Origin: Burkholderiales bacterium
GTDB taxonomy: Bacteria; Pseudomonadota; Gammaproteobacteria; Burkholderiales; SG8-41
Reading direction: 5' to 3'
Assembly: GCA_019746155.1 (NCBI GenBank)
Contig: JAIESJ010000049.1
Location: 1 to 35,242, forward strand
Length of the DNA: 35,242 nucleotides
The translations under genes and the position numbers were made by a program. The first letter of the stretch is position 1; every line of letters starts with the position of its first letter. Shown here in pieces: positions 1 to 35,242 of the stretch. The notes under the pieces are model-generated. The model saw only the letters and a program-made list of their open reading frames with translations, was not told where the DNA came from and searched no databases.

Positions 1-53
1 CCGCGGACAGCCCTGGGACTGCCGACGCTACTCCCCTCTGCGAGGATGCTCAT

Positions 54-89
54 GTTGCGCGCGCTGCCGCTGACGGCGGCGCGCGCAAC
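54..89. other. strong GC-rich hairpin, 16-bp stem with CTGA loop
   Basis: GTTGCGCGCGC-T-GCCG-CTGA-CGGC-G-GCGCGCGCAAC; all pairs Watson-Crick except one T.G; no T-tract. Confidence 0.6.
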
Positions 90-234
90 GCATGTCTCAG
101 TCAGAGACGCCTCAGATTATGGGTCGATGGCATGTCGAAATGAAATGAAACTTTGTAATACGATAGATTGATATCCATGTACGTTTTCCGCGTTCTTAAT
201 GCCGTCCATTAAGTAACATAATGCATGGCCTGGC

Positions 235-264
235 TTGACGCGGGTAAATTGGCTGTGTTAAAAA
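235..264 (+). promoter_or_regulatory. candidate sigma70 promoter for the riboswitch leader
   Basis: TTGACG (235-240), then TAAAAA (259-264) after an 18-nt spacer, just upstream of the aptamer. Confidence 0.35.
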
Positions 265-295
265 CTGGCTGCGTTCCGGGATCCGGATACGCCCC

Positions 296-413
296 TCCAA
301 AGGGGAGTAGCTTTAGTGGCGCCATTGAAGCGCCATTCAGCAGGGCCGTCATTACGGGACTTGAGGGTCCCCGGTCCTGTTGGCAACGAAAGCGTTGTAA
401 GCGAGACCTTTGC
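296..413 (+). ncRNA. yybP-ykoY family (Mn2+) riboswitch aptamer
   Basis: CAAAGGGGAGTAGC and GCGAGACCTTTG conserved loop/P1 elements; P1 298-303/407-412; hairpins 317-322/330-335, 341-347/373-379, 356-360/367-371, 384-388/393-397; GTCATTACG segment. Confidence 0.88.
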
Positions 414-440
414 CCAGATGGGTAAAGGTCTTTTTTATTT
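404..440 (+). terminator. intrinsic terminator, mutually exclusive with riboswitch P1
   Basis: AGACCTTTGCCC-AGAT-GGGTAAAGGTCT followed by TTTTTATTT; the 5' arm contains the P1 3' strand CCTTTG. Confidence 0.85.
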
Positions 441-480
441 GCGGCCTTCGCCCGTCAGAGGTGAAGGCCGCATTGCTTTT
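440..480 (+). other. second leader hairpin, 10-bp perfect stem
   Basis: TGCGGCCTTC-N13-GAAGGCCGCA followed by TTGCTTTT. Confidence 0.6.
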
Positions 481-544
481 GGGCATACCATAACGTGCCC
501 CGCATGCGGATTTAATCACCGTTATTGATGACGTGAGGCGATCC

Positions 545-1498
545 ATGCAACCCAGCAAAATTCGACGCTATCTCAAGCACGGCACGCTGCCGCAACTGAG
601 CGTGTTCGAGGCCGTTGCGCGCCACGGCAGCTTCACTCGTGCCGCCGAGGAACTCTACATGGCACAGCCGACCGTTTCGGTGCAGATAAGGAAGCTCGCC
701 GAAACCGTCGGGCTGCCGTTGTTCGAGCAGATTGGCAAGCAGATACATCTCACGGAAGCCGGACGCGAGCTCTACGCCGCATGCCACGAGATATTCAGCA
801 CACTGCACGGCGTCGAGAGCACGCTCTCCGATATCCGCGGCCTTAAATGCGGGCGCCTGCAGCTGGCGGCGAGCACCACGGGAAAATATTTTGCCCCGCG
901 CATGCTCGCAGGGTTCGTGCAACGTCATCCCGGCATCGAGGTGTCACTCCAGATCCATCCCCGCGAAACGCTGATTGAACGCATGGCGCAAAACGCCGAC
1001 GACCTCTATATCTTCGCCAATCCGCCCACCGATTCGGAGGTTGTGACGCAGATGATCCTGCCCAATCCGATGGTGGTGTTCGCACGCGCCGACCATCCGC
1101 TGGCGCGTGAAAGGAACATCCCGTTCGAGCGCTTCGCCCGGGAGCCATTCCTGATGCGCGAGCCCGGTTCCGGCACGCGCATGGTGGCTCAACAAATCTT
1201 TGAACAACGCGGCGTCAGGCCCTCGGTACGCATGGAACTGTCCACCAACGAGGCGATCAAGCAAGCGATCCTCGCCGGTCTCGGCGTCTCCATCATGTCG
1301 CGCTACACGCTGGGTCTCGGCGTGGCGCAGGACCAGCTCGTCACGCTCGATGTCGAAGGCTTTCCCCTGGAGCGTCACTGGTACTTCGTCTACCCCGTAG
1401 GCAAGCAATTGCCGGTAGTGGCGCAGACATTCATGGATTTCGTGCGCAAGGAAGTCAAGAATCTGGTGCTGGATCACCTGCCCCTGACCAAGCAGTGA
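545..1498 (+). CDS. LysR-family transcriptional regulator (CbbR-like)
   Basis: N-terminal HTH LSVFEAVARHGSFTRAAEELYMAQPTVSVQIRKLAETVGLPLFEQIG plus substrate-binding domain; ATG at 545 with a purine-rich upstream. Confidence 0.92.
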   Translation: MQPSKIRRYLKHGTLPQLSVFEAVARHGSFTRAAEELYMAQPTVSVQIRKLAETVGLPLFEQIGKQIHLTEAGRELYAACHEIFSTLHGVESTLSDIRGLKCGRLQLAASTTGKYFAPRMLAGFVQRHPGIEVSLQIHPRETLIERMAQNADDLYIFANPPTDSEVVTQMILPNPMVVFARADHPLARERNIPFERFAREPFLMREPGSGTRMVAQQIFEQRGVRPSVRMELSTNEAIKQAILAGLGVSIMSRYTLGLGVAQDQLVTLDVEGFPLERHWYFVYPVGKQLPVVAQTFMDFVRKEVKNLVLDHLPLTKQ

Positions 1499-1517
1499 TG
1501 CCGCGGGGATTCGATAG

Positions 1518-2074
1518 CCGTACCAGGACCCGGCAGACACCGGCGTGGACCAGATGATCGCTGCGGTCAGCGCCGAGAAACGCATCAAGGTCTATCTGAA
1601 TTCCGTGATCGCCAGGACCAGCGGCGCACCCGGACGCTTTTCTGTCGAAATCGCCGCCGAATCGGGCGGCATCACCACCGAAGAGGTGGGCGCCATCGTG
1701 CAGGCCTCGGGATTCACGACTTACGATGCCGGCAAACTTCCCGAATTCGCCTACGGCAAGACGCCGAACGTCGTCGATCAGGCCGGCCTGGAGAAGCTGG
1801 CAAAAGAAGCCGCCGCCCAGGGCGCGCCGCGCATCCGCGTTCGGGCGATCTGTCGTTTCCGATCGTGCGCCTCGAAGGCTGCACGCAGTGCAAACGCTGC
1901 ACCGTGGAGTGCCCGTTCGGCCCGTACTGGGAGCACTCTCCGCAGAAAATCTTCATGATGATCCGCGCGGGAAAGCGCGAGGAAGTGCTCAGATCCGATT
2001 CGATGTGGATGTGCACCTCGTGCTACAATGGCGTGGTGCGCTGCCCGCGCCAGCTGCCGATCACCCAGAAATAG
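1518..2074 (+). pseudogene. decayed HdrA-like / HdrC-like (heterodisulfide reductase-related) chimera
   Basis: Frame 1: KVYLNSVIARTSGAPGRFSVEI...VGAIVQASGFTTYDAGKLPE..YGKTPNVVDQ (HdrA-like); shifts frame near 1840 into SGDLSFPIVRLEGCTQCKRCTVECPFG, then joins PYWEHSPQKIFMMIRAGKREEVLRSDSMWMCTSC (HdrC-like); no N-terminus. Confidence 0.75.
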
Positions 2075-2148
2075 CAAATCTCGAAATAACCGAGATACTG
2101 GCTACGTAACATGCGGGCCGAACTCATCACCATTCTCCGGAGGCTTAA

Positions 2149-2958
2149 GTGACGGCCACCCCAACTGCCACCGAACCCGCCGACCCGCCGGTCCTGCTGC
2201 GCGCCGACGCCGACGGCATCACCACGCTCATTCTCAACCGTCCGCAGCAGTACAACGCGCTGTCCTCGGCGCTGCTGATCGAGCTGCAGGCGGCGATCGA
2301 CGCGATTGCGCGCGACGAGTCGGTGCGGGTCGTCGTCATCGCCGGCACCGGCAAGGCGTTCTGCGCCGGGCACGACCTCAAGGAAATGCGCGCCCATGCC
2401 GACCGCAAATTCATCAAGGACGTGTTCCAGCGCTGCAGCCGCCTGATGCTGAGCCTGACGCGCCTGCCCCAGCCGGTGATCGCGCGCGCCCACGGCATCG
2501 TCGCCGCAGCCGGTTGCCAGCTCGTCGCGCAATGCGACCTGGCAGTGGCGGCCGAGGGGGCGCGCTTTGCGACTTCGGGCATCAACGTCGGACTGTTCTG
2601 CGCCACGCCCGGCGTCGCGCTCACACGCAACATCTCGCGCAAGCGGGCGATGGAAATGCTGATGACGGGGGATTTCATCGACGCCGATACCGCGCTCGCC
2701 TACGGACTCATCAACCGCGTCGTGCCACTGGACGCACTGGACGCCGAAGTGAAGAAGCTCGCGCAATCTATCATCGCCAAGACGCCGGTCGCGGTCGCCG
2801 CCGGCAAGAAAATTTTCTACGAGCAGATCGAGGCCGGACTGGAGCAGGCCTACGAGCTTGCGTCCGAAACCATGGTTTGCAACATGATGACCGAGGATGC
2901 GGCCGAAGGGATAGACGCTTTCATGCAGAAGCGCAAGCCGCAGTGGAAAGGAAAATGA
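2149..2958 (+). CDS. enoyl-CoA hydratase/isomerase (crotonase) family
   Basis: GTG start; ADGITTLILNRPQQYNALSSALL, AFCAGHDLKEM, oxyanion-hole region AAAGCQLVAQCDLAVA. Confidence 0.93.
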   Translation: MTATPTATEPADPPVLLRADADGITTLILNRPQQYNALSSALLIELQAAIDAIARDESVRVVVIAGTGKAFCAGHDLKEMRAHADRKFIKDVFQRCSRLMLSLTRLPQPVIARAHGIVAAAGCQLVAQCDLAVAAEGARFATSGINVGLFCATPGVALTRNISRKRAMEMLMTGDFIDADTALAYGLINRVVPLDALDAEVKKLAQSIIAKTPVAVAAGKKIFYEQIEAGLEQAYELASETMVCNMMTEDAAEGIDAFMQKRKPQWKGK

Positions 2959-3042
2959 AACGGTGTGGTCCAAGCGCCTTCCGCGTTCCACCGTCATCAC
3001 GTATCATATTGATTTATTTATATTTTTTTCTGATGCGCCGCT

Positions 3043-3071
3043 CTTGAAACCACGCTATTCCGCCCCCAGTT
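3043..3071 (+). promoter_or_regulatory. sigma32-like promoter upstream of Hsp20
   Basis: CTTGAAA (3043-3049), 14-nt spacer, CCCCAGTT (3064-3071). Confidence 0.65.
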
Positions 3072-3143
3072 TTACGGGCAGGAGCGCGAGGTACCATCGT
3101 ATCCGCCGCTCCGTGGTCTTTAAGCAATTGGAGGTGATTTTTT

Positions 3144-3602
3144 ATGGCAAACATCACGACTTACAGTCCGTTTGAAGAAATTGCGCGCTTCAATCCGCTC
3201 GACGATCCGTTCGAAGATCTTTTCCGCGGTTTCTTCGTGCGGCCGTTGGCACTGGAGTCGCGCATGTGGGGACAGTCCGCGCCGTTCAGGATGGACGTCA
3301 CGGAGAACGATAAGGAGTATCGCGTCGTGGCCGAAATACCGGGCGTGCGCAAGGAAGACATCAGCGTCACCATCGACGGTGATCAGGTCTCCATCGCGGC
3401 GGAAGTAAAGCGCGAGAAAGACGTCAAGGACGACGAGAAGGCGCTGTGGTCCGAACGCCACTACGGCAAGCTGTACCGCGCATTCACCCTCGGTCACGAA
3501 ATCGACCAGGCAAATGCGCAAGCCAAGTATACCGATGGCGTGCTCGAACTGACGCTGCCCAAGTCGGAGTCGGCGTCAGGCAAGCGGGTCACAGTACATT
3601 GA
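3144..3602 (+). CDS. Hsp20/alpha-crystallin small heat-shock protein
   Basis: FRMDVTENDKEYRVVAEIPGVRKEDISVTIDGDQVSIAAE...YTDGVLELTLPK; upstream GGAGG. Confidence 0.95.
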   Translation: MANITTYSPFEEIARFNPLDDPFEDLFRGFFVRPLALESRMWGQSAPFRMDVTENDKEYRVVAEIPGVRKEDISVTIDGDQVSIAAEVKREKDVKDDEKALWSERHYGKLYRAFTLGHEIDQANAQAKYTDGVLELTLPKSESASGKRVTVH

Positions 3603-3621
3603 TCGCCCGTTGACCTCTCGC

Positions 3622-3649
3622 AAAAGCGGCCCGGAGGGGCCGCTTTTTT
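3622..3649. terminator. bidirectional intrinsic terminator between hsp20 and htpG
   Basis: AAAAGCGGCCC-GGAG-GGGCCGCTTTTTT, perfect 11-bp stem, A-tract and T-tract flanks. Confidence 0.85.
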
Positions 3650-3719
3650 ATTGCCGTCATGCAAGACAGCGGACCGACGGCAAGCGGACGCGCCGCGCCG
3701 CTTAAGGCGGCGTTGACCT

Positions 3720-5630
3720 CTATTTTCCGCCCCACGCCAGCATCAACTGATTGAGCCGCTTGACGAACCCCGCCGGGTCTTCGAGCTGGCCGCCCTCGGC
3801 CAGCAGCGACTGATCGAACAGAATCTGGACGAGGTCGTTGAAGCGCTCGCCCCGCGCTTCTTCCCTGAGCCGCAGCACCAGCGGGTGATGCGGGTTGATT
3901 TCGAGAATGGGCTTCGAGGCCGGCACCTTCTGTCCGGCCGCCTTGAGCAGGCGCTGGAGGTTGGCATTCAAGTCGTGTTCGTCGGCCACCAGGCACGCCG
4001 GCGATTCGGTGAGCCGCAGCGTGACACGCACGTCCTTGACGCGCTCGCCGAGCGTCTTTCTGATTTTCTCGACGAGTTCCCTGAATTCCCCCGCCTCTTT
4101 TTCCTGCTCTTTTTTCTCCGTCTCGTCCTCGAGCCGGCCCAGTTCCAGCCGGCCCTTCGCGACCGACTGCAGCGGCTTGCCCTCGAACTCGGTCAGGTGC
4201 GACGCCACCCACTCATCGACGCGGTCGTAGAGGAGCAGCACTTCCACACCCTTCTTGCGGAAAATCTCGAGATGCGGACTGTTCTTCGCCGCGGCGAAGC
4301 TCTCGGCGGTGATGTAGTAGATTTTCTCTTGGCCCGGTTTCATGCGCGAGACATAGTCGGCAAGCGACACCACCTGTTCCTCGGCGTCCTTGTGCGTGGA
4401 GGCAAAGCGCAGCAGTCTGGCGATGCGCTCGCGGTTGGCGTGGTCTTCGCCCACGCCCTCCTTGAACACCAGCCCGAATTCCTTCCAGAAGGTCGCGAAC
4501 TTCTCCCTGTGGTTCTCGGCCAGGTCCTCGATCATCGACAACACGCGCTTCACCGACCCGGCGCGGATGGCTTCGATGTCCTTGGACTCCTGCAGGATTT
4601 CGCGCGATACGTTGAGCGGCAGATCATTGGAATCGATCACGCCGCGCACGAAGCGCAGATACGCCGGCAGCAGGCGCTCGGCATCGTCCATGATGAATAC
4701 GCGGCGCACGTAGAGCTTGACGCCGCGCCGGTGCTCGCGGTCCCACAGGTCAAACGGCGCGTGCGACGGGATATAGAGCAGCTGGGTGTATTCCTTCCGG
4801 CCTTCGACGCGGTTGTGCGAATAGGCGAGCGGCGCCTCGAAATCGTGCGCCACATGCTTGTAGAACTCGTGGTACTGCTCCTCGGTGATTTCGGACTTGG
4901 GCCGCGCCCACAACGCGCTTGCCTGGTTAACGGTCTCGTCCTCGTCGGTGAGCTTGTTCTTGCCCGAATCCTTGTCCCATTCCTCTTTTTTCATCACGAT
5001 CGGCAGCGTGATGTGGTCGGAATACTTGCGGATGATCGAGCGCAGGCGATAGCCGTTGAGAAGCTCGTCCTCGCCTTCGCGCAGATGCAGCGTGACCTCG
5101 GTGCCGCGCGCCGCCTTTTCCACGGTTTCGATGGTGTACTCGCCGCTGCCGTCGGATTCCCATCTCACGCCATGCTCGGCGGTCAGCCCCGCGCGGCGGG
5201 TGGTGAGCGTCACCTTGTCGGCGACGATGAACGATGAATAGAAGCCCACGCCGAACTGGCCGATGAGATGCGCGTCCTTGGCCTCGTCTCCGGTCAGCCG
5301 CTGGAAGAACTCGCGCGTGCCCGACTTGGCGATGGTGCCGATATGTTCGATCACTTCCTGGCGCGACATGCCGATGCCGTTGTCGGATACCGTGATGGTG
5401 CGCGCCTTCGGGTCGTAGGCGATCCGGATTTTCAGCTCGGCATCGTTCTCGTAGAGCGCCTTGTCGGTGAGCGCCTCGAATCTGAGCTTATCGCAGGCGT
5501 CCGAAGCGTTTGAAACCAGCTCCCTCAGGAAAATCTCCTTGTTGCTGTACAGGGAGTGGATCATCAGGTTGAGCAGCTGTTTGACTTCGGCCTGGAAGCC
5601 TAAAGTCTCCTTGGTCTGGGTTTCTGCCAT
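3720..5630 (-). CDS. htpG: HtpG, Hsp90-family chaperone
   Basis: [69 protein letters not shown]; full length 636 aa. Confidence 0.98.
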
Positions 5631-5659
5631 TTTTTCCTCGCTAAAACAAACGGTTATAT

Positions 5660-5686
5660 AATTGGGGCAGATGCCCGGATTTCAAG
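5660..5686 (-). promoter_or_regulatory. sigma32-like promoter for htpG
   Basis: minus strand CTTGAAA, 12-nt spacer, CCCCAATT, about 30 nt upstream of the ATG. Confidence 0.65.
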
Positions 5687-5780
5687 CCCCGACTGGTCGA
5701 GGCCGGCGGCAGTCGCTGCGGTCTGTAAGTAAGTGCGATATTATCGCGTCTTAATGAGTCCAAAAACCGAGGAGAAAACC

Positions 5781-7112
5781 TTGAAATCTCTGCTTTCGAT
5801 CAAGTCCTGGCTGGCTGCAGTGGCACTCAGCGTGTTCTGTACAACGGCATATGCGCAACAAGTATTGTCGATCGTTACCTCATTCCCCAAAGACCTGACC
5901 GAGGTTTACAAAAAAGCCTTTGAAACGCGCAATCCCGGCGTCAAGGTCGAAATCCTCAACAAGGGCACCTCGGCCGGCGTGGCCTATGTGCGCGAAGCGC
6001 CCGCCAACAACAAACCGGACATTTTCTGGGCCTCGGCCCCCGACGCCTTCGAGGTGCTGGCGAAAGACGGGCTGCTCGCCAAATACGACGGCAGGAATCC
6101 GGCCGTGCCGGCCAGGATCGGCGCCTATCCGGTCAACGACCCGAAAGGCTATTACTACGGGCAGGCGCTCGCCGGCTACGGCCTGATGTGGAACACGCGC
6201 TACATGAAAGCCAACAAGCTGCCCGAGCCCAGGGAATGGGCGGACCTCACCAAGCCGGTGTACTTCGGACATGTCGCCATCTCCTCGCCGTCGCGCTCCG
6301 GCACCACCCACCTCACCGTGGAAACCATCCTGCAGGGCGAAGGCTGGGAAAAGGGCTGGCGCCAGATGCTGCAGATCGCCGGCAACTGCGCCGCGATCAC
6401 TGAAAGGAGCTTCGGCGTGCCCGACGGCGTCAATAACGGCCAGTTCGGCATCGGCCTGGTCATCGACTTCTTCGGCCTGTCGGCCAAGGCTTCCGGCTTC
6501 CCCGTCGAATTCGTCTATCCCTCGGTCACCGCCATCGTGCCGGCCAACATCGGCCTGATCGCCAACGCCAAAAATGCCGAACTGGGCAAGAAATTCATCG
6601 CCTTCACGCTGTCGGAAGAAGGCCAGCAATTGTTGCTTGAGCCCAAAATCAGCCGCCTGCCGGTACTGCCCGCCATTTACGCCAAGGCACCCAAGGATTA
6701 TCCCAACCCGTACGGCGGCAAGATCAAGGCCAAGGTCAACTTCGATTCGGAACTGTCCGAGTCGCGCTACTACGTGGTGAGTTCGATTTTCGACCAGACC
6801 ATCACCTTCCGCCACAAGGAGCTGGTCGCCGCCACCCGGGCCATCAACGAGGCCGCCGCCAAGCTCGCCGGCAAGTCCAATCCGCAGGCGCAGAAACTGC
6901 TCGCCGAAGCGCGCGAACTGGCCTATACCCCTGTGGTTTCCGAGGAGAAATCCAGGGACAAGGCCTTCCTGGCGCTGTTCCGCGACACCAAGCGCGACGC
7001 GCTGAAGACCAAGCAGCTGACCGGTCTGGAAGAATACTGGAATAGCACTGCGCGCAAGAACTATGCCAGGGCGGTCGAGCTCGCCAACCAGGCGGCAACT
7101 CTCGCCAAATAA
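5781..7112 (+). CDS. ABC transporter periplasmic substrate-binding protein, ferric-iron type, with C-terminal extension
   Basis: signal peptide LKSLLSIKSWLAAVALSVFCTTAYAQ; SIVTSFPKDLTEVYKKAFETRNPGVKVEI; TTG start after GAGGAGAAAACC (start inferred). Confidence 0.85.
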   Translation: MKSLLSIKSWLAAVALSVFCTTAYAQQVLSIVTSFPKDLTEVYKKAFETRNPGVKVEILNKGTSAGVAYVREAPANNKPDIFWASAPDAFEVLAKDGLLAKYDGRNPAVPARIGAYPVNDPKGYYYGQALAGYGLMWNTRYMKANKLPEPREWADLTKPVYFGHVAISSPSRSGTTHLTVETILQGEGWEKGWRQMLQIAGNCAAITERSFGVPDGVNNGQFGIGLVIDFFGLSAKASGFPVEFVYPSVTAIVPANIGLIANAKNAELGKKFIAFTLSEEGQQLLLEPKISRLPVLPAIYAKAPKDYPNPYGGKIKAKVNFDSELSESRYYVVSSIFDQTITFRHKELVAATRAINEAAAKLAGKSNPQAQKLLAEARELAYTPVVSEEKSRDKAFLALFRDTKRDALKTKQLTGLEEYWNSTARKNYARAVELANQAATLAK

Positions 7113-7175
7113 ATCCCAGTCCGAACACAGGGAGAGGTTCTTGAAAGCACTCAGGCCCGCGGCGGCGCGGCTCGA

Positions 7176-8474
7176 ATGCCTCGGCAGCTAGGTATGCTCA
7201 TTCCCGCCGACCACGCGCAACGCCTCGTCCTCAACGATGAAGTCCACGCCCGGCCCTACGCCCAGGTCGAGGCGCCCGAGCGCGTCGCGTTTCTGGCACT
7301 GCTCTCCGGCGACAGTGGCAGTGGCGCAGCCCCCCACGCCCTTGCCCGCCTGTTCGAGCGCATGGGCCGGCCGGTGCCGCGGCTCGACGTCCCTCACGTC
7401 AGCGCCGACCTCGGCGCGTTCCGCCTGATATGGGAGCGCCATACCGAGTTCGCGAGCTACACCTTCTTTTGCCGCGGCGATGCCGGCGCGCCCTTCGCGT
7501 CGAGCGCGCTCGACGCGGTGCCCGCCGATTGGCTGGAGGCGCTCCCCGGTGAGACCATCGTCGCGACCCAGGTCGCGGTCGCGAAAGCGCCCGGGCCGAT
7601 TCCGGCGGCGCGGGAAATCGCACAAAGCTTCGCGGACAACCCCATCGTCGGTGCCGCGGTCGCTTCAGGCGCGGCCTGCGTGTTCACCGATTTCCGCATT
7701 CATCCCGACCGCATGAGCCGCTTCCTGCTGCTCGACCGCGGGCTCGGCCGCTACCAGGCCGGGCGCATCGTGCAGCGGCTGCTCGAGATCGAGACCTACC
7801 GCATGATGGCATTGCTCGCCTTCCCGGTGGCGCGCCGCGTCGGAAGCGAGATCAGCGCCGCCGAGCGCACGCTCTCCGCGCTCACGGAACGCATGGCAGG
7901 CGCCGGCACCGAGGACGAGCCGCAACTGCTCAACGAACTGACGCGGCTCGCCGCGTCGGTGGAGAGATCGGTGTCGGCAAGCAAATACCGCTTCGGCGCC
8001 GCGCGCGCCTACCACGAACTTACCCGTGACCGCATCCGCGGCCTGCGCGAGGAGCGCATCCCCGGCCTCCAGACCATCGGCGAGTTCATGGAACGGCGGC
8101 TCGCGCCGGCGATGAACACCTGCGAGTCGATGGCCAAGCGCCAGGACGAGCTTTCCGCGCGCATCGCGCGCTCGAGCGACCTGCTGCGCACGCGCGTGGA
8201 CGTCGAACGCGAGCAGCAGAACCTGCAGATGCTGGCGCAGATGAATCGCCGCGCCAAACTGCAGCTCCGGCTGCAGGAAACGGTCGAGGGCCTGTCGGTC
8301 GCGGCGATCACCTATTACGCCGTGGGCCTGATCGGCTACCTTGCCAAGGCGGCGAAAAGTTTCGGCATCCACTTCGAGCCTGATCTCGTGACGGGAATTT
8401 CCATCCCGATCGTGGCGGTGCTGGTGATGCTCGGCGTGCGCCACATCCGCAAGACCGTGATGCGGGCGTCATGA
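7176..8474 (+). CDS. DUF3422 family membrane protein
   Basis: LNDEVHARPYAQVEAPERVAFLAL N-terminus; C-terminal transmembrane segments; overlaps the next gene by ATGA. Confidence 0.85.
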   Translation: MPRQLGMLIPADHAQRLVLNDEVHARPYAQVEAPERVAFLALLSGDSGSGAAPHALARLFERMGRPVPRLDVPHVSADLGAFRLIWERHTEFASYTFFCRGDAGAPFASSALDAVPADWLEALPGETIVATQVAVAKAPGPIPAAREIAQSFADNPIVGAAVASGAACVFTDFRIHPDRMSRFLLLDRGLGRYQAGRIVQRLLEIETYRMMALLAFPVARRVGSEISAAERTLSALTERMAGAGTEDEPQLLNELTRLAASVERSVSASKYRFGAARAYHELTRDRIRGLREERIPGLQTIGEFMERRLAPAMNTCESMAKRQDELSARIARSSDLLRTRVDVEREQQNLQMLAQMNRRAKLQLRLQETVEGLSVAAITYYAVGLIGYLAKAAKSFGIHFEPDLVTGISIPIVAVLVMLGVRHIRKTVMRAS

Positions 8475-10183
8475 TGACGACCGCACGTTCCGGGTTCACT
8501 TTGGTGCAAGCCGCGCTGGCTCTTCTGATCGCGGCCTTTCTGCTCGCTTTCCTGGTCGTGCCGGTGATCATGGTGATCTACGTCGCTTTCGCCAATCCCG
8601 ACGGCGAATTGACGTTGTCGCATTTTGCCTCGTTTTTTCAGATCTCGCTGATGCGGGAATCGTTCTGGAACAGCCTGATCGTGGCGACCCTGTCGGTGGT
8701 ATTCGCTTCGCTGATCGCGCTGCCGCTCGCCTATTTCACGGCGCGCTTCGAATTCCGCGGCGCGCTGCTGATCCAGACGCTGGGCATACTGCCGCTGATC
8801 ATGCCGCCGTTCGTCGGCGCGGTCGCGATGCAGCTCATTTTCGGGCGCAGCGGCTCGCTCAACCTGCTGCTGGGGGACTGGTTCGACATCAACCTGCCGA
8901 TCATGCAAGGCTTGAACGGCGTGATCTTCGTCGAAGCGCTGCACTACTTCCCGTTCATCCTCATGAACCTCACGGTCGCGCTCAACAATATCGACAGCTC
9001 GATGGAGGAGTCGGCGCAGAATCTCGGCGCCAGCGGCATGCGGCTGTTCCGTCGCATCGTATTCCCGCTGGCGATGCCGGGCTATGTCGCCGGCGCGGCG
9101 CTGGTGTTCATCAAGGTCTTCGACGATCTCGGCACGCCGCTCGTGCTCAACGTCACCAACATGCTGGCGCCGCAGGCGTATTTGCGCATCACCTCGGTCG
9201 GCATCGAAGACCCGATCGGCTACGTGATCAGCGTACTGATGATCGGGTTTTCGCTGCTCGCGCTGTGGGCATCCGCGCTGGTGCTGAAAGGCCGCGACTA
9301 CGCGACCCTGCAGCGCGGCTATTCCGGTCTCGCCAGGCGCCGGCTCAAGCCCTGGCAGTCGGTGATCGCCTATGGCTGGATCATCCTGGTGCTGCTGCTC
9401 GTGCTCTCGCCGCACCTCGGCATCCTGCTGTTGTCTTTCGGCAAGGTATGGAGCTTCAGCGTGCTTCCCGACAGCTTCACCCTGGAACACTACATGACCG
9501 TGGCACAGGACTCCCCGCGCATGGTCTGGAACACCATGCTCTACTGCGGGCTGGCCGCAACGCTCGATGTCATTCTTGGCACTGCGATTGCCTACCTGAT
9601 CCTGCGCACGCGGCTGCCGCTGCGGCAGTCACTGGATTTCATGGCCAGCGCCGCGCTCGCAATTCCCGGTGTCGTGCTCGCCATCGGCTATCTGCGCACC
9701 TTCAAGGGGGTGCAGCTGCCCTTCATGGACGAGATGCTGACTTCGTCATGGATACTCATCATGCTCGCCTACACGGTGCGGCGCCTGCCGTACGCGCTCC
9801 GCTCCTGTGTCGCCGCGCTGCAGCAGATGCATGTCTCTCTGGAAGAGGCGGCTGAAAATCTCGGCGCCAGCAAGCGTCGCACCATTTATCGCATCGTCGT
9901 ACCGTTGATGGCGGGCGGCATCCTCGCCGGCTTCGTCACCAGCTTCATGACCGCTGCGGTCGAGCTGTCGGCGACCATCATGCTGACCACATCGCAGACC
10001 GACGCACCGATGTCATACGGAATTTATCTTTACATGCAAAGCGCCGCGGGACGCGGTCCGGGCGCGGCGCTGGGCGTGCTCGCTGTCGTCATCGTCGCGC
10101 TCGGCACCTATTTCTCCCATCGCCTGATCCGCAGCCGCGCCGCGGGCCAGCAAGCCCGGCCGCTGCAGAAAATCGAGGTATAG
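8471..10183 (+). CDS. ferric-iron-type ABC transporter permease, two fused permease domains
   Basis: two EAA loops (EESAQNLGASGMRLFRRIVFPLAMPG and EEAAENLGASKRRTIYRIVVPLMAGG). Confidence 0.93.
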   Translation: MMTTARSGFTLVQAALALLIAAFLLAFLVVPVIMVIYVAFANPDGELTLSHFASFFQISLMRESFWNSLIVATLSVVFASLIALPLAYFTARFEFRGALLIQTLGILPLIMPPFVGAVAMQLIFGRSGSLNLLLGDWFDINLPIMQGLNGVIFVEALHYFPFILMNLTVALNNIDSSMEESAQNLGASGMRLFRRIVFPLAMPGYVAGAALVFIKVFDDLGTPLVLNVTNMLAPQAYLRITSVGIEDPIGYVISVLMIGFSLLALWASALVLKGRDYATLQRGYSGLARRRLKPWQSVIAYGWIILVLLLVLSPHLGILLLSFGKVWSFSVLPDSFTLEHYMTVAQDSPRMVWNTMLYCGLAATLDVILGTAIAYLILRTRLPLRQSLDFMASAALAIPGVVLAIGYLRTFKGVQLPFMDEMLTSSWILIMLAYTVRRLPYALRSCVAALQQMHVSLEEAAENLGASKRRTIYRIVVPLMAGGILAGFVTSFMTAAVELSATIMLTTSQTDAPMSYGIYLYMQSAAGRGPGAALGVLAVVIVALGTYFSHRLIRSRAAGQQARPLQKIEV

Positions 10184-10185
10184 CC

Positions 10186-11271
10186 ATGGACGCCATGCAA
10201 AAGGTGAAGGTCGAAATCAGGAACGTGTCGCTCGCCTACGGCGCCACGCCCGTGCTGCGCGACATCAGCGTATCCATAGCGCCCGGCGAATTCTTCGCGC
10301 TGCTCGGCCCCTCGGGCTCCGGGAAATCGACGCTGTTGCGGCTGATCGCCGGATTCAACCAGGCGCAGTCAGGAACCATCATCATCGGCGGCGAAGACAT
10401 CACGCGCGTGCCGCCGTGGCAGCGCAATATCGGCATGGTGTTCCAGAACTATGCGCTGTGGCCGCACATGACGGTGAACGGCAACGTTGCCTTCGGATTG
10501 GTGGAGCGCAGGCTGCCGCGCGAAGTCATCCGCGAAAAAGTCGCCGCCGCGCTGGAACTGGTGGGGCTCAGGGATTACGGCGAACGCCGTCCCGGCCAGC
10601 TCTCCGGCGGCCAGCAGCAGCGGGTGGCGCTGGCGCGCACCATCGCCATCGAGCCCAAGGTGCTGCTGCTCGACGAGCCGCTGTCCAACCTCGACGCCAA
10701 GCTGCGTGTTCACATGCGCACCGAGCTGCTGGCGCTGCAAAGAAAGCTCGGCATCACCACGATATTCGTGACCCACGACCAGGAAGAGGCGCTGTCGATC
10801 TCCGACCGCGTCGCGGTGCTCGACGGCGGCGTGATCCAGCAGATCGGCACACCGATGGAACTCTACGACCACCCGGCGAACCGCTTTATCGCTAATTTCG
10901 TCGGCACCATCAACCTGCTGAAGGGCAAAGTCGGGCCGGCGGGCACGGGCGTGGCGTTCGATTCGCATGCGCTGGGCCGCATCACGCTGCCGCAAACGAA
11001 AGCGGCTGCCGGCGACGCCGAGATCGCGATCCGGCCGCATGCGCTGACGCTGCTGGCGTCCGGCGACAATACTGATGCAGGCCAGGTCTGGGTGGAAGGG
11101 ACCGTCGCCGAACGCGAATTTCTGGGTGAATTCGTGCGCTACACGGTGAGGGTCGGCGACACCGACCTCATCGCCGACCAGCCTCATTACAGTGGCCACC
11201 CGATCCACGTGCCCGGCAACCGCGTCAAAGTCGGCATCAATCCGGCGCAAGTCAGGCTGCTCACGGCGTAG
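10186..11271 (+). CDS. ABC transporter ATP-binding protein, FbpC/PotA type with TOBE region
   Basis: Walker [23 protein letters not shown] signature, Walker B LLLDEP, H-loop VTHDQEEAL. Confidence 0.95.
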
Positions 11272-11315
11272 TCACACCGTGTCAGTCGACCCCCGCGCCT
11301 GTCCAGCCACACGAA

Positions 11316-11347
11316 GGGTCATCACACACGGGTGTTGACCCCGTGTG
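11316..11347. other. two overlapping, mutually exclusive hairpins 3' of the ABC operon
   Basis: A: GGGTCA-tc-ACAC-acgg-GTGT-TGACCC (11316-11341); B: CACACGGG-N7-CCCGTGTG (11325-11347). Confidence 0.45.
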
Positions 11348-11383
11348 CATGGCCCCTGTGCGCGTGACATGGCCGGATCGAAC

Positions 11384-11449
11384 ATGAAAATCAATCCGCA
11401 GGACCTCCAAAAAATCGCCGATCTTACGCTGGCGCACCCGGCCGGCTCG
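11384..11449 (+). pseudogene. N-terminal stub of a putative methyltransferase-like gene
   Basis: MKINPQDLQKIADLTLAH resembles the start of a class I methyltransferase family, then diverges into unrelated sequence. Confidence 0.4.
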
Positions 11450-11472
11450 TCAGAAATATTACTTATAAATCA

Positions 11473-12828
11473 TCATGTTATGCGTTTTCTGGCGAGCAGC
11501 GCCAGCGGCACGCCGAGCAGTAGCACGCCGATCCCGAGCTGCGCGCCGACGCTGCCCGGGTCTTTCGACATCGCATAGTTTGCGCTGGACCAGAGCATGA
11601 ACGCGCACATCGCGATGAACAGCATCGGCGTGAGCGGATACAGCGGCACGCGGAACGGGTTCCCGGAGAGCGGCTGCTGGCGCCGCAGCACGAACAGCGA
11701 CACGCCGGTCAGCATGAAGAACAGCCAGAAGGCCGGTGCGGTGTAGGCGACCATGGTCTCGAAGCCGTCCGGCGTGAACGAAGCGAGCAGCACCAGCATC
11801 AACGCCACCGCGCCCTGCAGCAGCAGCGCGTTGACCGGCGCGTTAGATTGCTCCTTCCATATGCCGAGCGCGCGGAACACCGGGAAATCGCGCCCCACCG
11901 CGTAATTGGTGCGGGCGCCGGTGAACACCGTGGCGTTGAGCGTGGACAGCGCGGCGGCAATCACGATCAGGCTCAGCACGATCGCTCCGGCATCGCCGAG
12001 CGTGGCTTTCATCAGATCGGCGGCGACGGCTTTCGACGCTTTCATGCCGTCGAGGCCCAGGACATTGAGATAGGCCAGGTTGAGCAGCACGTAGAGCACC
12101 GTGACGATGAGAATGCCCAGCACCAGGGCGCGCACGATATTGCGCCGCGCATCGCGGATTTCCGACGTGAGATAGGCCGCCTCGTTCCATCCGCCGTAAG
12201 TCAGCAGAATGAAGATCAGCGCGAGCTGCGAAAACATCGGCCCGGACGACGGCGCCGGCGCCGGCGCCGCCGGCGCGGCGCTGCCGCTCAAGCCCGCGAC
12301 GATCACGGATATCACCGCACAGGCCAGCGCGGTGGTCAGGATGGTCTGCAGCAGTTTGCTCTCGCGCGTGCCGGCGATATTGAGCACGGTGATGCCGGCG
12401 ACAGCCAGCATCGCGTAAATCACCGGACTCCTGGGTCCCAGGGCGACAAGCTGGGTCGCATAGTCGCCGAACACGAAAGCGATCGCGGCAATCGCGCCGG
12501 TTTGCACCACGCTCATGCGCGCCCAGGCAAACAGAAACGCAACCCCGCCACCGAAAGCGCGATTCAGAAAATAGTATTCACCGCCGGTATTCGGAAAAGC
12601 ACTGCCGAGTTCTGCGTAACACAGCGCGCCGACCAGCGAAATGACGCCGCCCGCGACCCACAGCGCGATGAACACCTGCTCGCTCGAGACGCTGCCGGCG
12701 ACGATCGAGGGCGCCTTGAAAATGCCAGCGCCGATCACGATGCCGACGATCATCGCCACCGCATCGAGCATGGTCAGCGTCGGCCGCGGTTGCACCGCGG
12801 CCGCGGCACGAGGTTCGCCGCTCACCAC
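11473..12828 (-). CDS. APC-superfamily amino acid permease
   Basis: about 12 TM segments; LDAVAMIVGIVIGAGIFKAPSIVAG; YFLNRAFGGGVAFLFAWARM. Confidence 0.9.
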   Translation of the reverse strand: MVSGEPRAAAAVQPRPTLTMLDAVAMIVGIVIGAGIFKAPSIVAGSVSSEQVFIALWVAGGVISLVGALCYAELGSAFPNTGGEYYFLNRAFGGGVAFLFAWARMSVVQTGAIAAIAFVFGDYATQLVALGPRSPVIYAMLAVAGITVLNIAGTRESKLLQTILTTALACAVISVIVAGLSGSAAPAAPAPAPSSGPMFSQLALIFILLTYGGWNEAAYLTSEIRDARRNIVRALVLGILIVTVLYVLLNLAYLNVLGLDGMKASKAVAADLMKATLGDAGAIVLSLIVIAAALSTLNATVFTGARTNYAVGRDFPVFRALGIWKEQSNAPVNALLLQGAVALMLVLLASFTPDGFETMVAYTAPAFWLFFMLTGVSLFVLRRQQPLSGNPFRVPLYPLTPMLFIAMCAFMLWSSANYAMSKDPGSVGAQLGIGVLLLGVPLALLARKRIT

Positions 12829-13730
12829 GGCACGCTTCCATCCGTCTCCAGCGCGCTCATGCGCAGTTCACCGCGCGCCTTCAGTTGCGCCTTCCACGGC
12901 AGCGGTTTCTGCCCGCCTATCGTCACCGTGCCCTCGATGACATCATCCCTGACGCGCCCCTGGAAGCGGTGTTTAGCGAGCCCTGCGCCCTGCGGCAGCT
13001 CCGCCTCAAAGCTCACCTGATCGCCGCGCACCTGGAACAGGGGCAGGCGCGCCGGCTTGCCGTCGACCCGCGCGTCCCCGCCCACTTTCTGGAAGCTCTG
13101 ATCGAATTCAAACTCGTAGATCACGCCGCGCCCGCCAGTGTAAATCAGCGATTCCCATTTGCCGGCGATTTTTGCCGGCACGATATAGAAAAAGATGTAG
13201 CTCTTGCCGGGGTCGCCGACCTGTTTTTCCGGCACATCGAGCGTCTTCTGCTCGTCCGGATGCCATTCCCCCATGTCGTAATCGTGGGTCACCACGCGCG
13301 TGCCCGGCTTAAGTGCCAGCAGCTTGGGCCGCAGCTTCTCGTTCATCTCGGGCAGCAGGTAACTCGTAATCACGGTCGCGTGCGAAAGATCGGCCTCGAA
13401 CAGATTTTGCTCGACGAACTGCGCCCGTTCGGCGACCCCCTCCCGGCGCGCGCTTTCACGCGCTTTCTTCAGAAGGTAGGCGTCCAGGTCAACGCCGAAG
13501 CCGCGCGCGCCGAATTTTTTGGCCGCAGTGATCACGATGCGGCCGTCGCCGGAACCCAGATCGATGATGAAATCGGAGGGACCGACTTTCGCCATCTCCA
13601 GCATCTCCTCGACCACGACCTGCGGCGTCGGCACATAGACGACGTCGCCCTTGCCGTCCTGGGCCGTCGCGGACAATGCGGTCAGCGACAGCAGCAGCGT
13701 GCAAAACCGCCAACGTTTGATGAAACTCAT
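12822..13730 (-). CDS. exported class I SAM-dependent methyltransferase, paralog 1
   Basis: signal peptide MSFIKRWRFCTLLLSLTALSATAQ; YVPTPQVVVEEMLEMAKVGPSDFIIDLGSGDGRIVITAAKKFGARGFGVDLD; C-terminal beta-rich EGTV..GG....W domain. Confidence 0.85.
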   Translation of the reverse strand: MSFIKRWRFCTLLLSLTALSATAQDGKGDVVYVPTPQVVVEEMLEMAKVGPSDFIIDLGSGDGRIVITAAKKFGARGFGVDLDAYLLKKARESARREGVAERAQFVEQNLFEADLSHATVITSYLLPEMNEKLRPKLLALKPGTRVVTHDYDMGEWHPDEQKTLDVPEKQVGDPGKSYIFFYIVPAKIAGKWESLIYTGGRGVIYEFEFDQSFQKVGGDARVDGKPARLPLFQVRGDQVSFEAELPQGAGLAKHRFQGRVRDDVIEGTVTIGGQKPLPWKAQLKARGELRMSALETDGSVPW

Positions 13731-13820
13731 CACCGCTCCTTCGTTTTCAGAAATATTACATGGCCCGTTGGCGGAGGAAAAACGCCGCCGCACCGATGAA
13801 CCCGGGTCGCCTCATCGCCG

Positions 13821-14774
13821 CTAGTTCGGCATCTGCGGCAGTTGCGGCGGCTTGAGCGAGGCGTGCGCCGGCTCCCAGAGCTCGGTACGCGTTGCGTTCC
13901 ATGCGAGCTGCCGCCCTGCCTGGTCGCGCATGATTTGCGCCTGCCCCTCGATCGCGTTATTGACGATGCGGCCGGAGAACTGGTAGCGCAGGGACGCGCC
14001 ATTGTCATTCACGACGACCGAGAAACCGATTTGAGTGCCGGCAAGCTTCGCATCCTCTATCGCGACTTTGCGGCCATCGACCTCCACCGTGCCTTCGATG
14101 TTCTGGAAATTCTGGTGGAGCGCCAGCTCGAAATTCAGCGGCTTGCCTTCCACCGGGAGCTGCCAGCGCCACTTTCCGGAGACCGTCGCCGGCATGATCC
14201 AGTAAAACACCTTGCTCCTGTGGTCGCGCCCCACCGGTTTATCGGGAGCATCGAGGATGAGCGACAGGTCCGGCGTCCATTCCCCCATGTCGTAATCATG
14301 GGAGACGATGCGCGTGCCGGGCTTGAGCATGGCGAGCAGTCTGGGGCGCACCATCAGATTGACTTCCGGCAGCAGGTAAATGGTGAGCACGGTGGCCCGG
14401 CTCACATCGGTTTCATAGAGGTCGCGCGCATAGAACTTGGCGCGGTCGGCCACACCGGCCCTGGCTGCGAGCCTGTTGCCCATCGCCACCAGCCGCTTGT
14501 CGAGATCGACGCCGAAGCCGCGCGCGCCGTATTTTTTCGCCGCGGTGATGACCATGCGCCCGTCGCCCGAGCCGAGATCGATCACATAGTCCTTCGGCCC
14601 GACCTGGGCGACTTCCAGCATCTTGTCGACGACGTTCTGCGGCGTCGGCACATAGGGCGTATCGCCGTAATCCTGGGTGAAAGCCGGCGCCGAAACGAAG
14701 CCGGTAACCAAAAACACGCCGCAAAACTTCGCGGCGATATGACTTGTCTTGCGTGCTGCCGTGCCAAATATCAT
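13821..14774 (-). CDS. exported class I SAM-dependent methyltransferase, paralog 2
   Basis: hydrophobic N-terminus HIAAKFCGVFLVTGFVSAPAFTQ; PYVPTPQNVVDKMLEVAQVGPKDYVIDLGSGDGRMVITAAKKYGARGFGVDLD; start placed internally in the longer ORF. Confidence 0.82.
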   Translation of the reverse strand: MIFGTAARKTSHIAAKFCGVFLVTGFVSAPAFTQDYGDTPYVPTPQNVVDKMLEVAQVGPKDYVIDLGSGDGRMVITAAKKYGARGFGVDLDKRLVAMGNRLAARAGVADRAKFYARDLYETDVSRATVLTIYLLPEVNLMVRPRLLAMLKPGTRIVSHDYDMGEWTPDLSLILDAPDKPVGRDHRSKVFYWIMPATVSGKWRWQLPVEGKPLNFELALHQNFQNIEGTVEVDGRKVAIEDAKLAGTQIGFSVVVNDNGASLRYQFSGRIVNNAIEGQAQIMRDQAGRQLAWNATRTELWEPAHASLKPPQLPQMPN

Positions 14775-14789
14775 TGCTAAAGCCTTTCG

Positions 14790-15140
14790 GTTCTGAACTT
14801 GATTCCATCCGCCGGCAATGCGCTTCGCGTTCCAGTCGAGCCTGCCCCGGATGCGCTTGCCGGAAAGCGCGGCACTGCCGGCAATGGCGTCGCCTTCGAT
14901 CCTGCCGTCGAGCTCGTACCTGGCCGGATCGCCATTCACTTCGGCGGTGAAGTTGAAACTGATCTGGTCGCCGCGCAGCCTGGGATTCTGCAAGCTCACG
15001 CTGCGGATGCCGGGCTTGAGCTCGAGCAGCCTGGAGCGCAGCTCCAGGTTGACGCGCGGCAGCAGATACATGGTGATCACAGTCGCCTGGGAAAAATCGG
15101 TGTCGAACAGATCGCACTTCCCGAACCCCGCGATATGAAG
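14790..15140 (-). pseudogene. decayed exported-methyltransferase paralog, N-terminally truncated and internally deleted
   Basis: CDLFDTDFSQATVITMYLLPRVNLELRSRLLELKPG jumps directly to LQNPRLRGDQISFNFTAEVNGDPARYELDGRIEGDAIAGSAALSGKRIRGRLDWNAKR; motif I and middle missing. Confidence 0.75.
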
Positions 15141-15322
15141 TTCGCAGCACGGCCAACCCTCCTTCGTCTGACAGGACCCAGCAACAATGCGGAAGCGCTA
15201 CGCTGATTTTACGGCCTGCACGGCAACCTCGCCCGCTTTGTCCAAAAGCACGACTCGCCCCGGTCGTTCAACTCTGGTAGATTGCGCGTTTACCAGAGGC
15301 GGAAATTATACCCGATAGCCTC

Positions 15323-15406
15323 GCAGCCTGTCGGACTTCGATCCGTTTGAGGCATTGCGCAGCGACACCGGACGGGTTCCTGATGAAAGCCGCGGCGACA
15401 GGCTGC
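15323..15406. repeat. inverted repeat, 11-bp perfect arms
   Basis: GCAGCCTGTCG (15323-15333) / CGACAGGCTGC (15396-15406). Confidence 0.5.
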
Positions 15407-15565
15407 CAATCAAAGGCTCAATCGAACCGCAGCCGGGAAAAGGCATAGGGTATCGCGGTCAACAGGAATGAACTTCGTCATGGATGCACTACCTCGGAAC
15501 CTGTTCTTCGTGCCTTTCATATCAGGAGCCTGCCGGGATGAGAGCCCGACAGACTCCTAGTTCTT

Positions 15566-17179
15566 ATGCCACTGCTCTACGCGATCGTTTTCATCTCCGG
15601 CGGCGCGATCCTGGCGCTCGAACTGCTGGCCTCGCGCATCATGACGCCCTACTTCGGCGTCAGCCTGTACATCTGGACCGGCATCCTGTCGATCACGCTG
15701 GTTTCGCTCGCGCTCGGCTACTGGGCGGGCGGCCGCTACGCCAACGGCCGTGACAGCAAGCCGCTGCCGGTCGCCCGGCTGGTACAGGGTTACGCGCTGA
15801 TGCCGGCCGTGGCCGCGCTTGCCATCGTCGCGGCCTGCCTCGTCTACCCCCATCTTTTTTCACCGCTCTCGATGTGGAGCCTGGTGTTCGGCGCTTTCGC
15901 GGCCTGCCTGATCCTGCTGTTCCTGCCGCTGGTCGCGACTTCCGCGATGAATCCGCTGCTGGTGGCCATTTTCCTGCAAAGCACCGGCAGGCAGGCAGGC
16001 GATGCCGGTGCCGGCAAGGTGTTTTTCGTGAGCACCATCGGCTCGGTCGCGGGCGTGCTCGTCACCGCATTCGGGCTGATCCCCTATACCAGCAACTTCG
16101 CCGCAACGCTGGTCGTCGCACTGACGCTGGCGCTGCTCTCGCTGGTGACCGCGGCTGTACCACCCGCACCGCTCGCTGCGCGCAAAACCATCGCTGCCAC
16201 TGCGATGACTGGCGCACTGGCTTCGGGACTGCTGCTATGGCAGGCCGACGCCTACACCGGGCGCATGGGACCGGTGAGTTATGGTGACAGCAGCTGGCGC
16301 GTCGAGGCCGCCCACGGCTCGCTGTTCGGTACGGTGAAAATCCTCAAAAGCGAGCCCGAGCGCGACTCGGGCCGTTTCCGGCGCATCTACTTTCACGACG
16401 GCCTGATCCAGAACACCGTCGATTCGAACGGCAGATCGATGTCGTTCTATACCTATGCGCTGGAAGCGCTCGCCTATGCCTACCGCCCGGAAATGCGCAC
16501 CGCGCTGGTGCTGGGAATGGGTGCCGGCATAGTGCCGATGCAGCTTACAGCGCGCGGCGTGCAAGTCGAGGCAGTGGAAATCGACCCGATCTCGCTGCGC
16601 GTCGCGCAGCGCTTCTTCGGCTTCGACCCCGCCAGGGTCCGCGTCCACCAGGCCGATGCACGCGCCTTCCTGCACCACTGTCCGCAGCGTTTTGACGTCG
16701 TGGTGCTGGATCTGTTTCACGGCGACGGCACGCCGGATTACCTGGTCACGCGGGAATTCTTTCGCGACCTGAAGCAGTGTCTCTCGAAGCGCGGCGTGGC
16801 GGTGTTCAACACTTTCGCCGATCTCGAGCGCCCGGTCAGTTACGCGCACTTTCTTGCAACCCTGCAATCCGAACTGCCGCATATCATGCTCTACCGCCCC
16901 GACTGGCCGGGGGCGACACACATCAACAGCTTCGTCGTCGCCGGTGCGGAACAACCTGCCGCGCCCGTCAAAGTCACGCTCGACTATGTGCCCGAGCGCC
17001 ACAGCGAAGCGCTATGGGCCATGCTCGCCCGCCCGATCCCGCTCAACGCATCCCTGCTGGCAGGCGGCGTGGTCGTCACCGATGCGCGCAACGCCGCCGC
17101 ACTCGACACCGCCCTGACCCAAGTCATCTACCGCCGTGCGGTAGTCGAGGCGCTTCCCAAGGAATTGCTTTTAAATTAA
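15566..17179 (+). CDS. fused membrane / spermidine-synthase-like SAM-binding protein
   Basis: N-terminal multi-TM FISGGAILALELLASRIMTPYFG; C-terminal TALVLGMGAGIVPMQLTARGVQVEAVEIDP...VVVLDLFHGDGTPDYLVTREFFRDLK. Confidence 0.88.
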   Translation: MPLLYAIVFISGGAILALELLASRIMTPYFGVSLYIWTGILSITLVSLALGYWAGGRYANGRDSKPLPVARLVQGYALMPAVAALAIVAACLVYPHLFSPLSMWSLVFGAFAACLILLFLPLVATSAMNPLLVAIFLQSTGRQAGDAGAGKVFFVSTIGSVAGVLVTAFGLIPYTSNFAATLVVALTLALLSLVTAAVPPAPLAARKTIAATAMTGALASGLLLWQADAYTGRMGPVSYGDSSWRVEAAHGSLFGTVKILKSEPERDSGRFRRIYFHDGLIQNTVDSNGRSMSFYTYALEALAYAYRPEMRTALVLGMGAGIVPMQLTARGVQVEAVEIDPISLRVAQRFFGFDPARVRVHQADARAFLHHCPQRFDVVVLDLFHGDGTPDYLVTREFFRDLKQCLSKRGVAVFNTFADLERPVSYAHFLATLQSELPHIMLYRPDWPGATHINSFVVAGAEQPAAPVKVTLDYVPERHSEALWAMLARPIPLNASLLAGGVVVTDARNAAALDTALTQVIYRRAVVEALPKELLLN

Positions 17180-17195
17180 AAAGTTCGACTGCATG

Positions 17196-17242
17196 TTGAC
17201 AAAACCAGCACTTCATCCCATGATGTAGATACGTGTAGATAC
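17196..17242 (+). promoter_or_regulatory. candidate promoter and operator of the antitoxin-toxin operon
   Basis: TTGACA (17196-17201), 17-nt spacer, CATGAT; overlapping direct repeats TGTAGATAC at 17224-17232 and 17234-17242. Confidence 0.5.
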
Positions 17243-17254
17243 AAGGGATGATCA

Positions 17255-17524
17255 ATGGCGACCAAGGGCTTGCGGATGGAACTGGTGGTGTCGAAGTGGG
17301 GCAACAGCCTCGCCGTGCGCTTGCCGGCGGAATCGGTCAAGAGAATCGGCGTGGGCGAGGGCGATACGCTCATTGCGGAGATCTCGGCCGACGGGCGGCT
17401 GGTCCTCGCCCCGGAAGGCCGCGCCATCGGCAAGGCCGAGTCACGCCGCCTGCGTCAATTTCTTGACCGCCAGAAGGAAACGGCGCCGGTGGTCGGGGAC
17501 ATGCGCCGCGGCGCGCGCTACTGA
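17255..17524 (+). CDS. AbrB/MazE/VapB-type antitoxin
   Basis: MELVVSKWGNSLAVRLPAESVKRIGVGEGDTLIAEI; ends in a 1-nt overlap (TGATG) with the PIN gene. Confidence 0.9.
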   Translation: MATKGLRMELVVSKWGNSLAVRLPAESVKRIGVGEGDTLIAEISADGRLVLAPEGRAIGKAESRRLRQFLDRQKETAPVVGDMRRGARY

Positions 17525-17946
17525 TGATTTACGTCGATACGAGCGCCCTGGTTCCGGTCTTCATCCGGGAGCCGAAAAGCGAGGCCGTCATAGGCTGGCT
17601 CGAGGCCTCGGGCGAGCGTCTGGCGATCAGCGAATGGTCCCTGGTCGAGTTCGCTTCGGCCGCCGCGATCAAGGTGCGCACCGGCCAGGCGGCAGCGAGC
17701 CTGGCGAAACAGGCCACGGCGCGGGTCCACGAATTCGCGCGGAAGCATTGCACGGTGGCCGTTCCCGGAGGGGAGGAATTCCGCCGCGCCGCCGAGCTGG
17801 CGGGTGACGGCACGTTGAAGCTGAGGGCGGGCGACGCGCTTCACCTTGCCATCGCCGCGAGCCTGAGCGCACGAGGCATACTCTGCCTCGACGAGGCGAT
17901 GATTGAGAGCGCCAAGTCGCTCGGGATGAGCATTGTAACGGTTTAA
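17524..17946 (+). CDS. PIN-domain toxin (VapC-type ribonuclease)
   Basis: MIYVDTSALVPVFIREPKSEAV; LRAGDALHLAIAASL; CLDEAMIESAKSLG. Confidence 0.92.
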   Translation: MIYVDTSALVPVFIREPKSEAVIGWLEASGERLAISEWSLVEFASAAAIKVRTGQAAASLAKQATARVHEFARKHCTVAVPGGEEFRRAAELAGDGTLKLRAGDALHLAIAASLSARGILCLDEAMIESAKSLGMSIVTV

Positions 17947-17975
17947 CCGTCGATTCTCGTAACCCCCGGACTACA

Positions 17976-18048
17976 CGGGTCGGACCACGCTAAGCTTCCG
18001 TAACTTCGGCACTTTCGTTCGGGGGATATCTGGCGTTGGTCCGACCCG
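17976..18048. repeat. inverted repeat, 12-bp perfect arms, 49-nt loop
   Basis: CGGGTCGGACCA (17976-17987) / TGGTCCGACCCG (18037-18048). Confidence 0.7.
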
Positions 18049-18193
18049 GTTATGTCTTTTGTAACATATTGTTTTTACTATATTTTTTCGAGTATCAGCT
18101 TTTGATCTTATCGGCGTTTATCCGCGTACCCCTCAAGGCACCCGTCAAGCGGGTATTGAGAAGAAAGGTATTAAAAAGAATTTATCGGCGGCT

Positions 18194-18224
18194 CAAAAAG
18201 CAGTAAAGCCGTACTCCTTACTGC
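18194..18224 (-). terminator. terminator overlapping the stop codon of methyltransferase paralog 4
   Basis: minus strand GCAGTAA-N11-TTACTGC-TTTTT. Confidence 0.6.
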
Positions 18225-19084
18225 AACGCCGTCTTCGCCGCACGCGTCGCCGTCCAGCGCGCGCTCTTGCCACCGCCCAGATCGACCGTGCCTTCCATTC
18301 TGTCGCCCGCAACGCGGCCCCGGAACATCTGGCGCAAGCCATCCGCAGCGATGGCAAAGCCGATGTCCTCGCCACGCAGCGTCGGCTGCAGGAGCTTGAG
18401 GTTCCTGCCCCCCGAGTTCACCGTGCCCTCGAAATTCTGATAAGTCTGCCGCAGCGCAGCCTGATAATGTGATCCTCCCGCCACCGCGATGCGCCAGTTG
18501 CCGGCGATCTTGGCCGGAACGATCCACAGATAAATCGTCGCCCGCGCCACGCCGTTGACCTTCTCCTTCTCCGGCACGTCGAAAGTAAACTCGTCGTCGT
18601 GCTGCCATTCGCCGAAATGATAGTCGTGCGACACCACGCGCGCGCCGGGCCGGAGTTCGGTATAGATCTTCGCGCTCAGATTTTTCATCATTTCCGGCAG
18701 CAGGTATAGCGTGAGCACCGTGGCGCGACTCAAATCGGCCTTAAACACGTCCCGCACCTCGAACTGCGCGCGGTCGGCGATGCCCAGCCGACTGGCTTCG
18801 TTATTGCTCAGTTTGACCAGAGCGGGATCGATGTCGACGCCGAAGCCGCGCGCCTTGTAGCGCTTTGCCGCGGTCAGCACGATCACGCCGTCGCCGGAAC
18901 CGAGATCGATGACGAAATCGTCCGGCCCGACTTTCGCCATGGCCAGCATCTGATCGACGACGACCTGCGGCGTCGGCACATATGGCCCGCCCGATCTTTC
19001 CACTTCCGCCGCGAATACCTGCGGCGCCAGCAGCGCGACGCATAACATCGCGCCGCGCGCCGCATGCTTCAAGCCTGCAAGCAT
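18218..19084 (-). CDS. exported class I SAM-dependent methyltransferase, paralog 4
   Basis: signal peptide MLAGLKHAARGAMLCVALLAPQVFA; PYVPTPQVVVDQMLAMAKVGPDDFVIDLGSGDGVIVLTAAKRYKARGFGVDID. Confidence 0.84.
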   Translation of the reverse strand: MLAGLKHAARGAMLCVALLAPQVFAAEVERSGGPYVPTPQVVVDQMLAMAKVGPDDFVIDLGSGDGVIVLTAAKRYKARGFGVDIDPALVKLSNNEASRLGIADRAQFEVRDVFKADLSRATVLTLYLLPEMMKNLSAKIYTELRPGARVVSHDYHFGEWQHDDEFTFDVPEKEKVNGVARATIYLWIVPAKIAGNWRIAVAGGSHYQAALRQTYQNFEGTVNSGGRNLKLLQPTLRGEDIGFAIAADGLRQMFRGRVAGDRMEGTVDLGGGKSARWTATRAAKTALQ

Positions 19085-19112
19085 ATATGTCCCCCGGTTC
19101 CACGCGCTCAAC

Positions 19113-19940
19113 TTAAAATTCCAGCTTGTCGCCGGGATTGATCGCATGCACCTTGGTCGAGGTGCTGCCCAGCGCCTCGATGTATTCCTTGGGCGTGCCG
19201 CGCAGGAAAGGATTGGTCCCGTAGTGCATGGGGATCGCATGTTTCGGCTTCAGCCACTCGTTGGTGGCATACGCCGCATCCCTGGGGCTCAGCACGAAGC
19301 GCCCGCCGATCGGAATCATCACCAGGTCCGGCTTGTAGTAGTCGGCGATCAGCTTCATGTCGCCGAACAGTCCGGTGTCGCCCATATGATAGATCTTGAA
19401 GCCGTTCTCCAACTCAATGATGTAGCCGACCGGCTCGCCGCCGACCAGGGTTTCGGGCTTGCCCTGGGCGTTCGGCCACAGCAGTTCCGAGCTGTGCTCG
19501 GCATGCGTCTGCGTGATCTTCACGCCGGGGAAGGGATTGATGGTGCCGCTTTTGTTCATGCGCGGCGCCAGTTCGGCCGGCAGCACGCCCATCGTGGTCA
19601 GTGACTGGTTCATGCCCGCCGGCCCCCACATCGGAACCTTGTGCTTTTTGGCGAGATCGGGCGCATCGCCGAGATGGTCGCCGTGCGCGTGGGTGACCAG
19701 AATCAGGTCGATCTTGCCGACCGCATCAAGATTCTTGTATTGCTCGGGAGTCTTGGGATTTCTGGTGATCCACGGGTCGACCAGGATCACTTTGCCGCCG
19801 GGTGTGGTGATGCGCATCGCCGACTGGCCCAGCCACAGTATTTCGATTTTCCCGCTTGGCTGCGCGAACGAAACGCCCGCGGTCAGCAGCAGCGACACAC
19901 CGGCCATCAATACCAACAGATTGCGATACCAGCTTTTCAT
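19113..19940 (-). CDS. exported metal-dependent hydrolase, metallo-beta-lactamase fold (UPF0173-like)
   Basis: signal peptide MKSWYRNLLVLMAGVSLLLTAGVSFAQ; LVTHAHGDHLGDA; HMGDTGLFGD; IPMHYGT. Confidence 0.87.
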   Translation of the reverse strand: MKSWYRNLLVLMAGVSLLLTAGVSFAQPSGKIEILWLGQSAMRITTPGGKVILVDPWITRNPKTPEQYKNLDAVGKIDLILVTHAHGDHLGDAPDLAKKHKVPMWGPAGMNQSLTTMGVLPAELAPRMNKSGTINPFPGVKITQTHAEHSSELLWPNAQGKPETLVGGEPVGYIIELENGFKIYHMGDTGLFGDMKLIADYYKPDLVMIPIGGRFVLSPRDAAYATNEWLKPKHAIPMHYGTNPFLRGTPKEYIEALGSTSTKVHAINPGDKLEF

Positions 19941-20007
19941 GACTTCCCCCCCTCCAGGGTGGTTAAGAGCGCATAACAAAAAGACCAAGTTCAAAACAAA
20001 AAAGCAT

Positions 20008-20127
20008 TAGCCACAGAGAGCACAGAGACTACAGAGGAAAAACAAACTACGAAATATGATTCGTATCTGATTGTTTTAAAAAATATTTATGGATTCTCTC
20101 TGTGAACTCTGTGTCCTCTGTGGCTGA
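20008..20127. repeat. imperfect inverted repeat built of ACAGAG-type hexamers
   Basis: TAGCCACAGAGAGCACAGAGACTACAGAGGAAA (20008-20040) vs CTCTCTGTGAACTCTGTGTCCTCTGTGGCTGA (20096-20127). Confidence 0.7.
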
Positions 20128-20150
20128 CAGTTTTTTTATTTTTAGCCACT

Positions 20151-20918
20151 CTAAGGCTTAACAAACTTCAGCACGAACTCGTCATTCGGAATCTTCGGCT
20201 TGAATACCGACGCATCGCGCGGATCGTCCGGGTTGCGCAGGAAACCGGCTTCGCCGACCAGTTTGAAGCCCGCGGCTTCCACCTCCCGGCGCAGCACGCT
20301 TTCCTCGATGCGGTGCAGGGTCTTGCCCTCGCTCACGCCCGTGCCGGGACGCCCGGAATGGTCGGCGACAATGTACAGACCGCCCGGCTTCAGCGCCGTG
20401 AACACCGCACGGTTCATTTTATTCCGGTCGACGCCCAGCCAGACGGTGTCATGATAAACAAAATTGAACGTCACGAGGTCGAGGTTGCGCGCTTCCGGCG
20501 GCACCGGGTCGTCGAATTCGCGCACCAGGGGAACCACGTTGCGCATCGCCGGCTTTTCCAGCCGCTCGCCAAAGCGTCCTTTGACGATGTTTTCCAGAAG
20601 ATAACGGCTGTTCTGGGCGTAGACGACGCCGTCCGGCCCCACGACGCGTGCCAAAAGCTCGGTGTTGTAGCCGCCGCCCGCCCCGAGATCGAGAACGCGC
20701 ATGCCCGGCCGCACCCCGTAAAACGCCAGCAGTTTCTCCGGCTGACGACGCTGGTCGATCACCCGGTCCGCGTCGCTGCGGTCCGGGCTGTGCACCTGCC
20801 AGAAATAGAAGTTGTCCGGCAGCGGCCGCTCGGGCAGAAGACCGGCGCAGCCGCTCATGAAAAGCAGCACCGCCAATACAAACCCGTGCAGCCTGCCTTC
20901 CCCGTTTGTTTGCGTCAT
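20151..20918 (-). CDS. putative lipoprotein SAM-dependent methyltransferase
   Basis: lipobox-like LFMSGCAG; GMRVLDLGAGGGYNTELLARVVGPDGVVYAQN; LVTFNFVYHDTVWLGVDRNKMNRAVFTALKPGGLYIVADHSG. Confidence 0.87.
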   Translation of the reverse strand: MTQTNGEGRLHGFVLAVLLFMSGCAGLLPERPLPDNFYFWQVHSPDRSDADRVIDQRRQPEKLLAFYGVRPGMRVLDLGAGGGYNTELLARVVGPDGVVYAQNSRYLLENIVKGRFGERLEKPAMRNVVPLVREFDDPVPPEARNLDLVTFNFVYHDTVWLGVDRNKMNRAVFTALKPGGLYIVADHSGRPGTGVSEGKTLHRIEESVLRREVEAAGFKLVGEAGFLRNPDDPRDASVFKPKIPNDEFVLKFVKP

Positions 20919-20939
20919 CGCCCGCCCTTCCCTTATTTC

Positions 20940-21158
20940 CCGGTGGACATCGTGCTCGGCCACTTCGGCTACATGCGCACCGACAAAGGTCTCGGTGCGC
21001 CAGGTTTCCAGGCCCTGCTGCGCCTGATGCGCGCCAGGCGCTGCTGGGTCAGGCTCACCGGGCCATACCGGATTTCCGCGACCGATATGCCCTATCCCGA
21101 CGTCACGCCGTTCGCACACGCGCTGGTCGACGCGGCACCGGAACGCGTGATATGTTGA
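20940..21158 (+). pseudogene. fragment of an amidohydrolase (LigI-like PF04909 type)
   Basis: FPVDIVLGHFGYMRTDKGLGAPGFQALLRLMRARRCWVRLTGPYRISATDMPYPDVTPFAHALVDAAPERVIC*; both ends missing. Confidence 0.65.
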
Positions 21159-21179
21159 AAGCTGCCGGGTGCGAACTCG

Positions 21180-23030
<1,851 letters not shown>

Positions 23031-23042
23031 GCCTCCCCGGGT

Positions 23043-24179
23043 TCAGCTGCCAGGCTGGAGAGTGACGCTGATCTCGATCTTGCGACTTTCTCGCAGGACA
23101 CTCAGCCGCACTGCGTCCCCCACCTGGAAATCGTCGAGCCTGGCGAAGAGTTTCGCCACGCTTTCGACCGGCTTATCGTTCACCGCAGTGATGATGTCTC
23201 CCGGAACGAAGCTGCCGTCAGCCCCGAGCCTTGCGCCCTTCAGGCCGGCGGCCTGCGCCGCGGAGCCAGGAGCGACGCGCAGCACCAGCACGCCTTCCAC
23301 GCCGAGCTGTTGGGTGATAGCGCGGTTGAGCGCTTCATCGACCTCGATGCCCAGGGCGGGACGGATATATTTGCCGCGCGCGATGAGTTGCGGCACCACG
23401 CGATTGACCGTATCCACCGGCACGGCAAAGCCTACCCCGGCCGACGCCCCCGAAGGGCTGTATATGGCCGTATTGATGCCGATCAGGCGACCGGCGGAAT
23501 CCAGCAGCGGCCCGCCGGAGTTGCCGGGGTTGATGGCGGCATCAGTCTGGATCAGATGCTCGATGACGCTGCGCTCGTCCTCGCCGGGCAGAGAGCGGTC
23601 CAGCGCAGAAATGATGCCGGTGGTGAGCGTCCAGTCAAGCCCGAACGGGTTGCCAATGGCAAAAACCTTCTGCCCTACCTTGAGGTCGTGACTCGTGCCG
23701 ACCGGGACCGGCGGCGGGCGCTTAATCCCGACGCCGATCCTGAGCACCGCCAGATCGTGCGCGGGGCTCGCGCCCACCAGCGCCGCGCGGTAGTCGCGGC
23801 CGTCATTCAGCCGCACGCGCGCTTCCGAGGCACCGGCGACGACATGGTAGTTGGTGACCACGTGGCCCTTTTCATCCCAGATAAAGCCCGAGCCGGTGCC
23901 TTTCGGTATGGTGAACACGTTGCGTGTCCAGAAATCCATCACGCGTTCGCTGGTCGTGATGTAGACGACCGAGTCCTTGGACTTCTCGAACAGTTCGATG
24001 GTGCTCTTCTCATCGGCGGCGAGATCGCCGCGCGGCGTGACCACCCGTGGGGCAGCCTCGCCCCCAAAGACAGTGCGCTCGATCCAGGACAGCATGTACC
24101 AGGCCATGAGGACAACCAACACGGCTGTGATGAGCCAGAGCAGGCGACGCAGGAACGGATCGGCGGACGAGCGATAGGT
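23043..24179 (-). CDS. S1C trypsin-like serine protease with a single PDZ domain (DegP/DegS/HtrA)
   Basis: triad contexts VVTNYHVV, HDLAVLRI, INPGNSGGPL; C-terminal PDZ; N-terminal TM anchor. Confidence 0.95.
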   Translation of the reverse strand, partial: TYRSSADPFLRRLLWLITAVLVVLMAWYMLSWIERTVFGGEAAPRVVTPRGDLAADEKSTIELFEKSKDSVVYITTSERVMDFWTRNVFTIPKGTGSGFIWDEKGHVVTNYHVVAGASEARVRLNDGRDYRAALVGASPAHDLAVLRIGVGIKRPPPVPVGTSHDLKVGQKVFAIGNPFGLDWTLTTGIISALDRSLPGEDERSVIEHLIQTDAAINPGNSGGPLLDSAGRLIGINTAIYSPSGASAGVGFAVPVDTVNRVVPQLIARGKYIRPALGIEVDEALNRAITQQLGVEGVLVLRVAPGSAAQAAGLKGARLGADGSFVPGDIITAVNDKPVESVAKLFARLDDFQVGDAVRLSVLRESRKIEISVTLQPGS

Positions 24180-24271
24180 CATATTCCCTCCCTCAGGCAA
24201 AAAAAGGCTTCAGCACCATTCATGATCATGTTGACCGGCACCAGGGTGAGCAGCGGCCCCTCCTGAGTTTC

Positions 24272-24832
24272 TCAACAGCGTTCATTCCCCGTGGGCCGGG
24301 ATAAGCGCCCGCGTGCCGCCCGCTCGCCATCGCCGCCCGGCGCGCCGGGTTGGTTTACGCCTTGCCGCTCGAGGCAGTCTTCGCGCTCCTGCATGAGCCA
24401 ATAAACGATCCCCAGCACCAGCAGCGCGCCCGCGAGCGCGGCGATCTTGGGGGCCCCAATCTCGAGATCGAGGATGATGAACTTGCGCGCTACCGCGAGC
24501 ATGGCTATCAGGATCACGGTTTTGACCTGAACGATATGGTCCCGCCGCAGCGCCACGCGGATGATCGAGTGCTTGAACTCCATTGCGATGAGCAGCGTCA
24601 TGATCATCCCGAATATCGTCTGAAACACGGCATGGTCGAGCGGGCTTAAAGCCTCGACGGCAAGCAGGAGTACGACCGCGCGGACGAGCTGAAGCAGCGA
24701 AATCATGACGATGACCGAGATCACGCCCGCCAGGATCATCGCGACGACCTGCTCGTAGCGCTCGTAGACCGTCATGATCCGCCATTGCCTGCGGAACTCC
24801 GTGAGCTGCCGATGTGTTCCGGTATCGTTCAT
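24272..24832 (-). CDS. PsiE-family (phosphate-starvation-inducible E) membrane protein
   Basis: LDHAVFQTIFGMIMTLLIAMEFKHSIIRVALRRDHIVQVKTVILIAMLAVARKFIILD. Confidence 0.88.
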   Translation of the reverse strand: MNDTGTHRQLTEFRRQWRIMTVYERYEQVVAMILAGVISVIVMISLLQLVRAVVLLLAVEALSPLDHAVFQTIFGMIMTLLIAMEFKHSIIRVALRRDHIVQVKTVILIAMLAVARKFIILDLEIGAPKIAALAGALLVLGIVYWLMQEREDCLERQGVNQPGAPGGDGERAARGRLSRPTGNERC

Positions 24833-25288
24833 CGTTCTTGTTTGTGTCGGATGCGGAAATTTTCGGAATCCGTTTTGCTCGTGACAAGCACATTTCTCTT
24901 GGTACCCGCCTCATGATACCAGCATCAAGCCATTACCTGTATTCGACCCCGGCACGCTTCAAGATTGTTTCGTTTTCCGTCATCGGTCACACTCACAGCG
25001 CGCGGCGCGGGTTAAAGGCAAGCTCGCGCGCCATCGTTTCATCAGGCTCGGAGAGGGCGATCTGAAAGGCGGTAGTCAGCTTATCGAGCACATGTGTCTT
25101 TTCGTGTCGGGGAAACATGGTGCCGGAAAATGGGGCTGCCTGCACCCTTTTCAAGGAGGCCGCTTGCTCCATACCCGTATGATAAACGGGGGAAGTGGGG
25201 TGTCATGTTCGGTAACCGGTTCGAGAGCAGGCGGCCGGTCATGCAAGCGCCATGCGGTCGGGACACCGCGTCGGCCTCGCTTCCGGGA

Positions 25289-25317
25289 CTTGATTCCGGA
25301 GATACAGGCCACCATAT
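25289..25317 (+). promoter_or_regulatory. sigma32-like promoter upstream of the hsp20 trio
   Basis: CTTGATT (25289-25295), 14-nt spacer, CACCATAT (25310-25317). Confidence 0.5.
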
Positions 25318-25481
25318 AAGGTTTGCGCGAATCCCGGCGGGCCAACGCATCCGCAGGCTGATCTTGATCAACGGGCGCTTGCGTTTGCCGCTCGTGTTTC
25401 GTTGATCTCGCCGCCGCGTGGCGGCGGAGTGGATCACTCAACCGATTTTTTGATGGATGCCATTTTTAGGAGGCGAATAAC

Positions 25482-25934
25482 ATGTATCAATCCATTCTGT
25501 CCGCGCCTGGCGATCTGTTCGCCGAACTGGACCGACTCCGGCGCGAGATGCAGCAGAGTTTCGGAGGGCTGGGCATGCCATCCAGCATCCGCGCGGTGAC
25601 CCGGGGATCGTTCCCCGCGATCAACATCGGCAGCACGCCGAAGTCGGTGGAAGTTTACGCGTTCGCGCCGGGAATCGATCCAGACAAGCTCGATGTGAAC
25701 GTCGATCGTGGCCTGCTCAGCATTTCCGGAGAGCGCAGAAGCGACCTGCCGGAGGAAAGCGGCGAGGTGTCGATATATGCGAGGGAGCGATTCGCCGGAA
25801 GCTTCAAGCGCGTCATCAGTCTGCCTGAGGATGCAGATCCATCGCGCATCGAGGCCAGGTATCGCGATGGCGTTGTCCACATTTCGGTGCAGCGGCACGA
25901 GCCGGCACAGCCCAAGCGTATTGAGATCAGATGA
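25482..25934 (+). CDS. Hsp20 family protein (trio copy 1)
   Basis: FPAINIGSTPKSVEVYAFAPGIDPDKLDVNVDRGLLSISGERR...YRDGVVHISVQRHEPAQPKRIEI; AGGAGG SD. Confidence 0.95.
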   Translation: MYQSILSAPGDLFAELDRLRREMQQSFGGLGMPSSIRAVTRGSFPAINIGSTPKSVEVYAFAPGIDPDKLDVNVDRGLLSISGERRSDLPEESGEVSIYARERFAGSFKRVISLPEDADPSRIEARYRDGVVHISVQRHEPAQPKRIEIR

Positions 25935-25959
25935 GGTTGCCGACAACAGGACCGGAGGA

Positions 25960-26343
25960 ATGAACATGAGTGACAGGAAAGAGTCTGCGAAGCAGGAACA
26001 ACAGCGCGCCGGCATGACAATCATGCCGGCAGTGGACGTGGTCGAAGATCGCACGGGTATCACCTTGACCGCCGACTTGCCCGGTGTGCCCAAGGACAGG
26101 CTGACCGCACGCGTCGATGGGGAAACCCTGCTCATCGAGGGAGACATTGCGCTGGAAACGGCGGAAGGCATGGAAGCGGTGCATGCCGAGATGCAAGGCA
26201 TGCGCTTCCGGCGGGTCTTCACGTTGAGCCGGGAACTCGACACATCGAAAAGCGAGGCGGCATTCAGGAACGGTGTACTGAGGCTGCGGATCCCCAAAGC
26301 CGAACATGCGCAGCCGCGCAAGATCGAGGTCAAGGTCGGGTGA
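25960..26343 (+). CDS. Hsp20 family protein (trio copy 2)
   Basis: MPAVDVVEDRTGITLTADLPGVPKDRLTARVDGETLLIEGDI...FRNGVLRLRIPKAEHAQPRKIEV; GGAGG before ATG 25960. Confidence 0.95.
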   Translation: MNMSDRKESAKQEQQRAGMTIMPAVDVVEDRTGITLTADLPGVPKDRLTARVDGETLLIEGDIALETAEGMEAVHAEMQGMRFRRVFTLSRELDTSKSEAAFRNGVLRLRIPKAEHAQPRKIEVKVG

Positions 26344-26396
26344 TTACGGCGGCCCCGCGGGCCGCTCCACTTCTCGAATTGACGGGAGTTGTCGAT

Positions 26397-26900
26397 ATGA
26401 AAGCGCTTACGGAATTGAGACAGGGTTTGGAAGAAGTGTGGGAATCGGTTTCTGAGGGTTGGCGGCGTTTGCGGGAGTCCGCCGCCGGTGCGTTGACCCG
26501 CTTCAGGCCCGGGCAGAAATCATCGCTTCCGGCTGGCGTCGAAGACGATCTTTACCTGCCGTCTTCGGGATGGGCGCTGCTCGCGGGTGACGTGTTCGAG
26601 GATGCCGGGAAAATAGTGGTTCGCCTCGAAGTGCCGGGCATGGAGAAAAGCGACTTCAACATCGAAGTGCGCGACGATGCTCTCATCGTGCGGGGCGAAA
26701 AGCGGTTTGAGCGGGAGGCGAGCGAAGGGCGGTACCGCATCCTGCAGTGCGCCTATGGCACTTTCCAGCGCGTCGTTCCCCTGCCCGCGCCGGTGATCGC
26801 GAATAAAGCGAAAGCAACGTACCGTAACGGGGTGCTGAAGATCGAATTGCCCAAGGCCGGGCCCGCCAAGGCCAAAGCGATCGAGATAACAATCGGATAA
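26397..26900 (+). CDS. Hsp20 family protein (trio copy 3, N-terminal extension)
   Basis: ILAGDVF-like ALLAGDVFEDAGKIVVRLEVPGMEKSDFNIEVRDDALIVRGEKRF...YRNGVLKIELPKA. Confidence 0.93.
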   Translation: MKALTELRQGLEEVWESVSEGWRRLRESAAGALTRFRPGQKSSLPAGVEDDLYLPSSGWALLAGDVFEDAGKIVVRLEVPGMEKSDFNIEVRDDALIVRGEKRFEREASEGRYRILQCAYGTFQRVVPLPAPVIANKAKATYRNGVLKIELPKAGPAKAKAIEITIG

Positions 26901-27050
26901 GGCACGGCTTCCCAGAGCAGTGAAACACGCACATGAACAGCATGCCGCGTGAGCGGCTTCAGCGATTCCGGCAGAGCCCCGGCTGCGCGCCGCGCTCCGA
27001 AGCCGCAAGGGCCGGCGTCCATGGTCGCCGGCCGGGATGCCGTGTCGGAG

Positions 27051-28574
27051 TCATCCCTCAACTTCATCGAGGCCGACCTTGGAGCGCCAGTCCTTGCTCT
27101 TGAAAATGAGCGGCTTGATGCTGAGCAGGAACAGCAGCACCCCCAGGCCCAGCATCGTGGTCGCGATCGGGCGCTCGAGGAATATCCCGTAGTCGCCGGC
27201 GCTCATCGCCAGTGATTGGCGCAGGCTGAGTTCCAGCATCGGCGAGAGCACCAGCCCCAGCGCCACCGGAGCAAGATCATAATCGAACTTGCGCAGCACA
27301 TAGCCGATACCGCCCATGATCAGCATGATCCAGACGTCGATCATGCTGTTGCTCACCGAATAAGTGCCGAGGATGCAGAAAGCGAGAATGCACGGATAAA
27401 GATAGGCATACGGGATGCGCAGCAGGTTGACGAACAGCCCCACCATCGGCAGATTGAGAACCAGCAGCACGACGTTGCCCACGTACATACTGGCGACGAA
27501 CCCCCAGAACAGCTCCGGCTGCTGCGAGATGAGCAGCGGGCCCGGTGATATGCCATGCACCATGATCGCGGCGATCATCACCGCCGTGACCGGGCTCGTC
27601 GGAATGCCGAGCGCCATCATCGGTACGAAAGCGCCGGAGGCCGCGGCATTGTTGGCCGACTCGGGCCCCGCCACGCCTTCGATCGCGCCTTTGCCGAAAC
27701 GTTCGGGATGCTTCGACATGCGCCGCTCGATGCCGTATGAAACAAACGAGGAGATGATGTGCGCGGAGCCGGGAATGATGCCGATCATGAAGCCGAGCAG
27801 GCTGCCGCGCGCGATCGGGCCGACCGACAGCCGGAATTCCTCGCGCGAGGGTATCAGATCGTGGAGCTTGGGATTCTGCACCTTGGGCGCCGCATCCTGC
27901 CCCGCGGTGAGCAGGATTTCCGAGATGCCGAACAGCCCCACCGCCACCGGCACAATGCCCACGCCGTCACCCAGTTCCACCAGGTCGAAGCTGAAGCGCG
28001 TGTAACCGCTCATCGCGTCGATGCCGATCATGCCAAGCATCAATCCCAGCCCCGCCATCGCCAGGGTCTTCAACATCGACCCGCCGCTCATGTAAGCGAG
28101 AATGAACAACCCCATCATCAGCAGCGCGGTATATTCCGGAGGACCGAACCGCAATGCAAATTCGGCGAGCGTAGGCGCGAGCAGCATGAGACCGACCACA
28201 CCCGCGGTCCCCGCTATGAAAGATCCGATTGCCGCGATCGCCAGCGCCGGGCCGGCGCGCCCGTTCTGCGTCATCGCATAACCATCGACGCAGGTCATCA
28301 CCGACGCCGCCTCTCCGGGAATCCGCATCAGGATGGAGGTGGTGGAACCGCCGTACATCGCGCCGTAATACACGCCGGACAGCAAGACGATGGCGATGAT
28401 GGGATTGAGGCCGAAAGTTGCAGGCAGCAGCAGGCTGATTCCCGCGAGCGGCCCCAGCCCAGGCATCATGCCGACCAGGGTGCCGATGATGCAGCCAACG
28501 AAAGCATAAACCAGCACCGAAGGGCTGAGCGCGACGGAAAAACCGAGCAGCAGATTATTAAAAGTCTCTAACAC
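27051..28574 (-). CDS. tripartite tricarboxylate transporter TctA-family permease
   Basis: GMMPGLGPLAGISLLLPATFGLNPIIAIVLLSGVYYGAMYGGSTTSILMRIPGEAASV. Confidence 0.95.
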   Translation of the reverse strand: MLETFNNLLLGFSVALSPSVLVYAFVGCIIGTLVGMMPGLGPLAGISLLLPATFGLNPIIAIVLLSGVYYGAMYGGSTTSILMRIPGEAASVMTCVDGYAMTQNGRAGPALAIAAIGSFIAGTAGVVGLMLLAPTLAEFALRFGPPEYTALLMMGLFILAYMSGGSMLKTLAMAGLGLMLGMIGIDAMSGYTRFSFDLVELGDGVGIVPVAVGLFGISEILLTAGQDAAPKVQNPKLHDLIPSREEFRLSVGPIARGSLLGFMIGIIPGSAHIISSFVSYGIERRMSKHPERFGKGAIEGVAGPESANNAAASGAFVPMMALGIPTSPVTAVMIAAIMVHGISPGPLLISQQPELFWGFVASMYVGNVVLLVLNLPMVGLFVNLLRIPYAYLYPCILAFCILGTYSVSNSMIDVWIMLIMGGIGYVLRKFDYDLAPVALGLVLSPMLELSLRQSLAMSAGDYGIFLERPIATTMLGLGVLLFLLSIKPLIFKSKDWRSKVGLDEVEG

Positions 28575-29014
28575 TAGAATCCCCAGGGGCTGCGCGGCAG
28601 CGGCACGTGGAGCAGGTCGCCCACCACATAAAAGGAAATCAAACCGAAGCCGAACGAGACCAGCAACACCGGCAGCGGCCGCCTGCGCTCAATTACACCC
28701 AGGAAGAAAATCAGCAGCGCGATCACGGTAATCCGGTAACCGATGTGCTCCAGCGCAAAGGCGCCGACCGCGCTTGCCACCATGATCACCAGCGCGCGCA
28801 TTGCCCCCGACCAGCGGATTGCAGCCAGCGGCTTTGATTTGCCGCCCCACAACGCGATCAACAGCCCCGTCGCGCCCAGGAAAACAGCGAGCAGCAGCGG
28901 CATGTACCCCGGTCCGGGCTCCTGCAGCGAACCGACCGGATAGGCGCGGTTCTGCCACCCCAGGTACAGCGCGAGCAGGAGCAGCATCAATCCGGAAAAC
29001 TGGTCGCTGCGCAT
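28574..29014 (-). CDS. tripartite tricarboxylate transporter TctB-family small permease
   Basis: 4 TM segments, overlaps TctA by 1 nt; PGPGYMPLLLAVFLGATGLLIAL. Confidence 0.88.
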   Translation of the reverse strand: MRSDQFSGLMLLLLALYLGWQNRAYPVGSLQEPGPGYMPLLLAVFLGATGLLIALWGGKSKPLAAIRWSGAMRALVIMVASAVGAFALEHIGYRITVIALLIFFLGVIERRRPLPVLLVSFGFGLISFYVVGDLLHVPLPRSPWGF

Positions 29015-29083
29015 GCTTCTCCCCCCTGGTGTCTAAATGTTGTCCTAAGCCATGTTGTCAAATGCCTGTGAACCGTCCGCCTG

Positions 29084-30061
29084 CTACTTGGTCTCGACCT
29101 TGCCGACGATCTTCACCAGCGCCGCGAGACGCTTGGCGTCGGCCTCCCAGTATTTTTGAAACTCGGGCGCATCCATGTACTGGACCGGCGAGTTGACCTT
29201 GGCCATCGCACTCCTGAAATCCGGATCTTCGGCCGCCTTGCGCGCCGCATCGCGCAGCACTTTCATCACGGGCTCGGGCGTGGCCCTGGGCGCGAACATC
29301 CCGGCCCAGATGTAGTATTCGACGTCCTTGTAACCGAGTTCCTTGAAAGTAGGGACCTCAGGATACGCCGGATGCCGCTGGGCGCCCCAGCTCACGATCG
29401 GGCGCAGCTTGCCGGCCTTGACATGGCCGCTGATCGCCGCCGGGCCGCCGGCGGTCATTTCGACGTGTCCGCCGAGCACCGCGGTGATGGCGGGGCCGCC
29501 GCCGGTAGTAGGCACATGCCGCATCTTGAGCTTGGTCGCATGCAGGAACATTTCCATCGGCATATGCAGCGCACCGTAGACGCCGGAAGAGGAGTATGAC
29601 ATCTGACCGGGCTTGGACTTGGCAAGCGCCACCAGTTCCTTCAGCGACTTGACCGGCAGAGAGGGGTGCACCACCAGAATCGTCGGGTCGGCCGAAATCA
29701 GGGCAATGGGGGCAAACTGGTCGAGCGAGTAGGCCGGCTTGCGGTTGAACAGTTCATCGGCAGCCGGAATGACCGAAATGCTGGAGAGCGCCATCAGGAT
29801 GGTGTAGCCATCTGGCTTGGCATTGGCGACGGCGGCATTGCCCACTGCGCCTCCGGCGCCGGGGCGATTGACCACCGCCACCGGCTGCTTGAGCACTTTT
29901 TCCATCGCCGCCGCCGTCGGTCGGCCGGTGATGTCCGCCACCCCGCCCGGCGGGAACGGCACGATCATCGTGATCGAATGATTGGGAAACACTTCCTGCG
30001 CCGCCGCCGGCGCGCCAGCCAGCGCCAACAGCGACGCGGCAAAAATCAGCCTTGCTTTCAT
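29084..30061 (-). CDS. Bug-family (TctC) substrate-binding protein 1
   Basis: signal peptide; ITMIVPFPPGGVADITGRPTAAAMEKVLKQPVAVVNRPGAGGAVG. Confidence 0.94.
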   Translation of the reverse strand: MKARLIFAASLLALAGAPAAAQEVFPNHSITMIVPFPPGGVADITGRPTAAAMEKVLKQPVAVVNRPGAGGAVGNAAVANAKPDGYTILMALSSISVIPAADELFNRKPAYSLDQFAPIALISADPTILVVHPSLPVKSLKELVALAKSKPGQMSYSSSGVYGALHMPMEMFLHATKLKMRHVPTTGGGPAITAVLGGHVEMTAGGPAAISGHVKAGKLRPIVSWGAQRHPAYPEVPTFKELGYKDVEYYIWAGMFAPRATPEPVMKVLRDAARKAAEDPDFRSAMAKVNSPVQYMDAPEFQKYWEADAKRLAALVKIVGKVETK

Positions 30062-30087
30062 TGTGTTGTCTCCTCAGAAAAATTGGC

Positions 30088-31068
30088 CTATTTTTCGGTG
30101 ACTTTCCCGATGCGCTGGATGACCTGGGCGAGCTTCTGGGCATCTTTGTCCCACCACGCATTGAATTCGTCGGCATCCTGATAGGCGATCGGCGTGCGGA
30201 TTTTTTCCATGCCTTTGACGAATTCGGGGTCGTTCACCGCCTTGCGCACCGCCTCACGCAGCGTGTTGAAGACCTGAGGCGGGACGTTCTTCGGAGCGAA
30301 CAGCCCGCCCCACAGGTAGTACTCGATATCATAGCCCTGCTCCTTGAACGTCGGCACCTCGGGGAAGGCCTCGAGCCGCTTCTCCCCCCACTGCGCAAAC
30401 GCGCGCACTTTGCCGCTCTTCAAGTGCGGCGCGGCGATATTGGGCGGGCTGGCCCAGGTCACCGCATGGCCGCCCAGCACCGCGGTCATTGCCGGCGCGC
30501 CGCCGGTGGTGGGCAAGTGACGCATCTTGAGATTCGCGGCCTGCAGGAACATTTCAAAGGGCACATGGGAAGCGCCGTACAGCCCGGACGAGGAAAAAAT
30601 CATCTCACCCGGTTTTTTCCTGGCGAGCGCCACGAACTCCTTGAGGTTTTTCGCGGGCAGCGAGGGGTGGACCACCAGCATCGGCGGGTCGGCGGTAATG
30701 CGCGCAATGCCGACGAACTGGTCGCGGGTGTAGGCCGGCTTGTGCCCGAACAGCTTGTCCCGCTCCGGCAGCGCCGAGATGCTCACGAGGTGCAGAATCA
30801 GCGTATAACCATCAGGCGCCGAATTGGCAACGACCTGCGAGCCGGTCGCGCCCGCCGCGCCGGGCCGGTTCTGCACCACCACCGGCTGCTTGAAAATGCG
30901 CTCCAGCACGGGCGCGAGCTGGCGTGCCGTCAGGTCCGAGGTGCCTCCCGGGGGAAACGGCGAGACGATGGTGATTGACTTGCTCGGGTAATGATCCTGC
31001 GCACCCGACAACCCCGGCACGAACAGACACAAGCCCAACAGCACAGTTTCTAGATAATGATTCTTCAT
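30088..31068 (-). CDS. Bug-family (TctC) substrate-binding protein 2
   Basis: signal peptide; ITIVSPFPPGGTSDLTARQLAPVLERIFKQPVVVQNRPGAAGATG. Confidence 0.94.
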   Translation of the reverse strand: MKNHYLETVLLGLCLFVPGLSGAQDHYPSKSITIVSPFPPGGTSDLTARQLAPVLERIFKQPVVVQNRPGAAGATGSQVVANSAPDGYTLILHLVSISALPERDKLFGHKPAYTRDQFVGIARITADPPMLVVHPSLPAKNLKEFVALARKKPGEMIFSSSGLYGASHVPFEMFLQAANLKMRHLPTTGGAPAMTAVLGGHAVTWASPPNIAAPHLKSGKVRAFAQWGEKRLEAFPEVPTFKEQGYDIEYYLWGGLFAPKNVPPQVFNTLREAVRKAVNDPEFVKGMEKIRTPIAYQDADEFNAWWDKDAQKLAQVIQRIGKVTEK

Positions 31069-31107
31069 GACTTGCTCCTCCTATGCTTGACTTAAAGCTA
31101 TTAATAA

Positions 31108-32064
31108 TTATGCCGCTGCTACGCGGTTGCTAAGACGTCCTATGCCTTCGATCTCACACGTCACCACATCACCCGGCTGCATATAGCCCCTGGGGGCGAC
31201 GATATCCCGGCGCATCGGTTTCTTTCCGCCGAGTTCGGGATCGGTGCCCCAGGCCGTACCGCCCGGCGTGCCGGTGGCAATCACCACCCCCGGCTTGAGT
31301 GTCACGAAAGTCGAGAAAAAAGCGATCAGTTGCGCGCAGGTCCAGATCATCTTGGCGGTCGAGTTGTTCTGCCGCAATTCGCCGTTGACCCAGGTCTTGA
31401 GTTGCAGGTTCTGCGGATCCGGAACGTCGGCGGCGGTAAGGATCACCGGCCCCATCGGGGCGCAGGTATCGAAATTCTTGCCGGGACCCAGGTTGTAGAC
31501 CGAAGAACCGTCGGGACGCAATGTAACCTGGCGGTCGCGCGCCGTGACGTCGTTGACGATAGTATAGCCGAACACATGTTCCAGAGCCCGCTCGACCGGG
31601 ATGTGGCGTCCAGGCTTGCCGATCACGATCGCGAGCTCGGTCTCGTAATCAAGTTTTTTTGTCACCCGCTCGTCGCGGATAATGTCATCGTCGGGGCCGA
31701 TGACCCCGAGCGCGGTCTTGATGAAAAATTCCGGATCCTTGCGCGTCACTTCGGGTTTTTCATCGCGGTGGTCCCAGTAGTTCTCGCCGCTGCACAGAAT
31801 CAGCGCCGGGTCGAGGGGCGCCTTGAGCCTGACCCTGTCGGCTGCCACGCCGCCGGCACCGCTACGCTTTGAGTTCTCAAGCGCAGCGTGCGCAGCCTGC
31901 ATGCCCTCTTCCCCCGCGGCAATCAGCCGAGTCATGTCGCTCAAGGCGGCGAGCAGCGCGGGCCGGGTGCCGACGGGGCAGGCATCGAGCAGGTCGATGA
32001 CCTGCCCGCCGTCGAGCACCCCGAGCCGTACCGCGCCGTTTCTGTCATACCGAACAAATTTCAT
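31108..32064 (-). CDS. fumarylacetoacetate hydrolase (FAH) family protein
   Basis: ILCSGENYWDHRDE; LDYETELAIVIGKPGRHIPVERALEHVFGYTIVNDVTARD; GVVIATGTPGG. Confidence 0.92.
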   Translation of the reverse strand: MKFVRYDRNGAVRLGVLDGGQVIDLLDACPVGTRPALLAALSDMTRLIAAGEEGMQAAHAALENSKRSGAGGVAADRVRLKAPLDPALILCSGENYWDHRDEKPEVTRKDPEFFIKTALGVIGPDDDIIRDERVTKKLDYETELAIVIGKPGRHIPVERALEHVFGYTIVNDVTARDRQVTLRPDGSSVYNLGPGKNFDTCAPMGPVILTAADVPDPQNLQLKTWVNGELRQNNSTAKMIWTCAQLIAFFSTFVTLKPGVVIATGTPGGTAWGTDPELGGKKPMRRDIVAPRGYMQPGDVVTCEIEGIGRLSNRVAAA

Positions 32065-32181
32065 GTTTTTTCCGAAAACAAAAGTCTAGACACAAAGGAC
32101 ACGAAGGAAAAACAAGAACAAATAGCAACCGACAATCTCAAAAACCTTAACATACTGCTTCTCGTCGTTGCTTTTGGCTTT

Positions 32182-33072
32182 TTATCCGACCGGATTCTCC
32201 AGCGTGCCGATCGGCTCGATGGTGATCGTCACCACGTCGCCTTTCTTCAGGAATTTCGGCGGGTCGAAACCTATGCCCACCCCGGCGCAGGTACCGGTCG
32301 CGATCAAGTCTCCCGGCTCCAACGTCATCACGCGCGACAGGCACTCGATCAGTGTCGGGATGTCGAAAATGAGCTGGCTCACCATCGCGTCCTGGCGCAC
32401 TTCGCCGTTGACGCGCGTGGTGAGATGCAACTTGCCGACATCCTTGATCTCGTCAGCGGTGACGATGCACGGCCCCATCGGGCAGTAGCCGTCGAGGCTC
32501 TTGCCGAGAAACCACTGGCGATGGCGCTGCTGCAGCGTACGCGCAGTCGCGTCGTTGATGATAGTGTAGCCATAGACGTGATCGAACGCCTTGTCTTTGC
32601 CGATGTTGCGGCCGCCCTCGCCGATGACCACCGTCAGTTCGCCTTCGTAGTCGGTGGAATCGGTATAGTCGTTGTCACTCGGGATCGGCTCACCCGGCCC
32701 GATCACCGAATTCGGCCATTTGGTGAACATGATCGGCACGTCCGGGATCGCCTCCTTGGCGCTCGCGTCAAAGCCGCTCGAATGGAATTCCTTGGCATGA
32801 TCGTGGTAGTTCTTGCCGACGCATAGAATGTTTTTCGCCGGCCGTGGAAACGGCGCAAGCAGCTTCACGCCTGAAACAGGGATGCGGCCTTCCCCGCTTT
32901 TCACCGCGCGGCGCGCGCGCTGCAGGCCTTTCTTGCCGAGCGCGATGAAAGCCGTCATGTCGCGCGGCAGACGCGTCGTCGCAGAAAGATCTACTATTTC
33001 ATTTGAGACAGGATCATGCACTCCGATGCGCCTGCCTTTGGCATCGGAGAAAGTCACTAAACGCATTAACAA
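32182..33072 (-). CDS. fumarylacetoacetate hydrolase (FAH) family protein
   Basis: ILCVGKNYHDHAKE; DYEGELTVVIGEGGRNIGKDKAFDHVYGYTIINDATAR; GDLIATGTCAGVG. Confidence 0.93.
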   Translation of the reverse strand: MLMRLVTFSDAKGRRIGVHDPVSNEIVDLSATTRLPRDMTAFIALGKKGLQRARRAVKSGEGRIPVSGVKLLAPFPRPAKNILCVGKNYHDHAKEFHSSGFDASAKEAIPDVPIMFTKWPNSVIGPGEPIPSDNDYTDSTDYEGELTVVIGEGGRNIGKDKAFDHVYGYTIINDATARTLQQRHRQWFLGKSLDGYCPMGPCIVTADEIKDVGKLHLTTRVNGEVRQDAMVSQLIFDIPTLIECLSRVMTLEPGDLIATGTCAGVGIGFDPPKFLKKGDVVTITIEPIGTLENPVG

Positions 33073-33134
33073 TGCTCCTCGGTTGGTTTTCTGTTCAATC
33101 CAAGCAAAACACGCGATGGGTGAAGGGTCGATTT

Positions 33135-33169
33135 TTGACCATTTGAATCATTGGTGTCAACCGTACGGT
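33135..33169. promoter_or_regulatory. dyad-symmetric sequence in the divergent FAH/FadR intergenic region
   Basis: TTGACC-N..-TTGGTGTCAA (TTGAC/GTCAA ends, 33135-33160) abutting the palindrome ACCGTACGGT (33160-33169). Confidence 0.45.
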
Positions 33170-33223
33170 CGCACGCACACGGAAAATTGCTCTTGACTTT
33201 CAGTAGGCGGTTTCGGCAAATTA

Positions 33224-33244
33224 CAACCAATATGACATTGGTTG
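33224..33244. promoter_or_regulatory. candidate FadR/GntR-type operator
   Basis: perfect 8-bp arms CAACCAAT-ATGAC-ATTGGTTG at the start of the regulator gene. Confidence 0.6.
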
Positions 33245-33919
33245 AGAGCCTATAACTTGGACACGCTCCCGCAACTCGTATCCGCCCTCGAAAAGCGCCT
33301 GGCACTGGGACGGCGCCAGACACAAAGCCGGCTGCCTACCGAGCGCAAACTAGCCTCGCAATTGGGAATCACCCGTTCCGCGCTGCGCCGGGCACTCTCC
33401 GTCCTGGAGGCCGACGGCAAGATCTGGCGGCATGTCGGACGCGGCACGTTCACCGGCCCGCGACCGGCGGCGGAGCGGTCGACGCTGACGCTGGTGGCAC
33501 GCCAGACCAGCCCTGCCGAAGTAATGCAGGTGCGGCTAATCATCGAGCCCGAGACGGCGGCGCTGGCGGCGCGTCACGCCACCGCGGCGCAGATCGAGCG
33601 CATGGCCACCTGTGTGCGCAAGAGCCGCGCCACCAGCGACGTTGCAACCTACGAATTATGGGACAGCAATCTGCACCGCACCATCGCCGAAGCCGCGGGC
33701 AACTTGCTGCTGCTGGCGCTGCTCGATGCGGTCAACGCGATTCGGGAAGAGAACATCTGGGGCAATCTCAAGAAGAAGACGCTCACGCGCCAGCGGCAGA
33801 ACCTTTACTCCCGCCAGCATGAATCCATCGTCAAGGCCATCAGCACCCGCGACAGCCAGGGAGCGCAGCGCTGCATGCGTGCCCACCTCGAAACGGTCAG
33901 CCGCGACTTGGCTGGATAA
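33242..33919 (+). CDS. GntR-family regulator, FadR/FCD subfamily
   Basis: wHTH LPTERKLASQLGITRSALRRALSVLEADGKIWRHVGRGTF plus FCD domain; TTG start uncertain. Confidence 0.9.
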   Translation: MRAYNLDTLPQLVSALEKRLALGRRQTQSRLPTERKLASQLGITRSALRRALSVLEADGKIWRHVGRGTFTGPRPAAERSTLTLVARQTSPAEVMQVRLIIEPETAALAARHATAAQIERMATCVRKSRATSDVATYELWDSNLHRTIAEAAGNLLLLALLDAVNAIREENIWGNLKKKTLTRQRQNLYSRQHESIVKAISTRDSQGAQRCMRAHLETVSRDLAG

Positions 33920-33924
33920 TCGTC

Positions 33925-34494
33925 TTAACGGTACGGCTTGGGAAGCCAACGTACCTGCCGTTTGAGCAGATAGTCGATCAACGCGATCTGGTCGCCGAAA
34001 AACTCCCGCGCAAAATCCCCGTAAGTGGCTTCGCTCAGCGCCACGTGCGCGTCCGCTTCGCCGTACTCCGTGACAACCCGCATGCCGGCCTTGCGCGCGA
34101 GATGGAGCATGATCTGGTTTTCGGCCAGGCAGTGCATATAGAGCTTCTTGTAGCCAAAATTCTGCGCGTGGAGCTTGCCGCGGTTCAGGAGTGCATAGCC
34201 GAACCCCCTGCCGCGATGCGCCGAATCGACGCTCAGGCCCAGCTCCGCCGTACCGCTATCGGACTCGAGCGCAAGATGCGCCACGCCCGAGAGCGTAAGG
34301 TCGGGCTCGAAGATGCCGAATACCCTATCGCGCGTAAAATCGATACTCCTCACGTAGCGCTCGACCGCAGCATCGCTCACGTACGTGCCGAAACGCAACC
34401 GCCGGTCCTGCGCCGACAGTCGCGTCAGATGACGCGCAATCTCCCCGCGCTGGAATGCGACAAGTTTTTGCACCACCGCTCCAGTATGCATCAT
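33925..34494 (-). CDS. GNAT-family N-acetyltransferase
   Basis: AELGLSVDSAHRGRGFGYALLNRGKLHAQNFGYKKLYMHCLAENQIMLHLARKAGMRV. Confidence 0.88.
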   Translation of the reverse strand: MMHTGAVVQKLVAFQRGEIARHLTRLSAQDRRLRFGTYVSDAAVERYVRSIDFTRDRVFGIFEPDLTLSGVAHLALESDSGTAELGLSVDSAHRGRGFGYALLNRGKLHAQNFGYKKLYMHCLAENQIMLHLARKAGMRVVTEYGEADAHVALSEATYGDFAREFFGDQIALIDYLLKRQVRWLPKPYR

Positions 34495-34711
34495 ACGTTC
34501 AGCCTAAGATCAGTCAAGGGTTACTATACTGCGCTGCAACATTTCTTTTGACAAGCCCAATCCGAAGCGGTTCTGCTTCATATTTTGTTGTTTTTAATTG
34601 AGAAATATTTACACTTTTCGAAAAACACGGCCTCGATATTGTGCAATGCAACCAAGTTGATTCCGGCATCACTCCGAGCCATGCTGGTGAGCCTCCATTA
34701 CACTCGCGTTC

Positions 34712-35242
34712 ATGTCAAAGCGCATCATCGACGTGCAGCCGCATGAAATCGCCGCGCTGTTATGGTCGTTCGCCTATTTCTTCTGCCTGCTGTGCGGCTA
34801 CTACATCCTGCGGCCGGTGCGTGACGAGATGGGCATACAGGGCGGCGTGCAAAACCTGCCGTGGCTGTTCACCGCGACTTTCCTTACCATGCTCGCGGTG
34901 GTGCCGCTGTTCGGCTGGCTTGCGGCGCGGTATCCGCGCCGTGTGATGCTGCCGGCGGTTTACTGGTTTTTCATCGCCAATCTGCTACTGTTCCTTGCCG
35001 CGTTCCAGGTCGCCGCGCTCAAGCCGTATGTCGCACGCGTGTTTTTCGTGTGGGTCAGCGTGTTCAACCTGTTCGTGGTATCGGTGTTCTGGAGTTTCAT
35101 GGTCGATCTGTTCAGCGCTGAGCAGGGCAAGCGGCTGTTCGGTTTCATCGCCGCCGGCGGCACCTGTGGCGCCATCGCCGGGCCCGCGCTGACCGCAGGG
35201 CTGGCCGCCCCCCTGGGGCCAATCAACCTGCTGTGCGTGTAG
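34712..35242 (+). CDS. MFS-type (nucleotide-transporter-like) membrane protein, truncated at window edge
   Basis: ALLWSFAYFFCLLCGYYILRPVRDEMG...FNLFVVSVFWSFMVDLFSAEQGKRLFGFIAAGGTCGAIAGPAL; stop TAG is the last codon of the window. Confidence 0.75.
   Translation: MSKRIIDVQPHEIAALLWSFAYFFCLLCGYYILRPVRDEMGIQGGVQNLPWLFTATFLTMLAVVPLFGWLAARYPRRVMLPAVYWFFIANLLLFLAAFQVAALKPYVARVFFVWVSVFNLFVVSVFWSFMVDLFSAEQGKRLFGFIAAGGTCGAIAGPALTAGLAAPLGPINLLCV

Follow-up and report, generated by a model that had tools for sequence, protein, structure and literature searches.

The window analysed here is the whole 35,242-nt stretch of contig JAIESJ010000049.1 from the assembly of a Burkholderiales bacterium (GCA_019746155.1); genes were called with a home-made procedure, and coordinates are forward-strand positions of the window. 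Three intact genes on the minus strand encode predicted exported aKMT-like methyltransferases: gene A (12822..13730; type T13, 302 residues, with a C-terminal β domain), gene B (13821..14774; type T11, 317 residues) and gene C (18218..19084; type T23, 288 residues). The Sec signal predicted for gene A reads MSFIKRWRFCTLLLSLTALSATA, with cleavage directly before QDG. The three proteins are 45–47% identical pairwise and have in common the segments Y-V-P-T-P-Q, DLGSGDG, TxYLLPE and R(V/I)V(S/T)HDYxxGEW as well as a C-terminal domain, in agreement with a preliminary description of this DNA, which had reported three intact paralogs and whose listed motifs are all present. A plus-strand reading of the same coordinates is meaningless. 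Chance or a frame artefact is ruled out by E values of 3e-45 and 5e-36 to solved methyltransferases, by orthologs of A, B and C across dozens of genomes, and by the dN/dS ratios and structure given below.

The same description had named four neighbours, each of which is found at the locus. A LAT/SLC7-like APC permease (11473..12828, minus strand), the conserved partner, overlaps the end of gene A by 7 bases with the start codon as called. On the plus strand, 15566..17179 encodes a membrane protein of seven helices that ends in a spermidine-synthase-like Rossmann domain, for which a periplasmic orientation is predicted. Two further minus-strand genes encode an exported metallo-β-lactamase (MBL)-fold hydrolase (19113..19940; NCBIfam PRK00685) and, at 20151..20918, a predicted lipoprotein (lipobox MSGC) whose domain resembles class I methyltransferases. 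Two paralogs come in addition to those described earlier: an intact one on another contig of the same genome (C253:8909-9646), and a broken fourth copy at about 14811..15128 (minus strand), in frame and upstream of B, in which profile positions 77–122 and 200–263 survive and which we assign to type T5 by position and resemblance. A PIN-domain (VapC-like) gene recognised by Pfam (17524-17946, plus strand) lies between gene C and the spermidine-synthase-like gene.

Array order and age of the paralogs

A search of a genome collection with the methyltransferase returned 71 loci, mostly in betaproteobacterial assemblies; many of the records are metagenome assemblies, some of them doubtfully named. 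At most loci with enough flanking sequence, the genes follow a single order, starting with the lipoprotein methyltransferase-like gene, T23 (gene C) and, on the opposite strand, the spermidine-synthase-like gene, and continuing with T5, T11 (gene B), T14, T17/18, T6-9, T13 (gene A) and the permease. Membership varies, and some loci are without some of the types. Arrays in this Burkholderiales family hold five to seven paralogs, and about nine methyltransferases stand in a row at one locus (L087) in another family of the order. Among 35 further genomes of the window's family, nearly all gave 8–21 matches, counts that include weak ones. The clustering first noted in the window thus recurs as ordered arrays with conserved neighbours, not as scattered singletons.

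In a likelihood tree, types T13, T11, T5, T14, T17 and T18 each form one side of a branch. Since the types are clades that hold fixed positions, the paralogs are ancient, and recent tandem duplication of A, B and C is ruled out; the repeated duplication suggested earlier stands as an old event but not as recent copying. With T5 broken and T14, T18 and T7 missing, the window represents an eroded array.

The remaining neighbours are linked to the array to different degrees. The spermidine-synthase-like protein has seven hydrophobic segments, and its pattern of positively charged loops places the Rossmann domain outside; its cysteine content is ordinary (0.9%), which weakens this periplasmic placement. 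Aminopropyltransferases carry a GGGDG-type motif, which was absent from this family: G-x-G-A-G is found in all 36 members with residues at these positions. With the motif lost, the protein is probably not a spermidine synthase, and we rejected spermidine synthesis as its role. The lipoprotein gene, whose product has a methyltransferase-like fold, is the upstream neighbour of type T23 at 8 loci. Should this lipoprotein and the spermidine-synthase-like protein both be oriented towards the periplasm, a single locus would bring together three different SAM-type folds in that compartment. The MBL hydrolase lies near the array at 3 loci only and was discarded as a core partner; of the neighbour set first put forward as a system, the permease is strongly linked, but the hydrolase is not.

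Catalytic domain, SAM site and C-terminal domain

The first ~140 mature residues form the methyltransferase domain. Sequence comparison and modelling place this predicted catalytic domain of A, B and C among the aKMT/FAM173-class seven-β-strand lysine methyltransferases, of which aKMT was compared directly; this kinship had not been noted before. The best NCBIfam model for all three was the protein-lysine N-methyltransferase aKMT (NF041081, E 3e-35 to 1e-29). Their scores of 121, 109 and 103 bits lie far below its curated equivalog cut-off of 200, so we do not file them as this equivalog, and the match does not establish a lysine target. The closest solved structures are 5BXY (E 3e-45) and aKMT 5FA8 (E 5e-36), both bound to SAM or SAH, with 42–51% identity. 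An AlphaFold2 model of mature A, built from 98 aligned sequences, reached a pLDDT of 93.9, and Foldseek aligned it to aKMT with SAH, aKMT with SAM and 5BXY with SAH at target TM-scores of 0.90–0.91 and rmsd values of 1.2–1.8.

The window proteins share with Sulfolobus aKMT (aKMT4; PDB 5FA8, 5FAD, 5JWJ) 42–43% identity over ~157 aligned columns, an rmsd of 1.2–1.4 to the crystal forms and the segments VPTP, DLGxGDGR, LL and GTRVVSHxxxxxxW. In contrast, the archaeal aKMT is cytosolic, is ~160 residues long and has neither a signal peptide nor a C-terminal β domain. 5BXY, a Salinibacter ruber protein whose function as an "RNA methyltransferase" is given by annotation only, is the closest solved structure (~50% identity, SAH bound), but its crystallised chain lacks the C-terminal domain. 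By their published description, the mitochondrial FAM173A/B proteins (ANT-KMT and ATPSc-KMT) are likewise of the aKMT-like class and membrane-associated, and a hydrophobic segment precedes their domain (PMC9006661, PMC5828452). FAM173 differs in having an uncleaved anchor and in acting on matrix-side lysines, where SAM exists, whereas the window domain is predicted to be extracytoplasmic. From their relationship to aKMT and FAM173, lysine of envelope proteins is a possible target of the exported methyltransferases, to which we give somewhat less than even odds.

The SAM site appears intact throughout the family. Among 98 aligned members covering 22 types, D35, G37, G39, D40 and G41 of motif I (D-x-G-x-G-D-G) are invariant, as are the acidic residue 59 at the end of strand 2 and D/N87 after strand 3. 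The later active-site residues Y102, R123, H127 and W134 are also retained in 98/98, and active aKMT likewise has R, H and W in the last segment. Mutation of a key Asp of SAM-binding motif I abolishes the activity of FAM173B (PMC5828452). Genes A, B and C show dN/dS values of 0.18–0.34, indicating purifying selection. Loss of SAM as a ligand would not be expected to leave site and selection so intact, and the conservation pattern suggests that the family members are most probably SAM-binding enzymes.

In the AlphaFold2 model, the C-terminal 120 residues of A form eight antiparallel strands. This part is less conserved than the catalytic part (0.44 vs 0.65). The domain matched no convincing family in Pfam and gave no significant match in a PDB profile search, and Foldseek returned a weak likeness to fatty-acid-binding/SAHS β-barrels, with E of at least 0.05; we therefore describe it as eight-stranded and barrel-like. 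It probably binds the substrate or the envelope. At three loci (L134, L146 and L147), two different exported methyltransferases adjoin the permease, of which one has this domain and the other lacks it; these are small arrays that combine the two forms.

Export signals and the linked permease

Signals were judged by home-made scoring, with a positive n-region and a cleavage site as criteria. By this scoring, 163 of the 171 relatives bearing the start motif have a Sec-type signal behind a start codon; the mean charge is +1.9 before the core and −1.0 after it, and a cleavage-like motif follows the core in 234/237. The mature parts contain 6 cysteines in 61,345 residues, compared with 0.2–1.6% in cytosolic and membrane neighbour families, 0.12–0.28% in exported binding proteins and none in the exported MBL hydrolase. 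Among the 27 permease-linked methyltransferases, an export signal is present in every one, recognised by score in 26 and as a twin-Arg signal in the remaining one, and the two relatives that have no signal at all (L155 and L161) are both without a permease. On these signals, flank charges and cysteine exclusion, the family is almost certainly exported, as first supposed, and cytoplasmic N-termini are not what the sequences indicate.

The Tat pathway, which could carry SAM out inside a folded enzyme, was rejected as the general route, twin-Arg-like signals being found in 8 of 238 proteins of the main set; such signals nonetheless occur in some relatives. Export of the family seems to follow several routes: at four loci (L137, L141, L149 and L148), the signal of the permease-linked methyltransferase is either Tat-like (RRDFL, KRRAFM) or contains a lipobox-like SGC. 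At two loci from outside the class (L157 and L159), an exported methyltransferase with two closely spaced cysteines, possibly a disulfide, lies beside the permease.

In 36/40 cases the permease gene comes next after T13 and is read in the same direction, and the two frequently overlap by 4 bases. Co-occurrence was assessed in 200 genomes of the order searched with the permease and a methyltransferase profile: the permease was found in 34, the methyltransferase family in 41 and both in 33. The permease thus occurs in 1 of the 159 genomes that lack the methyltransferase family, and 8 of the 41 methyltransferase genomes are without it (Fisher p 5e-29, a statistic that ignores kinship). Presence and absence of the two also covary inside families f4, f10 and f18, with one exception in f10 (G600). 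Because the 71 loci had been found through the methyltransferase, we retested the linkage starting from the permease: an exported methyltransferase adjoins it at 22 of 26 loci (17/20 further loci of the order and 5/6 outside it), in both gene orders. Starting from the methyltransferase outside the order, the permease is present at 4/9 loci. Two permease orthologs have no exported aKMT-like neighbour; judged from sequence, one lies beside a spermidine-synthase-like gene (L145, genome G574) and the other beside another class I methyltransferase-like gene (L152, genome G601). We are highly confident that methyltransferases and permease are functionally linked. The adjacent LAT/SLC7-like permease is the strongest partner and the defining one, a role that it had not been given before.

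By homology the permease belongs to the LAT branch, within the APC superfamily; among solved structures it comes closest to SLC7 light chains and to BasC, all of them exchangers. Its linkage to the methyltransferases makes SAM/SAH a tentative candidate cargo; from its sequence, it could instead carry any amino acid. Sam3 and Gap4 are fungal importers from a different APC branch. These two proteins, from yeast and Candida respectively, establish that some APC permeases carry SAM (PMC5177730).

A possible periplasmic methylation module

SAM-dependent methylation in bacteria is taken to be cytosolic, and neither a SAM pool in the periplasm nor a comparable bacterial exporter of SAM is known to us. 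The ways around this paradox proposed at the outset, namely that the proteins are non-secreted, are tethered or use another ligand, are not favoured by the signals, the cysteine exclusion and the invariant SAM site. Given export, this site and the conserved permease, it is simpler to suppose that SAM itself crosses the membrane. In the reading that we prefer, with a probability of roughly 45%, A, B and C and the permease would constitute an extracytoplasmic methylation module in which an exchanger moves SAM out and SAH (or methionine) in. Fold identity, export signals, intact SAM site, conserved order and permease linkage are the sequence-level support for it. Catalytic activity, SAM/SAH exchange, a lysine target and a division of labour are inferred.

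The methyltransferases would be made with Sec signals, or in some relatives with Tat-like or lipoprotein-like ones, and would fold in the periplasm, with the SAM-binding catalytic domain of the aKMT/FAM173 class kept complete. The permease would swap cytosolic SAM for spent SAH (or methionine), supplying the periplasm with methyl donor. One exported methyltransferase and the permease would form the basic unit. In this Burkholderiales family that unit may have expanded to five to seven specialised paralogs in a set order, together with two further Rossmann proteins whose predicted orientation is likewise periplasmic. The paralogs would presumably each methylate a separate envelope protein, with lysine as the most likely site.

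The exported enzymes could also be real but draw SAM from outside the cell, for example from lysed cells or a biofilm, with the permease importing a product or amino acid that the reaction, or the turnover of methylated envelope proteins, sets free. This would account for the export signals, the intact SAM site and the linkage of an amino-acid-exchanger-type permease to the enzymes; we consider it unlikely, as free extracellular SAM is dilute and unstable, and an unreliable supply fits poorly with several paralogs kept under purifying selection. Somewhat less likely still, the Rossmann fold could serve as a non-enzymatic periplasmic binder or sensor of SAM-like or other nucleosides (SAH or methylthioadenosine, for instance), working with the adjoining permease as solute-binding proteins do, which would suit its predicted extracytoplasmic location. 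The ligand loop is, however, invariant in 98/98 together with Y102, R123, H127 and W134, of which the last-segment R, H and W recur in active aKMT, and no LAT-type permease is known to us to need a binding protein. An uncleaved anchor with a cytosolic domain, for which FAM173A/B offer a precedent in that a membrane segment at the N-terminus precedes their domain of this class (PMC9006661), is very improbable in view of the charge pattern around the core, the 234/237 cleavage-like motifs, the nearly cysteine-free mature part, the Tat-like or lipobox-like signals of some relatives and the lack of a permease beside both signal-less ones.

For the exchange of SAM and SAH, the plant Golgi transporter GoSAMT, which belongs to a carrier family other than that of the window permease, provides a parallel. 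Plants import SAM into the Golgi for lumenal methylation via Golgi SAM transporters; in the proposed model, the likeness lies in a carrier that delivers SAM to methyltransferases across a membrane (PMC9946043). GoSAMT differs in being eukaryotic and in serving polysaccharide methylation in the lumen. As a wider proposal, held more doubtfully than the module itself, some Pseudomonadota may keep a periplasmic SAM pool by means of a LAT-type SAM/SAH exchanger, for lysine methylation of the envelope by exported sets of enzymes. Such a pool would correspond, in bacteria, to the import of SAM into the lumen of the Golgi, and the system would represent a new class of extracytoplasmic protein modification with possibly the first bacterial SAM exporter. 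The pairing of permease and methyltransferase spans several Burkholderiales families and other Pseudomonadota; as a two-gene module, it makes the presence and route of periplasmic SAM an answerable question and gives a testable role to a secreted methyltransferase set that has had no explanation so far. Consistent with the initial view of an undescribed system, the open-access papers searched, a scope that does not amount to proof of novelty, contained no description of such periplasmic, exported or secreted methyltransferases.

Other genes of the window lie on either side of the array. Positions 21180-26900 group FtsH, an HtrA/DegP-like PDZ protease, PsiE and three Hsp20 genes (by Pfam), and a fourth Hsp20 (by Pfam) and HtpG (named from its sequence) are found at 3144-5630, near the other end; we take these genes to resemble a stress-tolerance (tLST/LHR-like) set. 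On the minus strand, 27051-31068 carries permease genes of the TctA/TctB type and, after them, genes for two binding proteins of the TctC/Bug type, all named from sequence, and TctA/TctB/TctC-type homologs also occur near the methyltransferase array at several other loci.
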